Shown here: positions 1 to 64,000 of the stretch, one piece after another | Layout: every line of letters starts with the position of its first letter | How positions within the stretch are numbered: position 1 is the stretch's first letter | Source: a virus | Virus record (IMG/VR): IMGVR_UViG_3300043395_002359 | Location: 29,041-93,040 of that record | Strand: one strand, 5' to 3' | Length of the DNA stretch: 64,000 nt | The notes under the pieces: model-generated | Databases searched by the model: none | Told to the model about the DNA's origin: nothing | The model's input: the letters and a program-made list of their open reading frames with translations, nothing else | Position numbers and translations under genes: made by a program

Positions 1-1
1 T

Positions 2-565
2 AATTCTGTAAGCACTGGTTTTGTAACTGGTGATTACAATAGAGAGACTGGAATCAAGGGAGATGGTGTCACTAAGTGGATAAGAACGGAAAGAGTTAAT
101 AATACATTTATTACTGACAATCATCATAGAGCGGCATGGGTCACGGAGGTTGGCACCGGCCCTATTTTTGCTGGTGGTGTGAATCAAATTGGTTCCACAT
201 ATGTCGACTGGGTGCCGGGATACGGTGGAATTAGGCATGGCTTTGTTACCAATCAAAAAACCATCAGTGGCGAGGACGCCTTGACGAGTAGTGGTGGTTT
301 CGTTGGATTCAGCAGAAGCAAAACTAGCAGCTATGACTACATAGTACCCGGAGCCTCTGGAACCGTATACCAACAGTCTCAAACGCCATGGCTAGAGCCT
401 GTGGAAATACTTGGAGCATCTATCGATCAGACAAGCAACTATCAAGTCGTGGCAAGGGGTTCTCATAGAATAGGCTTCTATTCACATGGATCAGCTCTTG
501 ACCTGGCCAGGTTAAAGCAAAGAGTGTCTCAGTTGATAACGGAAATGCAGGCAGCCATAATATAA
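2..565 (+). CDS. Virion-associated protein, C-terminal part (5' cut by window edge)
   Basis: The reading frame is open from the first bases of the window, so only the C-terminal ~187 residues are visible; the GTG at 179 is internal and not a real start. The visible part is rich in Gly, Thr and Ser with beta-strand-like segments and ends in a short helical stretch (LARLKQRVSQLITEM). I do not recognise a family. Position directly upstream of other virion genes, 44 bp before the next one, suggests a tail or baseplate-related structural protein. That role is inferred from context only. Confidence 0.7.
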   Translation, partial: NSVSTGFVTGDYNRETGIKGDGVTKWIRTERVNNTFITDNHHRAAWVTEVGTGPIFAGGVNQIGSTYVDWVPGYGGIRHGFVTNQKTISGEDALTSSGGFVGFSRSKTSSYDYIVPGASGTVYQQSQTPWLEPVEILGASIDQTSNYQVVARGSHRIGFYSHGSALDLARLKQRVSQLITEMQAAII

Positions 566-609
566 ATTGTTTGGCATACTAGTCAAGATCATCAACGGGA
601 TTAACAAAC

Positions 610-1086
610 GTGGCTGTTACGGTATCGGTTTATAATCAAGCCGCTGCTTTGTTTGCTCAGGGTGCGATAAATGCTGCTGGGACCTTCACCCAGCCAGAAA
701 CTGCTGATAAATACAAAGTAGCTCTATATACGAATATTGCGGCTCCATTTACTGCTGCTGATGTCAGCCTTGCCGCCCTGACCGGAGGCACTTACACGGA
801 AGTCGTAAACTCTGGCTATACTGCTGGCGGCCTGGAGCTTACCGGCGTGACTGTTACTCAGTCGGCCAATGACGCGACATTAGATGCGAATGACGCTAGC
901 TGGACTGCGACTGGTGCAGCGATCGATGCAGCATTTGCTATCCTGTATCGAAAGTCAAAGACTGGGGACTTGATTGATAGGCCTTTATTGCATATCAACT
1001 TTGGTCAGACTGAAACAGCGGCGGCTGGAACCGATTTCAAAATTGTCTGGTCGGCAAGCGGTATCTTTAGCTTCGTTGTGACCTGA
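610..1086 (+). CDS. Small putative virion protein
   Basis: 158 residues with a GTG start. The sequence is Ala/Thr-rich with alternating hydrophobic residues typical of an all-beta virion protein; segments such as NDASWTATGAAIDAAFAILY and a C-terminal IVWSASGIFSFVVT resemble small structural proteins seen near head-tail or tail genes of many phages. No Shine-Dalgarno is evident. The next gene follows after 2 bp, so it is probably in one operon with its neighbours. No specific function can be assigned. Confidence 0.75.
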   Translation: MAVTVSVYNQAAALFAQGAINAAGTFTQPETADKYKVALYTNIAAPFTAADVSLAALTGGTYTEVVNSGYTAGGLELTGVTVTQSANDATLDANDASWTATGAAIDAAFAILYRKSKTGDLIDRPLLHINFGQTETAAAGTDFKIVWSASGIFSFVVT

Positions 1087-1088
1087 TT

Positions 1089-1751
1089 ATGTCGATATCT
1101 ACATCGATCAGTAATAATGAATTAAGACGCCTGGCTGTTCGTGCGTACGAGGGCAAAACCTTGTGGGTTCGCCTTTGCAGTCAAGTGACTACTACATATG
1201 ATCAGAATAGTCCTGTCTCCTCCTGGCTAAGCCTGGAGTTGGCGCAGACTCAGGGCTATGCTCCATTTTCTGCAACGATAGGCTCGGGTCAGTATGATGG
1301 CCCTACTGGCAAGTACAAACTTCCTTCGATAGATGCCCCGTTTAATTGCACTAGTGGTGTAATTACATACAACAATGTTTTGGTTTATATTGATGATTAC
1401 GTAGACGGCACTGAAACCTATACCGGCACAAACGTGTCGTTTCAGACAAGTCTCAATACGATAACCAGAACAAGTGGCACGTTTGTCGGGCTTCTTGAGA
1501 GTGGCTCCTACGTGAAGGTTGAAGGTTCTGGTGGAAATGATGGGACATATCTTGTGTCCAGTGTAGCGGCTCTGACCGTCACTCTTGATGCCAGTACTCC
1601 CTTAACTATTACAGAAGGGGCTGGCGCTAGTGTCACGCTGACTAAGCAAACACTATATCCCTATGCAATTATTGAGGAAATTCCGAACATAGCATTAGCC
1701 GAGGGGCAAACACAGACTTACAGGGTAGAGCTAAGCACAGATGATGCTTAG
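1089..1751 (+). CDS. Putative virion protein
   Basis: 220 residues starting ATG, 2 bp after the previous stop. It contains Gly/Thr-rich beta-type sequence in the middle (EGSGGNDGTYLVSSVAALTV, residues ~140-160) of the kind found in virion accessory domains, and ends in a segment like that of its upstream neighbour. Not recognised as a named family. The tight spacing to genes on both sides supports co-expression with virion components. Confidence 0.75.
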   Translation: MSISTSISNNELRRLAVRAYEGKTLWVRLCSQVTTTYDQNSPVSSWLSLELAQTQGYAPFSATIGSGQYDGPTGKYKLPSIDAPFNCTSGVITYNNVLVYIDDYVDGTETYTGTNVSFQTSLNTITRTSGTFVGLLESGSYVKVEGSGGNDGTYLVSSVAALTVTLDASTPLTITEGAGASVTLTKQTLYPYAIIEEIPNIALAEGQTQTYRVELSTDDA

Positions 1752-1753
1752 AT

Positions 1754-4700
1754 ATGGCTATCAATGTTCAGATAAACGTTGATTTAAGTAATTTATCTCA
1801 AAGGGCAATTGAGCAGGCGGTTGCCGATAGAGCTGCTCAGATTCAGAGCGAAGAGGAAGCCAAGATAAAGAGAGAAGCCCTTGAGGCTAAGACCAACAGA
1901 CTAGAAGAGAGGCGACAGGACTCAAAGGGAATAGAGGATATGCCTACTTGGCGGTCAAAGCCACCAAGACTTGAGCTTAGCAGCTACGCTATTAAACAAA
2001 AAAATTGGAATATGATGTGGTTTCGCGTTGAAAATGCGCCAAGCCAAAGGCGCTTGCGTGCCTATATTAGTAATTCGGAAGGCTCTAGCTTTAGGGAGCT
2101 TAACCTTGACTGGGCGATGGAATCTTCTCTTTTGCCAATAAACGGAGACCCAGCATCTCCGGTGGACGAAGAAATACCCACTCCTTCCTCTTACTTGGAA
2201 TCATTCCTTCCGGATTGGGTTGAGCCCAAAAATTTACATAAAGTAGATGATATGCCGCCGTTTAGCACGTTTGTGGTTCCAAGAATAGTTGCAGGAAATA
2301 ACGCAAATGGCTTCTCTTTAGCAAAGCAGCTAGACAATTGGATTTATAATCCATGGTTTATGGGTTTAAGTCTTAGCAAGACTGGGCCCTTTGTCCAAGT
2401 CCAGAGAGTTTTGTGGGAAAAGATTCAAGACTCAGGTGGAACACGCATAGCCCTGTTACCATTGATAGACGATATCGCTGTTGCTGTCGTCTTCACTGAA
2501 ACCATCGTCAAAAGTAGAAGTATAGATTTCTTTAGAATAAAACAAGGAGGGGGAACGATTGCGGCTAATTCGCCGAGATCGGTAAGTATTCCCAGTGTAT
2601 ACAGATACGCCCAGAGTATCAGGGGGAATGGGGAGCAGGGCACCCAGGAGACTCCAACCTGGGAGTTCCTGATTGGCAGGATACCAGGCGGTTTTGGGGC
2701 TATCAAGTCAGTGACAGCTCGAATGGCTCCAAGAAATCCAGAAGGTGAACAGATCGCTGATGGCACTAAAACCATTGGTCTAACTAATTTTGACCAGACA
2801 CATAGTATTAAGTTTGCTCTTTGTACCTCGGGAAGCTTCCCGCAGCATTACAGGCAATACTATGCCGACAAAGATGTCAGGAGCCAGCAAGCAAAGATAA
2901 GGACCGTGCTGACAGATGCTGAAAAAGATAAAACAAAATGGACATGGGCCCCATGTAAATTTGTTAGCCCAATAATGACTATTGGGACTGACCCCAGGGT
3001 TTATCATCCCAGTCCGTTCTTGCCAGACGGCCAAGTCAATAATTGCGACGGGACAGGCTACGACCTATCAAAACGAGGGTGGGATGATACCGAGTATTAT
3101 TCTGATTTGTTTTATAATTATTCTACAGGGACTACGACCAATAAAAGGGTTTATCGAGGGTGGTCTAAAACCTGGGGCTCTGAAACTGGGCAAACTCCAG
3201 CTACGTTTAAAGCTGTTTACGAGGGTGACTATTTATTTGTAAGGATCTTAGAAGTAGAGTGGAATAACCAATCTTCTTATTGTCAAAGTCAGTATGGAAC
3301 GACAAGAATCGCCCCGTACGAGGAGATCACAGAAGGAGACCGGTATACCGGCAATCATAACAGTCCGCAGAATTGGACGGAATCGCTGTATTTAACAATA
3401 GAACTTGAAGATGGCTCAGCAATAGAAGTCAACTTGTCGGGCGGAAATACCGTTTTTAACTATAAAGAAACTGCGCATGTAATGCAAGACTCGGAGTTGA
3501 TATCATATCACAATGATGTGAACGGAGTAGAGCCTACTGTCAGATGCTTCGTCGTAAGCGATGTCGCGCTGGAGGAAATAGAGCCACCTCAAACCCTTAA
3601 AGCTAATATAGGCCAACTGTTCAACAGGCTCTACCAACAGGGCGAGGACGAATTCTATGCAGCTAACATATTAGAGGGCGAGAATCAAAGCAATTTATCT
3701 TATGGAGATTATGCGGATAGCGTCTATCACTACAAGTACGGACCACTGCCAGGCAAGAATTTACTTGCAGATGGTCACGGCAAGTCACTTGCTCGCTGGC
3801 TTCCTTTTAGCCCAGTACCTCAAGGTTATTCCCTGGAAGAGGACTACGGATCGCCGCCAGTAAAAGTAAAGAGCTCATATCCAGGAATCGAAGACGAAGA
3901 ATCTGTATTAGCTACTCTACCTGTGATTCCAAGGGATGCTTTATACTCGCTTGGAAATAATAGCTATAAATCGTGGATGGAATGCGCCTCACTTAATGTA
4001 CTTGATTACAGAGGAGGGCAGCCACTCAAGGGCAAATCGTATATATTCTCGGTTTACGTTAAAGTAAATGATGTTGGAGCTAAAGATAATGGTATATACC
4101 CAGATGAAGTGAAAGAGTGCGAAGGAACTCTGGACGACAACGGAGGGAAGCTGGAAGTAACGGGCGAAGAAGGAAAAGCCCTAATATGCCTGCAGCAGGT
4201 TGTCCCAAAAGCAAATAAATTCTACATAAGTAAATATACTGTACAGGAAGTAGAAATTGGTTCTTGGTACAGGATTTGGATGAAAATGACATGCAAGGGT
4301 GGTGATATTTTTAGGATAGATAACTGGAATGGCAACCATCTGTCTTATTTGCAAATGGAGGTATTTGGCCCCCAGCTCGAGAGTACCGAAAAAGAAAAGC
4401 CTACAGATAAGGATAAGAACGACAAGCCTACAGATTACTTGCCAAGGGGTGATTTTGCGCAGGTTTACAGGAGTGGTGTCTATACAGATGCCGTTGCAAA
4501 AGGCAACGCTTACAACAGTATCGGCACTGAAACTGCTGGCTGGGTTTATGACCCAAACGCCATACCTGTAGATGGAGTTTTCATGAGCCAAGGCATTGGC
4601 TTTGAAAGCATATATCAGCAAGGAGATAGTGGGACCCTTAACGCTCAAAGTGTTGTTAATAATCTTGGAGCCGACAGCAACTCTAACTTGTTTCCGGAAG

Positions 4701-5590
4701 AGGAAGGGAGAGTCTCTAAATGGTCACCAGCCGCGTATTCCGATCTAGGTGTTGAATCTCCAATAACTTCTGGTGCGTATAAATCAGATATTGGTGGCGC
4801 ATCAACAGCGAGATGCGATGTTGGCGCTCCGCAATTCAATGAAGGACCTCTAGCAGACAGAAAGAACGAAACGTTCCAGTCGGTAAACGATCAACCTGCT
4901 ACGTATTACGAATCTTTGTATAAAATTTCCAACGAAAAGATAGAAACTGGCAAGATTAATAGTTCAAGTACCAATGATTATGCAGGTCTTAATGGGTCTA
5001 CATCTAAAGTAAGAATGACCAGCAATAACTGCGCCACGCCACCATGGAAGTACGGAGACTTAGATGCAAGCGATCCGGAGTACTCCGTCAACGGAAACCC
5101 TGATTATGATTCAGACAGAAGACTTGTATCTGGATGCCTAGAGCAAGGTTACTCAAGCGATAATGGCAAGTACAATAGTAACCTGGGCAAGGCTACTGGT
5201 TCAATGTATGGGGTCAATAGCGCAGAGTGTGTCACCTATGCTCAGTATGGCCCCGGAGGTACGCCTCTGGGAGCCCCGGAACTGGGAGGAGGATCAAGCT
5301 CTCTTGCGGGCACAGCCGAAGGAGCGCAAGGCCAACAGGCCGAAAGAGATCAGTGCAAATTTATCATGGATAAAGCCAAAAAGATGCAAGGATGGCTGAA
5401 AAATCAAAACTATATGATGTCTGAATTGCTTTTAAGAGGAGAGGCCACATCTCTGCCTGGGGTGATTCAATATACTTCATGGGGAAATCTAGAAAGGAAT
5501 GCCAAGTCGCTCGAGAGCCTTGGGTTTGATGCGGAAGTAATACTTGGTATAGGCACCAATACTCCAGTCGATGAGGAGATACAGACGTAA
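1754..5590 (+). CDS. Large virion protein with carbohydrate-binding-like domain
   Basis: 1278 residues. Residues ~20-60 are charged and probably helical or coiled coil. A central to C-terminal segment around residues 735-880 has the layout of a jelly-roll carbohydrate-binding module as found in phage tail proteins: a YIFSVYVKVND strand, a GSWYRIWMKMTC strand and an LQMEVFGPQLES strand. The last ~300 residues are low in hydrophobics, Gly/Ser/Asn-rich and contain several Cys. Length and context suggest a baseplate, tail or adsorption protein. It is not a typical tape measure because long hydrophobic helices are missing. The exact role is unknown. Confidence 0.8.
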   Translation: MAINVQINVDLSNLSQRAIEQAVADRAAQIQSEEEAKIKREALEAKTNRLEERRQDSKGIEDMPTWRSKPPRLELSSYAIKQKNWNMMWFRVENAPSQRRLRAYISNSEGSSFRELNLDWAMESSLLPINGDPASPVDEEIPTPSSYLESFLPDWVEPKNLHKVDDMPPFSTFVVPRIVAGNNANGFSLAKQLDNWIYNPWFMGLSLSKTGPFVQVQRVLWEKIQDSGGTRIALLPLIDDIAVAVVFTETIVKSRSIDFFRIKQGGGTIAANSPRSVSIPSVYRYAQSIRGNGEQGTQETPTWEFLIGRIPGGFGAIKSVTARMAPRNPEGEQIADGTKTIGLTNFDQTHSIKFALCTSGSFPQHYRQYYADKDVRSQQAKIRTVLTDAEKDKTKWTWAPCKFVSPIMTIGTDPRVYHPSPFLPDGQVNNCDGTGYDLSKRGWDDTEYYSDLFYNYSTGTTTNKRVYRGWSKTWGSETGQTPATFKAVYEGDYLFVRILEVEWNNQSSYCQSQYGTTRIAPYEEITEGDRYTGNHNSPQNWTESLYLTIELEDGSAIEVNLSGGNTVFNYKETAHVMQDSELISYHNDVNGVEPTVRCFVVSDVALEEIEPPQTLKANIGQLFNRLYQQGEDEFYAANILEGENQSNLSYGDYADSVYHYKYGPLPGKNLLADGHGKSLARWLPFSPVPQGYSLEEDYGSPPVKVKSSYPGIEDEESVLATLPVIPRDALYSLGNNSYKSWMECASLNVLDYRGGQPLKGKSYIFSVYVKVNDVGAKDNGIYPDEVKECEGTLDDNGGKLEVTGEEGKALICLQQVVPKANKFYISKYTVQEVEIGSWYRIWMKMTCKGGDIFRIDNWNGNHLSYLQMEVFGPQLESTEKEKPTDKDKNDKPTDYLPRGDFAQVYRSGVYTDAVAKGNAYNSIGTETAGWVYDPNAIPVDGVFMSQGIGFESIYQQGDSGTLNAQSVVNNLGADSNSNLFPEEEGRVSKWSPAAYSDLGVESPITSGAYKSDIGGASTARCDVGAPQFNEGPLADRKNETFQSVNDQPATYYESLYKISNEKIETGKINSSSTNDYAGLNGSTSKVRMTSNNCATPPWKYGDLDASDPEYSVNGNPDYDSDRRLVSGCLEQGYSSDNGKYNSNLGKATGSMYGVNSAECVTYAQYGPGGTPLGAPELGGGSSSLAGTAEGAQGQQAERDQCKFIMDKAKKMQGWLKNQNYMMSELLLRGEATSLPGVIQYTSWGNLERNAKSLESLGFDAEVILGIGTNTPVDEEIQT

Positions 5591-5642
5591 AGCCAGGACA
5601 TTTATTGGAAGATTAGCTTATAGTTGATTGCTTTATAGCAGA

Positions 5643-5813
5643 ATGGATGACAATATTCCCGGAATAGTTGTAGACAGTCTTGCTGTAACTTTAGCGAACA
5701 GAGAATCACTAGCGAGAAAGACAGCAAGGGATAACATTATTAAATATGCGGAAAACAGCACATCTAGCAAGATTACCAGCAATACATCGTCCCTAGGTAG
5801 TCGTATTCATTGA
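5643..5813 (+). CDS. Small hypothetical protein
   Basis: 56 residues from an ATG; an in-frame TTG at 5628 would add five. It fills an otherwise empty gap between the large virion gene and the scaffold gene. The product is polar (DDNIPGIVVDSLAVTLAN near the N terminus, Ser/Thr-rich C terminus) with no recognised family. There is no clear ribosome-binding site, so it could be a chance ORF. Confidence 0.4.
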   Translation: MDDNIPGIVVDSLAVTLANRESLARKTARDNIIKYAENSTSSKITSNTSSLGSRIH

Positions 5814-5827
5814 GTCCTATAATTAAT

Positions 5828-5863
5828 TAGGCATCCTAATCCGCCCCTTAGGCGAGATGCCTA
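5828..5863 (+). promoter_or_regulatory. Hairpin with GGCGAG motif upstream of scaffold gene
   Basis: An 8-bp inverted repeat (TAGGCATC / GATGCCTA) encloses a smaller CGCC/GGCG stem and ends 6 bp before the scaffold ATG. It has no U-run, so it is not a standard terminator. The right part, CCTTAGGCGAGATGCC (5846-5861), recurs with one mismatch directly before the portal gene (43988-44003) and in shorter form before the small terminase gene. A TATAAT-like hexamer lies just upstream at about 5818. Confidence 0.5.
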
Positions 5864-5869
5864 GCTACA

Positions 5870-6622
5870 ATGGAAGAAACCCTGCAGTTTACCGAAGACC
5901 AGCAACAGCTTGAGACAGGCGGCGCTGGCGCAAGTGAAACTACTTCTAGTGATCAAAACGAAAGCCGTAATTACTCAGAAGAAGAGGTCCAAAATCTGCT
6001 TAAAGCCCTCAAGGCCGAGCGCGAGTCCAGGAAAATTTACGAAAAAGAGGTAAAAGAAAAAAGCCAGCAACTTGAAAAGTTTGCTCAAATCAACCCTGAC
6101 GAATATCGAAAGTTACAAGAAGAAGCTGCAATAGCGGCCAGAGAAAAGGCCGCTGCAGATGAACGGACCGCCCTGCTTGAAGAGAAGTATGGTGCCCAGG
6201 CAGCCGAGGCATTAAAACAGAGAGACGAAAGAACCAAGGAATTGCTTGAGTTCAGAAAAAGATATGCGCTGGAGAAGGTCTTTTTCGCCGCCGGCGGTCG
6301 TACCGATTCTGCGGATGGGGTGTCATTTTTTGACATGCTTGCCAACCAGATTGGTAATCAATTCCGACTTGAGCCCGATGGCAACATTACTGTTGTCGAT
6401 TACCAAGGCGACCCTGTCCTTGATAAGGATTCCGGTCGGCGCATCACGCCAGAAGATTACCTTTCGAAGTTTAAAACCCACGCGATCTACGGAACCTTTT
6501 TTAAGGGTAACAAGGGATCTGGCGCTGGGATTGGATATGGCGGCACGAACGCAAGTGGTATGCCCACTGAAGACTTGCACGCATTGAGTAGCGAAGAGCT
6601 ATTCCAGAAGGCCTTTGGCTGA
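5870..6622 (+). CDS. Putative capsid scaffolding protein
   Basis: 250 residues. The N-terminal ~40 residues are acidic and Gln/Ser-rich, residues ~40-130 form a long charged coiled coil (EEVQNLLKALKAERESRKIY and onward), and the C-terminal ~90 residues are mixed, ending EELFQKAFG. Acidic, helical, Gln/Glu/Lys-rich composition and placement directly before the major capsid gene are the classic signs of a phage scaffold. A terminator follows, separating it from the capsid gene, which suggests independent dosage control of the two. Confidence 0.8.
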   Translation: MEETLQFTEDQQQLETGGAGASETTSSDQNESRNYSEEEVQNLLKALKAERESRKIYEKEVKEKSQQLEKFAQINPDEYRKLQEEAAIAAREKAAADERTALLEEKYGAQAAEALKQRDERTKELLEFRKRYALEKVFFAAGGRTDSADGVSFFDMLANQIGNQFRLEPDGNITVVDYQGDPVLDKDSGRRITPEDYLSKFKTHAIYGTFFKGNKGSGAGIGYGGTNASGMPTEDLHALSSEELFQKAFG

Positions 6623-6653
6623 TAAATTAGCAAAACTTAATAATTAAGTTATG

Positions 6654-6678
6654 AACCGGCCCTAAAAAGGCCGGTTTT
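6654..6678 (+). terminator. Intrinsic terminator after scaffold gene
   Basis: Perfect 8-bp stem AACCGGCC / GGCCGGTT with a 7-nt A-rich loop, followed by TTTTAT. It lies 32 bp after the scaffold stop. Confidence 0.9.
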
Positions 6679-6819
6679 ATAATTATTTAGGTAGTCTAAG
6701 GCGAGTACCCAGCCCTGAATTGGTTGTGATGACCTATCGGGGAGGGTCTAGCGCGATGGATGTGACATCCTGAAGCGATTTACCTTTCCTGTCAACCGTT
6801 CATCCGCCAATTATTTGCT
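6679..6819 (+). promoter_or_regulatory. Leader region of the major capsid gene
   Basis: 141 bp without a gene between a terminator and the capsid start. It contains the motif TCTAAGGCGAGTACCC (6695-6710), related to the motif before the scaffold, portal and small terminase genes, and a small hairpin GGATGTGACATCC (~6758-6770). The bases just before the ATG are pyrimidine-rich without a Shine-Dalgarno. It is a likely promoter plus long 5' UTR for the most strongly expressed gene; the exact promoter could not be fixed. Confidence 0.5.
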
Positions 6820-7713
6820 ATGGCACTTACTCTTGCAGAGGCTAAAAAGCACTCTACTAATCCCCAGGAACTGGCAATCATCACCGAACTGGCTGCCGGC
6901 CCCCTGCTCCAGAACCTGCCCTTCCGCGAAGTGCAAGGTAATGGTCTGTTCTGGAAGCGTGAAGAGTCCCTCGGTGATGTGGGCTTCCGTGCTTTCAACG
7001 AAGGCTACGCCGAGAGCTATGCCACCGTCAAACAGCACAGCGAAGCTCTGAAGCTGTTCGGTGGTGACATCAAGGTTGACCGTGCTATCGTTGAGCTGGA
7101 GGGTCCCGAGGCCCGCGCTTATCAGATCCAGGCCAAGACTCGCGCCATGCGCCTGTCCTTCGAGGCTCTGTTCATCAACGGTGACTCCAACAGCAGCTCT
7201 GCTCAGTTCGACGGCCTTGCTCGTCGCCTGGTGTCTGGCTCCAGCCAGTATGTCAGCAATGGCGGTGGCGCCCTTGATCTTGGCAAGCTTGATGAGGCCC
7301 TTGATGCTGTGGACGCCCAAGGCGGTCAGAAGTATCTGGTCATGTCCAAGTCGGCCCGTCGTCATCTGAGCAAGCACGCCCGTGCTACCACTCAGATCGA
7401 CATTGAGCGCAACGACTTTGGTTACCAGCAACTGTTCTACGGCGGCGTGCCCGTGCTCGAGCTGGATCGCGACCATCAGAACGTGGCCATCCTGGACGCT
7501 ACCCCCAGCAACCAGTCGATCTATGTTGTCGCCTTCGGCAACGACCTGCTGACTGGTCTGCAAAACGGCGGTCCCCAAGTCCGTGACCTGGGTGAAGCAA
7601 CCGATTCGCCTGTTCTGGTTACTAGAGTGGAGTGGTATTGTGGCATGGCTCTTATTAACGGTAGGGCTGCTGCTCGCCTGGCTGGTGTTGACGCTACTGC
7701 AGCCGTTGCCTGA
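6820..7713 (+). CDS. Major capsid protein (HK97-type fold likely)
   Basis: 297 residues starting MALTLAEAKKHSTNPQ. Order of elements matches phage major capsid proteins: N-terminal helix with LAAGPLLQNLPFREVQGNG, an FNEG.AESYATVKQ extended-loop-like segment, an RLSFEALFINGDS spine-like region, then LDEALDAVDAQGGQKYLVMS and a C-terminal RVEWYCGMALINGRAAARLAGV. It follows a scaffold gene and is bracketed by terminators. Codon use is distinct from most of the window, strongly preferring C- or T-ending codons with CTG for Leu, as expected for a very highly expressed gene. The exact capsid subfamily is not certain. Confidence 0.9.
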   Translation: MALTLAEAKKHSTNPQELAIITELAAGPLLQNLPFREVQGNGLFWKREESLGDVGFRAFNEGYAESYATVKQHSEALKLFGGDIKVDRAIVELEGPEARAYQIQAKTRAMRLSFEALFINGDSNSSSAQFDGLARRLVSGSSQYVSNGGGALDLGKLDEALDAVDAQGGQKYLVMSKSARRHLSKHARATTQIDIERNDFGYQQLFYGGVPVLELDRDHQNVAILDATPSNQSIYVVAFGNDLLTGLQNGGPQVRDLGEATDSPVLVTRVEWYCGMALINGRAAARLAGVDATAAVA

Positions 7714-7731
7714 TAAGTTCGGCAAATAAGC

Positions 7732-7757
7732 AAAAGGCCCTTCGGGGCCTTTTTTAT
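7732..7757 (+). terminator. Intrinsic terminator after major capsid gene
   Basis: 9-bp stem AAAAGGCCC / GGGCCTTTT with a stable TTCG tetraloop followed by more T residues; 18 bp after the capsid stop. Confidence 0.93.
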
Positions 7758-7793
7758 TGTTTATGGAAACCTATTACAGGCTTATTACTGGCT

Positions 7794-8009
7794 ATGGATT
7801 TCTCTCAGTCGATCGCTCAAATTAGAGATGATGTCCATAATATTGGCGGGTTGAATGTGCCTGCTTATGACTATACCGAGAATTCTTATACGTCTGGCAA
7901 TTTAACGCAAGTCGTCTATAAGAGCGGTGGTGCTTCTGGTACGATTGTTGCTACATTGACCTTGGCCTATGACGGCAGTGGCAACCTGACTAGCGTTACC
8001 AGGACCTAG
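7794..8009 (+). CDS. Small putative virion protein
   Basis: 71 residues. N-terminal ~20 residues are polar and helical (SQSIAQIRDDVHNIGG); the rest is a small beta domain ending LAYDGSGNLTSVTRT, a pattern often seen in short phage structural proteins and fibre-associated domains. It is the first gene after the capsid terminator. Function is unknown. Confidence 0.7.
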   Translation: MDFSQSIAQIRDDVHNIGGLNVPAYDYTENSYTSGNLTQVVYKSGGASGTIVATLTLAYDGSGNLTSVTRT

Positions 8010-8057
8010 TAATTTAGCTGATAATTCTGGCAATCTATAGCAGGTATTTTTTCGATC

Positions 8058-8342
8058 ATGCTGGCTAACAATCCTGTCGTTATTGATAACGAGACCTACG
8101 ATCAGCTTGGTATTAACCTGGCAGTGACCTATCGTGTTACTGGTAATGGTACGGGTGATGCTAGCGTGGCGATGCGTATTGTGCCTTCTCGCATTGACCA
8201 GGACGGTAACGTGATTACGGCAGACGAGGCTGCAATGGGCATCTCGGTTGCAACGCTTGATGGTGTCGACCAGGATGCTGTTACGGCAGTGGATGCCGTG
8301 AAGGCCGCCATCGAAGCATATCTCGCTGCTAAGGGTATCTGA
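8058..8342 (+). CDS. Small hypothetical protein, probable virion component
   Basis: 94 residues. Beta-type N-terminal half (NLAVTYRVTGNGTGDASVAM) followed by an Ala-rich helix (AVDAVKAAIEAYLAAKG). The stop overlaps the ATG of the next gene by one base, so it is translationally coupled to the first of the two G8-like adhesin genes. Not recognised as a known family. Confidence 0.7.
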   Translation: MLANNPVVIDNETYDQLGINLAVTYRVTGNGTGDASVAMRIVPSRIDQDGNVITADEAAMGISVATLDGVDQDAVTAVDAVKAAIEAYLAAKGI

Positions 8343-9469
8343 TGGCTAACGTCTATGCGGTAAAAACCGGCAACTGGTCGGACACTACCGTATGGAATAC
8401 GGGTGTGTTGCCGACAAGTGCGGACATAGTTTATTCTAATAATTATATTGTTACTATTGACGCATCGCCCACTGTTCTTGCTTTAACGAATTTAAGCGCA
8501 AGTGGAATCACTCAAGGTGGATACTTTTCAGTAACAAGTGCAAGAACTATAACTTGTACCGGAACTCCTTCTTTTAGTGGTTTTGCTGCTGAAGCTAATA
8601 TTGCTGGTTATAGTCAGGTTGTCATTGTAAATACAGGGCCCTCCGTTGTTTGTACAATTACTGCAAATCCACAAGGCCATGCTGGAACATTAACTACTAC
8701 TGGAAATGGAACCACGTATCTAATCGGAAATACAAGAGGATTTTTGTATCCATCATACGGGCCTGGACTGGCCGTTAGTGGCTCATCTACTGTTTATATG
8801 ACTGGAAATAGTTACGGATGGGGAGGCGCTGGACTAGCGATCAGTGTTGCCAGTGGAGCAGTAATAAATCTTACTGGTAACGTATATGGATCCCAGATAG
8901 GAGGAGACAATGCTCCAGGTATATACGTCGAAGGAACAGCCATTATTACTGGACTTGCCCAAGCGTCTGGCGGCACTACAACCAGAGAAAACTGTGCCGG
9001 TATAAAATTACAGGCAGGAACATTAACTCATGTAGGCAGCGTTATTGCTTCTGTTTATAATTTTGGAATAGAGGGTGGTAGTGGATCTTATACTGCAAGT
9101 TTATCTGGTCCATTTATTGACGCATCTAACGCAAGAAAAGCGGTTCATCTAATTGCCTGGAAATGGGTAAGTAGCCCTTCTGCAACATATTGGGAGATCA
9201 GGACGAATGATTTAGCCTCGACTAGAAAGCTTTATAGTTCGGGGCATCCAGATGCTGCCGTAGGTCAACCTGCAGCATCCAATGTTCGCAGTGGAACGGC
9301 CTATGGACCTTCCGGCGAGCTAACTGGCACTTGTGTCGTGCCAAATCCCAACTCGGTTGGCTATGGCGTTCCTGTTGATAACACAACTGGTACTGCAGTG
9401 CTGTCTGCTAGCGCTGCTAAGGAAGCCTGTAGCAAGGCTATTGTTCCCGCCCTTATCGCCCTAGGTTGA
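8342..9469 (+). CDS. G8-like / beta-helix tail adhesin, copy 1
   Basis: 375 residues. N terminus MANVYAVKTGNWSDTTVWNT resembles the opening of G8-type beta-strand domains (a GxWSDxxxW.G.LP..D pattern). The middle consists of short Thr/Gly/Asn-rich repeats such as VYMTGN, INLTGNVYGS that look like rungs of a parallel beta-helix. The C terminus (NVRSGTAYGPSGELTGTC onward, then SKAIVPALIALG) is nearly shared with the next gene. Most likely a receptor-binding or fibre-associated virion protein. Tandem duplication with the following gene is clear at both ends. Confidence 0.75.
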   Translation: MANVYAVKTGNWSDTTVWNTGVLPTSADIVYSNNYIVTIDASPTVLALTNLSASGITQGGYFSVTSARTITCTGTPSFSGFAAEANIAGYSQVVIVNTGPSVVCTITANPQGHAGTLTTTGNGTTYLIGNTRGFLYPSYGPGLAVSGSSTVYMTGNSYGWGGAGLAISVASGAVINLTGNVYGSQIGGDNAPGIYVEGTAIITGLAQASGGTTTRENCAGIKLQAGTLTHVGSVIASVYNFGIEGGSGSYTASLSGPFIDASNARKAVHLIAWKWVSSPSATYWEIRTNDLASTRKLYSSGHPDAAVGQPAASNVRSGTAYGPSGELTGTCVVPNPNSVGYGVPVDNTTGTAVLSASAAKEACSKAIVPALIALG

Positions 9470-9470
9470 C

Positions 9471-10496
9471 ATGGCAAACGTTTATGCTGTTAAGACTGGT
9501 AATTGGTCTGATACGACTGTATGGAACACGGGAGCACTGCCAACGAGTGCTGATGACGTATTTTCGAATAACTTTACGGTTACGATTGATATTGATGTAT
9601 CGGTAAAAAGTATTCGTGAATATGGAGCCTACAATGGCGGTATTTTTACTATAACAAGCTCAAGAACTGTTTCCAGTACTGATGGATTTTTTATCGGAAC
9701 AAATCAGGGTTTTCTAATAGCATTAGCAACGGGCAGGGTTGTAAATCTAATAGGAAATATCGTTACTGGCACTGGTGGCAATGGGCGTGGTGTTTACATA
9801 TATGGAACAGGGGGCACTGTTAATGTAACTGGTAATATCACATCGAATAATCATACCGGCATACTTTTGGGCGAAGGAAATGCAGTCAATGTTACATTAA
9901 ATGTGACTGGCAACGTCTATGGCAGCGCCGGTAGCTATGGATTTGGTATAGATTTCAACAACTCTACAAGTTTTGTTTATATTACAGGCAATCTTTATTC
10001 TGGCCTTTCTAGTAATGGTCAAGGATGTGCGGTGGGTCTTCCCAGTGGTAGTGCTATTTTTGATCACGTTGGAGCCTGTTATCCGGCGAATGGAAATCCA
10101 GCGTTTTATGGCGCGAGTGGTGGCACTACCGTGACTTTAAGCGGACCATTTTACACATCTGTTAATGGAACTCACTCAATTTTTGCACCAACGTGGAAAT
10201 GGAGATCTGGAGTTGTGCCGACTTTCTATCAAGTTCGGACCTCTGATTTGACTACTATTCGTTCGCTTTATACTGCTGACTATGTTGGCGGCAATCCATC
10301 CGTCAGCAATGTCCGTTCTGGTACTGTCTACGGACCCGCCAACGAACTGACCGGCACTTGTGCTGTTCCCGCTGCCGGATCCGTTGCCCTGGGCGTACCC
10401 GTCGATGCTACTACAGGCACCGCCGTGCTGACCATCGATGCCGTCAAACAGGGCTGCAGCAAGGCCGTTGTGCCCGCATTGATTGCACTGGGCTGA
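9471..10496 (+). CDS. G8-like / beta-helix tail adhesin, copy 2
   Basis: 341 residues, one base after the previous stop. It starts with the same 20 residues as copy 1 and ends with the same SKAVVPALIALG block, while the central beta-helix-like rungs (VNLIGNIVTGTGGNG, VNVTGNITSNN) have diverged and are shorter. This pattern of conserved ends and variable centre fits duplicated adhesins with diversified binding faces. The GC-richer last ~200 bp differ in codon choice from the centre. Confidence 0.75.
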   Translation: MANVYAVKTGNWSDTTVWNTGALPTSADDVFSNNFTVTIDIDVSVKSIREYGAYNGGIFTITSSRTVSSTDGFFIGTNQGFLIALATGRVVNLIGNIVTGTGGNGRGVYIYGTGGTVNVTGNITSNNHTGILLGEGNAVNVTLNVTGNVYGSAGSYGFGIDFNNSTSFVYITGNLYSGLSSNGQGCAVGLPSGSAIFDHVGACYPANGNPAFYGASGGTTVTLSGPFYTSVNGTHSIFAPTWKWRSGVVPTFYQVRTSDLTTIRSLYTADYVGGNPSVSNVRSGTVYGPANELTGTCAVPAAGSVALGVPVDATTGTAVLTIDAVKQGCSKAVVPALIALG

Positions 10497-10534
10497 TTCC
10501 GATAATGGAAAACTATTGGGATTGAATCGATTGA

Positions 10535-11365
10535 GTGATTTTTTCGTCCGCTGATATTGCAAAAATTATTGGTGGCGATCCTGTCATCAGGGCCCTAGCT
10601 CGGGTAAAGATCATTGACGGGCGGCCTCCGCTGGAGCCAAGTAATGAGGTAGTAATATATATTAGTCGCTATCCAGTTGCCACGGAATTTCAGGCGACAT
10701 GGACATTATGGATAGTTGACGTAAATGGCGAACCACTTGATCTTGTTACGGCACAGCTAAGAAAGCTGCTGCCCGGTTTCGCCGTATCCGAGCAAGGGAT
10801 AATAATAAAAGCAACTGTAACCGAGCTTAAGTCTAATAAGACAGAGACAAAGCCCGTCAAAAAGGATCGGCCTGAGCAGTCACTCCTGTCGATGCTACAG
10901 GATAAGTTTGACGAACTAAAGCAGTCAATAGACGACAAGTTATTGCTAGTTGGCCCTGGTAGAGCTGGTCGCGATGGATCACCAGGAAAGGATGGAGCGC
11001 CAGGCCGAGACGGACGCGATGGCAAGGATTTAGTAGCAACAGACACTGAAATAGGGGACCTAAAAGATGTTCACGTAAGCGGTGCCGAAAAAGGTCAATT
11101 CTTAATGTTTGACGGCGCCTCATGGGTCGCCAGATTTGTACCGCAACTGATTCGTGCTTCTGGTGGAGGAGGTGGAAGCGGTACTGGTGGCGGAATAGAG
11201 GAGGCGCCTCTTGACGGCAAATACTATGTTAGACAGAATGGCCAGTGGGTTAGTTTAGTAGACGCTTTAACTGGTCTTGTTGAGATTGACGCTGGCGACT
11301 TTACGCTTGGAGTTGCTGAAACCAATAATTCGAATGAGTTAAATGGTGGCGATTTCAGCCCGTAG
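10535..11365 (+). CDS. Tail fibre protein with short collagen-like segment
   Basis: 276 residues with a GTG start. Residues ~143-170 are a collagen-like run (GRAGRDGSPGKDGAPGRDGR). It is followed by a GDLKDVHVSGAEKGQFLMFD segment and a KYYVRQNGQWVSL segment, both common modules in phage tail fibres. The N-terminal ~90 residues are probably a virion-attachment domain. It precedes the giant collagen-repeat fibre gene and is likely part of the same adsorption apparatus. Confidence 0.75.
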   Translation: MIFSSADIAKIIGGDPVIRALARVKIIDGRPPLEPSNEVVIYISRYPVATEFQATWTLWIVDVNGEPLDLVTAQLRKLLPGFAVSEQGIIIKATVTELKSNKTETKPVKKDRPEQSLLSMLQDKFDELKQSIDDKLLLVGPGRAGRDGSPGKDGAPGRDGRDGKDLVATDTEIGDLKDVHVSGAEKGQFLMFDGASWVARFVPQLIRASGGGGGSGTGGGIEEAPLDGKYYVRQNGQWVSLVDALTGLVEIDAGDFTLGVAETNNSNELNGGDFSP

Positions 11366-11394
11366 CAGGAAAACTAATCTGATTCACAGAAAAT

Positions 11395-14300
11395 ATGACG
11401 ACACCTTCGCCTAGGAATCCAATCAGAATTGCCCGTGGTCTGTATGCAGACTTGTTGGCATCACTGAGCGATCTGAAAGAAGGTGAAATCTGTTTTGCAC
11501 AAGATCAAGACGCGCTGTATATAAAAGAGAATGGTGTATTAACCCTGACATCTGGCGGCGTCAGTGCAGCGCTAGTGATGGAAATCACTGGTATTGACCA
11601 AACCGGCGAACCAATGGGTCATGCCGACGCAACGGAAAGCGATATTTCATTCAACAGTGGTAACAGGATATTCGCTATTGCTCCATCTGGAGTTTCGTTT
11701 GATGTTTGGTGCAAAGGCATCAAGCATACATATCTAAGCGAACAGTCTGTTCAGATACCGGACACGACTGGATTGTATTATATCTATTTTGATGAGAATG
11801 GTGTTCTTCATTATCAGACAACATTCTTTGATCTGCAGAATCAGGCACCAACTGCTTATATTTACTGGAATGCCGCTACTGATCAGGCTGTTTATTTTGC
11901 TGACGAGCGTCACGGCATAGTTCTTGACTGGCAGACGCATGAATACTTGCATCGCACCCGTGGTGCTGCATTTGCGCGTGGATTTGAATTAACTGGTTAT
12001 ACGACTGTTGGCGGTGGTGCAGTTGCCGCTGACGCTCAGATCAGTGTTGAAAATGGTACATTTTACGACGAGGATATTCAGGTTGATGTAGTCCACTCAT
12101 CCACGCCGGCGCAGGATACGTGGCAGCAGGACTTGCAGGGCCCTGCATTGATTCCCGTCATGTGGAGGAACGGTACGTCGTGGAGTATTGATACGGCTAC
12201 CGATTTCCCGCTCAAGGCAGGCACCGCCAGGCCGCAGTATAACCTGGAAGGCATTGGTCAATCATGGACTGCCGTTGATATTGATGCAAACAAATACGTC
12301 AATATGTTCGTTATTGCTACGAACAATCTGAATCATCCGGTAATTGCTATTCTTGGCCAGAAACAACACAACAATGCGGCCGATGCTCAGACCGAGACTT
12401 GGAACACAATCAATCTGACTGGATTTCCATCGCTCGAGTTTCGCCCTTTATATCAGCTCACCTATCAGTGCGGCGCATACGGTAACTCGATCTCGGCAAG
12501 ACTCAGGTCTGCTGTTGATCTGAGGTATAACCAGATCGGTGCAAGTTCTAGCGGCGTTGGTGCAACTGGTCCTGTTGGTGCTACAGGAGCCATTGGCGCT
12601 ACCGGCGTTACTGGTGCTGGCGTTACAGGCGCTACTGGTGTAGATGGTCCGACTGGAGCAAGTGGTCCTATTGGACCTACCGGTCCGATCGGTATTACTG
12701 GCGCTACAGGCATTGCCGGTCCTACTGGGGCCAGCGGTCCTACTGGACCGATTGGCATTACTGGTGCCACTGGCGTGGTCGGCATCAGCGGAGCCACAGG
12801 TATTGAAGGTCCAAGCGGCCCAACTGGTGCCACTGGTCTCATCGGCCCCACTGGTGCGAGTGGCCCAACTGGTCCTATCGGCATCACTGGTGCAACCGGT
12901 GTAGTCGGCGTAACCGGACCAACCGGTGCCACTGGTGTCATTGGCATCAGTGGCGCTACGGGCATCCAAGGATCTACTGGTGCTACCGGAGCAACAGGTG
13001 TCATTGGCATCAGTGGCGCTACTGGCATTCAGGGCTCAACCGGTGCCACGGGCGCAACCGGGGTGGTCGGCGTCACTGGTGCAACTGGTGTAATCGGCAT
13101 TACCGGTCCAACTGGTCCCAGTGGTGTTACTGGCGCTACTGGAGTCATTGGTATCAGCGGTGCCACTGGCATTCAGGGCGAGCCTGGTACAACCGGCGCT
13201 ACTGGTGTTGTTGGCGTAACTGGCGCAACTGGCGTCACCGGTGCCACTGGCGTCATTGGTATCAGCGGTGCAACGGGCCCGAGTGGTCCCACTGGACCTA
13301 CGGGACCGATCGGTATTACCGGTGCGACTGGACCAATTGGCTCAACTGGTGCAACTGGACCACTGCCAGAGACTACTACATATACGGCCAGTTCAATCAC
13401 CACAGTCAGTGGTAACTATGTTTCTGGCAGCCTGGCCAGCATCCAAACATATGGCGATTTCAGTACTGGTAACTACTACAGGGTAGATGACTTAGACGCT
13501 ACAGCACCGGCCTACGAGGTGCGGGTTGGCTTCAGTGGTGTTACTCAATTTAATCGTATTGTATTCAACGTAAACTATACAAATACTTCAGCCCACACGA
13601 TTCGGGTTGAATTATATGACTACGTTAACTCTATATGGGTTGAATTTGGTAGATTTTCTGGACTTGCAACATGGACACAGTTCTTGCTTGGTGTTATTGA
13701 TAGCACGAACTTTATTTCTGGTGGCAATGCATCACTTCGTTTCTATCATCAGTCTAGTGGCAATGCGGTCCACCAGAGCCTGTATGACTACGTGGCACTG
13801 GAAGATTCACTCCAGGGTGGCCAGGGCCCTCGCGGTGCTACCGGTGTAACTGGTCAGGTAGGCGCGACTGGCGTTACTGGCGCAACTGGCGTTGCCGGCA
13901 TCAGTGCAAGCGGTCGTATCTGGTACTTCAGTCAGATCAATTCTGATATTACTGGCTACGAAAGCCTGGTACCTGATTCGCCGGATTCTGCGCCGCAGGA
14001 TGACATGACTGCTGTTACTACAAGTAGCAGTGGTGAGGTGTTGATTGAAGAGTTTGCTACCGTTGCTGGTGATCCTGGAATCGAAGAGATTCCCACTGGT
14101 GAATACGAGATCCGTTTTTGGAGCTATGTATCTAGCAACGATGGCGATACGCGTCTTGTATTCCGTGTTTACAGACGCAGTACTGGTGGTACCGAGACGG
14201 AACTGTTCTATGTTATTTCGCCAGAGATTAACGCCACTACTGCTAGCTACTACAATCAAATCATTGTAAATACTCAGCCAAACGCAATCGATCCCACTGA

Positions 14301-15570
14301 CAGGATCGTCACAAAAGTATACGCAAAAACAACTAGCACCAGCAATATTACTGCACACTTTGTTCATTCTGGCAATACACCCAGTTCCTGGAAGACTGCC
14401 ATTACTTTGGGCTATGTCGGCCCTCAGGGTGCCACAGGCCCGACCGGTGTACAAGGCCCGACCGGCCCGATTGGTATTACTGGGGCAACTGGTCCCGAGG
14501 GACCGACTGGCGCTACCGGCGTTGCTGGGCCGACGGGCGCAAGTGGTGTTATCGGCGTCAGTGGCGCAACTGGAGCGACTGGTGTTGTTGGTGTAAGTGG
14601 CGCTACTGGGGTTGTTGGCGTTTCCGGAGCTACCGGTGCTACTGGCGTTGCTGGTGGCACTGGAGCAACTGGTGCAACTGGTGTTGTTGGCGTATCTGGT
14701 GCTACCGGAGTGATTGGCGTTAGTGGTGCCACTGGCGCTACTGGAGTTGCTGGTATCGATGGAGCTACCGGTGCGACGGGCGTTGCTGGTGGGCCCGGTG
14801 CCACGGGCGCTACTGGCGTGGTCGGTGTTACTGGTGCTACGGGTGTTGACGGTGCTACGGGCGCTACGGGCGCTACGGGCGTGGTTGGTGTAACCGGTGC
14901 TACTGGCGTTCAGGGCGCTACCGGCATCCAAGGCGCTACCGGTCCCACTGGCGCAACGGGAGTGGTCGGTGATCCTGGCGCTACCGGAGCGACTGGTGCT
15001 ACCGGCGTCGTTGGTGTTACTGGTGCCACTGGCGTTACTGGTGATCCTGGCGCCACTGGTGCTACTGGTGTTGGAATCACCGGGGCAACTGGTGTTGTTG
15101 GCGTATCTGGTGCTACTGGTGCCACCGGCGCAACTGGCGTTGCAGGGATTGATGGACCAACTGGTGCAAGCGGTCCGACTGGTCCAACTGGTCCAACTGG
15201 TCCGACGGGACCCACCGGAGCTACCGGCGTAACCGGTGTTGCTGCGCCCAAAGCTATTAGCGTTCTATTCCCAACAAACGCAGAAAAGATTGCAATGTTC
15301 TATACGACATCTGCAATTACAATCAGCGCAATTCGCGTTGTTCTGTCTGGTACTACTCCTAGTGTTACGTTCTCAATCAGGCACGGCTCTGATTTCTCGT
15401 TAGCCGGTACGGAGGTTGTGACTGGCGGCACAACGACTACAAACACTACGACTGGTCAAGCGATAACCACATTCAACGCTGCCTCCATTGCCGCCAATAG
15501 TTTTGTTTGGCTGACGACGACTGCTGTTTCGGGCACTGTTAACTCAATTAATGTCTCCCTGCAATACTAA
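11395..15570 (+). CDS. Giant collagen-repeat tail fibre protein
   Basis: 1391 residues. N terminus ([20 protein letters not shown], then [18 protein letters not shown]) matches the virion-anchoring domain common at the start of phage fibres. A beta domain to residue ~385 is followed by three GXY collagen-like blocks: ~387-660, ~810-838 and ~1010-1283, dominated by GATG, GVTG and GPTG units. Two globular beta domains (~660-805, ~838-1008) and a C-terminal ~110-residue globular tip separate and cap them. The repeats should form trimeric triple-helix shafts joining globular heads. The stop overlaps the next ATG by one base. Confidence 0.88.
12550..13370 (+). repeat. Collagen-like GXY coding repeat, block 1
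   Basis: About 270 codons of Gly-X-Y, mainly GAT GVx and GPT G units, within the giant fibre gene. Nucleotide units of 9-18 bp recur with frequent synonymous changes, so the repeat is conserved at protein level more than at DNA level. Confidence 0.9.
14426..15245 (+). repeat. Collagen-like GXY coding repeat, block 3
   Basis: About 270 codons of Gly-X-Y in the C-terminal part of the giant fibre gene, rich in [13 protein letters not shown] units. A much shorter block (about 13826-13910) lies between the two long ones. Confidence 0.9.
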
Positions 15571-16247
15571 TGGCCGTAGCACATAGCGCCGCAAGTGAGT
15601 CAACAACCGGCACAGCACCGGCCGTCAGTGTTGCATCGTTCACCTGGACACATACTCAAACAGGTACTCCGCAAGGTGTACTGATATTCGTATATTGCCT
15701 GAACAGTGCAACCGCTACCGCAACATCTGTTACATATGGCGGCATTACGGTTCCGGCAGTAACTGGTGGTTCTACTTCTGATGCCGCCGGTGAGCCTGGA
15801 CGTATTGATACTTATTTCCTGGGATCCGGCCTACCTGCGGGTAACCAGTCGATTATTGTTAACAGGACAAATAATACTGTGCAGATGTATGCAACTGCAG
15901 CAACAGTAACTGCTCTATATAATACGGAAGTTAATACTGCTGGTATCGTTCTGCTCAGTGCCGACCAGGCACTGGTAGAGCAAAGCGTATCAGATGGCTG
16001 GCCAGGCTCCTTCAGCGTGCGTTATGCAGGCACTTATTCTGGTCTGCAGACACCTCCAACTGCCGGTGCAAACAGCACACTGCTGAACAGTATTGACGCG
16101 GGTAACTTCGGTGCTGCAATGGTCAGAGAAACGACTGCCGGCCAAGGCCCAAGAAACGTCGGTCTGACTGGTGGCTCGGACGACGTTGCCGCCGTTCATC
16201 TTGCGATACGCGAGGTAAGACCAAGACGCGTTGTGTTATACACCTAG
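15570..16247 (+). CDS. Putative tail or fibre-associated beta protein
   Basis: 225 residues; the ATG overlaps the stop of the giant fibre gene (TAATG), so translation is probably coupled. All-beta, Thr/Ser/Ala-rich sequence with a VLIFVYCLNS strand, a TSVTYGGITVPAVTGG motif and an RTNNTVQMYATAATVTALYN segment, an arrangement found in small virion proteins next to fibres. C terminus is basic (REVRPRRVVLYT). No enzyme motif seen. Confidence 0.72.
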   Translation: MAVAHSAASESTTGTAPAVSVASFTWTHTQTGTPQGVLIFVYCLNSATATATSVTYGGITVPAVTGGSTSDAAGEPGRIDTYFLGSGLPAGNQSIIVNRTNNTVQMYATAATVTALYNTEVNTAGIVLLSADQALVEQSVSDGWPGSFSVRYAGTYSGLQTPPTAGANSTLLNSIDAGNFGAAMVRETTAGQGPRNVGLTGGSDDVAAVHLAIREVRPRRVVLYT

Positions 16248-16278
16248 ATTGGAATACTGAATTAGCGATCCTAGCGCC

Positions 16279-16602
16279 TTGAATCCCGCGTCCCTGGATA
16301 TTACTATTCACCAGCGTGCAACGTTCAGGCAGGCGTTTACGCTACCATTTGACTGCACTGGGTATACAGTAGTCGCTCAAGTATGGTCCGAAAAGAGAAG
16401 GTCGCTGCTATTTGAGTTTACTGTTGAATGGATTGATCAGGCTGCCGGCAGTTTTTATCTGGTTGCTGATTACCAGGATACGACAAACATGAAGAAGAAC
16501 GGCATATGGGATTTGATGGTTATTCAACCAAATAACGAGCGGTATTACTGGATTGAAGGCACAGCCATTCTTGACCTTGGCGTAACTGATCCCAATGCCT
16601 GA
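16279..16602 (+). CDS. Baseplate/tail upper-protein-like beta protein
   Basis: 107 residues from a TTG codon. The pattern [20 protein letters not shown], then [20 protein letters not shown], then [11 protein letters not shown] and a final [10 protein letters not shown] matches the small beta domain common in phage tail proteins that bind baseplate or fibre. The stop overlaps the next gene by 8 bp. The TTG start is chosen because no ATG or GTG precedes the conserved part in frame. Confidence 0.7.
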
Positions 16603-17356
16603 ACTTGATCCTGTTGTAATAACAACCTATGATCAGGTAAACGTTTCGTGTTCCTGTGAGGATCCGCCGCAGATTATTGAACTGCAGGCATCTCCAGTAA
16701 CCGAAACCGTAACTATTGGAGTAGTTGGTCCGCAGGGCTCACCAGGCGCTACAGGCCCCATGGGGCCCACTGGACCAAGCGGAACGATCGGTGTTGATGG
16801 ATCTACCGGGCCAACTGGTCCAAGCGGTCCTACGGGCCCCACAGGCCCCAGTGGCGTTAATGGCCCTACCGGCCCCAGTGGTCCCACAGGCCCCAATGGC
16901 CCTACTGGTCCAGATGGTTCCACTGGACCCACGGGTCCTGTTGGTGCTACAGGCGCTGATGCGCTGTGGAATTTTGTTGGTGAATATAACAATGGCGCTG
17001 ATTACTACCCTGGCGATGTTGTCACCTACAATGGTGGCACGTATTACAGGATAAATGAGCCAAATCCTGGGTACCCGCCGACCGATCCTGCTTATTGGAC
17101 GCCTGTTGCCGAACCCGGAGCATTTGGTGCTACTGGGCCAACCGGTGTTCAGGGTGAGACTGGGCCTACTGGACAAACCGGTGCTACCGGTGTTGGCATT
17201 ACTGGCGCTACAGGAGTTGTCGGCGTTACTGGAGCTACGGGTGTTGTCGGTGCGACTGGTGCAACCGGCCCATCACTCAGGGATAATATCACTACCAGCA
17301 CGGCCGATCCGAGTGGCGGCGTAGATGGCGACATCTGGATTAAGTACACCGCTTGA
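16595..17356 (+). CDS. Collagen-like fibre with chitin-binding-type module
   Basis: 253 residues. Residues ~45-122 are collagen-like ([16 protein letters not shown]). They are followed at ~125-170 by a compact aromatic module, [20 protein letters not shown] then [13 protein letters not shown] and a final W, which is the CBM5/12-type (ChiC/chitin-binding) layout. A second short collagen run follows, then a [15 protein letters not shown] tail motif common in phage fibres. Probably a small adhesin binding glycan on the host surface. Overlaps the previous gene by 8 bp. Confidence 0.78.
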
Positions 17357-17364
17357 GGTAAAGC

Positions 17365-19815
17365 ATGGCTACTCTGTATGTTGACTATGAAAACGGCAAC
17401 GATAATTATGGTGGCACCAGTTTTGCTCCGCTAGCGCAGGGCGCAAATGGTCGTATTACCAGTACAACTTTTAGTAGCGCTGGTGCGTCGTTCCCGAATG
17501 ATGGATCTCTGATTGGCCAATATTTAAGTATTTTCAACGGTAGTATCTATGCGGTTTACAATATAACGGCCTGGTTATCATCCACTTCGCTTACAATTGC
17601 TGCGATATCTGGTGGTACGGCGCTAGCAGACCAGGCAGTAGATCGTCAATATTTTGTTGGCGGTCGCTGGAAAACACTTACAACTGGAGCAACTACATTA
17701 AGGACACTTCCTGGTGATACTATTCGCGTAAAAGAAAGCGCGGCTCCCACGAACCTTGGTCAAAACGCAACGTGGACTAGCAGCGGCGTATCTCAGAATG
17801 CAAAACAAGTTAATTCAAGCACAAATACTGCTCCAATTTCAATTAACTGCACTGCGCACGGCTATGCCACGGGTGACACAGTTTCGATTTCAGGTCATAC
17901 AGTTAACACTAACGCCAACGGTACTTGGGAAATTATCAGTACCGGCCCAAATACATTTACTCTTAATGGTAGCACGGGAAACGGTGCTGGCGGTGGTGCC
18001 GGTTATGCTTATCTGCGTACTAGCAGTCGAGTTTTGTTAACAACTCCTGTTACTAAAAATATTGCTAGTACCGGTGTACGCAGCGCAGCGTGGACAGGTA
18101 CATCTACGAATGTCACCACTTCACGAATTTCTGACGCCAAAGAAGGAGAGTTATTCGACCGTATCGCAATTAATAGTGTTTTTACTACTGGCAATGCGGC
18201 ATATTGGGCTACAGGCGCCCTTGATCTATCTAGTTATCAGCAAGTAAGTTTCTGGATAAAACAAGAAAGTGGCACGATTGGAGCAAGTGGCTCAATTGAT
18301 TTACGCCTTTGCTCAGATACAACTGGCACGACAGCGATTAACATTATCACAATCCCAAATCTTGGAGCTATTCAATGTTGGACGCCGATAACTGTAGACT
18401 TAGGCGTAAATCTTGGCAGCAATATTCAGAGCATTGCTCTTTACATCAATACTGATAATGGCGCTCAAACTTTTAGTTTTTCTAATATCATTGCCTGTAA
18501 GGCCAGCAGTGCCCCAGATAGCCTAACGCTTACCAGTCTGATTGGTAAAAATACTACAAATGAAACATTTTGGGGCATTCAAAGCATCAATGGTACTCGC
18601 GTAATGCTCGATAACGGCGTATCTTTCTCGCCAGCAAATTCTACTTTGCGTGGATACTATGGTACTAGCGAAACGGTAACAACATGGAAAAGAGAAGCGA
18701 TAAAACTTGGTCCTTTAGCATCTAGCGGATCTGGTTTATCGGGATTTGAAAACGGTATTAACGGTAATCCTACAATATATAGCGGTGGATGGGATAGAAC
18801 CAATATGAATCTACAGACTTCGGAGACCTGGTTTGATGGTTTGAATGGGAGTGGGACAGGATTAAATGCAGATAATTGTAATTGGCTAATATTTGAAAAG
18901 TTTGCATTTACTCGATTTAATGCGAATATATCAGCGTCTTCTGCCTCTTGGATTATTCTTGATATTGTCTCATTAACTAATGCATATTACTACTCGGTGC
19001 TCGTAAACTATTCAAATTACATTACCTTAAATATCGGTTTTATAGTTGCATCAGGCAGTCAAGCGCTTACTGCAACTGGAGGGGTGCGTATTGATGTTAC
19101 AGTCAGTGGTGGTTTTCTCAGTAATGCTCAAATTGCTGTAGCTGATAATAATCCACTTTTATATCTAAAAGGAAGCAATCCATCGGCCTTGATTGCAAAT
19201 AACCTCGCCGGATTTTCTTTTGGTCAAGGACTCATAAGTGCATACATATCTGACCTAGTTATTAGAGATAACAGTGGGTACAGTTTTCTTTTCCCCGCTT
19301 TTGGTTCCTATTATCTTAAAAATGTCGCCTACACTAATACGCTTATTGATCAATCGTATGCAAGTCACATAACAACGTCCCAAAACAATGATCAGACAAT
19401 CGGAAATCACAAAATATTTATGCGTGGCGCTATAATTAGCTCTGCTACAGACCAGTTTCATACTAGCAGTGGGATTAGTTGGAAAATTCAACCAACAAAT
19501 ACAGAACGTAGCGCAAACTATCCGATAATATTTAGTCTTGCTAAAGTTGCATGCGCCGCTAATAGCTTGGTAACAGTGAAAGCCTGGATGCGCCGTGACA
19601 ATAGTGGCCTAACAATGCGACTAGTCTGTAAAGGCAATCAAATCACTGGTGTTACCAATGACGTAAAGTCATCCGTAGTTGCTGTCAATGCCTGGGAGCA
19701 GCTAACCATTGCCTTTACTCCGACTGAAACAGGCGTAGTTGAAATTACTGTTGAAGCTTTTGGTGGCATCACTTATTCAGGTTGGGTTGATGACCTAACC
19801 ATTACACAAGCCTAA
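17365..19815 (+). CDS. Putative tail spike / adhesin, beta-helix-like
   Basis: 816 residues. The N terminus MATLYVDYENGNDNYGGTSF is typical of phage beta-helix proteins that begin with a Y-V-D..xGND pattern. Residues ~285-390 resemble a lectin-like or CBM sandwich (ALDLSSYQQVSFWIKQESG, SIALYINTDNG). The middle is Asn/Ser/Gly-rich and beta-repetitive. The last ~130 residues are another CBM-like domain (VTVKAWMRRDNSGLTM, ending SGWVDDLTITQ). It is likely a receptor-binding spike. No catalytic motif could be identified by eye. Confidence 0.72.
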   Translation: MATLYVDYENGNDNYGGTSFAPLAQGANGRITSTTFSSAGASFPNDGSLIGQYLSIFNGSIYAVYNITAWLSSTSLTIAAISGGTALADQAVDRQYFVGGRWKTLTTGATTLRTLPGDTIRVKESAAPTNLGQNATWTSSGVSQNAKQVNSSTNTAPISINCTAHGYATGDTVSISGHTVNTNANGTWEIISTGPNTFTLNGSTGNGAGGGAGYAYLRTSSRVLLTTPVTKNIASTGVRSAAWTGTSTNVTTSRISDAKEGELFDRIAINSVFTTGNAAYWATGALDLSSYQQVSFWIKQESGTIGASGSIDLRLCSDTTGTTAINIITIPNLGAIQCWTPITVDLGVNLGSNIQSIALYINTDNGAQTFSFSNIIACKASSAPDSLTLTSLIGKNTTNETFWGIQSINGTRVMLDNGVSFSPANSTLRGYYGTSETVTTWKREAIKLGPLASSGSGLSGFENGINGNPTIYSGGWDRTNMNLQTSETWFDGLNGSGTGLNADNCNWLIFEKFAFTRFNANISASSASWIILDIVSLTNAYYYSVLVNYSNYITLNIGFIVASGSQALTATGGVRIDVTVSGGFLSNAQIAVADNNPLLYLKGSNPSALIANNLAGFSFGQGLISAYISDLVIRDNSGYSFLFPAFGSYYLKNVAYTNTLIDQSYASHITTSQNNDQTIGNHKIFMRGAIISSATDQFHTSSGISWKIQPTNTERSANYPIIFSLAKVACAANSLVTVKAWMRRDNSGLTMRLVCKGNQITGVTNDVKSSVVAVNAWEQLTIAFTPTETGVVEITVEAFGGITYSGWVDDLTITQA

Positions 19816-19820
19816 GAGCC

Positions 19821-20003
19821 ATGACCTATTACGTTCACGCCGTAGAGCAAGACCTGGCTGCCAAGTGGTACGCCAGGGTTGTCATCAGCGAAACAGAAGC
19901 CCAGTTCTTCAAATTCGATCACTTCCCAACCATGGAAGAAATTCAAGACGCAGCCGTGGCTTACGTCGCAATGCAGGAGGCGAACAATGCCCTTGCCGAA
20001 TAA
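19821..20003 (+). CDS. Small hypothetical protein
   Basis: 60 residues, start ATG 5 bp after the spike stop. Compact alpha/beta composition (VVISETEAQFFKFDHFPTME). It overlaps the following gene by 17 bp. Placement at the end of the fibre operon suggests a tail-assembly accessory or virion role, but no family is recognised. Confidence 0.65.
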   Translation: MTYYVHAVEQDLAAKWYARVVISETEAQFFKFDHFPTMEEIQDAAVAYVAMQEANNALAE

Positions 20004-20259
20004 AAACAACCTGCAGACCCTGGATATAGCATATTTAGGGCAACCGTTTGTCGAAGTTGAAGCCCGTAGCCTTAACACCAAATCTCTAGATATTGCCTAC
20101 TTAGGTCAACCGTTTGTTGTAAGCGCCACGGGATTTAACGTTTATGTAAATGCGACAGGCGCATGGAAGCAAGTCAGTGCTATTTACGTTAAAGACAATG
20201 GCACATGGAAGCCGGCAACCGATGTATATGTAAAAGTTGCCGGAATTTGGAAAGCCTGA
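19987..20259 (+). CDS. Small tail protein with duplicated LDIAYLGQPFV motif
   Basis: 90 residues from the ATG inside the previous gene. LDIAYLGQPFV occurs twice (residues ~12-22 and ~34-44), and the C-terminal half has three Trp-containing units (GAWKQVSAIYVK, GTWKPATDVYVK, GIWKA). Both repeat types are familiar from small phage tail-fibre or baseplate-linked proteins. The repeated short beta units suggest oligomeric attachment to a fibre. Function is inferred from pattern and neighbourhood. Confidence 0.65.
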   Translation: MPLPNKNNLQTLDIAYLGQPFVEVEARSLNTKSLDIAYLGQPFVVSATGFNVYVNATGAWKQVSAIYVKDNGTWKPATDVYVKVAGIWKA

Positions 20260-20336
20260 TAAGAAAATTGTGGTAACAATAAATTATCGCAGTCTACTTG
20301 TAGCCCGTTATACTGTGGACAGACTCAGACGAGCGC

Positions 20337-21932
20337 ATGCGCCTACACTTAGTTGGCATATTCCATACACAGCACACGCAAGAATATTCCCACTGCGCAT
20401 TTACCGGGAAGGCACTGCGCTTCCCGAAGATGCTACAGAAATACGGATACCATATCATCGAATACAGCAACGAAGGCAGCTCCAGTACGGCCGACGAGCA
20501 TGTCTGTATTCTGTCAAAGAAGGAATTCGAGGCGCTGTATGGATCTCGTAAGTCAACTGACTTCCACGGGAATGACGCAACAATCGGCAGTGCTGGTCAT
20601 ACCGCATTCGAGTCTAGGCTAATCGAACAGATGCGTCACCGCATCGAGCCTCAAGACATCATCTGTCATCCGTTCGGCCATGCCCACCAGCGGTTGATGG
20701 AAGAGTTCCCAAACAACCAACATGTTGAAACAGGCATCGGCTATCCCACACTGATGCCATCTAGTTTTCGTATATTCGAGAGCTATGCCTGGATGCATTA
20801 CCACCAGGGCAAAGAGAACAGGAACGGTCGCAACTACGAATGGGTTGTACCGAACTACTACGACCTGGACGACTGGGATCCGAGCTACGAGCCTGGTCAA
20901 TACTACGCCTTCCTGGGGCGTATCACAAGCCTGAAGGGCATGGATACGTTGCGTGCCATGGCGGATTATTTGAAATATCCAATCGTGCTCCACGGCCAGG
21001 GAGATCCGTCCGAATGGGCTCATCCCAACATCGAATATAAAGGTCCGCTTGTCGGTCGTGCCCGTAGTAACTTCCTGGGTGGTGCCAAGGCCCTGTTGGC
21101 ACCTACAGTGTTTACTGAGCCGTTCTGCGGGATGGCTGTCGAGGCGATGCTGTGCGGGACGCCTGTCATCTCGGTGGACTACGGGGCGATGACGGAAACC
21201 GTGCAGCCAGGCATGGGATTCCGCTGTCATACCCTGCAGGACTGGTTAGAGGCGACTGATGCGGTCGATGACCTGGATCGGAGGTTTATTGCTGATACTG
21301 CCCGCGCCAAGTACAGTCTGGAGGCGTGCGGTGCTAAATATGACAAAATCTTTCGACAATTAAATGATCTGTATCGCAAAGGATGGTACGAGGTAAGTTA
21401 CTTTAATTATACGGAAATCGAAACAGAAGAAAAACCATTCGCTGATCGCTTAGCGGCATGGATAAAAGAAAATATCGGTCCAGTTCATTGCTTGGATATT
21501 GGATGCGGTCCTGGAACATATGTTCGCTCGCTTCGCAATATCGGACTAGAGGCCATTGGTATTGATATTGATGAACGCGTCTATAACATACCGCATCTGT
21601 ATCAACGCAGTATGTTCGACAACAAGGCGACGGCAGAATTGGTATTATGTCTCGAGGTTGCTGAACATATTGACGAAGAACTGTCGGCAGACGTTGCCCG
21701 CTCTGTATGTGATAGCGTCAGGAAACCAGGGATCTTAATATGGTCTGCTGCGCATCCCGGCCAGGGTGGTGTTGGTCATATCAACTGTCAGCCAAAGGAA
21801 TTCTGGCAAGAATTACTGGAAGCGAATGGTTTAGCGCGTGATCTAGAGCTGGAGGAGGAGATGATTGAGCATTTATCAAATGGTTACCATATGGGATGGT
21901 TCATCCAGAACGCAATGATTTTCCGCAAATAG
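20337..21932 (+). CDS. Glycosyltransferase (GT4-like) - methyltransferase fusion
   Basis: 531 residues. Residues ~1-350 look like a GT-B glycosyltransferase: YAFLGRITSLKGMDTL for the start of the nucleotide-sugar domain and TEPFCGMAVEAMLCGTPVIS (~260-280) with the two Glu of the EX7E motif. Residues ~365-531 are a class I SAM-dependent methyltransferase with CLDIGCGPGTYVRSL (~384) and acidic residues IGIDID after strand 2. The fusion may add and then methylate a sugar on virion proteins or on a host surface glycan. A TATACT hexamer lies ~25 bp upstream of the start. Alternative: modification of phage DNA, less likely given no base-modification partner next to it. Confidence 0.85.
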   Translation: MRLHLVGIFHTQHTQEYSHCAFTGKALRFPKMLQKYGYHIIEYSNEGSSSTADEHVCILSKKEFEALYGSRKSTDFHGNDATIGSAGHTAFESRLIEQMRHRIEPQDIICHPFGHAHQRLMEEFPNNQHVETGIGYPTLMPSSFRIFESYAWMHYHQGKENRNGRNYEWVVPNYYDLDDWDPSYEPGQYYAFLGRITSLKGMDTLRAMADYLKYPIVLHGQGDPSEWAHPNIEYKGPLVGRARSNFLGGAKALLAPTVFTEPFCGMAVEAMLCGTPVISVDYGAMTETVQPGMGFRCHTLQDWLEATDAVDDLDRRFIADTARAKYSLEACGAKYDKIFRQLNDLYRKGWYEVSYFNYTEIETEEKPFADRLAAWIKENIGPVHCLDIGCGPGTYVRSLRNIGLEAIGIDIDERVYNIPHLYQRSMFDNKATAELVLCLEVAEHIDEELSADVARSVCDSVRKPGILIWSAAHPGQGGVGHINCQPKEFWQELLEANGLARDLELEEEMIEHLSNGYHMGWFIQNAMIFRK

Positions 21933-21935
21933 GTT

Positions 21936-21945
21936 AGGTAAACTA
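21936..21945 (+). promoter_or_regulatory. AGGTAAACTA motif (candidate phage promoter -10)
   Basis: Lies just after the fusion-gene stop and ~60 bp before the next ATG. TAAACT fits a bacterial -10 element. The same decamer or a one-base variant occurs at four other gene starts in the window (24028, 46683, 50747 and minus strand 54355). Confidence 0.45.
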
Positions 21946-22003
21946 TTTTAGATCGCGCCACTACTCTACGGGGCGGATCTGTTTGTTCTCCGCTTTTACT
22001 GCA

Positions 22004-22351
22004 ATGGCTCGTTCCACTGGCGTATTCCCCAGAGAAAAGTTTGATCTGGATAGCGCCCTCAAGGTTACCGCTACTTCCGCTGCTGCCGCCATCGATCTCA
22101 AGTCGATCCGCACCATCCGCGTTGTCGTTATCGGCGCATCCGGTATTGATGATGCAGGCACCAACAAGATTACCGTCAACATTGGTGGTCAAACTGTAGT
22201 GTTCAAGGCCGCTGACCTGGATGCAAACGGTGTTGGTATTGCCCACATCCGTGGCTCCCTGTGTGACGCCAACAACAACATCAGCTACACCCTTGGCGGC
22301 ACCGGCACGCTTAGCAAGTGCTATCTCGATGCTGTCGATAACGTCGCCTGA
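22004..22351 (+). CDS. Abundant small virion protein, possible capsid decoration
   Basis: 115 residues from ATG; an upstream in-frame TTG (21983) is less likely. MARSTGVFPREKFDLDSALK is followed by beta-rich sequence (IRTIRVVVIGASGIDDAG, KITVNIGGQTVVFKAADLDA). Codon use is biased to C/T-ending codons like the major capsid gene and unlike its neighbours, indicating high expression. It has its own promoter-like motif and its own terminator, forming a single-gene unit. A decoration or other high-copy virion protein is my best inference. Confidence 0.65.
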   Translation: MARSTGVFPREKFDLDSALKVTATSAAAAIDLKSIRTIRVVVIGASGIDDAGTNKITVNIGGQTVVFKAADLDANGVGIAHIRGSLCDANNNISYTLGGTGTLSKCYLDAVDNVA

Positions 22352-22373
22352 TTTACATAGCACTAGGAATAAT

Positions 22374-22401
22374 AAGGGGTGATCTTGGTCGCCCCTTTTT
22401 T
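22374..22401 (+). terminator. Intrinsic terminator abutting the next gene
   Basis: Stem AAGGGGTGA / TCGCCCCTT with one wobble, loop of six, then a run of six T. Only 3 bases separate the U-tract from the next ATG at 22405. Confidence 0.88.
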
Positions 22402-22404
22402 GTC

Positions 22405-22773
22405 ATGTATCTTCGTAATGCGCCTATCGTCTTCGAGAAAGATGGAGAAACTTGCCTCGTATATCACACTGTAACTGCAGATGAATTGACCCAGTTTGGG
22501 TGGAAGGCGGTGGGACCCGAATCGGGCCCGAGCGAGGAAGGGGGAGCTATTACTCCTGAAGCGACGCGAGAAGAGCAAGTTATCACTCCCGTTGATCCCG
22601 AGCCCGAGCCCGAGCCAGAGCCCGAGAGCGAAGCAGAAGCCGATGGTCCAGTGCTAACGGATATGACCAAGAATCAACTGATCGAGTATGCTTCGGCGAA
22701 CAGCATCGCAATTAATCCCTATTCGACAAAGTCTGAGATCCTTGGCGCCTGCCTTGAGGCATCGAATGACTGA
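22405..22773 (+). CDS. Protein with Pro-Glu linker and C-terminal SAP/HeH-like domain
   Basis: 122 residues. N-terminal ~40 residues form a small domain (RNAPIVFEKDGETCLVYHTV). Residues ~63-82 are an acidic linker with repeated EP (PEPEPEPEPESEAEA). The last ~35 residues (LTDMTKNQLIEYASANSIAI ... TKSEILGACLEA) resemble a helix-extended-helix or SAP/Rho-N type nucleic-acid-binding domain, common in phage head-joining neighbourhoods. It overlaps the following gene by 8 bp. Confidence 0.7.
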   Translation: MYLRNAPIVFEKDGETCLVYHTVTADELTQFGWKAVGPESGPSEEGGAITPEATREEQVITPVDPEPEPEPEPESEAEADGPVLTDMTKNQLIEYASANSIAINPYSTKSEILGACLEASND

Positions 22774-22951
22774 TTTTACTTATAGCGCTGGGCCTAGGAT
22801 TCTCGAGGATGGAACTAATCTTGACGAAGATTTTCGGGGCTGCCACCCGGTGGTCATGCGGAGAGAAATAACGGATCCCGTAAGCGATGGCAGTCTTGGC
22901 CCTCCTGGTTACCAGCCATGTCAGAAGAATCTGGACGGCAGTGATCTGTAG
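22766..22951 (+). CDS. Small hypothetical protein
   Basis: 61 residues from the ATG inside the end of the previous gene (8-bp overlap). Polar, Asp/Gly/Pro-rich (TYSAGPRILEDGTNLDEDFR) with two Cys near residues ~26 and ~53. No family recognised. The overlap suggests coupled translation with the SAP-like protein. Confidence 0.6.
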   Translation: MTDFTYSAGPRILEDGTNLDEDFRGCHPVVMRREITDPVSDGSLGPPGYQPCQKNLDGSDL

Positions 22952-22980
22952 GGATACTATATTATTACATCTTGAGCTCG

Positions 22981-23100
22981 ATGGCCCTTCCGTACGCTCT
23001 GGCAAAAGCCATTAGTAAGTCAAAAGGAAAATCCATGAAACCGATGGAAGGGCAAAAGCCTAAGGGTAATTCATCCCGCAAAAAGGGAGGCAAGAAATAA
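22981..23100 (+). CDS. Very small basic protein
   Basis: 39 residues (starts MALPYALAKAISKSKGKSMK, ends SSRKKGGKK). Very basic, with a helical N terminus and a Lys-rich tail. The TAA stop overlaps the ATG of the next gene, which argues that it is a real coupled gene. Similar tiny Lys-rich proteins are common among cyanophage head-region genes; DNA or capsid association is possible but unproven. Confidence 0.6.
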   Translation: MALPYALAKAISKSKGKSMKPMEGQKPKGNSSRKKGGKK

Positions 23101-23399
23101 TGGCACCCAAGAAACGCAGTACTGCTGATTTCTACGCCAGCCACCCGGAAGCGTATAAGAAGAAGTTGGCATACGATAAAAAACGTAATGCTAAACCAGA
23201 CAGAAAGGATTACAGAGCCGAACTTGCCAGAGAGCGTAGGGCAAGAGGAATAATGGGCAAAGGCGGCCCTGATGTTTCCCACACAGCGGGAGGAGGATTT
23301 AAACTTGAAAATCCCAGTAAAAATAGGGCCAGGAATGGTCATGGGAACAATGGTAGGCTTGCTCCAGGCAAGGGTTCTACCAAGCAAAAGAAGCGCTAG
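23100..23399 (+). CDS. Conserved cyanophage basic protein (DVSHT motif)
   Basis: 99 residues. MAPKKRSTADFYASHPEAYK, then repeated KK/RR-rich sequence, RERRARGIMGKGGPDVSHT and a final NPSKNRARNGHGNNGR. I recall this layout from small conserved cyanophage proteins in which a DxSHT motif is followed by a basic tail. It is probably packaged or head-associated because it is strongly cationic, but the function is not known to me. Confidence 0.75.
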   Translation: MAPKKRSTADFYASHPEAYKKKLAYDKKRNAKPDRKDYRAELARERRARGIMGKGGPDVSHTAGGGFKLENPSKNRARNGHGNNGRLAPGKGSTKQKKR

Positions 23400-23403
23400 A
23401 AAG

Positions 23404-23715
23404 ATGCAATCTGACTTTTCGCCAAGGCTGATACTCCGGCTTATATTTTTTGTTTATGCTTATATGATGCTAATGGCTAGCGCTGGAGTAGTTAATTGCG
23501 AGATAAGAGGCAATAAAGAGTGCGGAAATCAGTGGACTCAGGCTTTCACCGTAAGCAGCGGTGCTGTCACGACACTGTGGGCTTATATCACCGATAATCC
23601 AATACAGGCAAACAATAAATCCAATAATCAGCGGTCCGGTAATTCGAGGAATTCTAGTCCTTCTCCCCCGCCGGCGGCAGAGCCGGTAACTTCCGCCAGA
23701 AGGAGACGAGAATAG
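23404..23715 (+). CDS. Membrane protein, candidate holin or lysis accessory
   Basis: 103 residues from an ATG 4 bp after the previous stop. Residues ~7-30 (RLILRLIFFVYAYMMLMASA) form a membrane segment. A second, weaker hydrophobic stretch is at ~46-62, with two Cys between them (NCEIRGNKECG). The C-terminal ~35 residues are polar and end in basic RRRRE, as in many holins. It is two genes upstream of the lysin. The holin assignment is contextual. Confidence 0.55.
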   Translation: MQSDFSPRLILRLIFFVYAYMMLMASAGVVNCEIRGNKECGNQWTQAFTVSSGAVTTLWAYITDNPIQANNKSNNQRSGNSRNSSPSPPPAAEPVTSARRRRE

Positions 23716-23754
23716 CCTAAGTTAGGAATTCTAAAAATAGCCCATAACAGTTAA

Positions 23755-24033
23755 ATGCCCGAAGAAGCCAAAGGGGTATCCCAAGAAGATATATACCATA
23801 GATTGGGCACCCTTGAAGGGAAGCTTGATGCGCTGATTGGGAAGATGACTGATTTTAGCCGCGACATCGATACTTGTTTTACTCGCATTCGGGTTTTAGA
23901 GGCAAATCTAAATAAAGCCATTGGTGTTGCGATCTTGATTGGCATCGTTATGCCATTTGCATTAGACGTATTGTCCAATAATGCACGTATTCATTTTCAA
24001 CCAGAATCAACCAATAAAGAACAAGTAAGGTAA
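23755..24033 (+). CDS. Coiled coil plus transmembrane protein, lysis cassette
   Basis: 92 residues. Residues ~8-55 have heptad-like hydrophobics (IYHRLGTLEGKLDALIGKMT), then a single membrane segment at ~57-74 (GVAILIGIVMPFALDVLS) and a polar tail. The same topology is found in haemolysin-XhlA-type phage lysis proteins. It lies 27 bp before the endolysin gene, so a role as holin or lysis accessory is likely. Its stop overlaps an AGGTAAACTA motif. Confidence 0.6.
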   Translation: MPEEAKGVSQEDIYHRLGTLEGKLDALIGKMTDFSRDIDTCFTRIRVLEANLNKAIGVAILIGIVMPFALDVLSNNARIHFQPESTNKEQVR

Positions 24034-24051
24034 ACTATTGGGCGAATTGAG
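24028..24051 (+). promoter_or_regulatory. AGGTAAACTA motif followed by TTGGGCGAA before lysin
   Basis: Both recurring motifs of this phage sit together here: AGGTAAACTA (24028-24037) and TTGGGCGAATTGAG (24038-24051), 10 bp before the endolysin ATG. If TAAACT is a -10 element, the GGGCGA would be at the transcript start. Confidence 0.45.
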
Positions 24052-24060
24052 TCCAACGAA

Positions 24061-25200
24061 ATGTCAGTCACTAGCTGGCACGAAATAGCTAGTTTAGCTA
24101 ATAAATCTGGAGCAAAGTTTCCCGAACTATGCGCAGCTCAATGGGCCCTTGAGAGTTCCTGGGGCTCGCTGCCAACTGGTACCAATAATTTTTTTGGTAT
24201 CAAAGGAAAAGGAACCAAAAAGAAAACGCTTGAATACGTCAACGGGAAAGAGGTAGAGATAGTTGACGAATTCATGAATTTTGCAACTCCGGAAGAATGT
24301 GTCAAGTACCTGGTAGATAGATGGTATAAAGACTACGCCGGAAGATACAAAGGAGTAAACAATGCAGCCACTAGAAACAAAGCTGCTGAAATGTTGGTCA
24401 CAGAGGGCTACTGTACCGACCCAAGTTATGCGGCAAAGCTTATAAAAATAATGGATAACAACACCGCTCCTAGCAAAGGTCAAAGCATGTCAACTGAATT
24501 AAAATCAACCATGGATTTAAACAGTGCGGTGGAATATGACAAAAGATTGCCACACCAGATTGAAGCATGGAAACTACTGCAGTCTATGCTAACAAAAGAG
24601 CAGCTATCTAAATTCTTTGCCGCATACAGGAAACCTGCGCAAAAGCCTACTATCTTAAGAAAGTTTCCGCTTTCTGTCCCTTATTTCTACCAGCGCGATT
24701 CAAAAACTGGTCACGGCGAAAGATCGTGCCAGTCTTCTGCTATTGCAATGGTCATCAAATATTTCAAGCCTAGTGCTATACTTGATGACGATGACTACCT
24801 GAACTTAGTTTTAAGATATGGCGATACTGTTGCTCAGTCAGCTCACTGTAAAGCATTAAGCCAGCTAGGTTTTAAGTATGAGTTCAAGATGAATGGATCC
24901 GAGAAAGATCTAATAAAAATTCTTGACGGGGGATGCCCTATTCCCATCGGGATACTTCATAAAGGTTCAATAAGTAATCCGTCTGGCGGTGGCCATTATA
25001 TTACATTAATTGGATACGACGATAAATACTTCTATGTTCATGATCCGTTTGGCGAATTAGATCTACAGAATGGCGGATATCCAAAGGCTGGGCCGATCGA
25101 TGGCCGCATGCAAAAATATACAAGAAAGAACTTAATGAAGCGGTGGTTAGTTCAGAATGATTCTGATGGATGGTTCTGGGACTTAAGAGGCAACAGCTAA
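24061..25200 (+). CDS. Two-domain endolysin: glucosaminidase-like plus C39-like peptidase
   Basis: 379 residues. Residues ~10-140 resemble the FlgJ/LytF-type glucosaminidase fold: CAAQWALESSWGSLPTGTNN with a Glu at the usual catalytic site, then FFGIKGKG and a DRWYKDYAGRYKGV helix. Residues ~200-375 are a papain-fold C39-like domain: SVPYFYQRDS, Cys ~222 in ERSCQSSAIAMV, His ~310 in GGGHYITLIGYDD and Asp ~326 in VHDPFGE, so the catalytic triad is complete. It should cut both the glycan and a peptide bond of peptidoglycan. It overlaps the next gene by one base. Confidence 0.85.
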   Translation: MSVTSWHEIASLANKSGAKFPELCAAQWALESSWGSLPTGTNNFFGIKGKGTKKKTLEYVNGKEVEIVDEFMNFATPEECVKYLVDRWYKDYAGRYKGVNNAATRNKAAEMLVTEGYCTDPSYAAKLIKIMDNNTAPSKGQSMSTELKSTMDLNSAVEYDKRLPHQIEAWKLLQSMLTKEQLSKFFAAYRKPAQKPTILRKFPLSVPYFYQRDSKTGHGERSCQSSAIAMVIKYFKPSAILDDDDYLNLVLRYGDTVAQSAHCKALSQLGFKYEFKMNGSEKDLIKILDGGCPIPIGILHKGSISNPSGGGHYITLIGYDDKYFYVHDPFGELDLQNGGYPKAGPIDGRMQKYTRKNLMKRWLVQNDSDGWFWDLRGNS

Positions 25201-25421
25201 TGAGAATGCAAACAATTATACCGTTTCTACCTGGCTACATGTTCAATGGCTATACGCTAGAGTCGACCGGTGTCGCCCTGAAGCCAACGCAGCATATCCA
25301 TCCAGAAACTGGTGAGATAGTCTACTATGTTAGACCCTTGTTTGAACATGGAGGCGCCTTTGTCGGCATGTACATACGACACAAAGGCATAGTAGACTGG
25401 TTAGAAAATGCTAACGATTAA
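25200..25421 (+). CDS. Small hypothetical protein
   Basis: 73 residues; ATG overlaps the lysin stop (TAATG). Aromatic- and Pro-rich (IIPFLPGYMFNGYTLESTGV, PLFEHGGAFVGMYIRHKGIV). No membrane segment and no family recognised. Coupling to the lysin suggests a role late in infection. Its end overlaps the end of the convergent minus-strand operon by 4 bp, with no terminator visible between the two. Confidence 0.6.
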   Translation: MRMQTIIPFLPGYMFNGYTLESTGVALKPTQHIHPETGEIVYYVRPLFEHGGAFVGMYIRHKGIVDWLENAND

Positions 25422-25879
25422 ACGTTAAGATCTATCATATCGTCGTCATCCTCGTCGTCATCATTCCCCGAAACATAAGATAAGCCGGGAATGCTTTCAA
25501 CAATTGCTCTCATGTAAGTGTGTATTTTATCCTTGCTCCAATCACAATTACTATAGAGTTGCTGGCTGAGCTGATTTAGTGCCTCAGAGTGATTTGAAGT
25601 CCAAGTACCTCTACGCAGCGCATCCTCTTTCACGCTGGAAACTTGGCAGAGTATACTTAACTCATTGCCTATATCCTCTTGGTCGAGAACCTGCTCAGCG
25701 TGGTATACTCTGTCCTTGTCAACAAGCCAAAGTATGCCCTTGAACAGGGAAGCAAATGCCGTATATACAAAATTAAATATTGAACTAAGTACGTTCAGTA
25801 CCAAGTTGCCGCAATACTGCAGGGCGGATAATGCGCCCTCAAATATTCCAACTAGAAGATCGTATAAACCGTTTTTCAT
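25418..25879 (-). CDS. Hydrophobic protein at end of replication operon
   Basis: 153 residues. The first ~52 residues are strongly hydrophobic with little charge (VGIFEGALSALQYCGNLVLN, NFVYTAFASLFKGILWLV), probably one or two membrane or amphipathic helices. The rest is soluble and ends in a very acidic run (GNDDDEDDDDMIDLNV). It overlaps the helicase gene by 4 bp. A membrane tether for replication is conceivable, but no family is recognised. Confidence 0.6.
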   Translation of the reverse strand: MKNGLYDLLVGIFEGALSALQYCGNLVLNVLSSIFNFVYTAFASLFKGILWLVDKDRVYHAEQVLDQEDIGNELSILCQVSSVKEDALRRGTWTSNHSEALNQLSQQLYSNCDWSKDKIHTYMRAIVESIPGLSYVSGNDDDEDDDDMIDLNV

Positions 25880-27654
25880 GTTAGATATTTTGAGCTTTTT
25901 ACGACATTTACATTCTGCATTGTATCGTCATTTTTCAAGCTTTGAGTGGGGTAGTCCAACTGTATGAGTGACATTTGAACATCATTACGCACGGCAACTA
26001 ATCTTTCATCTGGCGGATTGCCTTCCCAGAAATGCTGACCATTCCGGACGGCGGCATGCCATACCTCTAACTTGTTCTCTGACGGTCTACCCTCGACAGC
26101 TACCTTATTTTTCCTAATAAGCCATACGGCATGCGATACATGGCTGAGGGCATCGGTGCCACGAATTTCATCTAGCTGTGGCTCTTTCACCTCGTTTGAT
26201 ACGTTGCTTCTTTCTGACTTGAGGCCGACCTGATTCATCTGTGCAAGGACAAACAAATCAATGTCTACTTCTTTTGCCACTGTAATTAGTTTATACGCCC
26301 TTTCTTCCAGCATAGCGGCTGTATCCCTTGGGGCGCCTTTATGTCTAGATAATGCATGAAAGTGGTCCAAGACGACACAACGAAGGTCTGGGTTCTTTGC
26401 CTTCATTGATCTTATTGAATTGACCACTGTGTTGGCACAAGCTCCCCAAGGCGCCTCGACCAAAAGCTTGCCATTGGTCTCCTGTAAGGCAAAGGCAAGG
26501 CTTCCCACTAGATTGGTTAGACCCTCCTTGTCTTGCTCATTTGGGCTAACAAGTTCGCTTACCGTTACATATCCAAGTCTATCATCAGATGCTCTCCAGT
26601 GATAGCCGTGCTTCCCGAGAAGTTTCCTACTGAGAGACGACATCAGTCGTGGCTCTATAGAATCGTAGTCAAGTTCTGCAGAAATATAGCCAACCGTTAA
26701 TCCCTTAGTTGCTAGCGATGTGGCAACTTGACATCCTATGGCAGTTTTACCAACTTTCGTCCTAGCCGCTATTGTCATTAGACGGCCTCCAAACAGGCGA
26801 TGTGGCTCAGGGAATGAGACTCCTCCACCTATATCAAGATCGAATGCGGCAATACCTGTTGATGCTGGCCTTTTCTGGCAGATATTAGATGAAAACCTAT
26901 CCATCCAATTCATTCTTTGGCCACCAGGATCGCCCATCATCGCCTCTATCATGCCTACAGCCTGGCCCTGGTTGCCAATACTGCCACGCATCATTCCGAC
27001 GCCTTCCATGGCCTGCTGCTGCAGGTATTCGAGGGCTTCTTCTAGCTTCGTATCAGCCTTCAGGTTTTGCTTGGCGTTATGCAGAGTGTCAAGATATAAT
27101 GCTCTTACCCTGACTTGCTTCAATACGTCAAGAGCAGTATCCCATTCTGATTTTGGATCTCCGTAACCTTTAACCAATTCTGGATCAGATAGTTCGGAAA
27201 TCGTCTGATTGAATGATATTACAGGTGTTATCCTTGACGAACTATTAAGATTAGTGTAGCTAGCTATGATAGACTCCTTGGAGATTATCTGCCCGCTCCT
27301 GTCTCCGATAAAAGTTAGATCTATCTCTTTGGCTATTGCCTTGAAACGGGTATCAGACCAAAGGCCAAGAGGGACAAGTTGGCCGTGGCCAATGCCAAAT
27401 CCTGTTCTAAGCTGTCCCCACAGCTCCCTAGCAAGTCCAGGCGGCGACGACAATACGCGGCTCAGGACAATAGCTTCTTGAGAAGTAGTGTCTTCTCTGT
27501 CCTGTACCGATGTCGGCTGCAGCTTATCGACTATTCTAGCCACTTCCGTAGCCTTTTGGACATAATCAGTCCTGCAGGCTACGATCTTGCCGTTTTCTTC
27601 GGTGAGCAGTCCTAGGTCGACCGCCTTTTGTAGATAAAAGGGTAGTTCAGTCAT
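25876..27654 (-). CDS. DnaB-type replicative helicase
   Basis: 592 residues. The C-terminal half is a RecA-like DnaB core: FGGRLMTIAARTKVGKTAIG with the Walker A Lys at ~300, CVVLDHFHALSRHKG as Walker B, a DLFVLAQMNQVGLKS strand with the usual Gln, and an EIRGTDALSHVSHAVWLIRK end segment. The N-terminal ~270 residues are longer than the usual DnaB N domain and are not recognisable by eye; they may hold loader or partner contacts. It directly follows the initiator gene (adjacent codons). Confidence 0.88.
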   Translation of the reverse strand: MTELPFYLQKAVDLGLLTEENGKIVACRTDYVQKATEVARIVDKLQPTSVQDREDTTSQEAIVLSRVLSSPPGLARELWGQLRTGFGIGHGQLVPLGLWSDTRFKAIAKEIDLTFIGDRSGQIISKESIIASYTNLNSSSRITPVISFNQTISELSDPELVKGYGDPKSEWDTALDVLKQVRVRALYLDTLHNAKQNLKADTKLEEALEYLQQQAMEGVGMMRGSIGNQGQAVGMIEAMMGDPGGQRMNWMDRFSSNICQKRPASTGIAAFDLDIGGGVSFPEPHRLFGGRLMTIAARTKVGKTAIGCQVATSLATKGLTVGYISAELDYDSIEPRLMSSLSRKLLGKHGYHWRASDDRLGYVTVSELVSPNEQDKEGLTNLVGSLAFALQETNGKLLVEAPWGACANTVVNSIRSMKAKNPDLRCVVLDHFHALSRHKGAPRDTAAMLEERAYKLITVAKEVDIDLFVLAQMNQVGLKSERSNVSNEVKEPQLDEIRGTDALSHVSHAVWLIRKNKVAVEGRPSENKLEVWHAAVRNGQHFWEGNPPDERLVAVRNDVQMSLIQLDYPTQSLKNDDTMQNVNVVKSSKYLT

Positions 27655-28650
27655 TTACTTCTCGTCATCATAACGCCAGAAGCGTTCCCTGCTGGTTTCC
27701 GGCTCAGGAACATCGGTCGGCCAGGTTGGGATTTGGTATTTCATCCTGAAGCGTGCTGGATCCAGTTTAGCGTCCCTCAGGCGTTCTTCAGTTTCTATAA
27801 TCCTGCTATCTAGTACATGTAGGCTAGCCGGATCATTCTTAGACAACTCATAATACATGAACTGCAGTTCATCATAATCATCAATAAGTGATCTGTATTT
27901 CGCTGCTACTACAAGCTCATCCTTCCTGTCGGCTTCTCGCAGCGCTTCGCCCCTTTCGTGATTCAACCCCTCATTGTACAACATATATACGTTCTGGTAT
28001 TTCTTGGATTGAGGTGATCCAATACCAATAATGCTTTGAAGGTTCTTGGACGAGTTCTCCCTCGACCAGAAAGGTGAATGCTCAACCCCTACTTTGAGGA
28101 CAGAGAAAAATTCTTCATAGCAATGAGGCTTCAGTTTTAATGCAGTTATGTGAGAATCTATCGCCTTTATCAACTCGCTACTCATTACATTTACCTTCGA
28201 GTAGTTGGCTGGCCTGTATGCGTTCCAGGCATTTTTAGCCGCCTCTAGGTAGTTTATCTTTTCAGCTTTTGGCGTCTTCTTTGGTTCTATTTCTGAGACC
28301 ATTGTTATGCCAAGCAGTTCCTTTTGAGCTTCTGCTCTAGCTGTGTTAGTGCTTTCTATCAGCTTGCGAAGCACTGGAGCCGGATTGATCAATATAAGAT
28401 GCTCTTCGGTGCCTTTAACTAACCCGAACTCGCGCAACTCTTTAATACATCTAATTCTTGTTGACCTGTGTATACCTATCATCTTATCAAGAACTGATTT
28501 ATCTACTGGCCCAAATTTCGACTGATTAGCTAAGACAATCCAAAGAAGTTTGGTGTTTGGCTGTAGCTCTTCGCACAACAGAAGCTCGAGAGGCGCTTTG
28601 GCATATACCTCCGGCTCCCAATCGGCGTCTTTGGAGACGGAGATTTTCAT
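27655..28650 (-). CDS. Winged-helix replication initiator-like protein
   Basis: 331 residues from ATG; an upstream in-frame TTG at 28674 would add eight. Residues ~14-90 form a winged-helix domain (KAPLELLLCEELQPNTKLLW, then IGIHRSTRIRCIKELREFGL as the recognition-helix part). The C-terminal half is charged and helical. It heads an operon with the DnaB-type helicase, and its start adjoins the array of 15-bp palindromes. By analogy with phage O-type or RepA-type initiators, it probably binds that array and loads the helicase. A transcription-repressor role at the same sites is possible. Confidence 0.75.
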   Translation of the reverse strand: MKISVSKDADWEPEVYAKAPLELLLCEELQPNTKLLWIVLANQSKFGPVDKSVLDKMIGIHRSTRIRCIKELREFGLVKGTEEHLILINPAPVLRKLIESTNTARAEAQKELLGITMVSEIEPKKTPKAEKINYLEAAKNAWNAYRPANYSKVNVMSSELIKAIDSHITALKLKPHCYEEFFSVLKVGVEHSPFWSRENSSKNLQSIIGIGSPQSKKYQNVYMLYNEGLNHERGEALREADRKDELVVAAKYRSLIDDYDELQFMYYELSKNDPASLHVLDSRIIETEERLRDAKLDPARFRMKYQIPTWPTDVPEPETSRERFWRYDDEK

Positions 28651-28765
28651 GAGGCCGTTGTCGCTGCCCCACAACCTAACGACACCTGATGGCCGGTCAA
28701 CAAAAGGGAATCTGTTGTTTTCGCGACGACCAACGGTTAAATTATGTTAAGATTTTGGTGACCAC

Positions 28766-28951
28766 GTTGCATCGTGCAACATAAAAACGTTGCACTTTGC
28801 GACATTCCGCGTTGCGTCGTGCAACAAATCCACGATAAACGCGCAAAATGCAACAAAACCGTGTTGCGTCGTGCAACATGGCACGTTGCACCGTGCAACA
28901 CGAACGTTGCGTCATGCAACATAACACCGGAAAAACGTTGCACGACGCGAC
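28766..28951. repeat. Eight 15-bp palindromic iterons (origin or operator array)
   Basis: Consensus GTTGCRTCGTGCAAC: six-base arms GTTGCA / TGCAAC around 3 bp, usually preceded by AC. Copies start at 28766, 28789, 28811, 28840 (degenerate left arm), 28863, 28885, 28906 and 28937; the second and last have imperfect right arms. Start-to-start spacing is 21-23 bp for five of seven intervals, i.e. two helical turns, and 29-31 bp for the other two. The array lies between divergent operons, next to the initiator gene. Confidence 0.9.
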
Positions 28952-28952
28952 A

Positions 28953-29000
28953 CTTAAAAAGAACTCCCCTTTGAAAAGAAAAAATAATAAGAAAAGATAG
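28953..29000. other. AT-rich tract next to iterons, candidate unwinding element
   Basis: Roughly three-quarters A+T with a long purine run (GAAAAGAAAAAATAATAAGA). It directly flanks the palindrome array on the side away from the initiator gene, the usual arrangement of a DNA-unwinding element at iteron origins. No promoter is evident inside it. Confidence 0.55.
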
Positions 29001-29034
29001 AGGGGGCCGCTGGCGCGTCCCATACACTGTGGTC

Positions 29035-29409
29035 ATGGTTAGATCGCACAACAAACGGCTGAACCTGACTCCAGAGCAGAAGGCCCTGGCTGAACAGGAG
29101 TGGCCCGAAATAGGTCGCTCTATCGCCATAGCCGTTGTCCATGGCGGGAAGACAATCACCTGGGCTTGGGAAATCCTGATGCCACTAGGGATTTACGAAT
29201 ATTGGATGCTTGTTTACTGGGTTAAGAAATGCAGGAGGAAGTGCAAGCCCACGCGATTAGCAAGGGGGAGACCAAGAGCTGTTACCTCTGTCAGTCGTCG
29301 ATCAGTATTCAAGAGTCAAGAAGACATCAAGTTGGCCATGCGCATGCTGACTGATGGTATTGATCCACAAGAGGTGATTGACACGTATAATAAAAAAAGG
29401 GAGGAATAG
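29035..29409 (+). CDS. Small basic protein with AT-hook-like motif
   Basis: 124 residues from ATG (an in-frame GTG lies 6 bp earlier). N-terminal half is helical (LTPEQKALAEQEWPEIGRSI). Residues ~70-90 are very basic and include ARGRPRA, the core of an AT-hook, followed by a helical C terminus (DIKLAMRMLTDGIDPQEVID). It is the first gene on the plus side of the candidate origin, beside its AT-rich tract. A DNA-binding role at the origin or in early regulation is plausible. Confidence 0.65.
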   Translation: MVRSHNKRLNLTPEQKALAEQEWPEIGRSIAIAVVHGGKTITWAWEILMPLGIYEYWMLVYWVKKCRRKCKPTRLARGRPRAVTSVSRRSVFKSQEDIKLAMRMLTDGIDPQEVIDTYNKKREE

Positions 29410-29413
29410 TTTT

Positions 29414-29656
29414 ATGGAACAAGAAGAGATTATCAATCTTCTCAGCGATGAAGACCTGGACGATTTATTTAACGCACTTGATGTACTAAGGAATGTCCAC
29501 GACTACGGCTGGCAGAACGCCTCTAACATGAAACTGCTTGCCGAAAAATACGCGAACGGAACCGTCTACCATACGCGAACCGGATTGCTCTATGAAAGAT
29601 TAAAAAAAGTCGCCTCCATCAGGATGGGCGCGGAGTTTTTCCGCTATAGTTATTGA
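29414..29656 (+). CDS. Small hypothetical protein
   Basis: 80 residues. A Shine-Dalgarno GGGAGGA precedes the ATG by ~8 bp, one of the clearer ones in the window and the reason for choosing this start over upstream codons. Acidic helical N terminus (EQEEIINLLSDEDLDDLFNA) followed by a mixed basic part (LLYERLKKVASIRMGAEFFR). It lies just before the annealing protein gene. Family unknown. Confidence 0.65.
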   Translation: MEQEEIINLLSDEDLDDLFNALDVLRNVHDYGWQNASNMKLLAEKYANGTVYHTRTGLLYERLKKVASIRMGAEFFRYSY

Positions 29657-29671
29657 AACCGCACAAGGAAA

Positions 29672-30382
29672 ATGGCAGACGTACCCAATCTCGCTGGTAT
29701 TGCAACCCAGGACTTAGTTGAGACCATTGGTAGTGGCTCCTACAAGGCCAGTTACATAAACTGGGCCAGGACCATGAACCTGCTGCATGAGCACGCTCCT
29801 GGCTGGGCTCCTGAAATGCTGCCTACCAGTGATGGAGGCTGGGTCCACCCGGCCCCTGGTTCAGGCGGCTTTCTGATGATTCGCTTTGTCCACACCGATG
29901 GATCCGTGCGGCCCGCTTACCCGCAAAGCATCATGGATCATCGAAACAATGCCATACCCTTAGATAAAATCACGGCCAGAGACGTAACCGACACACATAG
30001 ACGCGGTTCCTGTATGGCCGCTGCCATGGAATTTGGCTTGGGGCATGAGCTGTGGGCAAAGATGCCACTGGAAAGTGGCTACCATGACGAGCCAGGAACC
30101 GCTCCAAGCAGTCCTACTACAGCAGGCTTTAAGGCCCAGAAGTCAGCGACCCAGAAGGACTTCCTCGAGGCTTGTCTTGATAAAGGTCTTACCAGTTATG
30201 CAGCGGATAATCTCCTGAGTCTGATCAATGGCAATTACGAAGGAGGCCTCAGAACACTGGCAAGTAAAACGGTAGAATGGGTTGCCGAGCAAAACGCAAA
30301 GGCAGAGCCCCCTACTGAGGAAGCACAGAATAGCAAAGCACCAAAAAAGACAACAAGCAAGCCGAAACCGGAGGATTACTGA
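29672..30382 (+). CDS. Single-strand annealing protein (DUF1071/Sak-like)
   Basis: 236 residues. The order YKASYINWARTMNLLHEHAPGW (~24-45), a GGFLMIRFVHTDGSVRPAYP strand pair and MDHRNNAIPLDKITARDVTD leading to MAAAMEFGLGHELW (~115-128) matches the DUF1071 group of Rad52/Erf-like phage annealing proteins (an MDxRNKAI motif, then a basic helix ending GLG). C-terminal ~50 residues are a Lys/Pro-rich tail. It would anneal single strands during recombination together with the exonuclease at 33366-34226. Confidence 0.75.
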   Translation: MADVPNLAGIATQDLVETIGSGSYKASYINWARTMNLLHEHAPGWAPEMLPTSDGGWVHPAPGSGGFLMIRFVHTDGSVRPAYPQSIMDHRNNAIPLDKITARDVTDTHRRGSCMAAAMEFGLGHELWAKMPLESGYHDEPGTAPSSPTTAGFKAQKSATQKDFLEACLDKGLTSYAADNLLSLINGNYEGGLRTLASKTVEWVAEQNAKAEPPTEEAQNSKAPKKTTSKPKPEDY

Positions 30383-30510
30383 TTGACCCAAGATTCCCTC
30401 GTCTTCTTGATGAGGGAATCGAATTCAAGGGATTCTCTATTGATTGGGCCGCAGAACAGCTTGCAAAAGCTTTTGATGGCCTCATCGTAAGAGATTATAA
30501 AGGGCCTTAG
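30382..30510 (+). CDS. Possible 42-residue ORF with non-AUG start
   Basis: A protein-like frame (RFPRLLDEGIEFKGFSIDW, then QLAKAFDGLIVRDYKG) begins at an ATT or CTG codon just after GGAGGA at 30370-30375, overlapping the end of the annealing protein gene. Its stop lies in the following terminator hairpin. No ATG, GTG or TTG is available in frame. Either an AUU/CUG start is used by coupling, or this is the remnant of a longer gene. Confidence 0.3.
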   Translation: MDPRFPRLLDEGIEFKGFSIDWAAEQLAKAFDGLIVRDYKGP

Positions 30511-30521
30511 ACGGCCCTTTT
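30499..30521 (+). terminator. Intrinsic terminator before sigma factor gene
   Basis: 8-bp stem AAAGGGCC / GGCCCTTT with 6-nt loop, then T-rich sequence. It ends the early operon 33 bp before the sigma factor ATG. Confidence 0.88.
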
Positions 30522-30554
30522 CCTTTGCTAGCATCGGTTGGACGCACACGGCAC

Positions 30555-31379
30555 ATGGCCAATTCGGCTTCAGGACAGGAGGACTTGACGGCATGGATGA
30601 ACACAGCCGGTAGGTATAAACTCCTATCCGAAGAGGAGATCCTTGGCATTTCAAGGAAAATCAAGGCTTCTAATCCTGGATCTGCACAGTATGCAAAGTA
30701 TGTAAATAAGTTAACCATTCATAATCTCAGGCTTGTTACCAAGTTTGTTAATTCATTTATGAATGGCAAAACGAGGAAAAACTTTGGCTGTCCAGAGACG
30801 GTTGATTATTTGCAGGTTGGCTCTCTTGGCCTGAGAAGGGCTGCCGAATGCTTTGACCCTACCGCTGGTTATAAGTTCTCAACATACGCCTACCCGTGGA
30901 TTAGGTCGTTTGTGAGCAGGTATAACATGAAGATATCCAGCATTTTTCATGTGCCGGAGAACGCCCTAAGGGATAGTTGGCATTACGAAAAGCATGGCGT
31001 CCTTTTTACCAAGGACAAAAAGATCAAGCGCGATGAGCAGTATTGCCTAGATTTGATAACAAGGGTAAAGGCTGCTCAAGCATTCGTTTCACTAGACATG
31101 CCGATCTCTAGTGATAATGACAATTTAATGACACTTGGCACTCTCATAGAGAGCCATTATGGTACATCAGTAAATGATGGCGAGTTTTCTGCCGAGATTG
31201 AGGACATGATCAGAAACGCTGGTCTTACCAAGATTCAGGTAGAAATCATTAAGTCTTACTACCTGGACGGGATAACAATGGAACAAATTTCATGCTTGCA
31301 TGACCTCACCCGCGAGAAGATTAAATCCTTGAAGGATTCCGCGATAAAGTCCCTCAGGGCTATTAATGGATTGGTATAA
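30555..31379 (+). CDS. Phage sigma-70 family factor 1
   Basis: 274 residues from ATG; upstream in-frame TTG rejected as it lies in the terminator tail. Region 1.2/2.1-like: LTAWMNTAGRYKLLSEEEIL, then LTIHNLRLVTKFVNSF. Region 2.2-2.4: DYLQVGSLGLRRAAECFDPT and GYKFSTYAYPWIRSFVSRYN, very close to the primary/group 2 sigma consensus. Region 4-like C terminus: TKIQVEIIKSYYLDGITMEQ ... REKIKSLKDSAIKSLRAI. It should direct host RNA polymerase to phage promoters. It is separated from upstream genes by a terminator and thus independently expressed. Confidence 0.88.
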   Translation: MANSASGQEDLTAWMNTAGRYKLLSEEEILGISRKIKASNPGSAQYAKYVNKLTIHNLRLVTKFVNSFMNGKTRKNFGCPETVDYLQVGSLGLRRAAECFDPTAGYKFSTYAYPWIRSFVSRYNMKISSIFHVPENALRDSWHYEKHGVLFTKDKKIKRDEQYCLDLITRVKAAQAFVSLDMPISSDNDNLMTLGTLIESHYGTSVNDGEFSAEIEDMIRNAGLTKIQVEIIKSYYLDGITMEQISCLHDLTREKIKSLKDSAIKSLRAINGLV

Positions 31380-31380
31380 T
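31372..31380 (+). promoter_or_regulatory. Extended -10 promoter element before ssb
   Basis: TGGTATAAT, a TGN-extended perfect -10, overlaps the end of the sigma factor gene and lies 27 bp before the ssb ATG. No good -35 is visible at the expected distance. Confidence 0.6.
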
Positions 31381-31406
31381 GTAGTGTAAACCCCTTAACG
31401 GGAACG

Positions 31407-31835
31407 ATGGCTACAATTAGTATTGCGGGTACTGTAACTGGTAAAGCCGGTGAATCGGCAGTTACCTTGAAGACCTTCCCCTCGCGTTTCCCTGGCAGTG
31501 ATGGCGATACCGTCGCAACCTTCAGTGTTGCCGACCGCGCTTATGTCTATGCCAAGCAAGGCGAAGAGCGCCAAGGTCAGTTCTATAGAGTTGAAGTGCG
31601 TGGCAAGGCTGCAGAAATCTGCAGTGAGCGAATCAAGCGCGGTGACAAGATCGCTGTCAGCGGTCAACTCGTCCAACGCACTTATCAAGACAAACTCTTC
31701 CTTGACGTTAAAAACGCATCCGTAACCTTCCTCGATGAAGGTCAGGGCGGCGGCGGCCAGGCCCAGACTCAAGGAGGTGTTCAAGCCCGTCGCGGGGCTC
31801 GACCGGCCCCTGTCGAGGATGAGCTGCCCTTCTGA
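31407..31835 (+). CDS. ssb: Single-stranded DNA-binding protein
   Basis: 142 residues. OB-fold pattern: ISIAGTVTGKAGESAVTLKT, then QGQFYRVEVRGKAAEICSER, KRGDKIAVSGQLVQRTYQDK and LFLDVKNASVTFLD. A Gly/Gln-rich linker follows and the protein ends EDELPF, the acidic tip that recruits partner proteins in bacterial-type SSBs. It has its own promoter and a terminator, and should coat single strands for replication and recombination. Confidence 0.9.
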   Translation: MATISIAGTVTGKAGESAVTLKTFPSRFPGSDGDTVATFSVADRAYVYAKQGEERQGQFYRVEVRGKAAEICSERIKRGDKIAVSGQLVQRTYQDKLFLDVKNASVTFLDEGQGGGGQAQTQGGVQARRGARPAPVEDELPF

Positions 31836-31857
31836 CGCTAAGGCCGAGGGTTTCATT

Positions 31858-31880
31858 GGCGGCCATTGTGGCCGCCTTTA
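31858..31880 (+). terminator. Intrinsic terminator after ssb, close to next ATG
   Basis: 7-bp GC stem GGCGGCC / GGCCGCC, 5-nt loop, then TTTATA. The next gene starts at 31885, only a few bases beyond. Confidence 0.85.
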
Positions 31881-31884
31881 TACT

Positions 31885-32355
31885 ATGGATACAGTTACTA
31901 CCATGGCGAATGATGAGTGCTGCATGGATGGCATTGCCGGCTGTGTGGGCACTCTGATAGATGATTTGCCACTATTAACCACCGCTCATGTCAGGCCTTA
32001 TATTATCGCCATCCTGCTCCACAGAGGGGCGGTCAGGCCTCATGAAGCACTTTCTAGTATTAGCCCACATTGCAGAGTGTCGGATCTAAGGGTCGGTGAA
32101 TGGGATCCGCTTGAGCAAGACTGGTCCGAGGAGACCAGAGCGGAGCGGTTAATAGACGAAGTTCTCGGTGAACTAATTTCCGAGGGCATAGTAAGATACA
32201 ATGAAGAGATGGACTTATGGGTTCTTGCTTCAAATCAAATATCAACAATAATATCTTGGGTCGCTGCAATGGGCGCAAGGATGCCCCAGCACGTTCTTTT
32301 GGAAATGAGCAGAGACCAAATCAAAAGAATACCACAGTACATAGAATTATCCTGA
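31885..32355 (+). CDS. Hypothetical protein, possibly winged helix
   Basis: 156 residues from the ATG that follows the ssb terminator. Residues ~30-110 look helical with a possible winged-helix end (RAERLIDEVLGELISEGIVR then MDLWVLA). Three Cys occur near the N terminus (ECCMDGIAGC). Followed after 2 bp by the next gene. Function unknown; a small regulatory DNA-binding role is possible. Confidence 0.6.
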   Translation: MDTVTTMANDECCMDGIAGCVGTLIDDLPLLTTAHVRPYIIAILLHRGAVRPHEALSSISPHCRVSDLRVGEWDPLEQDWSEETRAERLIDEVLGELISEGIVRYNEEMDLWVLASNQISTIISWVAAMGARMPQHVLLEMSRDQIKRIPQYIELS

Positions 32356-32357
32356 TT

Positions 32358-32594
32358 ATGTCACCAACCAAAAGCAAAAAGTCAACCGAATTTGACAGGC
32401 TGTCTAGACCTTCTTTCCCATTACCCGTTCTCCCGAGAGGATCGAAGGTTCAAGTTTACATGGGCGCCGGATGGAGTATGGGATTTGTTGTACACAGTCA
32501 GCAGGATAGCTGTTCTGTTAGACTAAGTATTGGTAACAGATTGATAACGGTACGCGATGCAAGGTCAATTAGGCAAGCTGTTGCAAACGACTGA
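32358..32594 (+). CDS. Small SH3-like basic protein
   Basis: 78 residues. A short beta-barrel-like stretch (LPRGSKVQVYMGAGWSMGFV, SCSVRLSIGNRLITVRDARS) follows a basic N terminus (SPTKSKKSTEFDRLSR). The pattern resembles small SH3- or KOW-like folds found in phage proteins. The DUF1599-type gene begins 16 bp after its stop. No specific role can be given. Confidence 0.6.
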   Translation: MSPTKSKKSTEFDRLSRPSFPLPVLPRGSKVQVYMGAGWSMGFVVHSQQDSCSVRLSIGNRLITVRDARSIRQAVAND

Positions 32595-32610
32595 CTCTTC
32601 CTTGTCAGAT

Positions 32611-33015
32611 ATGGAGATCACCGCAACTCAAAAAGAAATCTCAGTTATTTGTGACAATGTAAAGAACTTGCTTCTATCTAAAAACAAAAAATATGGCGAT
32701 TCTGCACTAAATCCAGCGAGGGTCTTCAGTAAAGCGAATGCGACCGAGCAAATCCTGGTCAGAATTGATGATAAATTGTCAAGAATTGCCAGAGGCGTAG
32801 GCCTATTTGCTAATGACGAAGACGTTATCAATGATCTGATAGGCTACCTTGTTCTGCTCAAAATCTCTTTAAAAAGAGAGGCTGGCCAGGCGTGGGACGG
32901 CACAGATATTGATTCTTTCGCCAAAACGCCTAATCATTGGGACTCTAGTGTATTGCCTGGTTCGGATGGGCAGGATTTGCTCGAATTGCACAAATCAGGC
33001 GACAAGTTTGCCTGA
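32611..33015 (+). CDS. DUF1599 (Nmad1)-like protein
   Basis: 134 residues from ATG. The motif KNKKYGDSALNPARVFSKAN (~28-47) followed by RIDDKLSRIARG (~56-67) and a DVINDLIGYLVLLKISL helix (~74-90) matches DUF1599, named nucleotide modification associated domain 1. This all-helical fold is distantly MazG-like and often found in phages with dNTP metabolism genes. Here it lies upstream of thymidylate synthase, RNR and dCTP deaminase, so a nucleotide-pool role is likely. It overlaps the resolvase gene by 8 bp. Confidence 0.7.
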   Translation: MEITATQKEISVICDNVKNLLLSKNKKYGDSALNPARVFSKANATEQILVRIDDKLSRIARGVGLFANDEDVINDLIGYLVLLKISLKREAGQAWDGTDIDSFAKTPNHWDSSVLPGSDGQDLLELHKSGDKFA

Positions 33016-33364
33016 CTATACAATTGTAATCAAGCAACCCCTATTCTCCAAGGCTAGACCAAGGCTCACCAGGAGCGGCCACGCCTATATGCCACCTGCC
33101 TACAAGACAGCTCAGGCTGTAATGAGGAAGCAAATAAAAGAACAATGGCATGAGGGCCCCCTCGAGGGGCCTATTTCATTGTCAATCAAGGTAAAAGGTG
33201 AAGGCAGAGGAGATACCGACAACATAGCAGGTGCATTTATGGATGTAGCTCAAGGCATAATCTTTACTGATGACAGGGTCAGTGTTATACCGAGCCTCTC
33301 GATAGTATGGGAGAAGGCGACGAAGGCAAAATCGGAATGGATAATCGAGATAAGGTTGTTATAA
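33008..33364 (+). CDS. RusA-like Holliday junction resolvase
   Basis: 118 residues from a TTG that overlaps the previous stop. The RusA pattern is visible: KQPLFSKARPRLTRSGHAYM (basic loop and strand), then GRGDTDNIAGAFMDVAQGII and FTDDRVSVI, providing the conserved Asp residues that bind metal (DxDN and DD). Length fits the family (~120). It should resolve branched DNA before packaging. A later ATG (33090) would remove the conserved N-terminal strand, so TTG is preferred. Confidence 0.8.
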   Translation: MPDYTIVIKQPLFSKARPRLTRSGHAYMPPAYKTAQAVMRKQIKEQWHEGPLEGPISLSIKVKGEGRGDTDNIAGAFMDVAQGIIFTDDRVSVIPSLSIVWEKATKAKSEWIIEIRLL

Positions 33365-33365
33365 T

Positions 33366-34226
33366 GTGGATCATATTGGTCGATGCATGGCCGCCGTCGC
33401 GTATAACCAGCCCGATGCTGACTACCGCAGAGAGCTTGGCGAAAACCAGAGCTACCTGAAGAACATACTGGTAAGTCCTGCTCACTACAAAGCAGCGAAG
33501 GTAAGGCGCTTTCCTGTTACCACAAATATGGAAGTCGGTTCGGCTCTTCACTGCAAGGCGCTTGAAGGTGATGATGAGTTCAACCAAAGGTTTTTACTGA
33601 AACCAGATGGTATAGCTTTTAATACCAAAGAAGGGAAGGACTGGAAGGCTTCAAACAAGGGAAAGACTATTTTAGCGAAACAGGACTATGACAATGTCCT
33701 GGGAATGGCAGAAGCACTGTCTAGATTCGACTGGTTTAATCCCGATCAACCTGATTACAGGAAATACAACGAACTGTCTATCTATTGGGAGGCGGATGGC
33801 ATCCCCTGCAAGGGAAGGCTCGACAGACTGGTCGAGATGGATGACCATCTTCTTGTCTTGGATCTTAAGACAACTGATTCAGTTGATTTCTCTACCTTTT
33901 TGAAAAAAGTTGTAGGGGGAATGAACTATGTATTTCAGGCTGCCTGGTACGCTGAGGCCGCTAGCCTGGCTTTTAATAAACCAGCTAAGTTCGTCTTTAT
34001 CGGCATCGAAAGAGCCGAGCCTTGGGCTACAGGCGTTTTCGAGGTGTCAGATGACATGATGACAGAAGGTATTGCTCAAATCAACAAAGCAAGAAAAATA
34101 TTAAAGGAATGCCTTAGGACCAAGGAATGGCCAAGGCCCAAAGTATCTTATAATGTGCTTGAGCTACCTACGTGGTACCGCACGCTAGCCGACGAAGGTT
34201 CCATTCACGAAGGAGACCTATTCTGA
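33366..34226 (+). CDS. PD-(D/E)XK exonuclease (RecE/YqaJ-like)
   Basis: 286 residues with a GTG start. NMEVGSALHCKALEGDDEF (~56-75) carries the helix with Glu, and IPCKGRLDRLVEMDDHLLVL then DLKTTDS (~142-168) gives the D...DxK nuclease signature. VFQAAWYAEAASLAF follows as the Q-xxx-Y motif of this exonuclease group. It probably resects double-strand ends to feed the DUF1071-like annealing protein. It follows the resolvase gene by one base and overlaps the next gene. Confidence 0.83.
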   Translation: MDHIGRCMAAVAYNQPDADYRRELGENQSYLKNILVSPAHYKAAKVRRFPVTTNMEVGSALHCKALEGDDEFNQRFLLKPDGIAFNTKEGKDWKASNKGKTILAKQDYDNVLGMAEALSRFDWFNPDQPDYRKYNELSIYWEADGIPCKGRLDRLVEMDDHLLVLDLKTTDSVDFSTFLKKVVGGMNYVFQAAWYAEAASLAFNKPAKFVFIGIERAEPWATGVFEVSDDMMTEGIAQINKARKILKECLRTKEWPRPKVSYNVLELPTWYRTLADEGSIHEGDLF

Positions 34227-34432
34227 TGACCACTTCAAAAGAGATAAATGTTTCCCAGATGGGATTCCTCGGCTGGCTTGGAATTCTGTTTATCGGATTA
34301 AAGCTCACCGGCTTTATCAATTGGCCATGGTTATGGGTGCTTGCGCCAATATGGATACCGTTATCGATAGGCCTTGCCGTAGCAATAATCATGCTTGTAT
34401 TGTTATTAATTTTTAAGGCATTCGACAAATGA
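34226..34432 (+). CDS. Small membrane protein
   Basis: 68 residues. Two membrane segments: ~13-30 (GFLGWLGILFIGLKLTGF) and ~33-63 (WPWLWVLAPIWIPLSIGLAV and onward). The NWPWLWVLAPIWIP part resembles a widespread phage and bacterial small membrane protein. It overlaps neighbours on both sides by 1-4 bp. Function unknown. Confidence 0.7.
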   Translation: MTTSKEINVSQMGFLGWLGILFIGLKLTGFINWPWLWVLAPIWIPLSIGLAVAIIMLVLLLIFKAFDK

Positions 34433-35181
34433 GACCAGTTAAAGCAAAAGATCTACTTGCTCTTGACCCAAATCTTAATGTTGTCAAGTTGCAGAGTTAC
34501 CCTATCCCTGAGCTTGTGATCTGGCAGGCGGCCAAGGGCGATTACTCCGAGATCCCTGTCCATGAGCTAGAGCCGCCTTCGCCAAGCGAATGCGGCAAAT
34601 GGGTGGTCGAGTCTCTGTTGGCCAACGATAGAGGGCACTGGGGCCCCCTGGAGCATCCCCAGATCACATTCTCATGCAGCGGTTTTGTCCATAATGTAAT
34701 GGTTCAGGCTCGTACCCACAGGATTGGTACGACCTGGGACGTTCAATCGCAACGCTACACAGGCAAGCGCGTTTTGAAAGTTGCGAATGGCGAGATCGAT
34801 ATTGAAGACGTTTTCTATATCAGGCCATGTGGCCTTTATACCAACAGACTTGGCAAGAAATACGAGATAACTGAAGCCTGGCGATCTGTCAAGCGCGATG
34901 ACATTTTGACGGCATGCCGCTCCTATGCATTTGATTATGAAAATGGCATGGCCGAGGAGCTTATACGTGATTTCCTGCCACAATGCATTCGTCAGAACTT
35001 TGTAGTGTCTTTTAATTTAAGATCTTTGTTGCATTTTCTTGACCTTAGATCCAAGCTGGACGCGCAAATCGAAATTCAGGCGCTTTGTGAAGCATTAACA
35101 CCAGAGCTACAGATGTGGGCGCCTAACATTTGGAAATATTACGAGGAGAAAAGACTGTACAAAGCACGCCTATCGCCCTGA
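34429..35181 (+). CDS. thyX: Flavin-dependent thymidylate synthase
   Basis: 250 residues. The ThyX signature is present as RTHRIGTTWDVQSQRYTG (~93-110), aligning with RHRxxSxxxxSxRY although the first Ser is Thr-like here. HWGPLEHPQITFSCSG (~67-82) precedes it, and NLRSLLHFLDLRSKLDAQIE with EIQAL near residues ~200-222 supplies the dUMP/FAD-binding C terminus. It makes dTMP from dUMP using methylene-tetrahydrofolate and FAD. It overlaps the preceding gene by ATGA, and works with the RNR and dCTP deaminase genes downstream. Confidence 0.9.
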   Translation: MRPVKAKDLLALDPNLNVVKLQSYPIPELVIWQAAKGDYSEIPVHELEPPSPSECGKWVVESLLANDRGHWGPLEHPQITFSCSGFVHNVMVQARTHRIGTTWDVQSQRYTGKRVLKVANGEIDIEDVFYIRPCGLYTNRLGKKYEITEAWRSVKRDDILTACRSYAFDYENGMAEELIRDFLPQCIRQNFVVSFNLRSLLHFLDLRSKLDAQIEIQALCEALTPELQMWAPNIWKYYEEKRLYKARLSP

Positions 35182-35211
35182 TCGGCGGTTATATTGGAAT
35201 AATAGTTAGCG

Positions 35212-35226
35212 CTTGGGCGAGATGCC
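35212..35226 (+). promoter_or_regulatory. GGCGAG motif at the small terminase start
   Basis: CTTGGGCGAGATGCC overlaps the start codon of the small terminase gene (ATG at 35222). It is related to CCTTAGGCGAGATGCC before the scaffold gene and CCTTAGGCGCGATGCC before the portal gene. AT-rich sequence with a possible -10 (ATATTGGAATAAT) lies 15-30 bp upstream. Confidence 0.45.
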
Positions 35227-35851
35227 AACAGTGTCAGAATGGCGTGAAGCTAAGCCGCCCAAGGGCGAGCCTGGTCCTATTTTCAATTTCAGAAAAGGTT
35301 ACAACGTAAACAAGGCCGGGATACACGAAAGTTCCGACCAATATGTTTGCTTCCAGAAGTACCTTTTACTGCAGGGCAGCAGGGAATGGAAGGAGCTGGC
35401 CAGCATTACCAATCACCACGACGTTACTCTGTCAAGGTGGGCGGAAATGTTCAACTGGGAGAAGCGTGCTGCTGAATGGGATAGAAGGCAGATGGCAATA
35501 GTGTGGAAGGAGGCGCAAAAATTTCAAAGGAATAATCACAAGGAAGCAATTGTAGAATTCAGGGAGTCGTCGGAGCGACAGGCCAAGATGATGGCCAATG
35601 TATCCGAAGATTTACTTAGAGTGCTTGGCAAGCGTATCGCGAAAGCCGAAGAAGAAGGAGAGGAGGTACCAATGGCGCTGGTCTCCGGCTTACTGCGTGC
35701 GGCTGCCAATATTAGCGAGCAATCGCGTCAATCCTGGGCCAACGCTCTTGGCATCAACGAAATGCTAGAGATGGTTGAGGCAGAAATCGACAAAGTTTCT
35801 GTTGAAGAGGTAACAGATGTTGACGCCTACGAGATCCCACTCGATGAGTAA
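35222..35851 (+). CDS. terS: Terminase small subunit
   Basis: 209 residues from ATG. Residues ~45-85 form a helix-turn-helix: SREWKELASITNHHDVTLSR then WAEMFNWEKRAAEWDRRQ, the pattern of phage small terminases in which an HTH is followed by an F-W-xx-RA-xx-D helix. The central part is a long helix likely to oligomerise, and the C terminus is acidic. It should recognise the packaging site. The large subunit gene lies one small gene downstream. Confidence 0.78.
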   Translation: MPTVSEWREAKPPKGEPGPIFNFRKGYNVNKAGIHESSDQYVCFQKYLLLQGSREWKELASITNHHDVTLSRWAEMFNWEKRAAEWDRRQMAIVWKEAQKFQRNNHKEAIVEFRESSERQAKMMANVSEDLLRVLGKRIAKAEEEGEEVPMALVSGLLRAAANISEQSRQSWANALGINEMLEMVEAEIDKVSVEEVTDVDAYEIPLDE

Positions 35852-36053
35852 TTACGCAAATCCTGACTTCCCAATGAATGTCTTGTACGACGAAGGAGGT
35901 TCCATTACCTTTGAGTGGGACGAAAATCATCCTGTAACTTCTGTATTTAATACATGGACTGAAAATGATTTCATGGAAGCAATACTAGCTGGCTGCAGAG
36001 AAACGCTAGGAGACGAGGAATTCGATAGAATTAGAAAAGAACATCAAGAATAA
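35844..36053 (+). CDS. Small acidic protein between terminase genes
   Basis: 69 residues overlapping the small terminase stop by 8 bp and ending directly before the large terminase ATG. SNYANPDFPMNVLYDEGGSI then FEWDENHPVTSVFNTWTEND look like a small conserved cyanophage protein I have seen repeatedly, but its function is unknown to me. The tight placement in the terminase operon suggests a packaging or head-related role. Confidence 0.7.
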   Translation: MSNYANPDFPMNVLYDEGGSITFEWDENHPVTSVFNTWTENDFMEAILAGCRETLGDEEFDRIRKEHQE

Positions 36054-37556
36054 ATGGCGACTAGGGCTGGCAAACGATTACTAGAGAGGGCTGCTTCTGA
36101 CCGCGAAATGGTTCGCGAGTTAAGAAGAGTAAAAACCCAAAAGAAGGAAGCCGGCCAGCGAGTCATTCTTCATAAGTTCATAAAAGAAGTATCACCGAAC
36201 TATAAATTCTATAAAGTACATGCAGAGCTAACAAAGCAGTTGCAGCGTATAATCGACGGCGAATGCAAAAGATTGATCATACAAATTCCACCACGAACCG
36301 GAAAATCATTCCTGTCGTCTAAGCTTTTCCCCGCTGCGTATCTCCTGGCTCATCCGGATAGATATACTGGCATAGTGTCATACAGTGCCGAGTTGGCTGA
36401 GGGATTTTCAAGATCGGCGAGGGACTACTACAGACAGGGCAGTGGCACCTTTGACCCATATAAGCAGGCCGTCAACGACTGGGGTACGCAGGGAGGCGGC
36501 GGGCTATGGGCTGCCGGCGTTGGCGGCGCTATTACCGGCCGCTCTGGCCACCTTCTGATCATTGACGACCCCGTCAAGAACAGAGAAGATGCCGATAGCC
36601 CTAGGGTAATGGAGAAGCTATGGGACTGGTACACTTCTACCCTGTATACACGACTCGAGCCAGGTGTCGGTTCTATTGTTGTCATTCAAACAAGATGGAG
36701 TGAGAATGACCTTATTGGACGGCTTATTGAGTCTGAAATGAATGTTTCAGAGAAAGGCCGGGAGAACTGGACGATACTCGATCTGCCGGCGATATCAGAG
36801 GATCCAGGTTCGCGGCCACCGCTGCCATCTCATTGCGAAGTCGTCCCAGACTGGCGCGAAGAGCCAGGATTGGCGCTTTGTCCGCAACGATATGGCATCG
36901 ATGAATATGAGCGTATTCGCGAGGCAATCGGCACCAGGGATTTTGCTGCGTTATACCAGCAGCGTCCTGCACCAGAAGGTGGCAATATGTTTGATCCTTC
37001 TTGGTGGCAGTATTATGACTACTCTACGGAATTGCCTGAATTCCAAAGGATAATGCTTAGCATTGACTGTACTTTTACAAATGCTAAAAACAGTGACTTT
37101 GTGGTTGGGTCGGTTGTTGCTCAGGCCGGCAACAGGTTTTACGTATTAGACATGGCAAGAGAAAGAACTGATATAATGGGCACAATAGCAATTGTGTCAA
37201 GAATGTACAATAACCATAATCTTAGTGGTACTATAATCGAGCTTGCGGCATCTGGGTATGCTGCTTATCAGATTTTATCAAAGAAAATCCCTGGCCTAAT
37301 TGGCTTTAGACCGGAAAAATCAAAAATAGCAAGAGCCACCGGGATTATCCCAATAGTTGAGGCCGGCAATGTTTACCTACCCAAAAGCGCCCCTTGGCTT
37401 GATGCATTTGTCAATGAGTTCAGCCTGTTTCCTGCTGCCAAGAACGATGATATTGTTGACTCTATATCAATGGCCATAAATTATATGTCACAACGAACAG
37501 CGCCAGCTATGACTGAAGTTAGCTGGGGCCGAGGTACTGCCTTACCCTATTCTTGA
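36054..37556 (+). CDS. terL: Terminase large subunit
   Basis: 500 residues. ATPase: Walker A-like RLIIQIPPRTGKSFLSSKLF (~76-95), Walker B LLIIDDPVKN (~168-177) with catalytic acid context. Nuclease: MLSIDCTFTNAKNSDFVVGS (~333-352) with the first Asp, and NDDIVDSISMAINYM (~463-477) with the last Asp pair. Length is normal for the family. It drives DNA into the prohead and cuts concatemers. Unusually, the next genes are a sigma factor and a primase, and the portal is 6.5 kb away. Confidence 0.93.
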   Translation: MATRAGKRLLERAASDREMVRELRRVKTQKKEAGQRVILHKFIKEVSPNYKFYKVHAELTKQLQRIIDGECKRLIIQIPPRTGKSFLSSKLFPAAYLLAHPDRYTGIVSYSAELAEGFSRSARDYYRQGSGTFDPYKQAVNDWGTQGGGGLWAAGVGGAITGRSGHLLIIDDPVKNREDADSPRVMEKLWDWYTSTLYTRLEPGVGSIVVIQTRWSENDLIGRLIESEMNVSEKGRENWTILDLPAISEDPGSRPPLPSHCEVVPDWREEPGLALCPQRYGIDEYERIREAIGTRDFAALYQQRPAPEGGNMFDPSWWQYYDYSTELPEFQRIMLSIDCTFTNAKNSDFVVGSVVAQAGNRFYVLDMARERTDIMGTIAIVSRMYNNHNLSGTIIELAASGYAAYQILSKKIPGLIGFRPEKSKIARATGIIPIVEAGNVYLPKSAPWLDAFVNEFSLFPAAKNDDIVDSISMAINYMSQRTAPAMTEVSWGRGTALPYS

Positions 37557-37559
37557 ATC

Positions 37560-38189
37560 ATGGCCAGAAAACCTTTCGATTTTAAGCTTACGCCTGAACA
37601 ACAGAAGATGGCGATAGCTAATATTAACTTAGCCAGAAGAGAGGCTTGGCGGATACAGAGAACTACCGGAATAGAGTATTCTGTTCTCGAGGGGGCAGCT
37701 TTTCTTGGCCTTTGCAAGGCCTGCAATCGCTACGATGTTGAATCTGGATATAAGTTCTCCAGCTTGGCAACACCGACAATCAGGGGAGAGCTTTTGCATT
37801 GGGTTAGAGACAGAACGTATGCGATGCGTTTATCTCATAAGATGCGCGAAAATTGGATAAAAGGAAGACGAATGATATTTGACGGGAAAAGCGATTTAGA
37901 GGTTTCCGCTTTTCTAGGCATATCACTTCAGGAATGGCAGGAAGTCAGGTCTGCCTGCAGTGGGCCGCCGCTTGAGCTAAAAGACCAGGCAATGCCTTCT
38001 GATCCACTTGAGCCGGAAGAGTTCGACTTCAAGGATGATTACCGGCTGAAGGCCGATGTTGTCCTTGAGCAGATGTCGGAGAAGGAGATCAATACTATGA
38101 TTGCGTATTATAAGGGCGATACCTCGAAGCCACCAGCTCGATTGTTTAATTCTTTCTGTAATTTCCTCAGGACAAAAGAACTTTTGTAA
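37560..38189 (+). CDS. Phage sigma-70 family factor 2 (SigB/F-like)
   Basis: 209 residues, 3 bp after terL. YSVLEGAAFLGLCKACNRYD (~40-59) and GYKFSSLATPTIRGELLHWV then RDRTYAMRLSHKMRENW (~63-98) match regions 2.2-3.0 of group 3 sigma factors such as SigB/SigF, where the consensus reads FSTYATPTI.GEI.H..RD. Region 3 is followed by a shortened, poorly conserved C terminus without a clear region 4 HTH. It could switch late transcription, or act as a co-regulator lacking -35 contact. It is clearly distinct from factor 1. Confidence 0.75.
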   Translation: MARKPFDFKLTPEQQKMAIANINLARREAWRIQRTTGIEYSVLEGAAFLGLCKACNRYDVESGYKFSSLATPTIRGELLHWVRDRTYAMRLSHKMRENWIKGRRMIFDGKSDLEVSAFLGISLQEWQEVRSACSGPPLELKDQAMPSDPLEPEEFDFKDDYRLKADVVLEQMSEKEINTMIAYYKGDTSKPPARLFNSFCNFLRTKELL

Positions 38190-38246
38190 AGGGTATTGCG
38201 CTTTGGCCAGGGGCCGCTAGGCTGCCTAAGCCTTATCATTGAACTG

Positions 38247-39836
38247 ATGGCTAAATCAACTATTAGCGATTATACAATTAAGGCCGTAAAAGATTTACCA
38301 TTCTTGTCTGTCTTAGAGAAAGAGGACATAGAGTTCAAAAGAATAGGAAGAGAGGCTGTAACTTTATGCCCATGGCATAACGATAAAAATCCATCGCTTA
38401 CGATTAGCGATGAAAAAGGCTTTTGCTTTTGCTTTGTCTGCCAGGTGGGCAGTGATGCGATTGGCTTTATACAGGCTAAATGTGGCCTAAGTTTTGCTGA
38501 GGCTATAGAAAAAATCGCAATCAACAATGAAGTACAGATCATATATGAAAACATTGACCCTGAGTTGGCTGCAAAAGAAGCGAGACGTAAAGCGGAAATA
38601 CTAAATCAGCTTGAAAGGCAACAGGAGGGATTCAGGGCTTTACTGAAAGATAGGAGAGCCCAGAGAATTAGGGACTTTATAGATAATCGTGGCATATTGC
38701 CAGAGACCTGTCGCCATTTTGGATTGGGTTACAGCAACAATGGATTTTTTGCTGATCGGGTTACCATACCGATTCATGATCATATCGGTAATCTGGTAGG
38801 TTTCAGTGGCAGGGTAACAAATGATACGGTTAAGCCTAAATACAAAAACACTGAAAACAACGAATACTTTGACAAGTCAAGACTTGTATTCAACGAGCAT
38901 CGTGCCGCAAAGTCAATTAGAGAATCCGATTCAATCGTCTTTGTCGAGGGTCACTTTGATGTAATTAGCCTACACCAGGCAGGCATTACAAATGTTGTAG
39001 CCATGCAGGGTACCGGCGCTCCAAGCGAAGCAGTAATCAGCAGGCTATCCAGAAAAACAAAAAGATTTATCTTGTGCTATGACTCCGACGAGGGTGGACA
39101 TAAGGCGATTGAGCAGTTCATCAAGACTGCTGGGCCGATGGCCTGCCGTGGCGAGATAACAATATCGATAGCCCATCTCCCCGCTGGCACTGATCCGGAT
39201 CAATGTATCAGGGAGCATTTGGTCGACTTCTTGTCTGTCATAGAGAATTCCAGCCCATGGCTTGATTGGCAGCTTGATGTATGGCTCGCATCAATCGACA
39301 GAAATGACACTGCTAGATTTTCTGAGATAGAAAAAAGAATACGAAAACTGGTCGAGTCGATACAGAGTCCTGTCTTGAGGCAATATTATATTGATAAAGC
39401 ATCGAAAGCCTTGGCGCTTGATCAGGTCAGCGCGATCCAAATAGCCAAAAACTGGGCTGAGTCACTACCTGTAGTAAAATCTGGTAAGTTGTGGCAAAAA
39501 CCAAGTCCATCTCAGTCCAGAATAACCGTTGAAAGGCGTCTCCTAAGACTTTACGTTCACTTTGAGGAAGTCAGAGATGAGTGTAGGCCGTTAATGGATA
39601 AAATTCAATCGCCGATTTATAGGTGGGCATGGTCAAGAGTGCGGGAGATTGAGATTCATTCCAGTGGTGTCTTACTGAAGGATACGTTGATGGCGGTCCT
39701 CGTTGTTTCTGAGCCGCATTATACAAGGCAGCTCAGACCAATTGTACGTCCAACAATCAATGTCACAAAAAACGTGGCTATAATGGAGCATATAAGGTAC
39801 GTACTCGACCAAGAGCTAACTTTACAGGAGCTATGA
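38247..39836 (+). CDS. DnaG-type DNA primase
   Basis: 529 residues from ATG (an upstream in-frame start at 38196 lacks conservation). CHC2 zinc finger: LCPWHNDKNPSLTI then CFVCQVGSDAIGFIQ, Cys/His ligands at ~41-71. Catalytic core: FADRVTIPIHDHIGNLVGFS and GRVTN, then Toprim motifs SIVFVEGHFDVISLHQAGI (~231) and FILCYDSDEGGHKAI (~274). A C-terminal helicase-binding-like region follows. It should prime lagging strands with the DnaB-type helicase on the opposite strand. It overlaps the glutaredoxin gene (ATGA). Confidence 0.9.
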   Translation: MAKSTISDYTIKAVKDLPFLSVLEKEDIEFKRIGREAVTLCPWHNDKNPSLTISDEKGFCFCFVCQVGSDAIGFIQAKCGLSFAEAIEKIAINNEVQIIYENIDPELAAKEARRKAEILNQLERQQEGFRALLKDRRAQRIRDFIDNRGILPETCRHFGLGYSNNGFFADRVTIPIHDHIGNLVGFSGRVTNDTVKPKYKNTENNEYFDKSRLVFNEHRAAKSIRESDSIVFVEGHFDVISLHQAGITNVVAMQGTGAPSEAVISRLSRKTKRFILCYDSDEGGHKAIEQFIKTAGPMACRGEITISIAHLPAGTDPDQCIREHLVDFLSVIENSSPWLDWQLDVWLASIDRNDTARFSEIEKRIRKLVESIQSPVLRQYYIDKASKALALDQVSAIQIAKNWAESLPVVKSGKLWQKPSPSQSRITVERRLLRLYVHFEEVRDECRPLMDKIQSPIYRWAWSRVREIEIHSSGVLLKDTLMAVLVVSEPHYTRQLRPIVRPTINVTKNVAIMEHIRYVLDQELTLQEL

Positions 39837-40063
39837 GCATGCCAAAGTCAAAGTACATTGTTTACACTAAAGATGGCTGCCCTTATTGCAATCAAGCCAA
39901 AGGATTGCTTGAGTACTACAAGGTCGAGTATGAACTGCTTTACGAAAAATCTCCTGACTGGGAATCCTATCCCTGTATATACAAGGTCGACCAGCAAGGT
40001 GAAATGCAGTTAATCGGGGGGTTCTCCGAGCTGGCGACTTATTCGTACCTACATGGATTATAA
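39833..40063 (+). CDS. Glutaredoxin
   Basis: 76 residues. YIVYTKDGCPYCNQAKGLLE contains the CPYC active site, followed by a cis-Pro-like SYPCIYKV strand and IGGFSELATYSYLHGL with the GG-F glutathione-site pattern. It likely supplies electrons to the ribonucleotide reductase encoded 0.8 kb downstream. ATG overlaps the primase stop; a second ATG two codons later is equally possible. Stop overlaps the next gene by 11 bp. Confidence 0.9.
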   Translation: MSMPKSKYIVYTKDGCPYCNQAKGLLEYYKVEYELLYEKSPDWESYPCIYKVDQQGEMQLIGGFSELATYSYLHGL

Positions 40064-40307
40064 AGCTATGTTACAGGTTTATCCCTATCTGCTGGTAGTT
40101 ATCGCGTTTATCGTTCTTTTCCCAATCGACGCAAGTAATGGCGTGACGCTTGCTTGGCTATGGCTTCTAACCAGGGCTCTTAATTACTATTTAATGTTTA
40201 GAGCCTACCTAATGTACCTCCGTTTGCGGTCAGACTTCGCTAAATTAGGTATGCCGATGCCGGCGTTCAAATTCATCCCCATTTGGGAGAGAGATGGCAG
40301 CTACTAA
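40053..40307 (+). CDS. Small membrane protein
   Basis: 84 residues with two probable membrane helices: ~8-25 (QVYPYLLVVIAFIVLFPI) and ~31-52 (VTLAWLWLLTRALNYYLMFR). Ends in a Pro-rich soluble tail (MPMPAFKFIPIWERDGSY). It overlaps both neighbours. No family recognised. Confidence 0.65.
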   Translation: MDYKAMLQVYPYLLVVIAFIVLFPIDASNGVTLAWLWLLTRALNYYLMFRAYLMYLRLRSDFAKLGMPMPAFKFIPIWERDGSY

Positions 40308-40440
40308 AAAGCTTAATAAAAAAACACTGACAGGCAGCCTGGGTCCCATTGAGCAAGTCGGGAAAAAGACGACGCAAGGAAACGGCTTAAGATCCCGTCC
40401 CAAGAAAGGAAAGAAGAAGTATCGAGGTCAAGGCAAGTAG
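40294..40440 (+). CDS. Very small basic protein
   Basis: 48 residues beginning AATKKLNKKTLTGSLGPIEQ and ending KKGKKKYRGQGK. It overlaps the previous gene by 14 bp. Strong Lys/Arg content and lack of hydrophobic core suggest nucleic-acid binding or packaging with DNA. I recall similar short proteins in cyanophages but no function. Confidence 0.55.
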   Translation: MAATKKLNKKTLTGSLGPIEQVGKKTTQGNGLRSRPKKGKKKYRGQGK

Positions 40441-40442
40441 CG

Positions 40443-40781
40443 GTGGCAAACTCCCCGGCCTCTGAGTCAATAATAGGGGCCATTGCCGTCCGAATGCTCG
40501 TCTCGCAATGCAAGCAAATCGAAGCAGCCAAGTATTTGTATGCATTGCGAAGAGTAAGCATGAACGAATGGCTCTGCACCTCTACGTCCCTTCTGAGGAT
40601 GGCCTATTCGTCCAAGGAATTAAGCACTTACGCCGCTTTGATAGAAATATCAAAAGGATCATTGCTTGATGAAAAGGCTCACATGATTCCTGGCCTTTCT
40701 GCAGGAATTAGTGGTCACAAATTCGACTACGAAACATGCCTTGAATTGGTTATCAAGACCAGATCAGACTGCCTGTTTTAG
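40443..40781 (+). CDS. Hypothetical helical protein
   Basis: 112 residues with a GTG start 2 bp after the previous stop. Mainly helical (ESIIGAIAVRMLVSQCKQIE AAKYLY...), with several Cys and Ser. No recognisable motif. It precedes the ribonucleotide reductase gene by 30 bp and is probably co-transcribed with it. Confidence 0.55.
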   Translation: MANSPASESIIGAIAVRMLVSQCKQIEAAKYLYALRRVSMNEWLCTSTSLLRMAYSSKELSTYAALIEISKGSLLDEKAHMIPGLSAGISGHKFDYETCLELVIKTRSDCLF

Positions 40782-40811
40782 TGGTAATCTATCCTTGCAT
40801 CTCTTAGAAAA

Positions 40812-43151
40812 ATGGCAGAATTTAGCGCGTTCGCTCCCTCGGCTCCGGCAGTCTTTTATCGTTCATATTCTCGGCGCAAGGAGGATGGCTCTCGCGAGAA
40901 TTTCGAAGAAGCTATCACCAGAACAATCTCAGCCATTGCTGAGATTGGTGAATTTACCCCGTCTCAGCGGCAAATGGCACTCGAGATGGGCCTTAAGCAG
41001 CATTGTTTCCCGAGTGGCAGAGCTCTTTGGGTAGCTGGAACTAAATGGGCAGAAAGGCCCGATAATTTCCCTGGTTATTACAACTGCTGCTCCATGCATG
41101 TTGACCATGTGTCCATTTTTGGATTGCTAATGGAATTAGCAATGATGGGAACCGGCACCGGCGCCGTGCTGGAAAGTGATGTGGTTGATAAGCTTCCTGC
41201 TGTTGTAAGAAGGCTTGATATAGAGGTCATCAAGCACAACGAAAGTGAGGCAGGCGGCCAGCAAGATACAGTCATCAAACTAACTGGTGTGCAAGATAAC
41301 AAGCCCGTAATCCTTGTATCCGTTGGTGATTCCAGGGAAGGCTGGGCTAGCGCCTATCAAGGCATTATCGAGCTAGCAATGGGCCGAGAAGCTGACGGGG
41401 AAGATGAGGATCTAGCTAAGCAAGATGCTACGATTATTCTCGATCTTAGCCAGATTAGACAGGCCGGGCAGCCCCTTAAGGGGTTTGGTGGCACCGCCAA
41501 TCCTATTCGACTACAGGAAACCTTTGAGCGGGCGTGTCTTGTTCTGTCTAAAGCGAAGGGCAGAAAGCTTACATCAGTTGAATGCTGCTTGCTGATTGAT
41601 GAAGCTGCCAGCGCAGTCGTGGCCGGCAACATCCGTCGTAGCGCCGGCATGCGCCAGTTCAGTTCTTATGACCTGGAAGCTGTTTGCGTAAAAGATAACC
41701 TGTATACTCAAGACGAAGAGGGTAACTGGAGTGTCGATCCGGAAAAGGAATGTCTCAGGATGGCAAATCACACAAGGTGTTTCCATCACAAGCCTACGCT
41801 TGAGGAAGTCAAGCATTCAGTCACTAAGCAATTCTGGTCTGGCGAGGGAGCTATCCAATACGTGCCAGAGATGATAGCTAGAGCGAACGCTGATATCCTT
41901 GACACCCCAGAACTTGTCAAGAAGTTCCTTGATGTATATACGAATCAAGGCAGAGTAGACGCGTGCAGCCTTCTGGCTAAAATAGCCAAGACAAACGGAC
42001 AAGAGCTTGACGAAAAAGAGCTTGACCATAGAATGAACAGGTACGGTCTTAACCCCTGTGGAGAAATTGCTCTGAAAGATAATCTTTGCAATCTATCTGA
42101 GATACATCTCAATACAATTGACCCTAAGGACGTTAAATTACAGGATAAGGCTTTTTATGTTGGAGGTCTTCAGGTTGCTGCTCTTTTGCAGCATGAATTC
42201 ACCCAAGAAAGGCTTAACTATAGCCGTAAAATTGACCCTATTGTTGGTGTTAGCTTTACTGGTTTATTTGATTTCTTTGTTCACGCCTTTGGTGCTGAAT
42301 GGCTTGGTTGGATGATGGATGGCTGTGGCGATGAAAAGCTAATGGCGAAATATTATTCGGCTGAAAAGAGATTCCTGTCTCGCTGGAAGAATGCTGCTAA
42401 AAAAGGCGTAACTGATTACTGTAAGCAGCATGGCCTGCGGATTCCCAACAGATTCACCACAGTTCAGCCTGCTGGATCAAAAAGTCTGCTTACCGGTGCT
42501 TCCGCTGGATGGCATCCGCCAAAAGCACAGCGTTTTATTAGAAGAATTACATTTGGTGTAAATGATCCGCTTGTCAGCGCCCTTCGCGACCATGGCTACA
42601 GCGTCATTCCTGCTCAAAGTGCCAGGGATGAAAACGGCAACTTGCTTGATGACATTTCAGATCCGAGAGTCCAGGAAGTTCTGGTCGAAATACCCACCGA
42701 AGTCTCTTGGGCTAATATTCCTGGATGTGATCAGTATGATCTGAGCAAGTTACCTGTTGTCTCCCAGTGGAGGCTGTATATGATGGTGCAGAATATTTAC
42801 ACCACGCATAATACGAGTGCTACTCTTGAATTTCGTGAAAACGAAATAGATGATCTCAGCTCGCTTATTCATTCGAATATCGAGAAGGATGGCGGCTACA
42901 TCTCTGCAGCCTTGCTTGCGCGTTTCGACGCAAACGAAACGTTCCCAAGACTTCCTTTTGAGCCTATCAGTAAGGAAACGTTTGAGCGGAGAATGGCTGT
43001 TGTAAATGCTGTTAGATCAACTCTGCCGGAAGAGACATCGATGCTTGACTTATTAGCCAAGTATGATAATGCTGATTATGAATTGAAAGGAGCGGCCGGT
43101 TGTGATTCTGACAAATGCCTTTCTGAGGACAGCAAAGTATTGAAAAAATAA
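40812..43151 (+). CDS. nrdJ: Adenosylcobalamin-dependent (class II) ribonucleotide reductase
   Basis: 779 residues, in the range of monomeric RTPR-type enzymes. Motifs in order: GYYNCCSMHVDH (~92-103) with an active-site Cys, ELAMMGTGTGAVLESD, the RNR signature YGLNPCGEIALKDNLCNLSE (~408-427) with Asn-x-Cys-x-Glu, and VQPAGSKSLLTGASAGWHPP (~552-571). The C terminus GCDSDKCLSEDS supplies a redox Cys pair to be reduced by a thioredoxin or glutaredoxin. It makes dNTPs without oxygen or iron but needs B12, fitting a cyanobacterial host. No intein is present. Confidence 0.92.
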   Translation: MAEFSAFAPSAPAVFYRSYSRRKEDGSRENFEEAITRTISAIAEIGEFTPSQRQMALEMGLKQHCFPSGRALWVAGTKWAERPDNFPGYYNCCSMHVDHVSIFGLLMELAMMGTGTGAVLESDVVDKLPAVVRRLDIEVIKHNESEAGGQQDTVIKLTGVQDNKPVILVSVGDSREGWASAYQGIIELAMGREADGEDEDLAKQDATIILDLSQIRQAGQPLKGFGGTANPIRLQETFERACLVLSKAKGRKLTSVECCLLIDEAASAVVAGNIRRSAGMRQFSSYDLEAVCVKDNLYTQDEEGNWSVDPEKECLRMANHTRCFHHKPTLEEVKHSVTKQFWSGEGAIQYVPEMIARANADILDTPELVKKFLDVYTNQGRVDACSLLAKIAKTNGQELDEKELDHRMNRYGLNPCGEIALKDNLCNLSEIHLNTIDPKDVKLQDKAFYVGGLQVAALLQHEFTQERLNYSRKIDPIVGVSFTGLFDFFVHAFGAEWLGWMMDGCGDEKLMAKYYSAEKRFLSRWKNAAKKGVTDYCKQHGLRIPNRFTTVQPAGSKSLLTGASAGWHPPKAQRFIRRITFGVNDPLVSALRDHGYSVIPAQSARDENGNLLDDISDPRVQEVLVEIPTEVSWANIPGCDQYDLSKLPVVSQWRLYMMVQNIYTTHNTSATLEFRENEIDDLSSLIHSNIEKDGGYISAALLARFDANETFPRLPFEPISKETFERRMAVVNAVRSTLPEETSMLDLLAKYDNADYELKGAAGCDSDKCLSEDSKVLKK

Positions 43152-43154
43152 TCG

Positions 43155-43160
43155 TATAAT
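43155..43160 (+). promoter_or_regulatory. TATAAT -10 element after nrdJ
   Basis: Perfect -10 hexamer 4 bp after the nrdJ stop and 23 bp before the next coding start. No convincing -35 at 16-18 bp. Confidence 0.45.
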
Positions 43161-43182
43161 GTAACCACGCTTCCTCCTTGCC

Positions 43183-43416
43183 TTGAAAGGGAAATCACAC
43201 GACCACTACGGCCCGAGAGTCCAGGCAGCCCTGTTATCTTTTCAGGATGCCTGGGTGGGCTATAGTAAATCAACTGACTTCAACTTTAAACATTTTAATT
43301 ATCATAGGCTTGATGCCTTGCAAGAGAAATGGGATGAGCTTGTCAAGGCAAGAAAGGCGGAAACAGGCAACGGCGGCTACCTATCAAAAGAGCATTACAC
43401 AAAATTGCGGCGCTAG
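43183..43416 (+). CDS. Small hypothetical protein
   Basis: 77 residues from TTG, the only plausible start covering the conserved-looking part (SHDHYGPRVQAALLSFQDAW). His/Tyr/Lys-rich and helical; residues ~40-65 form a charged helix (YHRLDALQEKWDELVKARKA). It lies between nrdJ and dcd and is probably transcribed with dcd from the TATAAT element upstream. Confidence 0.6.
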   Translation: MKGKSHDHYGPRVQAALLSFQDAWVGYSKSTDFNFKHFNYHRLDALQEKWDELVKARKAETGNGGYLSKEHYTKLRR

Positions 43417-43418
43417 TC

Positions 43419-43940
43419 ATGGCTACTTTAGTTGATTTTCAAATCGAAGAACTTTCTATCAACAATCAACTCATATCTCCTTATGAGCCTTCTCAACTAA
43501 ATCCTGCATCTTATGACGTAAGGTTGGGTGAGAACTTTTATATCGAGATGCCCGATGGCGCTTGGCAGAAAAGAACGGCGCCTTATTTAATAGCACCTGG
43601 TGAATTCGTTCTCGCGGAAATAAGGGAGACGCTGAAGTTACCCGCCGACATTGAAGCGCAGTTTCAGCTTAAGTCTTCAAGAGGCAGGGAAGGTTATGAA
43701 CATGTAATGAGTGGATATATTGATCCAGGGTACAATGGCATAATAACACTTGAACTGGTCAATGTCTGTCGGTACAAGGCGCTACCATTGATGCCAGACA
43801 TCCTAATAGGTCAAATCCGTTTCATGAAAACGGATGCTCCTTGCCGGTCTCCATATTGGGATGGTGGTCATTATCAAGGAGATACCGGTGTAACTCCTTC
43901 TAGGGTCGATCTTTACGGGCAATCGACAGGAAATAGTTAG
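43419..43940 (+). CDS. dcd: dCTP deaminase / dUTPase family protein
   Basis: 173 residues. NPASYDVRLGENFYIEMPDG (~28-47), FVLAEIRETLKLPADIEAQF and KSSRGREGYEHVMSGYIDPG (~87-106) then YNGIITLELVNV match the trimeric dUTPase/dCTP deaminase fold. The Ser-Ser-x-Gly-Arg and the Glu in TLEL (deaminase catalytic position) are kept, favouring deaminase over dUTPase. It would convert dCTP to dUTP, feeding dUMP to ThyX after pyrophosphate removal. Confidence 0.85.
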   Translation: MATLVDFQIEELSINNQLISPYEPSQLNPASYDVRLGENFYIEMPDGAWQKRTAPYLIAPGEFVLAEIRETLKLPADIEAQFQLKSSRGREGYEHVMSGYIDPGYNGIITLELVNVCRYKALPLMPDILIGQIRFMKTDAPCRSPYWDGGHYQGDTGVTPSRVDLYGQSTGNS

Positions 43941-43987
43941 TATTCCTGGGAATCCTAAGAAGGCCATAGGCGTGACGCCGGCAAAGT

Positions 43988-44003
43988 CCTTAGGCGCGAT
44001 GCC
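43988..44003 (+). promoter_or_regulatory. GGCGAG-type motif before portal gene
   Basis: CCTTAGGCGCGATGCC differs by one base from the motif before the scaffold gene 38 kb away. It ends 2 bp before the portal ATG. The 65-bp gap also contains a small GGCGTGACGCC hairpin. Confidence 0.5.
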
Positions 44004-44005
44004 CC

Positions 44006-45523
44006 ATGCAAGTTGTACATCCGACAAATAATCCTGCTCTGGTCAGTTATCACCGGCCAGAGCTTATCAATCTTCTACCAAGCCTCGAGCTTGCTTTAGA
44101 TTGCTGGAATTTATTGGATACGGTTTACCGTGGGTCTGCAAAGGCCAAGTATCTGCCAAGAGAGCAGGCTGAACCGAAATCTGCCTATCAGGCGAGACTG
44201 GATAGATCTACTTATACCCCAATCTACAGGGATTCGATAAAGGCTTACGCTGGACTGCTTGGTAGATTTCAGCTAGCTGATGCTCCACCCAGCATGAATA
44301 CATGGGAGTGGGACATTGATCTCCAGGGATCGAATATCCAAAGCTTCTGGGGTCGTTGTGACGAGCTTGCCATTAGAGATGGTGGCGTCTTTGTCATGGT
44401 TGACATGATGCCGGTAAGCACTGACAACGGCAATAATTTTCTTGACCAGCAAAGAGATGGCAGACATCCTTATCTGGTAATGGTGGAGAGAAAGGACGTA
44501 GTTAACTGGACAGTCGAATACAAAGGAGGACGAGAGTATATCCATCATGCTACGATAAGACAAATAAAGCAAGTTCCTGACGATTCTGGATTTGGAGTAA
44601 AACTTGAACCAGTCTATTATGTTTTAAAGCCAAACCTAGTCGAGGAATACAGACTAGAGAAGAAAGGCACAAAGTGGTATCAAATACTCGTCCAGCAGTA
44701 TGCGACAACGCTTCCCGTAGTACCTCTTGTTTGGTATGGGGCTTCTACCAGCAAGTTTGCTCAAGGCGAAATTCCCCTGAATGGACTAGCTGAGCTAAGT
44801 ATTCAGCATTACCAAAGCCGATCTGATTTAACCGAACTGCTGCACAAGTGTGCCATGCCAGTTCCGGTCAGGAAAGGCGCCCCCACTGGAGCCGATGGCC
44901 GACCCGCGCCATTGGTGATTGGACCCAATACTGCCGTTGATCTTCCTGGCGAGGGCGGTGAATTTACTTTCGCCGAGCCAACAGGCAGAAGCCTCGAGCG
45001 ACACCAGGCTGAAGTGACGCACATTGAGCAGTTAATGGATCGCTCTGGACTTAACTTTTTGTATGGAGCGAATATAAAGACTGCAACAGAGGCTTCTCTG
45101 AGGGCCTCTCAAATTGCGTCCCAAGTGTCGGCCCTGGTTCGTAATAAGACCAGTGCCTTTGGTACAGTCATGCGGCTGTGGGCCGCTTACGCTGGCGAGC
45201 TTGGCAGCATCAAACCAGAGTCTGGTATTGTGATCAATGATAGTCTCATCAATAGACCAATTGATCCCAGTGGCATAGCCCAGCTTGTTAATCTGCGGAA
45301 TGCAAAGATACTGAGCACGGAAACTGTGCTGTCGGAACTTCAGAGAGGTGGAGTCCTGGATCCAGACCTTAAGATCGTTGACGAAATTTCAAGAATTGAC
45401 AAAGAAACGGCTGCCTTAGAAGCAGCAGCTCCGGCAACTGATACGAAGCCAGTGGCCGGCATGCCGAATCAGTCAGGCAAAGTAACCGTACAGCCAACCG
45501 TTAACCCTTTAGGAAAACAATGA
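44006..45523 (+). CDS. Portal protein (DUF4055-like)
   Basis: 505 residues. The order of conserved-looking segments fits DUF4055 portals: DTVYRGSAKAKYLPREQ (~36), YTPIYRDSIKAYAGLLGRFQ (~71-90), a DELAIRDGGVFVMVDM strand (~123-138), VVPLVWYGAS and LAELSIQHYQSRSDLTELLH (~262-281), then SGLNFLYGANIKTATEASLR (~347) in the long helix. Length is typical. It forms the ring at the unique vertex. The position, far from both terminase and capsid genes, is unusual. Confidence 0.85.
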   Translation: MQVVHPTNNPALVSYHRPELINLLPSLELALDCWNLLDTVYRGSAKAKYLPREQAEPKSAYQARLDRSTYTPIYRDSIKAYAGLLGRFQLADAPPSMNTWEWDIDLQGSNIQSFWGRCDELAIRDGGVFVMVDMMPVSTDNGNNFLDQQRDGRHPYLVMVERKDVVNWTVEYKGGREYIHHATIRQIKQVPDDSGFGVKLEPVYYVLKPNLVEEYRLEKKGTKWYQILVQQYATTLPVVPLVWYGASTSKFAQGEIPLNGLAELSIQHYQSRSDLTELLHKCAMPVPVRKGAPTGADGRPAPLVIGPNTAVDLPGEGGEFTFAEPTGRSLERHQAEVTHIEQLMDRSGLNFLYGANIKTATEASLRASQIASQVSALVRNKTSAFGTVMRLWAAYAGELGSIKPESGIVINDSLINRPIDPSGIAQLVNLRNAKILSTETVLSELQRGGVLDPDLKIVDEISRIDKETAALEAAAPATDTKPVAGMPNQSGKVTVQPTVNPLGKQ

Positions 45524-45578
45524 GGTGAATAGTTTTTACCAAAACGTTTCCCTATACTGGCTGAAAGGAAAGCAAACC

Positions 45579-45785
45579 ATGATTATCGCAAGAATTCACT
45601 TCAAACCTGAGTTCGCTCATCGCTTTATCGACTCAAAGGATGGCAGTCAGTCGATCATCGAGCAGATTTTCAGCTCCCCGGAGGAACTGATAGAAACTAT
45701 TAAGGAATTCGAGCCATACATAGTCGATTGTACCACCGTTATAAACGGTAGAATGCTATCGCTTAGCTGCTTCAAGTCTGCATGA
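45579..45785 (+). CDS. Small hypothetical protein
   Basis: 68 residues from an ATG preceded by GAAAGGAAAG as a likely ribosome-binding site; an in-frame GTG at 45525 would extend it by 18 residues. TATACT at 45553-45558 could be a -10 element for this start. Mixed alpha/beta content (IIARIHFKPEFAHRFIDSKD, EELIETIKEFEPYIVD). Family unknown. Its stop overlaps the next ATG. Confidence 0.6.
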   Translation: MIIARIHFKPEFAHRFIDSKDGSQSIIEQIFSSPEELIETIKEFEPYIVDCTTVINGRMLSLSCFKSA

Positions 45786-46135
45786 CCCATCCGCTTCCGT
45801 GCGGCAAGTGGTTAAAGTCGCCAGGCGGCAATTTTGCTTACAGGGTGCTAGGACCCTGTTGTCGCCTGTTTGATCGCGAGGAGTTGCCCTGGCCCTGCTG
45901 CCGGTTGGCCTGGCGCAGCAAGGAGCCAAGCTGGAACAGGGTTGGTAAAAGATTCGTGCCAGACATTGCGGCTTCTCGCTGCCCTAGTTACGCTGTCGAA
46001 GCAGTTGACCAATGGGGAAATTCATGGACGCAAATCCTGACTTTGTATTCAACGCGACTGATGGCGCCAGAGAGACATTGGTGGATAACCAAAAAGCCAG
46101 TGAACAAGGAATATCCAAGGCTAGACGCGGACTAG
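45782..46135 (+). CDS. Cys/Trp-rich hypothetical protein
   Basis: 117 residues with an ATGA overlap. Residues 7-70 are rich in Cys, Arg and Trp (YRVLGPCCRLFDREELPWPC), suggesting a small metal- or disulfide-stabilised fold. The last ~40 residues overlap the next gene in another frame and look less protein-like, so the C terminus may not be functional or a frameshift may have extended it. Confidence 0.5.
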   Translation: MTHPLPCGKWLKSPGGNFAYRVLGPCCRLFDREELPWPCCRLAWRSKEPSWNRVGKRFVPDIAASRCPSYAVEAVDQWGNSWTQILTLYSTRLMAPERHWWITKKPVNKEYPRLDAD

Positions 46136-46233
46136 ACTGGACCGGAATCCTTGCTAGAAATGGGCTTGAGACACCTGGCTACCACGAAGTCATAGCGCAA
46201 ATGAAGAAAGAAAACAGAATTAAAAACCAGTAA
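46012..46233 (+). CDS. Small hypothetical protein, overlaps upstream gene
   Basis: 73 residues (or 69 from the ATG at 46024). NPDFVFNATDGARETLVDNQ then ARRGLDWTGILARNGLETPG and a basic C terminus look like a genuine protein. It overlaps the previous ORF by ~120 bp in a different frame, long for this phage where overlaps are mostly 1-20 bp. Confidence 0.55.
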   Translation: MGKFMDANPDFVFNATDGARETLVDNQKASEQGISKARRGLDWTGILARNGLETPGYHEVIAQMKKENRIKNQ

Positions 46234-46272
46234 GATCGATAGAATGTATGTGACCAGTTTTAGCTTACGGCA

Positions 46273-46485
46273 ATGGCCACCCCGATGGAAGATCGGTATT
46301 ATCGGTTCAAGCGGGCTTCCGAAATAATTACGAGCATTCTGCATGCACCACCGGCGTCAATGCTTAAGAAAGCGGATGATGCCGGGTGTTTGTTCGAATT
46401 TGAATTCTTGTGCGAAGAAGTTCGCCAATGGCTGGATGATGATACTTATTATGATGACCTCGCCTGGAACATGGAGGCCGGTTAA
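46273..46485 (+). CDS. Small acidic hypothetical protein
   Basis: 70 residues, helical and acidic (YYRFKRASEIITSILHAPPA, FLCEEVRQWLDDDTYYDDLA). A TAGAAT-like -10 is ~40 bp upstream. Overlaps the next gene by one base (TAATG). No family identified. Confidence 0.62.
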   Translation: MATPMEDRYYRFKRASEIITSILHAPPASMLKKADDAGCLFEFEFLCEEVRQWLDDDTYYDDLAWNMEAG

Positions 46486-46688
46486 TGTATAGGCCATATT
46501 CGGCAGAGTGGCACCGAAGGCGTTATCTAAAAGAAGCAATAGATAAATACTTCGATGATTGTGCTGATAATAATATCATTATGAATGATATTATGGGCAT
46601 ACTTAACGATAGAGTGCAGGCAGCAACTTCCAGCCTAAATAAGTCTGGCGAGCTCATAGCCTTATTCGAGGATTACTTTCCAAGGTAA
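46485..46688 (+). CDS. Small conserved cyanophage-type protein
   Basis: 67 residues. YRPYSAEWHRRRYLKEAIDK then NNIIMNDIMGILNDRVQAAT resemble small helical proteins I know from several cyanophages (an S.EWH.RRYLKEAL opening). Function is unknown. The end of the gene runs into an AGGTAAACTG motif that may start transcription of the next gene. Confidence 0.65.
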   Translation: MYRPYSAEWHRRRYLKEAIDKYFDDCADNNIIMNDIMGILNDRVQAATSSLNKSGELIALFEDYFPR

Positions 46689-46692
46689 ACTG
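46683..46692 (+). promoter_or_regulatory. AGGTAAACTG motif
   Basis: One-base variant of the recurring AGGTAAACTA, overlapping the stop of the previous gene and 10 bp before the next ATG. Confidence 0.4.
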
Positions 46693-46702
46693 AGGCACAA
46701 CG

Positions 46703-47023
46703 ATGCTATCAACTCAATATCGAATTCGCCTAGAAGAAATCTGCAGGAAAATCATCTTAAATGAGCAGGTATCGCTTGACGAAATGATATGGGCCGAAAA
46801 GCTTGCAAAAGCCAATCGCTCTGCAGCAACCATGATGCGGCAAGCGAGGAGAACAGCCGAAAACCCCAACATGCCTGATGATGGCATGGATGATTTCTTG
46901 AATAGGCTTGACATCGGCGGCCTCGGCCATGAAAGGCTGGGGCGTCGAGGGTTTTCCAGTCCAGACGACATGGCTGAATGGTTCCAGCGAAACGAATCGG
47001 ACAACTGGCGTCAGCGCGATTAG
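46703..47023 (+). CDS. Conserved cyanophage hypothetical protein
   Basis: 106 residues. STQYRIRLEEICRKIILNEQ, then MIWAEKLAKANRSAATMMRQ and ARRTAENPNMPDDGMDDFLN, ending WFQRNESDNWRQRD. I recall this layout as a conserved protein of T4-like cyanophages, with an invariant WAEKL.KANRSAA helix. The N-terminal half is helical, the C terminus acidic and Gly-rich. No function known. Confidence 0.72.
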   Translation: MLSTQYRIRLEEICRKIILNEQVSLDEMIWAEKLAKANRSAATMMRQARRTAENPNMPDDGMDDFLNRLDIGGLGHERLGRRGFSSPDDMAEWFQRNESDNWRQRD

Positions 47024-47946
<923 letters not shown>

Positions 47947-48105
47947 GCAAGAAAAGAAGTACTACTCTGACTATTCTTTCTGCTGCTCGGTGAGTTTTAA
48001 TAACGGATTGGGGGTAAGCATATTATCCCCTTCTTTTTTGCTTGAAATATCTTTTTTGCCTCTGTACAGCTCGACCTATTACTATTATCAGAATGAGGTT
48101 TGACA

Positions 48106-48285
48106 ATGAAGCCGTCTAAATCCTATCCTAAAAGTCTGCATAAATATAACATATACTACACAAATGATACCTGTAAAATATTATTTGCATGTGGAGCTAC
48201 AAATGCAGCTTACATATCAAGCTCAGAATGGCCATATCTGGAAATCTCTAAAATAGAGATGCTTGATGATTCGTGGAAGAACTGA
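48106..48285 (+). CDS. Small hypothetical protein
   Basis: 59 residues from ATG with GAGG about 7 bp upstream; a TTG two codons earlier is an alternative. KPSKSYPKSLHKYNIYYTND, then ILFACGATNAAYISSSEWPY. The ~160 bp before it hold no convincing gene, only a weak GGGG/CCCC hairpin with a T-run (about 48012-48037). Confidence 0.55.
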   Translation: MKPSKSYPKSLHKYNIYYTNDTCKILFACGATNAAYISSSEWPYLEISKIEMLDDSWKN

Positions 48286-48368
48286 ACAGTATTCTTTATG
48301 CGTTTGACGTTTCCCTGATCGCTGCGATTATCCTGGTGTTGACCTACGAATTGGACAAGTATAAATGA
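48273..48368 (+). CDS. Tiny membrane peptide (31 residues)
   Basis: GTG start inside the end of the previous gene. A single membrane helix (VSLIAAIILVLTYELD) fills most of the product. Its stop overlaps the ATG of the next tiny gene (ATGA), which supports both being translated. Confidence 0.45.
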   Translation: MEELNSILYAFDVSLIAAIILVLTYELDKYK

Positions 48369-48490
48369 GCCAGCTAGTATCTCTTTGTTGTGTATTAACG
48401 CCAACATTGATTGGTCTTTCGATCGGCTATTTGTGCGTCAAGTCGATCAGGACTCAATTAAAAAAACTTAATGATCACAATGCCTTATAG
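48365..48490 (+). CDS. Tiny membrane protein (41 residues)
   Basis: SQLVSLCCVLTPTLIGLSIG YLCV forms one membrane segment followed by a basic amphipathic tail (KSIRTQLKKLNDHNAL). It is coupled to the preceding 31-residue ORF by a 4-bp overlap. The pair may act together in the membrane; no family known. Confidence 0.5.
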   Translation: MSQLVSLCCVLTPTLIGLSIGYLCVKSIRTQLKKLNDHNAL

Positions 48491-48617
48491 CTGCTTTGGT
48501 AGCCTATCCCCGATGTCGTGCTAGCATGGTGTCTAACCAGCTAATTTCAAATTAGTTCTTGCCTAAAAACAGGGCCTGGCTACTGGGTGGCAGTAGTGTT
48601 GAGTTCAGTTCTGACTA

Positions 48618-48989
48618 TTGCTTAAATCCATTCTTTTTGCTACCGCAATTGCCGCATCTGGAATCCATTCCACTTCGGCGATTGCGGCTTCTAATTATCA
48701 ATGCACTATTGCCTCTCACTACGGCGTGGGAGATGGCTATCACGGTAAAACTACAGCCAGCGGAGAGCGTTTCAATGCCTATGGACTTACTGCAGCTCAC
48801 AGATGGAAGTCATTTGGCACTAAACTGCTCGTCATGAACCCCAGCAATGGTAAATCTGTAATTGTCAGGGTAAATGATCGAGGCCCCTTTCATCCTGGTC
48901 GCGACATTGACTTGAGCTATGGAGCTTTCAGCCAACTAACCAGCGCGGGCGCTGGCGTAACAAAAGTTTGCTTTATGCCAGTGGCATGA
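48618..48989 (+). CDS. RlpA-like double-psi beta-barrel protein, secreted
   Basis: 123 residues from TTG. Residues 1-24 are a signal peptide (LKSILFATAIAASGIHSTSA, cleavage near AIA-AS). The mature part is an RlpA/expansin-like barrel: SHYGVGDGYHGKTTASGERF, AYGLTAAHRWKSFGTKLLVM, then SVIVRVNDRGPFHPGRDIDL with the conserved DRGPF Asp. RlpA enzymes cut denuded glycan strands of peptidoglycan. A secreted version in a phage suggests help in lysis or wall remodelling. It is followed by a strong terminator. Confidence 0.85.
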   Translation: MLKSILFATAIAASGIHSTSAIAASNYQCTIASHYGVGDGYHGKTTASGERFNAYGLTAAHRWKSFGTKLLVMNPSNGKSVIVRVNDRGPFHPGRDIDLSYGAFSQLTSAGAGVTKVCFMPVA

Positions 48990-49009
48990 TCCACGGCTAT
49001 CGCTAGGCT

Positions 49010-49030
49010 GGGGGCAACGCCCCCTTTTTT
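49010..49030 (+). terminator. Intrinsic terminator abutting next ATG
   Basis: GGGGGC / GCCCCC stem, 3-nt loop and six T. The following ATG is at 49032, a single base beyond. Confidence 0.92.
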
Positions 49031-49031
49031 A

Positions 49032-49547
49032 ATGGTTGAGTTCATCTTCACCCAAGAGCAGCGCTTGCTGGCGCAGGCAGAGGGGTTTAGGAGGCAGGCC
49101 GCCAACGTGGCGAGGGACCTACGAGGTCGGAACAATGCTCCCGTGAGCGGCCTGGAGGCGGAAACGATGCATCTCATTGGTGCAGCCGGCGAGATGGCAG
49201 TGGGATGCTATCTTGATCTAAAGGAATATTTGTATCAAGACATTCGTCCAGTGCGTGGATCTTGTGACCTTCCTGGAATCGATGTTAAGACAAGAACCAA
49301 GCATTGGCATGACTTGCTAGTCCAGTTGGACGATGATCCAAGTAAAAAATTTGTATTGGTTACTATTCAGGACAGGAGAACATTCATCCATGGCTGGATA
49401 CATGGAGTTGACTGTATGAAGGAATCCTTTATCAGGACCTTCAAGATCGGCAGAACTTGTTATGCTGTACCCAAGGAGCAACTTCGCCCCATAGAGGAAC
49501 TGAAATGTCTAATGGAAGCTGTGTCTCGCGAGAGGATTGCTGGCTAA
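49032..49547 (+). CDS. PD-(D/E)XK nuclease-like protein
   Basis: 171 residues. Residues ~46-60 (HLIGAAGEMAVGCYLDL) give a helix with Glu, and SCDLPGIDVKTRTKHWHDLL (~77-96) gives the D-(x)n-DxK strand motif; strands FVLVTIQD and FIHGWIHGVD follow, as in small PD-(D/E)XK proteins of phages. The core catalytic residues appear intact. It could be a structure-specific or restriction-like nuclease. The 43-bp overlap with the next gene is long for this window. Confidence 0.68.
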   Translation: MVEFIFTQEQRLLAQAEGFRRQAANVARDLRGRNNAPVSGLEAETMHLIGAAGEMAVGCYLDLKEYLYQDIRPVRGSCDLPGIDVKTRTKHWHDLLVQLDDDPSKKFVLVTIQDRRTFIHGWIHGVDCMKESFIRTFKIGRTCYAVPKEQLRPIEELKCLMEAVSRERIAG

Positions 49548-49690
49548 CCTGGGACGGTGAGGATGCCATCCTTAATTTCTCAAGCGATTTTTTAGATAAA
49601 GCCGGATGGCAAGAAGGAGATGAACTCGAGTTCGAAGAGCTATCAGGCGGCGCGATCTCTATAAGAAAAGTAGAGCCCCAAGATGATTGA
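49505..49690 (+). CDS. AbrB-like small protein
   Basis: 61 residues from ATG inside the previous gene. LTWDGEDAILNFSSDFLDKA then GWQEGDELEFEELSGGAISI is the swapped-hairpin AbrB/SpoVT pattern (an L...GW.EGD.L.....G...I core). Similar short proteins are frequent in cyanophages. A DNA-binding regulatory role is possible. Overlaps the next gene by 8 bp. Confidence 0.6.
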   Translation: MSNGSCVSREDCWLTWDGEDAILNFSSDFLDKAGWQEGDELEFEELSGGAISIRKVEPQDD

Positions 49691-49895
49691 TAAACCTCTT
49701 GATATTCCGGATTTAAGAAGAGCCGTCGCCAGAAAAGCCTGGGATGTCTACAGAGGGCCAAGCGATCCAGTAGATATACCGCCTTCTTTCTATTATGCAA
49801 TAGACATAGTCATAAAGGAATCATATAATAACGTCGACAAAATGATAGCCGACAACATACGGAGGAGGCTTGACGGCCTATTTAATTCTACATGA
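49683..49895 (+). CDS. Small hypothetical protein
   Basis: 70 residues, helical, with DIPDLRRAVARKAWDVYRGP and SFYYAIDIVIKESYNNVDKM. Overlaps neighbours by 8 and 4 bp, part of a chain of coupled small genes. No family recognised. Confidence 0.6.
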   Translation: MIDKPLDIPDLRRAVARKAWDVYRGPSDPVDIPPSFYYAIDIVIKESYNNVDKMIADNIRRRLDGLFNST

Positions 49896-50041
49896 AAGAA
49901 GAAGAAATTCTAAAGTTAATCAACGCAAAGATTCGCGACCACGAACTCCGGGTTGCGGTTATATCAGGTATCCTTGGGCTGTCCGTCACAGCGGGGATTG
50001 TCCATGCTATTCATCTCAACCACATCTTGCTGCTCTCTTGA
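49892..50041 (+). CDS. Small membrane protein (49 residues)
   Basis: ATGA overlap with the previous gene. Charged N-terminal helix (KEEEILKLINAKIRDHELR) followed by a membrane segment (VAVISGILGLSVTAGIVHAI). Overlaps the next ORF by ~38 bp in another frame. Confidence 0.55.
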   Translation: MKEEEILKLINAKIRDHELRVAVISGILGLSVTAGIVHAIHLNHILLLS

Positions 50042-50183
50042 TTCCAAGCCAAGACTGACGCAAGACGAGTGGGATGAGCTATTTGCGCTAAAAGAAGCGA
50101 TCAGCTACCAACCAAGCTCCGTCCATCCTGCTAAGATGGAAAGATTTAGCGAATTATTCAAGAGGACCCTTCCATCGAGCTAA
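50004..50183 (+). CDS. Small conserved cyanophage-type protein
   Basis: 59 residues; the conserved-looking part is LTQDEWDELFALKEAISYQP then SSVHPAKMERFSELFKRTL, a pattern I associate with small cyanophage proteins (W..L..AI.Y.P.SVHP.KMERF.ELF). The N-terminal ~15 residues overlap the upstream gene and are less certain. Function unknown. Confidence 0.58.
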   Translation: MLFISTTSCCSLDSKPRLTQDEWDELFALKEAISYQPSSVHPAKMERFSELFKRTLPSS

Positions 50184-50216
50184 TAGGTATAAATGCTCAA
50201 CGGAACACAATCCCTC

Positions 50217-50239
50217 AGCCCCAGCCGGGGCTTTTATTT
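50217..50239 (+). terminator. Intrinsic terminator
   Basis: AGCCCC / GGGGCT stem with an AGCC loop followed by a T-rich run; ends the chain of small genes from 49.0 kb. Confidence 0.85.
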
Positions 50240-50360
50240 TGTCTATAGTGTTTCCAATTCTTAAGAAATCCCAATTGTCCCGGCCCTCTGACAGATGGCC
50301 CATCTAGGGTTGAGACACAGAGAGAAATCTCCTGTACCCACCCAAAGGCAGTCAAATCAA

Positions 50361-50747
50361 ATGGAACGGACCCTCGACTTCTCAGATGTAATCAGCTACG
50401 ACTTCAGCCTGGCCGGTCCCAACATGGTTCTCGAGCTATCTCAGCCAGATGTCACGACAACGATCAAGATCGCGGTTGGCTCGATTGGCCGCCTAGCGGT
50501 CGAGGCCGTATCCAGTCAACCACCCACCGAAGACCAGCGACCGGCGATTGTCGGCGGCAGAGTCAAAAGAGCAAAATCGACAAAGATGACTGCAGACAGC
50601 GTAAGGGAGATCAGGGCCAACTGGGACCAAACAGTGAAAGCTTGTGGAACCAAAAATGCTGCGGCTGAGCGCTTGGCTAAGATATACGGCTGTAGCGCTA
50701 AAAACATCTATGCAATTATTTACAAATATTCATGGGCCCACGTTTGA
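50361..50747 (+). CDS. Putative HTH DNA-binding protein
   Basis: 128 residues from ATG; an ATG at 50295 would add 22 residues of unconserved-looking sequence. N-terminal half is beta-rich (VISYDFSLAGPNMVLELSQP). The C-terminal part MTADSVREIRANWDQTVKAC then AAAERLAKIYGCSAKNIYAI is a helix-turn-helix like those in phage regulators and HNH-associated DNA-binding domains (..VREIR...LA..YG.S...I..I). Probably a transcription regulator. Confidence 0.65.
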   Translation: MERTLDFSDVISYDFSLAGPNMVLELSQPDVTTTIKIAVGSIGRLAVEAVSSQPPTEDQRPAIVGGRVKRAKSTKMTADSVREIRANWDQTVKACGTKNAAAERLAKIYGCSAKNIYAIIYKYSWAHV

Positions 50748-50764
50748 GGTAAACCACTTATAAT
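50747..50764 (+). promoter_or_regulatory. AGGTAAACCA motif plus TATAAT
   Basis: AGGTAAACCA (50747-50756) overlaps the HTH gene stop and is followed at 50759-50764 by a perfect TATAAT. Transcription from TATAAT would start near 50771 and meet a terminator hairpin at 50808-50837. Confidence 0.5.
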
Positions 50765-50807
50765 GGCATCGAAGGCGGTGACGCGTCTTTGGGTGTGAGT
50801 TAGACTG

Positions 50808-50837
50808 GCACCAGCCCTGCAAGGTTGGTGCTTTTTT
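50808..50837 (+). terminator. Terminator/attenuator directly before an ATG
   Basis: Stem GCACCAGCC / GGTTGGTGC (one wobble) with 6-nt loop and six T; the ATG of the next gene follows the last T at once. With the promoter above, it defines a leader or small RNA of ~65 nt. Confidence 0.8.
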
Positions 50838-51200
50838 ATGGACAAACATCCCTGGCTTCATCTAAGCGTCGAGTTTGACCATCTTTTGGGCGAAGACACT
50901 CTTATTACACAAAAGACAGAGGTTGAATACGATGGATATTCTTTCGACTTAAAATTTCTAGTCGCCGAGCAGAACGATAGTCAATCCGACCAGCTATATG
51001 AGGAATTCCGTATACTTGGGCCGAAACACGCGAACCTAATAATATGCTCTCTTTTGGCATTACTAGAAGCGTACGGTCAGCCAAGTCTTTTAAATGACGC
51101 GGACATACAGGAAGATCTCGCGAAAATGGTTCAGAAGACCAAGGACGCTTATGCTGAAAAAGCATTTGAACAAATACGTGACGGCCTCAAAAGTAAATGA
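50838..51200 (+). CDS. Hypothetical protein behind an attenuator-like hairpin
   Basis: 120 residues. N-terminal half beta-rich (HLSVEFDHLLGEDTLITQKT, GYSFDLKFLVAEQND), C-terminal half helical (ANLIICSLLALLEAYGQPSL, EDLAKMVQKTKDAYAEKAF). No family recognised. The start codon is fused to the T-run of a terminator, so expression may depend on read-through or on use of a U-rich ribosome entry. Confidence 0.62.
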   Translation: MDKHPWLHLSVEFDHLLGEDTLITQKTEVEYDGYSFDLKFLVAEQNDSQSDQLYEEFRILGPKHANLIICSLLALLEAYGQPSLLNDADIQEDLAKMVQKTKDAYAEKAFEQIRDGLKSK

Positions 51201-51309
51201 CTACCCATTCTCTGGCCTGAACAGAGCTAAATCACTAAATCCACCAAGCAGTTACGACGATATGCCTGTATCAGGCAGAAAAGAGATGAGCTATCGCCTC
51301 AATAGCTAG
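51151..51309 (+). CDS. Small hypothetical protein
   Basis: 52 residues from the ATG within the previous gene (50-bp overlap). C-terminal SKVNDYPFSGLNRAKSLNPP and PVSGRKEMSYRLNS look protein-like and conserved in style with other small phage proteins, while the N-terminal overlap is less certain. The true start may lie later. Confidence 0.42.
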   Translation: MLKKHLNKYVTASKVNDYPFSGLNRAKSLNPPSSYDDMPVSGRKEMSYRLNS

Positions 51310-51327
51310 AGATAGGAAAACTTAGGC

Positions 51328-51537
51328 ATGAACATTGATCATGCCAAAAGAACGTGGAACACCTCCGTGCGGGCCCCTTGGAACGTACGGATTTTTCATA
51401 TCATTAAAGCAATAGATGCTCATAACGATCTATATTTCAAAACACTAGACAGATGGCACCTTGATCAAGCCCAATATTTAAGGAGTTATTTGCAACAGCT
51501 AAAAGACTGGATCATAGAGGAAGAGGAAACCCGCTAG
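51328..51537 (+). CDS. Small hypothetical protein
   Basis: 69 residues, helical, Trp/Arg-rich (DHAKRTWNTSVRAPWNVRIF, LDQAQYLRSYLQQLKDWIIE). Weak AGGAAAA about 10 bp upstream. Its stop adjoins the end of a convergent minus-strand gene with no terminator between. Confidence 0.6.
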   Translation: MNIDHAKRTWNTSVRAPWNVRIFHIIKAIDAHNDLYFKTLDRWHLDQAQYLRSYLQQLKDWIIEEEETR

Positions 51538-51798
51538 CTAGGGGTCTATACCAGTAATCTTCCTCATATAGCGTAAGCCAGAATTCAGCGAGTAGCTTTC
51601 CTCCTTGTGGGAGGAGCCATCATTCCATCTGATGAGAAGATCATGTCTGAGCGGACCTCTTTCGAAATTGATCTTGAAGTTACCTTGCTTGGCAATATCT
51701 ACTAATTCACTTACGCTGCCAAGATGCTTGAGTCTGTCATGAATCACCAGCTCTGGCCGTTGGTCGTACAGCTCACCATATGCGTTGTAGTCGGTCAT
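51538..51798 (-). CDS. Small hypothetical protein
   Basis: 86 residues; start chosen at the ATG preceded by AAGGAG 6 bp upstream rather than a longer form starting at 51822. TDYNAYGELYDQRPELVIHD, then GSVSELVDIAKQGNFKINFE and a C-terminal SLNSGLRYMRKITGIDP. Alpha/beta composition, family unknown. Confidence 0.65.
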   Translation of the reverse strand: MTDYNAYGELYDQRPELVIHDRLKHLGSVSELVDIAKQGNFKINFERGPLRHDLLIRWNDGSSHKEESYSLNSGLRYMRKITGIDP

Positions 51799-51884
51799 TT
51801 TACTCCTTTTCCTGATAAACAACGGTTATTGAGAATCCAACTATTTTACCAAATGGTAGTCTAGTTGGTGATCGACGCAGGACC

Positions 51885-52091
51885 ATGCCAAATCTAAAAC
51901 GCTGGGAGAGGCCGTCAGAAGGCCCTAGAAGAAACGACAAGAGCCGACAGGCATCAGCACGCCTAAGGCAAATAAAAAAGCGTACAAAGGCTCAAATGAG
52001 GCGGCTCCGTGAAAAGGGCCGCCTTTTTGTTGAAGTGATCTGTTTTATCTTTGTACTACTTCTTCTTCTTGCTTCTTCTGGCATTGTTTAA
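51885..52091 (+). CDS. Basic protein with C-terminal membrane anchor
   Basis: 68 residues. The first ~46 are extremely basic ([20 protein letters not shown]), and residues ~49-66 are a membrane segment ([18 protein letters not shown]). The 3' end overlaps the minus-strand gene for the MPLKKG-type protein by 36 bp. It might hold nucleic acid at the membrane; no family known. Confidence 0.6.
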
Positions 52092-52190
52092 GGCAATCGC
52101 TTGCGCCTGCTTGGGCGAGTAGCCTTCTTTAATCATCTTTGAAATGTTGCTGCCAACGGTCTTCTGGCTGAATCCTTTCTTCAGTGGCAT
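52056..52190 (-). CDS. MPLKKG-type small conserved cyanophage protein
   Basis: 44 residues: [19 protein letters not shown], then [20 protein letters not shown] and a Lys tail. I recognise this layout from many cyanophages (a KKGxSQKTxxxNIxKxxxEGYPxKQAxAIAL pattern). The function is not known to me. Overlaps a second minus-strand ORF by 62 bp and a plus-strand gene by 36 bp. Confidence 0.8.
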
Positions 52191-52296
52191 GATGCGTCTC
52201 CAGGTTGTCTAGCATAAGGATCCAGGCGATGACCGCGAGTGTCCCTAACAATACGATTCCTAAGCCAATCGATATGTCCCAAGGAAAGTCAGTCAC
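52129..52296 (-). CDS. Small membrane protein overlapping MPLKKG gene
   Basis: 55 residues from GTG. Membrane helix at ~8-30 ([20 protein letters not shown]), then an acidic/His-rich tail ([20 protein letters not shown]). The GTGA overlap with the upstream gene supports translation. Its last 62 bp are shared in another frame with the MPLKKG-type gene. Confidence 0.6.
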
Positions 52297-52532
52297 TTGC
52301 CTTTACTTAATTCCTGAATCAAGTATTCCCTAAGTGCCATGTCGGAAGGCGTTTTGCTTTGCTTTAAGTCAATCTCAAGTATCCTGAGCTTCAGTTGTCT
52401 GGCATAGTATTCGTCAAGTTGTTGCTTTACCTCTTGCGACTTGGCGTATCTGGAATCAATCGTAACTGTTGTCCCGACAACACCAACCACAAATGCTAAG
52501 ACGGCACCAGCTATTTGGATATTCTTTTCCAT
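52293..52532 (-). CDS. Membrane plus coiled-coil protein
   Basis: 79 residues from ATG (a longer form to 52556 is less likely). N-terminal membrane segment (IQIAGAVLAFVVGVVGTTVT) followed by a coiled coil (EVKQQLDEYYARQLKLRILE). The stop and the next GTG overlap. The topology resembles small phage inner-membrane lysis accessory proteins, but there is no lysin nearby. Confidence 0.62.
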   Translation of the reverse strand: MEKNIQIAGAVLAFVVGVVGTTVTIDSRYAKSQEVKQQLDEYYARQLKLRILEIDLKQSKTPSDMALREYLIQELSKGK

Positions 52533-52819
52533 TACCAGAGTTCCTTGTTGGCCCAATATGCGCCAGACATTTTGCCCCGTGCAATATTCTGCGCGTGCCG
52601 TGCTTTAAACGAGGCTCTGCGTGCCTTGTCGTTGGCGGATTCGCCCTTGGCTGGCTTACCGGCAGTGGTCATCTTCTGATCGCCGAATCTGATTAACTTG
52701 ATCTGATCACCTTCTTTAGCGAGAACGACACCTTTCTTTGTCGGGTGATTTGGTGTGCGCTTGGGTTTATTGTACCCCTCTAGACCATAACGTTCCAGCC
52801 GTGGATCTTTTTTGGCCAT
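52532..52819 (-). CDS. DUF5872 protein
   Basis: 95 residues: KKDPRLERYGLEGYNKPKRT, then KEGDQIKLIRFGDQKMTTAG, KGESANDKARRASFKARHAQ and MSGAYWANKELW. This matches DUF5872, a family I know from cyanophages and other phages with an RFG..G..TAG and a C-terminal SxAYWAxK..W. Very basic. Function unknown; a virion or DNA-associated role is likely. It overlaps the downstream gene by one base. Confidence 0.85.
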   Translation of the reverse strand: MAKKDPRLERYGLEGYNKPKRTPNHPTKKGVVLAKEGDQIKLIRFGDQKMTTAGKPAKGESANDKARRASFKARHAQNIARGKMSGAYWANKELW

Positions 52820-52862
52820 CTTGGGCGAGTGATATTTTCTAGGCTGCCTATCTAATGCTCGT

Positions 52863-52868
52863 TATAAT
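52863..52868 (+). promoter_or_regulatory. TATAAT -10 element before HNH gene
   Basis: Perfect -10 hexamer in an AT-rich stretch, 20 bp before the HNH start codon; no clear -35. Confidence 0.5.
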
Positions 52869-52888
52869 ATACTAAATATGATATATAC

Positions 52889-53221
52889 ATGCCATATAAA
52901 GACCCCGACAAGCAGCGGAACTACCGCAGGGAATGGGCAAGGAAAAATCACAGGATCAAGAGTTCGCTACCATATCACAAAACAAAGAAAAAAATGATAT
53001 TTGAAGCAAAGGATAAGCCATGTGCAGTCTGCAAGCAAACCTTTCCGGTTGCTGCTATGGATCTGCACCATACTGATCCAACCACAAAGGAATTCACAAT
53101 TGCAACTGCCTTGAGAAAGGTTGGATATGAACGATTACAGAAAGAAATAGAAAAATGTATTCCACTGTGTGCCGTTTGTCACAGGCTGCTACATGCGGGC
53201 CTAGTTGAACTGGAAAGCTAA
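52889..53221 (+). CDS. HNH endonuclease
   Basis: 110 residues. Basic N terminus (DPDKQRNYRREWARKNHR), then the HNH ββα-metal core: CAVCKQTF (zinc knuckle, ~47), AAMDLHHTDP (~58, catalytic His pair) and CIPLCAVCHRLLHAG (~90-104) with the second knuckle and final His. It may be a free-standing homing-type nuclease or a packaging-associated HNH protein. Being inserted between divergently oriented small genes near tRNAs favours a mobile homing type. Confidence 0.88.
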   Translation: MPYKDPDKQRNYRREWARKNHRIKSSLPYHKTKKKMIFEAKDKPCAVCKQTFPVAAMDLHHTDPTTKEFTIATALRKVGYERLQKEIEKCIPLCAVCHRLLHAGLVELES

Positions 53222-53239
53222 TTGATCAGCTAGTTTGAA

Positions 53240-53395
53240 ATGGCAAAACAGGGTTTGTATGCCAACATCGCGGCAAAGCGCAAAAGAATTGCAGCAGGCA
53301 GCGATGAAAGAATGAGAAAGCCTGGAACCAAGGGTGCTCCTAGCGCTCAGGACTTCAAGGATGCAGCTAAAACTGCAAAGAAAAAGAAAAAATAG
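53240..53395 (+). CDS. MAKQGLYANI-type small conserved cyanophage protein
   Basis: 51 residues: AKQGLYANIAAKRKRIAAGS, then ERMRKPGTKGAPSAQDFKDA and a Lys-rich tail. The same short protein is familiar from many cyanophages. Strongly basic; possibly DNA- or capsid-associated. Its stop overlaps the 3' end of the convergent tRNA-Leu gene by 3 bp. Confidence 0.8.
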   Translation: MAKQGLYANIAAKRKRIAAGSDERMRKPGTKGAPSAQDFKDAAKTAKKKKK

Positions 53396-53473
53396 CCTCA
53401 GCGAGAATCGAACTCGCACACCTTGCGGCGACGCATTTTAAGTGCGTTGTGTCTACCGTTCCACCATGAGGCC
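53393..53473 (-). tRNA. tRNA-Leu (anticodon UAA)
   Basis: 81 nt. Acceptor GGCCTCA/TGAGGCT (first pair G-U), Leu-type D arm GGTGGAACGGTAGACAC, anticodon stem ACGCA/TGCGT with loop CTTAAAA giving UAA, a long variable arm, and T arm GCGAG TTCGAAT CTCGC. Discriminator A, no encoded CCA. No group I intron is present, unlike many cyanobacterial tRNA-Leu(UAA) genes. It starts immediately after the CCA of the upstream tRNA. Confidence 0.92.
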
Positions 53474-53549
53474 TGGTGCTCCCTGAGAGGATCGAACTCT
53501 CCTGAGACCGATTATGAGTCGGTTGCTTTCACCAGATAGCTAAGGGAGC
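53474..53549 (-). tRNA. tRNA with CAU anticodon, probably Ile2 (AUA)
   Basis: 76 nt including an encoded CCA. Acceptor GCTCCCT/AGGGAGC, anticodon stem ACCGA/TCGGT with loop CTCATAA, T arm GAGAG TTCGATC CTCTC, discriminator A. C4-G69 and C5-G68 pairs, which favour lysidine modification in known tRNA-Ile2, are present; elongator Met tRNAs usually differ there. It lacks the C1xA72 mismatch of initiator tRNA. Elongator Met remains possible. Confidence 0.85.
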
Positions 53550-53557
53550 ATGGCCAC

Positions 53558-53585
53558 AGTCTAGCGGCGTGCAGCCTGGTGTCAA
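53558..53585 (-). promoter_or_regulatory. Sigma-70 promoter of the tRNA pair
   Basis: On the minus strand TTGACA, 16 bp, TAGACT, ending 8 bp before the 5' end of the CAU tRNA. Good match to a host-type promoter, placed to transcribe both tRNAs. Confidence 0.75.
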
Positions 53586-53669
53586 CTGTCCGTTCTCCTT
53601 GACATGGGGTTGCCTTTCTAAAGGGGCTGCCTAATCTGAGGACATGGCACCCGCTCCCCATTCTAGGAC

Positions 53670-54044
53670 ATGCCCCGTCACATCAAGCCACGCATCAGTC
53701 GCCGCCGCCTGCAAGGGCAGCGCATCCTTGATTTTGTTTCATGCCATCAGATAAACGGCAATGGCATCCAGTCTGTAACTGCTGCAAGAAAATTTGTGGC
53801 AGGTAATAGCATTGCCTATCCAGCAGTCATAAAGGTAAAGAGAAATGATTACACAGTTGACAGCTTTTTCTATGCCGAAAAAGGAATGTTCGGCTTGACA
53901 TACGCTGAGTTCAACTGGATGATATTTCCGTGTTTGAAAAAGCTTTTTGACTCTATGAATCAAAGAGAAATGTTTGTCGACCTAGAAGGCGTCGATTGGG
54001 CTTCGGAAGAGGAAAGCTATCGCCCTGAATATTCCTTTATCTGA
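53670..54044 (+). CDS. Hypothetical protein
   Basis: 124 residues. Basic N terminus (PRHIKPRISRRRLQGQRILD), then alpha/beta sequence (AYPAVIKVKRNDYTVDSFFY, YAEFNWMIFPCLKKLFDSMN) and an acidic end. No family recognised. Its 3' end overlaps the convergent membrane protein gene by 8 bp. Confidence 0.58.
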   Translation: MPRHIKPRISRRRLQGQRILDFVSCHQINGNGIQSVTAARKFVAGNSIAYPAVIKVKRNDYTVDSFFYAEKGMFGLTYAEFNWMIFPCLKKLFDSMNQREMFVDLEGVDWASEEESYRPEYSFI

Positions 54045-54330
54045 CGTACAGCGAATCGTCATCATCATCTTCAAAGGAGGAGGGTTCATGGAACAACTCC
54101 TCCATTTTTTTGCGCAGTGCTTTTTCTGCCAATTGGTCAAACTTGTAGTCATCAAATTTTGCCACAAGCAGTTTTTCGCCTGGCCTGTAACCATTCATTT
54201 CTGGATGATTATTGCTGGGAGGTAATTCTGAGTTCTTGTAGTAACCGTAGCGCTCACTCATTACCATCCAGCCCTGAATAGCTAATGATAGTATTATAAC
54301 AATGACTACCGACACCAAAAGCCAAACCAT
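54037..54330 (-). CDS. Membrane-anchored conserved cyanophage protein
   Basis: 97 residues. N-terminal membrane helix (WLLVSVVIVIILSLAIQGWM), then MSERYGYYKNSELPPSNNHP and RPGEKLLVAKFDDYKFDQLA, ending in an acidic run. The SERYGYYKxSELPP motif with a following PEM is one I associate with small cyanophage membrane proteins. Function unknown. It has an AGGTAAACTA motif 25-34 bp upstream. Confidence 0.72.
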   Translation of the reverse strand: MVWLLVSVVIVIILSLAIQGWMVMSERYGYYKNSELPPSNNHPEMNGYRPGEKLLVAKFDDYKFDQLAEKALRKKMEELFHEPSSFEDDDDDSLYVR

Positions 54331-54354
54331 GATGACTTTAAGCGCCGGTAGTCT

Positions 54355-54364
54355 TAGTTTACCT
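54355..54364 (-). promoter_or_regulatory. AGGTAAACTA motif (minus strand)
   Basis: Exact copy of the recurring decamer on the minus strand, 25 bp before the start of the membrane protein gene and within 6 bp of the upstream gene stop. Confidence 0.45.
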
Positions 54365-54369
54365 TGAAA

Positions 54370-54762
54370 CTATTTAGTTAGTCTGTTGTTAAAGTTAAAC
54401 TGATAGCCGGATAATGTATCATCATTGCAAAACGATGAATAGGTTCTATGGCAACAGATTTTATTTATAGCAGTTTCATGTACGCCAAATTCTTTAGCAA
54501 TACTGGCTTGCGTTTCGCCTAGTTTGTTTCTGAGTCTGATGTCATGAATCTGTAGATCGCTAAGGAATCCCATCTTGCGTCCACGCTTGATCGGATCTTT
54601 GCTAATAGGAGGACGCCTCCTTACTCTTTGTATAACTTTGCTTGGAGTTGATGCTGATACATTTGTGATTCTTGCAATGCTATCGAAATCGTAGCCTTGG
54701 CACCTTAGGTCCCAAATGCGGTCTTCCTTGGGAATGGAGATTCGTCCTCTTGTTCTGGTCAT
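54370..54762 (-). CDS. Putative regulator with two HTH units
   Basis: 130 residues. First HTH at ~12-45 (DRIWDLRCQGYDFDSIARIT NVSASTPSKVIQRV), then a basic linker (RRRPPISKDPIKRGRKMGF) and a second HTH at ~72-108 (LSDLQIHDIRLRNKLGETQA SIAKEFGVHETAINKI). The tandem arrangement fits resolvase-type or phage regulator DNA-binding modules without a catalytic domain. Likely a transcription regulator. A divergent promoter lies between it and the next plus-strand gene. Confidence 0.7.
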   Translation of the reverse strand: MTRTRGRISIPKEDRIWDLRCQGYDFDSIARITNVSASTPSKVIQRVRRRPPISKDPIKRGRKMGFLSDLQIHDIRLRNKLGETQASIAKEFGVHETAINKICCHRTYSSFCNDDTLSGYQFNFNNRLTK

Positions 54763-54776
54763 GACACGGAAGGGGC

Positions 54777-54806
54777 TTGACGGGTGTGGTCCCGCACGGC
54801 TATTCT
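54777..54806 (+). promoter_or_regulatory. Sigma-70-like promoter
   Basis: TTGACG, 18 bp, TATTCT, ending 17 bp before the ATG of a small plus-strand gene. Confidence 0.5.
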
Positions 54807-54822
54807 AAGCTGGTACCAACCA

Positions 54823-54984
54823 ATGTCAACCTTGAAGCTCGAGAAGACCACCATCCTGGCAATCTGCCTGGCGACCGCCGGATTGTTTACTTATTCAGAA
54901 GTTGCCAAAAAAGAACACGAAATTCACATGAAGCAATCAAAATACGAAAACATGGTAAAAGATATCAAAATTAACAATCGATAG
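54823..54984 (+). CDS. Small membrane-anchored protein
   Basis: 53 residues from ATG. A membrane segment at ~9-25 (TTILAICLATAGLFTYSE) is followed by a charged helix (KKEHEIHMKQSKYENMVKDI). Ends one base before the tRNA-like element on the other strand. Family unknown. Confidence 0.5.
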   Translation: MSTLKLEKTTILAICLATAGLFTYSEVAKKEHEIHMKQSKYENMVKDIKINNR

Positions 54985-55046
54985 GCGCTTTCCCGAATCG
55001 AACGGGTTCTCTAGGCTATCTGCCTAACGTGTCCAACACCAAGCGC
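54985..55046 (-). pseudogene. Degenerate tRNA-like element, Leu-type
   Basis: 62 nt with a 6-bp acceptor-like stem GCGCTT/AAGCGC and a T arm CCCG TTCGATT CGGG. The order GGTG..TTGG..ACACGTTAGG recalls the D arm of tRNA-Leu with deletions, and the variable arm is missing. The anticodon loop lacks U33. It is probably a decayed tRNA-Leu rather than a working tRNA. Confidence 0.5.
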
Positions 55047-55093
55047 AGTGACCCTCCTGTTTGTGCGTCATCCAGCGTCCTGGAGCTAAGCAT

Positions 55094-55168
55094 GGAGGGT
55101 GTTGGTCGAGGAGGAGGTAGATGCGCCTTTAAGCCTGATTTGAAATCAAGCGGCTTCATGCCTCCTCC
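55094..55168 (+). ncRNA. Structured tRNA-Ser-like fragment with closing stem
   Basis: GGAGGGT and GGTCGAG recall a tRNA-Ser 5' half; an anticodon-like arm with loop TTTGAAA (UGA anticodon) and a GGC/GCC variable-arm-like hairpin follow, but the T arm and 3' acceptor are missing. Instead 55110-55117 (GGAGGAGG) pairs perfectly with 55161-55168 (CCTCCTCC), closing the element. Either a tRNA remnant or part of a larger structured RNA. Confidence 0.35.
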
Positions 55169-55219
55169 CCATTTCCGGTTATTACTGAGACATCACCTGC
55201 ACACCGGCAAACTCTGGTG

Positions 55220-55540
55220 ATGAATGATCCGATGCGCTTGCCAAATGGGTCCCCGGCGCAACCGTGGATCAGACGGGTGGAAGGTGATCAGCCCCCCAGC
55301 CTGGAATCCCAGGACTTAGGCCCGATGCGGCGACCGGAGATTTCCAGTCCATGCAGAGCGGGAACGCAAACCAGGAAAGGTAACCCACACCAACGGTGGA
55401 CCTCAGAACTGGCTGCACCTTGCCGACAGAGCAGCAAGGGTGGCTGGCAGAAGGACCGGGCATGACGGATGTAAAGACAGCCAACAGAGGCCCGGCCTCT
55501 GTCCTAACCAGTATACCAAGCCATGACAGGTATTTTCACA
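55220..55540. ncRNA. Hairpin-rich noncoding region
   Basis: About 320 bp, clearly GC-richer than its flanks, without a credible gene. Stable local hairpins include CCTGG/CCAGG (~55300), CCTTGC/GCAAGG (55418-55439) and ACAGAGGC/GCCTCTGT with a 3-nt loop (55484-55502). The strand of any transcript is unclear. I could not match it to RNase P, tmRNA or intron signatures. Confidence 0.4.
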
Positions 55541-55581
55541 AAAATACATATTTGTCAGAAAATGAAAAAGACACAAAAATA

Positions 55582-55702
55582 GACCAGACGATGTGGTTGA
55601 GCCCTTGTGAACGCCCCCAACTGGCTTGATAGTTGGGATAGTAAGAGCCACATCATCTGATCTATGGTTCTTAGATGGCGAGAATATGTGTCGCCGCCTA
55701 AG
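55582..55702. ncRNA. Structured RNA candidate with long nested stem-loops
   Basis: A 17-bp stem with three mismatch or wobble positions joins 55582-55598 and 55646-55662 and encloses a perfect 7-bp hairpin CCCAACT/AGTTGGG (55616-55637). A second compound hairpin follows: CTTAG/CTAAG (55670-55674, 55698-55702) around GGCGA/TCGCC. No ORF of coding character overlaps it. It lies just downstream of tRNA-Arg on the minus strand and could be co-transcribed with it. Confidence 0.5.
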
Positions 55703-55753
55703 GGATGTGTCTAAACCATGCAGGGCGTCTAACTGATGCCAGTATAACGGAAA

Positions 55754-55827
55754 CACCCCAGACAGGATTTGAACCTGTGGCCGACCGCTTAGAAGGCGGT
55801 TGCTCTAGTCCACTGAGCTACTGAGGC
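55754..55827 (-). tRNA. tRNA-Arg (anticodon UCU)
   Basis: 74 nt. Acceptor GCCTCAG/CTGGGGT (two G-U pairs), D arm GCTCAGTGGACTAGAGC, anticodon stem ACCGC/GCGGT with loop CTTCTAA giving UCU, T arm ACAGG TTCAAAT CCTGT, discriminator G, CCA not encoded. It reads AGA codons. Confidence 0.92.
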
Positions 55828-55863
55828 AAGGCGTCGCCAATAGCCACTCTTACCTCCCCGTCG

Positions 55864-55935
55864 GAAGGTGCAGGCATCGAACCTGCAGAGGCCAGTCCCC
55901 GTGGAACTGCCGGGAATTCCACCCGGAACGCACCC
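55864..55935 (-). pseudogene. Degenerate tRNA-like element
   Basis: The minus strand has a perfect T arm GCAGG TTCGATG CCTGC and an acceptor-3'-like ACCTTCC, but no matching 5' acceptor GGAAGGT and no normal anticodon stem (the CCCG/CGGG stem encloses a 9-nt loop). A TATACT -10-like hexamer lies just upstream. Probably a decayed or atypical tRNA. Confidence 0.35.
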
Positions 55936-55943
55936 ACAGTATA

Positions 55944-56468
55944 TCAGGCTCTGGCAATCATCTCGGCCCTGATCTGCTCAAAGTCAACAGGTTTATAGTT
56001 CGTATGTTCTACGCATACGCAGCTATATCTGGGGTCAAGATCACCTGTATCATTTAAGACTTGCCGATAATGTAAATGTCCGTGGATATTGCCTTTGTAT
56101 CTAACGACTCCACAGACATGAACAGGAATATGTGTCAGGATATAGCGATCTAAATAATGGCATCCCCTGATATCATCGAAATATTTCGTATAGTCCTGAA
56201 GCTTGAAAATATCATGATTTCCCCTAATAAGAATCTTTCTGCCATTCAATTTTTCTAGACATTTCAGTCCGCGCCTAGGTATTGCAACGTCTCCGAGGTG
56301 GTAGACCTTATCATTCGGGCCGACTGTCGAGTTCCAGTTTTCTATTAAAGCTAAATCCATCTCGTCTACGTCAAACCACGGCCTCAGCTTCGTGCCATCG
56401 TCGCGTGTGAATTTGCACACATTTGCGTGTCCAAAATGAGTGTCAGAAGTTAAGAATGTCTTAACCAT
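55944..56468 (-). CDS. Metallophosphoesterase
   Basis: 174 residues from ATG (a longer form to 56519 is less likely). All calcineurin-like motifs are in order: TFLTSDTHFGHANV (D-x-H), KVYHLGDVAIPRRG (GD), KILIRGNHDIFK (GNHD), RYILTHIPVH (H) and GNIHGHLHYRQ (GHxH). Such small phage phosphoesterases act on nucleotides, RNA ends or proteins; the substrate here cannot be deduced. It stands alone on the minus strand upstream of tRNA-Arg and may share its transcript. Confidence 0.88.
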   Translation of the reverse strand: MVKTFLTSDTHFGHANVCKFTRDDGTKLRPWFDVDEMDLALIENWNSTVGPNDKVYHLGDVAIPRRGLKCLEKLNGRKILIRGNHDIFKLQDYTKYFDDIRGCHYLDRYILTHIPVHVCGVVRYKGNIHGHLHYRQVLNDTGDLDPRYSCVCVEHTNYKPVDFEQIRAEMIARA

Positions 56469-56569
56469 TGTGAGATTGGTCGTCACCACAATATACCTTA
56501 CAGAATGCGAAGGCCGCATGACGCCCCAGATATTGCGTCTAATCTGACGCCGACCACACCCCCGCAGTT

Positions 56570-56755
56570 ATGATTACGACCATTCCACGCGAGCGAGCCC
56601 TTGTCCAGCAGCACTTATTCGAGGCTCGCTACCGGCTTCATGGTCAATCCATGCTTACCCGCGTCAAGGCCGGCAGCACCTATGAAGTATGGCTAATTGT
56701 TAAGAGCCTGTACCCAATGGCTTGCATAACCAGCATCCTGGCCTCGACCATCTAA
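56570..56755 (+). CDS. Small hypothetical protein
   Basis: 61 residues, helical (IPRERALVQQHLFEARYRLH, SMLTRVKAGSTYEVWLIVKS). The region is otherwise empty and the ATG fits the divergent arrangement with the phosphoesterase gene. No family recognised; coding status is moderately supported. Confidence 0.45.
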   Translation: MITTIPRERALVQQHLFEARYRLHGQSMLTRVKAGSTYEVWLIVKSLYPMACITSILASTI

Positions 56756-56781
56756 CCGGCATCTAATGAAATCTAAAGAAA

Positions 56782-57015
56782 ATGAATGATTTAGTTGACT
56801 CAACGGCGTTTCTGATCTCTACTGGCAGCAACGACCCATGGGTGACATCTTCTTCTGTTCTAAAGGCTATTGCAGTTAACCTTCGCGTTACTGGAGAATC
56901 AAATTCAGACCCAGGCTTGATCCATGCCGCAAATTGGATTGATTCGCAAATCGAACTCTTCACCTTCTCCGCTCTTGAACTGAAATGTATCTCGTCTCCT
57001 GCCAAACAAATTTGA
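56782..57015 (+). CDS. Small hypothetical protein
   Basis: 77 residues: DLVDSTAFLISTGSNDPWVT, VLKAIAVNLRVTGESNSDPG and HAANWIDSQIELFTFSALEL. Mostly helical. Overlaps the next gene by 31 bp. No known family. Confidence 0.58.
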   Translation: MNDLVDSTAFLISTGSNDPWVTSSSVLKAIAVNLRVTGESNSDPGLIHAANWIDSQIELFTFSALELKCISSPAKQI

Positions 57016-57371
57016 ACAAACCAGAACCCGATAATGACATCGCCGGCGATCTGGCGGAAATTATTGAATTCAAACTAATGGGTATCGAAACAGTTAAAGG
57101 TAAATCATGGCAAGATTATGCCATGGAAATACTGGAGCAATACCACAAGAACAGGTCTGGTCAGGTTATTGACTTTAAGCCATTGTGGAGAACCCTATAT
57201 GAAGGGTATTGCTCGATGGATAAATCGTACTCGCCTAATATAGTGTTTATGCAAATGATAAAATCATTTAAGACTAGAATTGATACAGACTTCCCTAACG
57301 AGGAAATCAGCAGGGACATCTTGCTTGACTATCTGGATAAGGAAATCGAAAAAGCAATGGAGTGCGATTGA
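56985..57371 (+). CDS. Hypothetical protein
   Basis: 128 residues, acidic and helical (PDNDIAGDLAEIIEFKLMGI, WQDYAMEILEQYHKNRSGQV, LLDYLDKEIEKAMECD). No recognised motif. Ends directly before the AP2 gene, so probably in one transcript with it. Confidence 0.6.
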   Translation: MYLVSCQTNLNKPEPDNDIAGDLAEIIEFKLMGIETVKGKSWQDYAMEILEQYHKNRSGQVIDFKPLWRTLYEGYCSMDKSYSPNIVFMQMIKSFKTRIDTDFPNEEISRDILLDYLDKEIEKAMECD

Positions 57372-57674
57372 GTGGCGGCAAGACCAACCCATGGCTATTA
57401 CTCCAAAAATAGGAGTGAAGTTGATGTCTATCTAACGCACGCATCTAGGCCAGTCAATCCAAACAAATTCTCCAAATTCATAGGTGTCCACAAAAACAGC
57501 AACCCACTCAAGCCTTATAGAGCTGCTATACGCTTTAAGGGCAAAAAGTACCAAATTGGCGTATTTGCAGACGAAATAGAGGCTGCAAAAGCCTATAACA
57601 AAGTGGCTTTGAGTCTTATTGGTCCTAGGGCTTTAATCAATGAAATCCCAGAAACGACTCAGGAATCTAACTAA
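57372..57674 (+). CDS. AP2-domain DNA-binding protein
   Basis: 100 residues with a GTG start. Residues ~34-90 form an AP2/ERF domain: KFIGVHKNSNPLKPYRAAIR, FKGKKYQIGVFADEIEAAKA, YNKVALSLIGPRALIN (a three-stranded sheet followed by the amphipathic EAAKAYN helix). In phages, AP2 domains are usually fused to HNH homing nucleases; here none is attached, so this may be a regulator or a remnant of a homing element. It overlaps the next gene by 35 bp. Confidence 0.85.
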   Translation: MAARPTHGYYSKNRSEVDVYLTHASRPVNPNKFSKFIGVHKNSNPLKPYRAAIRFKGKKYQIGVFADEIEAAKAYNKVALSLIGPRALINEIPETTQESN

Positions 57675-57909
57675 TTTCCCCTTGGCCGGCAGCAAAAGCA
57701 CTTTAACTGAAGCCGACGATTTGGGTTCTCCAATAGAGACGCCGCCGTGCTGCTCTGTATGGAAGGACATCAGACACGAATTTGTGTGGTATGCTTTTGC
57801 TGAGTACCCAGGCTACTTGTGTATGCCATCCACAAAAGAGGGATGGAGGATCAACTTTTGTCCATCATGTGGCAAGCCATCCCGTGGCTCAATCTGGAAA
57901 CCGCAATGA
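57640..57909 (+). CDS. Zinc-ribbon hypothetical protein
   Basis: 89 residues. Residues ~36-80 contain PPCCSVWKDIRHEFVWYAFA and then RINFCPSCGKPSRG, a Cys-Cys plus Cys-x2-Cys arrangement common in small phage zinc proteins ending with F-C-P-x-C-G. N-terminal ~30 residues overlap the AP2 gene and are less certain. Stop overlaps the next ATG by 4 bp. Confidence 0.62.
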   Translation: MKSQKRLRNLTNFPLAGSKSTLTEADDLGSPIETPPCCSVWKDIRHEFVWYAFAEYPGYLCMPSTKEGWRINFCPSCGKPSRGSIWKPQ

Positions 57910-58190
57910 CTAACAAGAGAACATTTCTGCCACCACCTCAAGAACTGATAGACAGGTGGGTAAAAGAGTCCGACTCCAGGCCTACTATGCAAACAGCATG
58001 GAGTTATGTGGTCTACAAGTCTTCCGAGTGGGGGTATAACCAAGCCTTCGAGCCTCATCCTGATAGCATAAAGGCAAAAGCCCTTAGGGCGCTATCCAAG
58101 ATCGAAGCACTGGATATTGTATCCGTGTGGATTGGTAAAGATGCCGTGCAACAAATAAAAAACGCCCTCGAATCACTCCCTAATCACTGA
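57906..58190 (+). CDS. PPPEL-W family protein, member A
   Basis: 94 residues. N terminus TFLPPPQELIDRWVKESDSR carries the family opening (PPP.EL...W), followed by SYVVYKSSEWGYNQAFEPHP in place of the AAxWGADQE block and an IKAKALRALSKIEALDI / IKNALESLPNH end. It is the most diverged of the full-length copies and lies 4 kb from the main array. Function of the family is not known to me. Confidence 0.75.
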   Translation: MTNKRTFLPPPQELIDRWVKESDSRPTMQTAWSYVVYKSSEWGYNQAFEPHPDSIKAKALRALSKIEALDIVSVWIGKDAVQQIKNALESLPNH

Positions 58191-58369
58191 TGGCTAACTC
58201 TATTGCTACCCCAAAGGGTTTAGAAAATTATTATGTGCTATCTGGCAGAGCCTTTATTCAATTAGCTGGTGTCTTGAAAAACAAAGGCATAAGTTCTATT
58301 GCTCCATCACAACTGGAAGAAATGGGTCGACAAATTATTCAAGTCGTCACAAAGCAAAATAATTCCTGA
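58190..58369 (+). CDS. Small hypothetical protein
   Basis: 59 residues; the ATG overlaps the previous stop (TGATG). ANSIATPKGLENYYVLSGRA, then NKGISSIAPSQLEEMGRQII. No membrane helix or known motif. Supported mainly by the tight overlap and coding-like composition. Confidence 0.55.
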   Translation: MANSIATPKGLENYYVLSGRAFIQLAGVLKNKGISSIAPSQLEEMGRQIIQVVTKQNNS

Positions 58370-58408
58370 TGGAATGAATGGTAAAATATTCTATCCCGTA
58401 CTTGAGCC

Positions 58409-58837
58409 ATGAACGAAAATCAGGTCCAAATTGAAGTTGATAGCGATGTCAATGTCGAAGATATCGATATCGAAGAGGATGTTTACGAGCTTCATCGGCA
58501 TGTCAATGCTGATGGAACAATAGTTGAAAGAATGGTCAAAAGGCCAAAGGAAAAGCCTAACCTTCTAAAAAGTGCTGCCCAAACAGCTAAGGATCTTGCT
58601 GGTGGAGGCTTTGCTCCTGGCACAGTGTCCAAAGCAAGGCTTGATATTTGCCTGAAATGCGAATATCTAAGCCATAACGTTACCTGCAATCTTTGCGGAT
58701 GTTTCATGGAGGCTAAGACGAGAGTGGCTTTTGCAAGTTGTCCAAAGGGCAAGTGGGGCCCGACAGAAAAAACCGGAGAAGGAGTTCCTTACCCTGCTCC
58801 AAACGCTGAGCCAATTCTCGTCAGGGAAGATCAGTAA
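58409..58837 (+). CDS. Cys-rich zinc-binding protein
   Basis: 142 residues. Acidic N terminus (QVQIEVDSDVNVEDIDIEED), basic middle, then a zinc site at ~79-113: DICLKCEYLSHNVTCNLCGC then RVAFASCPKGKWGP (Cys-x2-Cys ... Cys-x2-Cys-x-Cys ... Cys). The CGC.M..KTR...CP.GKW pattern is familiar from conserved proteins of several phages. Role unknown. Confidence 0.72.
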   Translation: MNENQVQIEVDSDVNVEDIDIEEDVYELHRHVNADGTIVERMVKRPKEKPNLLKSAAQTAKDLAGGGFAPGTVSKARLDICLKCEYLSHNVTCNLCGCFMEAKTRVAFASCPKGKWGPTEKTGEGVPYPAPNAEPILVREDQ

Positions 58838-58882
58838 AATCGTCTGGCGTCTAAGCCATAAGAAACGCTAATAGCTGGGCCG

Positions 58883-58911
58883 TTGACACCCGCCAGCGGC
58901 TCGACTAATTT
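58883..58911 (+). promoter_or_regulatory. Strong sigma-70-type promoter before DNA ligase
   Basis: TTGACA, 17 bp, TAATTT: perfect -35 at optimal spacing to an acceptable -10, ending 25 bp before the ligase ATG. One of the best host-type promoters in the window. Confidence 0.75.
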
Positions 58912-58936
58912 AGAGGAGTCCAAAAGGGAGTTCCCA

Positions 58937-59818
58937 ATGCCCCGAATCACCAAGCCCATGCTCGCTGGTACATACGACCCAGCTAAGGCCAAGTTTCCTT
59001 ACATGGCTACACCCAAGATCGACGGGATTCGTTTCCTCATGATTGACGGTGTTGCCGTCTCCAGAACCTTTAAGCCCATCCGCAATCAGTACGTTCAACA
59101 GCTTCTCAAGGAAACACTGCCAAATGGCACAGACGGAGAGCTGACTTGCGGTAATGATTTCCAATCGTCATCGTCGGCGATTATGTCAGTCGATGGTCGG
59201 CCTGATTTCAACTGCTGGATTTTCGATTATGTCGATCCAGGGATTGACGCTATTGACGACTATATGCAGCGTATCGAGCATCCATTCCTTAAGGAACTTG
59301 AAGATGAAAATGATTTCATCACTGTTCTAAAGCCAGAATTGGTCTTGAGCGAAGCCGAGCTGCGGCGCGTTGAACAGGACTATCTTGATGCTGGATTCGA
59401 AGGCGTGATGCTCAGGGATCCAAAGGGTGGATACAAGTTCGGTCGTTCAACCGTCAAAGAAAATACCCTGCTCAAGGTAAAGCGCTTTCTTGATGACGAA
59501 GCAGAATTGATTGATGTCCTAGAGAAGCAGCACAATCAAAACGAAGCTCAGCAAGACGCGTTTGGTCGTACCAAGCGTTCCACTGCTCAGGATGGATTGG
59601 TAGGTGCTTGCACTGCTGGTACATTGGTTGTACGTAACAGGGATGGTATGGAGTTCGGTATTGGTACCGGACTTGATGATCGCCTCAGGAATGAGATTTG
59701 GGCTAACCCAGAAGCGTACAAGGGCATGCTAGTAAAATATAAGTATTTCCCGGTTGGCATCAAAGAGAAGCCCAGGCACCCTGTCTTCCTTGGTTTTCGT
59801 CACCAAGATGACATCTGA
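58937..59818 (+). CDS. ATP-dependent DNA ligase
   Basis: 293 residues from ATG with AAGGGAG 7 bp upstream. Adenylation motif I TPKIDGIRFLM with the catalytic Lys at ~25, motif III-like NCWIFDYVDP, motif IV GFEGVMLRDP and motif V TLLKVKRF. The remaining ~90 residues are an OB domain (GTLVVRNRDGMEFGIGTGLD, LVKYKYFPVGIKEKPRHP). Small single-subunit phage ligase layout. It seals nicks in lagging strands and recombination products. Confidence 0.92.
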   Translation: MPRITKPMLAGTYDPAKAKFPYMATPKIDGIRFLMIDGVAVSRTFKPIRNQYVQQLLKETLPNGTDGELTCGNDFQSSSSAIMSVDGRPDFNCWIFDYVDPGIDAIDDYMQRIEHPFLKELEDENDFITVLKPELVLSEAELRRVEQDYLDAGFEGVMLRDPKGGYKFGRSTVKENTLLKVKRFLDDEAELIDVLEKQHNQNEAQQDAFGRTKRSTAQDGLVGACTAGTLVVRNRDGMEFGIGTGLDDRLRNEIWANPEAYKGMLVKYKYFPVGIKEKPRHPVFLGFRHQDDI

Positions 59819-59851
59819 TTTTCTTTACCTTAACCAATTTCGGAACACTCC

Positions 59852-60118
59852 ATGCCTTCACCTGAACAGGAAAAAGAGAACACCAAGCTAAGTGTTCTGA
59901 AGACAATCGACTTTCTTATGTCCAAGCTTGAATCAAATATATCTGATATCAAATCAGACCTACTAGAGGAAAGAGAGTATTATGCTAATCCTATACATGA
60001 ATCTTGTTCTAGGTATGAAGACTTTGTCCTAGAAGAATTAGAAAAGAGTTGTCTTACCGCAGAAGCACATTTTCACAACCTCGAGCTGTTAAGAAAATTC
60101 TGGGAAGAAGACTTCTAG
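59852..60118 (+). CDS. Small coiled-coil protein
   Basis: 88 residues, acidic and helical throughout (TIDFLMSKLESNISDIKSDL, FVLEELEKSCLTAEAHFHNL). No motif beyond coiled-coil-like heptads. It follows the ligase gene by 33 bp. Confidence 0.58.
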   Translation: MPSPEQEKENTKLSVLKTIDFLMSKLESNISDIKSDLLEEREYYANPIHESCSRYEDFVLEELEKSCLTAEAHFHNLELLRKFWEEDF

Positions 60119-60150
60119 TTTTTACCCAGTCAAAGCCAACCCATCCTCCA

Positions 60151-60444
60151 ATGACCGCCGCCTGCTTCCACGTTATCGAGCTTAATGGCAAGCTGATATT
60201 TGAATCAATGCATTCAAATTTCAGAATGGCAATTAGCGAATACCTGAATGGAGAAAAGAATGAAGGTATTCAATTAAATATCAAAGACCTATGCGGCAAT
60301 AATGAAGAGGATATTGTGGTCAATATGACATTGGTAAGAATGAAGCAAAATCCACAGGATAATATAGTCAAGCCAGGCGCTCCGGTCAGGGTGAAAGCTC
60401 CAGTAAAGGCAGAGGCAACAGCTAGTGACACTTGCTTCTATTGA
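60151..60444 (+). CDS. Hypothetical protein
   Basis: 97 residues from ATG. N-terminal ~60 residues alpha/beta (ACFHVIELNGKLIFESMHSN, EDIVVNMTLVRMKQNP), then a Pro/Val/Lys-rich linker (VKPGAPVRVKAPVKAEATAS) and a final Cys-Phe-Tyr. No family recognised. Confidence 0.58.
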   Translation: MTAACFHVIELNGKLIFESMHSNFRMAISEYLNGEKNEGIQLNIKDLCGNNEEDIVVNMTLVRMKQNPQDNIVKPGAPVRVKAPVKAEATASDTCFY

Positions 60445-60447
60445 ATC

Positions 60448-60651
60448 ATGCTAAAATCAGCAGCAGTAGCCTCAATTCTGATTTTTGTGCCAACATTTAT
60501 ATTCCTGTTGGCTTACCACATGGCTCCAGCAGTCGATGAAGAAATAGAGTCAAAAGCGTATAATGTAGTTGACAGTTATCATGGTTGTGATATCATCCGT
60601 TACACGGATACGACTAACCGTTGGCACTACTTCATGAAATGCAATGACTGA
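60448..60651 (+). CDS. Small membrane-anchored conserved cyanophage-type protein
   Basis: 67 residues. Membrane helix at ~5-23 (AAVASILIFVPTFIFLLAY) followed by MAPAVDEEIESKAYNVVDSY and CDIIRYTDTTNRWHYFMKC. The C-terminal motif with paired Cys and D.IRYTD....HYF.KC looks conserved in style with cyanophage proteins of unknown role. Overlaps the next gene by 8 bp. Confidence 0.68.
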   Translation: MLKSAAVASILIFVPTFIFLLAYHMAPAVDEEIESKAYNVVDSYHGCDIIRYTDTTNRWHYFMKCND

Positions 60652-60838
60652 GATCACTCCACCACCAGAATTGATTCAACAATGGATCAGGGAAGCAAAC
60701 CACAATGAGCCAATGTTTGCTCAAGTAGCAATCATTGCGGCTCGATGGGGTTACCAGCAATGTAACGCTGAATACGAATTTGCCGCAATGGACTTAGTGC
60801 CGCCGACTTGGCTGGTGGAGGATGACGATGCCGAATGA
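60644..60838 (+). CDS. PPPEL-W family protein, member B (short)
   Basis: 64 residues. EITPPPELIQQWIREANHNE and VAIIAARWGYQQCNAEYEFA give the family opening and the core helix, but the LRAARRPKPPSLK..AL and TIRRALE blocks are absent, so this copy is truncated or a shorter subtype. Overlaps the next gene. Confidence 0.75.
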   Translation: MTEITPPPELIQQWIREANHNEPMFAQVAIIAARWGYQQCNAEYEFAAMDLVPPTWLVEDDDAE

Positions 60839-61064
60839 ATACAAGCGCAACGCACGCTTTAATTACTTAGCAGACTATGATTACTTTGCTAAACCAGATG
60901 ACTTCATCGAAGTAACCGAATGGTACAATGGTGAGGGCTTCGATGTTCAGCTCAGTACCAGCGCTGGTGAGCAACGCATGTCATTTAGTTGGGGTGAATA
61001 CTCAGCATTGAAGGCAACACTTGGTAACTGGGCTGATGACAATTCGGAGGATGCAAATGACTGA
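60828..61064 (+). CDS. Small hypothetical protein
   Basis: 78 residues; the ATG chosen has GGAGG 6 bp upstream, an ATG two codons earlier is an alternative. PNEYKRNARFNYLADYDYFA, then FDVQLSTSAGEQRMSFSWGE and an acidic end. Family unknown. Confidence 0.62.
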   Translation: MPNEYKRNARFNYLADYDYFAKPDDFIEVTEWYNGEGFDVQLSTSAGEQRMSFSWGEYSALKATLGNWADDNSEDAND

Positions 61065-61110
61065 ACTTACTCCCGAATTGCTGATGAATTGGAGGCACTC
61101 TAATGACTGA
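61057..61110 (+). pseudogene. Remnant of a PPPEL-W family gene
   Basis: A 17-residue ORF (TELTPELLMNW then RHSND) matches only the opening of the family (MTEITPPPELIQQW) and then stops, running into the ATG of the next gene. It overlaps the previous stop in the same ATGA manner as complete copies. Most likely a decayed or deleted copy. Confidence 0.5.
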
Positions 61111-61288
61111 AATGAAAGAAAAAGCAAAAGAAGTTCTCTATGCTTATATGGATGTAGAAAAGGATTTGTCTCAACCTAAAATCCTCATTCATACATTCAA
61201 GGAACTCATCAACCAACTCCAACAAAGTCCTGGTGTGATTATGTGTGCTGATGTGTTAGAATTGTGTGAGGAACTGGAGGCACTATGA
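61103..61288 (+). CDS. Small helical hypothetical protein
   Basis: 61 residues: KEKAKEVLYAYMDVEKDLSQ, ILIHTFKELINQLQQSPGVI. This and the next four genes are clearly more AT-rich than the PPPEL-W genes around them and use different codons, suggesting a separate origin. Overlaps the next gene by 4 bp. Confidence 0.6.
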   Translation: MTEMKEKAKEVLYAYMDVEKDLSQPKILIHTFKELINQLQQSPGVIMCADVLELCEELEAL

Positions 61289-61506
61289 AAAACTTTGATG
61301 AAATTGATTGGGCAGTTTTGTCTGTATTTTTTATTATAATCGTTGCTGCTGGTATTATTACTTATGATGCCCAACAACAACGAGCACTCTTTCAACAAAC
61401 ATACAATAAGAACTTGGAGTGTCGTCAAGCACTCAAAGACCAAACAATAGGAAGAGTGAATGAGATTTGTGGAGAAGTTCCTGCTATTGGAGCTTTTGTG
61501 AGATGA
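61285..61506 (+). CDS. Small membrane protein
   Basis: 73 residues. Membrane helix at ~9-26 (WAVLSVFFIIIVAAGIIT) then a charged helix with two Cys (NLECRQALKDQTIGRVNEIC). AT-rich block member. Family unknown. Confidence 0.6.
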   Translation: MKNFDEIDWAVLSVFFIIIVAAGIITYDAQQQRALFQQTYNKNLECRQALKDQTIGRVNEICGEVPAIGAFVR

Positions 61507-61544
61507 ACCAATATTATAACGACTATCCAAAAGGAATTTAAAGA

Positions 61545-61775
61545 ATGACTGACCTTGAACGACTACAAGCATATGACAAGGAACTCTCAAAAGTTATGCC
61601 TTCCGATTATAAAGATTGGTGGATGAATTCAAAGGACGAATGGCCTTTGGTTGCTCGTTATGTGATTGAGAGTTTGAAAAAGGATAGGGAATGGTGTTAT
61701 GAGACGATTGATATAATGTCAAAGAAAATTGAAGAACTTGACAGTAAATTGAAAACTTTTGAGGTGAAAGAATGA
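61545..61775 (+). CDS. Small hypothetical protein
   Basis: 76 residues. TDLERLQAYDKELSKVMPSD, WWMNSKDEWPLVARYVIESL and a C-terminal coiled coil (TIDIMSKKIEELDSKLKTF). Overlaps the next gene by 4 bp (ATGA). AT-rich codon use. Confidence 0.62.
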   Translation: MTDLERLQAYDKELSKVMPSDYKDWWMNSKDEWPLVARYVIESLKKDREWCYETIDIMSKKIEELDSKLKTFEVKE

Positions 61776-61978
61776 CTAAAAGAGTACAAAAGATTATGGA
61801 GGCATTCTACAAGGATTGGACTGATGACGAACATTCCGATGACCCTATTGCTGTTGCTAATGTTCTTCAATACTTGATTGATAATCACGGAGAACCAAGA
61901 GGAACTGGAAGAGTTGATAAGGGATTTCAAGTAGTATCTGTAAAAACTTTGATGAAACTTATTCAGGAACTGAAATGA
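61772..61978 (+). CDS. Small hypothetical protein
   Basis: 68 residues. KRVQKIMEAFYKDWTDDEHS, VANVLQYLIDNHGEPRG and VKTLMKLIQELK; helical. ATGA overlaps on both sides. AT-rich block member. Confidence 0.6.
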   Translation: MTKRVQKIMEAFYKDWTDDEHSDDPIAVANVLQYLIDNHGEPRGTGRVDKGFQVVSVKTLMKLIQELK

Positions 61979-62154
61979 CTGAAGCAATTGAAGTAGCATA
62001 CTACGAAGACAAAATCCTCTGTGCTTTTTCTACCCGTGATGAATGCAAAAACTTTCTCAATAAAGAATACCCCGATATTGACAAGTTTGATGTTGAGTTA
62101 AAGACTCAATTTATTAGTCCTCTTGAACCTTATGTTGGTGTAATACCACGATGA
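61975..62154 (+). CDS. Small hypothetical protein
   Basis: 59 residues with ATGA overlaps at both ends. TEAIEVAYYEDKILCAFSTR, then DECKNFLNKEYPDIDKFDVE. It is the last gene of the AT-rich block before the GC-richer PPPEL-W array. Unknown function. Confidence 0.6.
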   Translation: MTEAIEVAYYEDKILCAFSTRDECKNFLNKEYPDIDKFDVELKTQFISPLEPYVGVIPR

Positions 62155-62474
62155 CTGATCATCCAATCATCCCACCGCCGGAGCTGGTGCAGCACTGGTT
62201 TGACAGCAACACTGCCTACGCGGATGACATACGCCGAGCCGCCCAATGGGGCGCAGACCGGGAACTGGAGGCGATTCAAAAAGAGATTATTACGCAAGCC
62301 TGGTTTGTAGATCCAAGGCATCGCCTTGCTCAACTCCGCGCCGCTAGACGCCCTAACCCGCCGAGCGTAAAACAACAAGCCTTGACTGACCTTGGTAATG
62401 CGTATAACGCAAACCAAATTGACGACACAACCTACGAAAACATTTTACGCGCATTGGAGGCGTTACCCGAATGA
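62151..62474 (+). CDS. PPPEL-W family protein, member C
   Basis: 107 residues. TDHPIIPPPELVQHWFDSNT, RRAAQWGADRELEAIQ, LAQLRAARRPNPPSVKQQAL and a C-terminal NILRALEALPE give all four family blocks. First full copy of the main array; overlaps neighbours by 4 bp on each side. Confidence 0.82.
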   Translation: MTDHPIIPPPELVQHWFDSNTAYADDIRRAAQWGADRELEAIQKEIITQAWFVDPRHRLAQLRAARRPNPPSVKQQALTDLGNAYNANQIDDTTYENILRALEALPE

Positions 62475-62806
62475 CTGACCACCCGATCACCCCACCGCCG
62501 GAGCTGCGGTGTGAATGGCAATCAGAGTCGCCGTTCAAGGTTATTAGCGTTGAGCGCGAAGATTACATGATTGATCGCGCCGCCCAATGGGGAGCGGACC
62601 AGGAGCTGGAGGCGTGCTGTGAGTGGCTTCACTGGCAAAACCTGGCCACACATTCCGAACTTATCCCTTCGCTCCGCGCCGCCAGACGCCCCAAGCCGCC
62701 GAGCTTGAAGGAGCAGGCGTTGGAGGCACTAGACCGCATGGATCAATTTCCTACTGCCGATGACCAACACACTATCCGCCGCGCACTGGAGCAACTACCC
62801 GAATGA
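62471..62806 (+). CDS. PPPEL-W family protein, member D
   Basis: 111 residues. TDHPITPPPELRCEWQSESP, DRAAQWGADQELEACCEWLH, SLRAARRPKPPSLKEQALEA and TIRRALEQLPE. Shares long identical DNA stretches with member E at the start (around the ACCCCACCGCCGGAGCTG segment), suggesting recent duplication or conversion. Confidence 0.82.
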   Translation: MTDHPITPPPELRCEWQSESPFKVISVEREDYMIDRAAQWGADQELEACCEWLHWQNLATHSELIPSLRAARRPKPPSLKEQALEALDRMDQFPTADDQHTIRRALEQLPE

Positions 62807-63015
62807 CGTACTTAACAGGCCACAGTCAAGAAATCAAAGGACTGCTTGCAGCTCTTGGCATTGAGTGCAAGGGCGTCACTGGGCTGCGCTTAATTGTTGA
62901 ACCCGATCGCTTTGTTCGACTTGAACTGGAGCGATCGGTCAGTACCGATGAAGTAGCGGAGCTGACAACATGGATCTTGAAGCAAAACATTGAAGCGGAG
63001 CAACTCGATGACTGA
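62803..63015 (+). CDS. Small protein inserted in the PPPEL-W array
   Basis: 70 residues. TYLTGHSQEIKGLLAALGIE, LRLIVEPDRFVRLELERSVS and DEVAELTTWILKQNIEAEQL; alpha/beta and unrelated to the flanking family. ATGA and 8-bp overlaps keep it coupled to both neighbours. Confidence 0.62.
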   Translation: MTYLTGHSQEIKGLLAALGIECKGVTGLRLIVEPDRFVRLELERSVSTDEVAELTTWILKQNIEAEQLDD

Positions 63016-63364
63016 CCACCCCATCACCCCACCGCCGGAGCTGGTGCATCAGTGGGCGAATCACTCCGCTTCTGTTCACAGGGAAAACGGCACCTACGAG
63101 CAACACGAGTTTGCTATCGCCACCCAGGCCGCCCGCTGGGGAGCTGACCAGGAGCTGGAGGCGTGTGTAGAGTGGCTTGGTGATGCTCCTGTTGTATGGG
63201 ACAACAATGGCGATCTTCATCCAGGTTCATATTTAAGAGATGCCCGTCGCCCTAAACCAAGCTTGAAGAAGCAGGCATTAGAGGCCATGCACCGCAACTG
63301 GAACCCACACAACAACGACGATTTCGACACCATCCGCCGCGCACTGGAGTCAATAAATGACTGA
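63008..63364 (+). CDS. PPPEL-W family protein, member E
   Basis: 118 residues from the ATG that opens TDHPITPPPELVHQWANHSA; upstream extension is not family-like. Further blocks: TQAARWGADQELEACVEWLG, YLRDARRPKPSLKKQALEAM and TIRRALESIND. Overlaps member F by 8 bp. Confidence 0.82.
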   Translation: MTDHPITPPPELVHQWANHSASVHRENGTYEQHEFAIATQAARWGADQELEACVEWLGDAPVVWDNNGDLHPGSYLRDARRPKPSLKKQALEAMHRNWNPHNNDDFDTIRRALESIND

Positions 63365-63716
63365 CCACAATCCCATTTCACCATTGAATCTTGTACCCGA
63401 GGAACTACTGGATAAATGGGTGGAAGATTGGCCCCATGCCAAAGTCAAGCACATTGAACTTGTGCCTTACATTGCCGCCATGGCTGCCCAATGGGGTGCC
63501 GACCAAGAGATACTGGCTTGCGGAAATTACCTCAAGCAATGCGCTCAGTGGGAAGAGGAAGACGTGACTGAGTTTTACAATTACCGCCGTCCCCAGCCGG
63601 CGTCCTTGAAGGAAAAGGCATACGCTGCAATTGACAAAATTGAACGCAGTGGTTACCCAACAGATGATCTTTACACCATCCGCCGCGCCCTTGAACAACT
63701 TCCCGATCACAAGTAG
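63357..63716 (+). CDS. PPPEL-W family protein, member F
   Basis: 119 residues. The opening is altered to NPISPLNLVPEELLDKWVED, but AAMAAQWGADQEILACGNYL, YRRPQPASLKEKAYAAIDKI and TIRRALEQLPD show clear family membership. It is followed by a 19-bp gap, the first non-overlapping junction in the array. Confidence 0.8.
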   Translation: MTDHNPISPLNLVPEELLDKWVEDWPHAKVKHIELVPYIAAMAAQWGADQEILACGNYLKQCAQWEEEDVTEFYNYRRPQPASLKEKAYAAIDKIERSGYPTDDLYTIRRALEQLPDHK

Positions 63717-63735
63717 TCGCTTCCACTAATCACCC

Positions 63736-64000
63736 ATGACACAACAACATCCCATCACTCTGCCTCCGAAAGTGTTGCAACAGTTACGCAGTAAAGCTCC
63801 TGCTGAAGGTTGGTTTCGCGACGCATGGATTGCCGAGCAAGCCGCTAAATGGGGCGCCGACCAGGAATTACAGGCGTGCTGTGAGTGGCTGGAAAACCAA
63901 CCCCAGTGGATGGAGGATCTCCGCGCCGCCCGCCGCTCCAAGCCGCCGAGCTTGAAGAAGCAGGCGCTAATGGCATTGGAGGATGGCGACACTGGCCCTG
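63736..64000 (+). CDS. PPPEL-W family protein, member G (3' cut by window edge)
   Basis: At least 88 residues: TQQHPITLPPKVLQQLRSKA, EQAAKWGADQELQACCEWLE, LRAARRSKPPSLKKQALMAL; the reading frame is open to the end of the window. The PPPEL core has changed to LPPKVL. The array may continue beyond this window. Confidence 0.8.
   Translation, partial: MTQQHPITLPPKVLQQLRSKAPAEGWFRDAWIAEQAAKWGADQELQACCEWLENQPQWMEDLRAARRSKPPSLKKQALMALEDGDTGP

Follow-up and report, generated by a model that had tools for sequence, protein, structure and literature searches.

What is the function of an array of short palindromic repeats situated between two divergent gene sets in a virus genome? The repeats occupy positions 28766-28951 of the window, by which we mean the whole 64,000-nucleotide stretch analyzed, which spans 29041-93040 of a virus record 93,040 bases long. 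The nearest annotated relatives of this record, from comparisons with the phage collection that included a helicase protein search, are four Synechococcus siphophages: S-CRES1, S-CRES2, S-CRES3, and S-CBS2. Based on sequence comparison, a structural model and analogy with characterized origins, we believe that the array and its AT-rich flank are an iteron replication origin bound by the adjacent initiator, and perhaps also autoregulatory, a reading to which we assign a probability of roughly 80%.

The repeat array and its flanks

The array consists of eight 15-bp units, seven of which are recognizable and one of which is degenerate. The units, all without an assigned strand, are as follows:

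28766-28780, no strand: putative iteron unit 1, GTTGCATCGTGCAAC
28789-28803, no strand: putative iteron unit 2, GTTGCACTTTGCGAC
28811-28825, no strand: putative iteron unit 3, GTTGCGTCGTGCAAC
28840-28854, no strand: putative iteron unit 4, degenerate, CGCGCAAAATGCAAC, 3 of 7 arm positions paired
28863-28877, no strand: putative iteron unit 5, GTTGCGTCGTGCAAC
28885-28899, no strand: putative iteron unit 6, GTTGCACCGTGCAAC, 7 of 7 arm positions paired
28906-28920, no strand: putative iteron unit 7, GTTGCGTCATGCAAC
28937-28951, no strand: putative iteron unit 8, weak, GTTGCACGACGCGAC, 4 of 7 arm positions paired

An earlier note on this DNA had counted eight palindromes; because the unit at 28840 is degenerate (3/7) and that at 28937 is weak (4/7), we count seven units and one remnant. 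The regular spacing and helical phasing that it described are both present. The gaps between unit centers are 23, 22, 29, 23, 22, 21, and 31 bp, five of the seven being 21-23 bp, and at a period of 10.5 bp the mean resultant length is 0.75, a value reached in 0.6% of 20,000 draws from a random-gap null (16-36 bp). A search for the array word with up to three mismatches gave 13 strand-wise matches in the window, 10 of them inside the array, compared with an expectation of 2.6 ± 1.7, and none of 100 shuffles reached 13. Similarly, the palindrome-family score of the 750 bp around the array was 22.0, the maximum in 60 dinucleotide shuffles being 4.4. The window array has a feature expected of an iteron origin, clustered repeats of the size of an initiator site. 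Two groups of other high-scoring windows were rejected as arrays: those at roughly 12.7-15.2 kb overlap a long, repetitive ORF (11395-15570), whose repeats score like palindromic arrays and whose product is possibly, as a guess, a collagen-like tail protein, and those near 16.7-17.1 kb overlap ORF 16595-17356.

Another expected feature, an AT-rich element beside the repeats, is found by both sequence and nearest-neighbor stability, in agreement with the earlier note. This tract and the genes on either side of the array are:

25418-25879, minus strand: small ORF at the position of the S-CRES genes annotated as RNase III, without a family match here
25876-27654, minus strand: DnaB-like replicative helicase, the next gene after the initiator and on the same strand
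27655-28650, minus strand: initiator-like protein of 331 aa, with a winged helix at its N-terminus (about residues 16-91 of the model), an unordered linker and a helical C-terminal part
28970-28999, no strand: AT-rich tract, candidate DNA unwinding element, the weakest of all 30-mers across the 1.8 kb examined
29035-29409, plus strand: gp4-like small helical protein, the first gene of the divergent operon (the name gp4 is taken from the S-CRES1 counterpart)
29672-30382, plus strand: Sak-type single-strand annealing protein
30525-31379, plus strand: sigma-70 family factor

A sigma-70 scan of 28400-29400 found no promoter-like site between the starts of the initiator and gp4 genes, although phage and cyanobacterial promoters may differ from the model scanned for; its sole promoter-like site is at 29364-29391. 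Elsewhere in the window there are three tRNA genes (Leu, Met, and Arg; 53393-55828, minus strand).

The initiator-like protein and its locus in related phages

Judging from profile matches and a predicted structure, the product of the adjacent minus-strand gene resembles an initiator of the O/DnaD type, with a winged helix at its N-terminus. Searched against Pfam, this 331-aa protein matched no family at 0.001 and no RepA_N profile at E ≤ 1, its similarity to RepA being one of fold only. When the window protein and 38 IMG/VR relatives were compared with PHROGs (E ≤ 1), 19 of the 39 members matched the family annotated as DnaD-like helicase loader, 12 matched phrog_270 (replication initiation protein) and 11 matched phrog_678 (replication initiation O-like). 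The family and fold of the group thus support the earlier assignment of this gene as an initiator, the window protein on its own having a weak match (E 0.0014) to phrog_270 alone and not to the O-like phrog_678.

The AlphaFold2 model of the window initiator has a mean pLDDT of 89.4. In VIA-align, residues 1-91 scored highest against the primosomal DnaB N-domain from Geobacillus (Z 12.1, rmsd 2.1, 87 residues), followed by the archaeal protein 2d1h (Z 8.8), which ranks between DnaB and the DnaD and RepA chains. DnaD N-domain chains gave Z values of 8.0-8.4, and the initiator chains 4pt7, 4pql, and 5kbj, which we take to be staphylococcal plasmid RepA, gave 8.0-8.2 over 76 residues, bearing in mind that a Z near 8 can reflect a common arrangement. 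The likeness to these RepA N-domains lies in the winged-helix fold, whereas the identity is only 16%. A Foldseek search of the PDB with the initiator model returned no match at E ≤ 0.001.

A helicase-profile search of IMG/VR identified 51 distinct loci, and the set was completed with the window and four isolates; a fragment added by a further search (L061) was left out. In 55 of the 56 loci an ORF of 281-426 aa is located directly upstream of the helicase, and the remaining locus (L060), which has no upstream ORF on its contig, was dropped. By blastp (1e-4), 44 of the 55 upstream ORFs match the window initiator and 11 do not, so the kinship of those 11 rests on their position and a joint alignment. 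Removal of 13 of the 55 initiators at an identity of at least 95% left 42 non-redundant loci, the window included. Relatives of gp4, Sak and the sigma factor were found in all 42 by iterated profile searches, and all 42 have the same gene order, with sigma, Sak and gp4 on one strand and the initiator and helicase on the other. The minus-strand initiator and helicase genes and the plus-strand operon, between which the earlier note had placed the array, are thus a conserved arrangement of the locus.

A significant palindromic array, with a score equalled by at most one of 153 control windows, is present in 26 of the 42 loci, and before thinning there were 39 of 55 loci in which none of 60 shuffles reached the array score. 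One control window (L019) scored 11.7; by eye it has no array word and resembles repetitive coding DNA, and it stays in the count. The other 16 of the 42 loci have no significant array by score; in 13 of them repeats are apparently visible by eye (unscored), the exceptions being L027, L042, and L055. A spacing near 22 bp recurs in these 26 arrays: of their 104 intervals, 61 measure 21-24 bp, 30 measure 14-19 bp and seven measure 29-33 bp, with one of 25 bp and five longer ones. Spacings of 14-16 bp are found in L029, L034, L050, and in part L037, and some of the units in these four may be better called direct repeats. In the arrays of L013, L020, and L022 most units show an asymmetry that always points the same way (e.g., GTTGCA on the left and TGCGAC on the right), which suggests unequal half-sites.

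The unstable flank is conserved along with the gene order. When the 30-mers up to 200 bp from the array are compared, the least stable one is on the gp4 side in all 26 array loci, and in 23 of them it is unsurpassed in weakness across the 1.8 kb examined, although, since the array loci share ancestry, the count of 26 does not represent 26 independent events. In several loci (e.g., L048, L058, and S-CRES1) a recurring CACGCGCACGAGG-like stretch is visible by eye between the AT tract and gp4.

The array word and the protein that may read it

The half-sites of the arrays differ widely among loci, and include GTTGCA, GTCGCA, GCTGCA, TGGACA, ACCCA, GCCCA, ATCTGA, ATCCGA, AGGATGA, GCGACA, and GATACC. 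When 12 related IMG/VR records were searched for the GTTGC-/GTCGC-type word, 10 matched, with one cluster each, the exception being a stray site in G017. By sequence comparison, the putative recognition word has changed many times across the clade and, in the clearest pairs, has done so along with the N-terminal part of the initiator. S-CBS2 and L037 are such a pair: their words are unlike (motif distance 0.65) and their initiator N-domains are only 13% identical, whereas identity is 86% in the C-domain, 87% in the helicase and 78% in gp4. The DNA identity of the two in 100-column steps follows the same course, being 0.58-0.93 within gp4 and only 0.32-0.55 from the array through the N-terminal part; it is 0.72-0.86 in the next 500 columns, 0.56-0.61 near the end of the initiator gene and 0.63-0.90 in the helicase. 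On these alignments, the array and the N-terminal part of the initiator are both replaced between S-CBS2 and L037. The same pattern is seen for S-CBS2 and L050 (N-domain 20%, C-domain 74%, and gp4 70% identical). In the opposite situation, the window phage and L016 have the same word (distance 0.07) and N-domains that are 88% identical, with gp4 proteins that are 30% identical. S-CRES1 and L051, which have a common word despite an N-domain distance of 0.55, are not a simple case.

In partial Mantel tests on the 26 array loci, which leave out the 16 of 42 without a significant array, distances between words were correlated with those between proteins while controlling for helicase distance. The correlations were 0.191 for the initiator N-domain (p 0.024), 0.169 for the C-domain (p 0.045), 0.032 for sigma (p 0.31), 0.001 for gp4 (p 0.50), and -0.157 for Sak (p 0.97). 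These effects are small, and the N- and C-domains are told apart by the swap pairs only. Both types of comparison bear on the proposal that the gp4-like protein, and not the initiator, reads the array, either as a repressor or as an accessory origin factor. A gp4 relative adjoins the array in 42 of 42 loci, and its helical model has two helices (41-51 and 56-69) whose spacing is like that of a helix-turn-helix; however, gp4 is 78% identical between S-CBS2 and L037, which have unlike arrays, and 30% identical between the window phage and L016, which have the same word, and its Mantel correlation is nil. As gp4 also has no PDB match at E ≤ 0.001 and no useful profile match, we consider this proposal very improbable.

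The link between the word and the initiator was also approached by a scan that is independent of the protein, in which viral contigs were searched for patterns of two adjacent units. This identified 30 stretches with the GTTGC-type and 19 with the TGGAC-type pattern. In 24 of these 49 tandem stretches (13 of 30 and 11 of 19, respectively) the N-domain profile matches an ORF (E < 0.01) located at or beside the array, seven of the 24 matches being weak (E 0.003-0.01); in the other 25 there is no such ORF. Six of the 24 are contigs already in the set (L313, L082, L319, L339, L346, and L249), and several of the other 18 resemble near-copies of one another. In 16 of these 18 further stretches the array is inside an open frame, as in lambda, and in L348 and L350 it is beside it; examples of arrays inside the N-domain-matching frame are L310:644-704, L325:2978-3038, and L347:8601-8720. 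Of nine such ORFs compared with PHROGs, eight matched replication initiation families, the exception being L347. In a control with a one-unit pattern, searched at the same E ≤ 0.1 cut-off and with a larger ORF set than the tandem scan, one of 198 stretches (L250, which has two units) had such an ORF at the site, and five further N-domain matches were 1.4-3.7 kb from it. The exact 15-mer and 17-mer, which among the viral-contig matches listed occur mostly as single units, served as a control only.

Origin or operator

In the mechanism that we propose, dimers of the initiator (27655-28650, minus strand) would bind the palindromic 15-bp units via their N-terminal winged helix, as its fold and its replacement together with the array suggest. 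With units two or three helical turns apart, most dimers would be on one face of the helix and, if the lambda O-some is a guide, the DNA would probably be wrapped. The resulting strain would then melt the AT-rich tract at 28970-28999, and the C-terminal part of the initiator would deliver the DnaB-like helicase, the product of the following gene, to the strand opened in this way. Given the position of the array between two divergent genes, those for the initiator and gp4, initiator binding may also repress one or both of their promoters. The co-change of initiator and array would be expected to yield phages with mutually unreadable, and presumably incompatible, origins.

Two of the isolates have a second array. 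That of S-CRES1 (OQ587939.1 31497-31663; L183:3498-3664) consists of its own word, is situated between gp58 and gp61 and has eight units by score, the first of which is weak; that of S-CRES3 (OQ587941.1 29696-29781) has four units of its own, different word. Both are 26-28 kb from the proximal array and are followed by a TATATA-rich tract, and neither adjoins an initiator or gp4 gene. A word common to both arrays within a genome, and different between genomes, is what would be expected if one trans-acting protein reads both. No second array was found in S-CBS2 or in the window record, which is possibly incomplete.

The GC-skew check that the earlier note had called for could be made for the full record but is uninformative for it, the detrended minimum being at 1634 and the array at 57806 of 93040. 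A local skew dip at the array was set aside as a sign of an origin because it coincides with the minus-strand operon. In S-CRES3 the detrended minimum (29840) is 59 bp from the distal array and in S-CRES1 it is 1.3 kb from it, and 0.5 and 7.5% of positions, respectively, are equally near an array; we regard these minima as only suggestive of an origin. The S-CBS2 array is situated about 1 kb from the maximum of the skew, the minimum being at 5477, and no array was seen in three gaps read in that genome.

These distal minima are one of the points in favor of a different reading, in which the proximal array is chiefly a cooperative operator through which the initiator-like winged-helix protein, or another phage regulator, switches the divergent initiator and gp4 operons, replication starting elsewhere, for instance at the distal array where a phage has one. 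The winged helix resembles those of many repressors, and the array resembles cooperative repressor operator arrays in general in its divergent promoter position and its palindromes in helical phase. It differs from such arrays in that no further cluster of the word was found in the 93-kb record and in that an unstable tract is kept beside it, on the same side in 26 of 26 loci. Moreover, the window record and S-CBS2 have the proximal array only, relatives of the protein match replication initiation families and its gene sits with that of the helicase, and the distal arrays keep their TATATA-rich tracts and have no initiator or gp4 gene beside them. On balance we consider the operator reading unlikely. 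The earlier note had left the choice between origin and master operator open. Comparison among relatives supports its origin half well, as the repeats and an unstable flank are beside initiator-like and helicase genes and the array is replaced with the initiator DNA-binding domain; its notion of a phage-wide master operator lacks support, since no other cluster of the word was found in the record.

Phage repeats can also serve packaging, partition or recombination, and Sak and exonuclease genes are nearby. However, the terminase genes are about 7-8 kb away in S-CRES1, S-CRES3, and S-CBS2, no ParB-like match was found among nine window proteins scanned, and the array is replaced together with the initiator N-domain. 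We therefore regard such a role, in place of an origin or operator, as very improbable.

The proposed iteron origin has counterparts in several systems. The lambda O protein binds DNA with its N-terminal part and recruits the helicase, and lambda iterons are semi-palindromic. The helicase of the window phage differs from that used by lambda in being phage-encoded. According to the part of the source available (PMC7466680), the origins of lambda and the Stx phages have repeated initiator sites beside an AT-rich tract needed for unwinding, with iterons that lie inside gene O, number four (six in Stx phages) and have nearly the same sequence in different phages. The window locus likewise has repeated candidate initiator sites beside an AT-rich tract, but its array (28766-28951) has eight units and is outside the initiator open frame (27655-28674), and the word differs widely between the cyanophage relatives. 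In SPP1, as described in the accessible portion of PMC6316719, one origin-binding protein, gp38, serves two distant origins, oriL and oriR, composed of direct repeats and an AT-rich element, and the phage encodes a DnaB-family helicase, an annealing recombinase, an exonuclease and an SSB. The two arrays that S-CRES1 and S-CRES3 have by sequence may be compared with oriL and oriR. Among the differences, SPP1 has its oriL within gene 38 and encodes gp39 as a separate loader, and the window record has one array.

A parallel to the co-replacement is found in PLE, for which the available sections of PMC8263062 report that the origin and the DNA-binding domain of RepA covary while the C-terminal domain is conserved, cognate specificity having been established experimentally. 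As in PLE, the intergenic palindromic array of the cyanophages changes, in the clearest pairs, with the putative DNA-binding domain and the C-terminal part is kept; PLE, however, is a satellite with two origin groups, and the cyanophage clade has many words. The same sections describe the PLE iterons as semi-palindromic and intergenic, so palindromic units, which the earlier note had contrasted with many classical directional iterons, are not unusual. This type of origin is accordingly familiar from lambda, SPP1, and PLE, and by analogy the present case most likely works like these, although the location of the array outside the gene and the lack of a RepA_N profile match make it a distinct variant of the iteron origin. 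Our literature search found no description of iterons in these phages, a weak negative as most subscription journals were outside it, and the accessible part of the P-SS2 paper (PMC2784084) describes none.

Why the word should change so often is a matter for a more tentative proposal. It is possible, if doubtful, that the origin is a lock and key under diversifying selection, in which the DNA-binding half of the initiator and the array or arrays are exchanged together time and again, leaving competitors, satellites or origin-directed nucleases unable to exploit or attack the origin, the position of the array outside the gene leaving its sequence free to change. The analogy with PLE, in the part of PMC8263062 available, suggests origin-directed nucleases as a possible pressure. 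A search of the window record, S-CRES1, S-CRES3, and S-CBS2 for a further protein carrying the initiator N-domain found none, so neither an Odn-like origin-directed nuclease nor a paralogous repressor of that kind was seen in these four records. The breadth of word change within one clade and the matched second arrays may surprise specialists. The locus supplies a candidate origin for a group of cyanobacterial phages and a naturally occurring set of variants in which a single initiator fold seems to recognize many different words, and with it changes in protein-DNA specificity, origin incompatibility between co-infecting phages and the underlying pressure become testable.

Three minor observations concern the second arrays and their surroundings. 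The annotated minus-strand ORFs gp59 and gp60 of S-CRES1 overlap its second array and may not be real genes. In S-CRES3 a terminator-like stem, recognized by eye, precedes the second array. Further along the same genome (OQ587941.1 33028-33142) there are three copies of TAGTACnnnnGTACTA about 50 bp apart, a different palindromic repeat whose stretch at 33028-33126 has a score of 9.8.

Follow-up and report, generated by a model that had tools for sequence, protein, structure and literature searches.

A minus-strand array of structured RNAs in a phage tRNA cluster includes a variant of the abiF RNA and may serve to neutralise AbiF-like toxins

The window analysed here, a stretch of 64,000 nucleotides, corresponds to positions 29041-93040 of a 93,040-base virus record (IMG/VR record IMGVR_UViG_3300043395_002359). 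The record carries genes for a terminase, a major capsid protein, a class II ribonucleotide reductase, ThyX, a DnaB-type helicase and a DNA ligase, and was on this account assigned to a tailed phage. Searches with Rfam models revealed glutamine riboswitches in several related contigs (Table 1); since these riboswitches are known from cyanophages (PMC9964418), the host of the phage is likely to be a cyanobacterium. At 11395-15570 the plus strand encodes a collagen-like protein of 1391 aa, probably a fibre, in which GATG-type triplet repeats form long tracts.

The region under study belongs to a tRNA cluster, in which the tRNAs and a neighbouring phosphoesterase gene lie on the same strand as the array described below (minus). 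An initial annotation had characterised 55047-55740 as GC-richer, hairpin-dense DNA without a credible gene, and this characterisation was borne out. The GC content is 53-58% over 55000-55750 and about 42-50% in the neighbouring windows, and both strands of 55040-55745 folded better than all 20 of 20 dinucleotide shuffles (z of -4.6 and -4.2). The three ORFs of the region (82, 117 and 77 aa) were rejected as genes, because their homologues keep paired bases, show single-base indels (in module D) and have modules swapped or absent. The stems named earlier are indeed present: module C has a long closing stem and one of 7 bp with a 3-nt loop, and unit X has a long stem enclosing an inner hairpin. 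The proposed extent was too narrow, as the feature reaches from about 54985 to 55936, beyond the tRNA-Arg. At the gathering score, Rfam gave no match in the region and its surroundings except the tRNA-Arg; matches to PVT1_6 and tRNA-Sec were below gathering and were rejected, as was a weak, broken match to tmRNA seen in L066 only (21.7 bits).

Table 1. Features of the array and its surroundings, with positions in the window unless a related locus is named
Feature	Position	Strand	Remarks
Module A, compact tRNA-like	54985..55052	-	11 homologues, 6 pairs with compensatory changes
Module B, abiF-RNA variant	55051..55099	-	retains the outer stem, unpaired A, 3-bp stem and CAAA bulge
Module C, optional structured unit with two domains	55104..55229	-	4 homologues, both sides changed in 10 pairs
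tRNA-Ser-like part of the initial annotation	inside module C
Module D, 95 nt, two hairpins and a long branched stem	55226..55320	-	13 homologues, double changes in 8 pairs, 0/500 shuffles
Module E, optional hairpin unit	55317..55368	-	L058 alone has a close copy
Module F, hairpin with conserved loop UGCUCUGUCG and length-variable helix	55366..55449	-	11 homologues, 7 pairs with double changes
Module G, hairpin, 8-bp covarying helix, conserved flanking and internal loops	55450..55503	-	presumed 5' end of array transcript
-10-like box TATACT (extended, TGG-TATACT), 6 nt before G	55510..55515	-	spacing as in 10/11 arrays
Unit X, large stem 55580-55663, then U-runs 55565-55579, terminator-like	55563..55735	-	own -10-like box
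-10-like box TATACT before unit X	55741..55746	-	from sequence
tRNA-Arg (UCU)	55753..55828	-
Module H, tRNA-like: T-arm and two stems, no D-arm	55833..55936	-	4 homologues, 5 pairs with double changes
-10-like box TATACT before H	55938..55943	-	same in L058, similar in L005
Glutamine riboswitches (RF01739, RF01704) in related phages	L002 10173-10237; L004 7882-7946; L006 7362-7493; L066 667-720	-; -; -; +

Relatives of the region were collected by a scan with the neighbouring phosphoesterase and part of the region (loci L002-L007 and L058) and by pattern scans, which added L061 and L065-L071 and later more than 200 further viral loci. The units were named A, B, C, D, E, F, G, X and H in window order. 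Homologous modules were found in dozens of viral contigs, usually in the order G-F-D-(C)-B-A-tRNA, in which modules are optional and sometimes swapped; the combinations include G-F-D-C-tRNA (L067), G-F-B-A (L006), H-B-A (L005), B-G (L061) and F>G>B>A (L325). The place of module C is taken by unrelated sequence in L002, L058 and L066, and the position of module H differs in L058, L007 and L005. A pattern search located module F in 20 contigs, and module G is also present in the isolates S-SZBM1, S-SRM01, S-RIM8, S-CREM1 and S-RIM32. No homologue of unit X was found in the compared loci, blastn found no window array in phage isolates, and the D-F part of the relative L067 was not found in plasmids. 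Seven pattern matches to module D in bacterial genomes were all attributed to chance. As judged by sequence comparison, the region is an array of structured RNAs, encoded on the minus strand within the tRNA cluster, and a mosaic of units gained and lost between phages. What had been taken for a single element is thus the G-to-A array (55503 to 54985), the separate unit X (about 55735-55563) and module H, all on the minus strand.

Homologues with compensatory changes, and no homologous protein, were found when the check proposed with the initial annotation was carried out. For module G with hand-defined stems, 7 of 10 pairs changed on both sides (29 cells), and pairing reached 98.6%, compared with a shuffled mean of 81% (0/500) and 25-52% for slid controls; as some stems were defined from the scored sequences, percentages of this kind are biased towards structure and the counts of double changes are the safer measure. 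The covariation of F, B and D behaves like that of G, and these four modules exceed nearly all shuffles and all slid controls. RNAalifold detected compensatory pairs in C, H and A. The compensatory base changes prove the folds.

The RNA is read from the minus strand, because the non-Watson-Crick pairs are G-U there and hardly ever A-C (G-U/A-C among paired cells: 22/3 in D, 17/2 in C, 19/0 in H and 14/0 in A). A TA...T box was observed in 10 of 11 environmental arrays, with 5-7 nt between its end and the start of module G, whereas the shuffled mean was 1.4 and none of 2000 shuffles came up to it; the sole array without the box, L061, has B upstream of G. The isolate S-CREM1 carries at this position TATAAATA, which resembles a T4 late promoter. 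A plus-strand RNA, initially guessed from A-rich loops, was rejected on the G-U counts and the promoter position. It is practically certain that these are structured minus-strand RNAs under selection.

Module B is the only module of the array that belongs to a known family. The earlier suggestion of a novel structured RNA was right, but the RNA is a modular array with one module of a described family. Module B is homologous to the abiF RNA (RF03085), with which, as exemplified by RCd22, it shares the outer stem, the unpaired A, the 3-bp stem and the CAAA bulge; in 13 members these elements paired in 117 of 117 cells with compensatory changes, and CAAA was invariant. Copies at the B position in L066 and L068, which have an identical 22-nt core (AAGCCUCUCAACGAUGCUCAAA), match the family fully (55.7 bits), the copy in L070 scored 30.6 bits, and the window copy scored 25.4 bits, below the gathering score of 37. 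All four copies lie 3' of D or C; in most arrays a tRNA or a tRNA-like unit follows B directly on the 3' side, and in the window B precedes a tRNA-like unit, unlike the antitoxin abiF RNA, which precedes a toxin gene. The conserved 11-nt apical loop of the abiF RNA is absent from the window copy, which has an extra helix instead, and L070 is intermediate. Module B is very probably derived from the abiF RNA. Because its score is below the Rfam cut-off and the apical loop is replaced, the window copy may have lost or changed AbiF binding.

AbiF is a HEPN RNase toxin with which bacteria defend themselves against phages, and the abiF RNA is the antitoxin that holds it in check. A type III toxin-antitoxin locus would have an AbiF (Abi_2) gene beside the RNA; no such gene adjoins module B, and Abi_2 (PF07751) is absent from the whole 93-kb record. 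PF07751 was likewise found in none of the 32 records of the first set, which included this record and 16 phage isolate records searched whole and some of which carry sister modules rather than the abiF RNA itself, and 117 of 118 further contigs with the abiF RNA, many of them fragments, were without Abi_2. Altogether, 149 of 150 records with the abiF RNA or sister modules lack AbiF. The exception, L183, has a normal toxin-antitoxin locus, in which an abiF RNA with a U-run lies just upstream of the Abi_2 start codon; since this positive was found, the Abi_2 search works.

Orphan abiF RNAs were found in the isolates S-CREM1, S-SZBM1 and S-SRM01, the mycobacteriophages Redno2, Bromden, GenevaB15 and Lolly9, Arthrobacter phage Mimi, Acinetobacter phage Acj61, and T7-like Aeromonas and Roseobacter phages. 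At a loose limit, blastn with a 37-nt query matched 74 phage records, of which 52 covered most of its length, and one plasmid (without annotation). The abiF core was found neither in E. coli genomes nor in 399 bacterial genomes of one order, which therefore offered no control set from bacteria. In the T7-like phages (L086 1501-1536, L087 1501-1536 and L089 1501-1531), the abiF RNA lies between head genes (connector/scaffold or scaffold/capsid) with no annotated tRNA nearby.

Adjacency of the abiF RNA to tRNA genes is seen in the viral contigs as well as in isolates from unrelated hosts. Of the 122 abiF cores in the viral contigs, 74 have a tRNA downstream on the same strand, in 73 cases within 30 nt as against 1.7 for random places, and the spacing from the core is nearly always 11-17 nt; after removal of redundancy by context clustering, 17 of 43 remained beside a tRNA, compared with about 1 in 70 expected. 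Further abiF RNAs precede tRNA-like minis that have a T-arm. Judging by the spacing, the RNA may be freed by an RNase P cut. An apparent enrichment of tRNA-Arg after the abiF RNA (48/74 raw, 5/17 non-redundant) was treated as lineage bias.

The decayed tRNA placed by the initial annotation at the edge of the region is module A, which is part of the feature and does have tRNA-like traits. It consists of an acceptor stem with a U.C mismatch at its tip, a T-arm with a TTCRA loop (diverged in two relatives), a very short D-arm, and the hairpin CGUUAGGCAGAUAGCCUAGAG in place of the 'anticodon' arm. A normal D-arm and a 7-nt anticodon loop with U33 are missing, A or C standing at position 33 in the aligned relatives. 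ARAGORN called several relatives as tRNA-Ile, tRNA-Met or tRNA-Val and made no call for the window copy. The hairpin CGUUAGGCANAUAGCCUAGAA, found as the 'anticodon arm' of A, recurs at the tip of G (L070, L169 and L224), as a free stem beside tRNAs (S-SZBM1, L194 and L218) and in a fourth setting in L216, L222 and L243; its presence on several scaffolds gives it the look of a protein-binding tag.

Neutralisation of the toxin in trans has been shown for a bacterial abiF RNA only, RCd22 of Clostridioides difficile, which neutralises AbiF in cis and in trans through direct binding and needs its stems to do so (PMC12373285); according to a review, the RNase is inhibited by nucleotides in the bulge of the RNA that AbiF binds (PMC12737573). 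The explanation towards which we lean, with modest confidence, is that the phage carries an array of RNAs which mimic antitoxins, neutralise AbiF-like toxins and are freed by tRNA processing. The array transcript would begin at module G, and RNase P together with 3' tRNA processing at the tRNA and tRNA-like units would free small RNAs; module B would then bind a host AbiF in trans and hold it inactive, so that abortive infection fails. That B or its relatives act as AbiF decoys is somewhat probable. More speculatively, the remaining modules, and with them the grafted CGUUAGGCANAUAGCCUAGAA hairpin, could play a like role towards other RNA-bound toxins, a decoy function of G, F, D, C and H being proposed by analogy; an anti-toxin role of the whole array is rather doubtful.

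The main rival to the decoy array is a single large ornate non-coding RNA in the style of GOLLD and ROOL, with optional domains and an assembled structure, in which the abiF-like hairpin is a domain with another use. GOLLD and ROOL are themselves large, ornate, bacterial and phage-linked RNAs (PMC12286853), the order G-F-D-(C)-B-A is kept in about 30 contigs with a lone promoter-like box at the 5' end, and an order that is mostly fixed is explained by a single composite RNA no less well than by an array of decoys. However, the covariance models of GOLLD and ROOL gave no match at E up to 5, the relatives of B score as abiF RNA, and the modules are separable: they are reordered in L061 and L325, and G and the abiF RNA each occur alone beside tRNAs in isolates. 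We consider the composite RNA a serious but not a likely alternative. Less probable still, and by a good deal, are leaders or spacers that aid the folding, protection or processing of the adjoining tRNAs, hairpins of the abiF type being placed in tRNA 5' leaders for this purpose or to recruit a host nuclease for processing: the close and regular spacing before tRNAs would suit them, whereas the abiF RNA also lies between protein genes in the T7-like phages and in Acj61, and unrelated phages share a near-identical 22-nt core, a constraint not expected of a spacer. A packaging, replication or recombination site acting at the DNA level, suggested in part by the initial annotation, would account for a hairpin-rich, variable stretch between gene blocks, but no evidence for it was found and we hold it to be very improbable, as the promoter placement and the fact that G-U outnumbers A-C on just one strand show that selection acts on an RNA read from the minus strand, and as the modules change genome context among phages. 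Functionless leftovers of decaying tRNA genes and toxin-antitoxin loci scarcely merit belief: A and H are tRNA-like yet apparently defective as tRNAs, but pairing is kept through many compensatory changes, promoters are kept, and the odd features of A recur in 11 relatives.

Pseudo-ToxI RNAs are phage mimics of a type III antitoxin RNA, and the antitoxin-mimic reading of the array shares with them the concept of a phage RNA imitating a host antitoxin; the toxin family and the RNA are different, and here the set is stable, widespread and tRNA-linked. In the lytic cyanophage S-CREM1, an orphan abiF RNA between tRNA genes was noted earlier as a single sRNA, without an anti-toxin role being proposed (PMC9964418), whereas the window holds a multi-module array with G, F and D. 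No description of the array was found in open-licence papers. Phage RNA counter-defence is little known compared with protein inhibitors. If the antitoxin-mimic reading is true, a large class of uncharted phage RNAs would gain a testable role, the sequences of G, F or D could serve as bait for new RNA-bound toxins, and the long-standing puzzle of the other stable RNAs in phage tRNA clusters would become testable; natural trans-acting inhibitors of AbiF would also be of technical interest, as AbiF has been reported as the ancestor of Cas13 (PMC12737573). As a tentative and rather unlikely generalisation, phage tRNA clusters might be anti-defence RNA islands, made up of exchangeable antitoxin mimics (abiF, G, F, D and C) and toxin-binding hairpins on tRNA bodies or other scaffolds, each released by tRNA-processing enzymes and directed against an RNA-bound toxin of its own, the majority of them still to be discovered.

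Several other tRNA-like elements were observed in phage tRNA clusters and beside abiF RNAs. S-RIM8 (L094 1350-1500) and S-RIM32 (L096 1560-1705) have, between tRNA-Thr and tRNA-Ala, a tRNA-like element with an odd anticodon arm and a conserved, apparently structured stretch of about 80 nt. Just past the abiF RNA in L113, L114, L116, L135, L168, L190 and L212 are tRNA-like starts (tctcagtagctcag...), incomplete according to ARAGORN and possibly parts of split or intron-bearing tRNA genes, and in L175 and L188 the abiF RNA is followed by mini tRNA-likes with an acceptor and a T-arm, apparently without an anticodon arm. The T4 RNAs rnaC and rnaD resemble the array as stable small RNAs in a phage tRNA cluster, directly beside tRNA-Arg; they were rejected as relatives, as they match neither the abiF RNA nor module G. 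At L317 1409-1672 (minus strand), T4 rnaC ends in a tRNA T-arm, GGTTCGAATCC.
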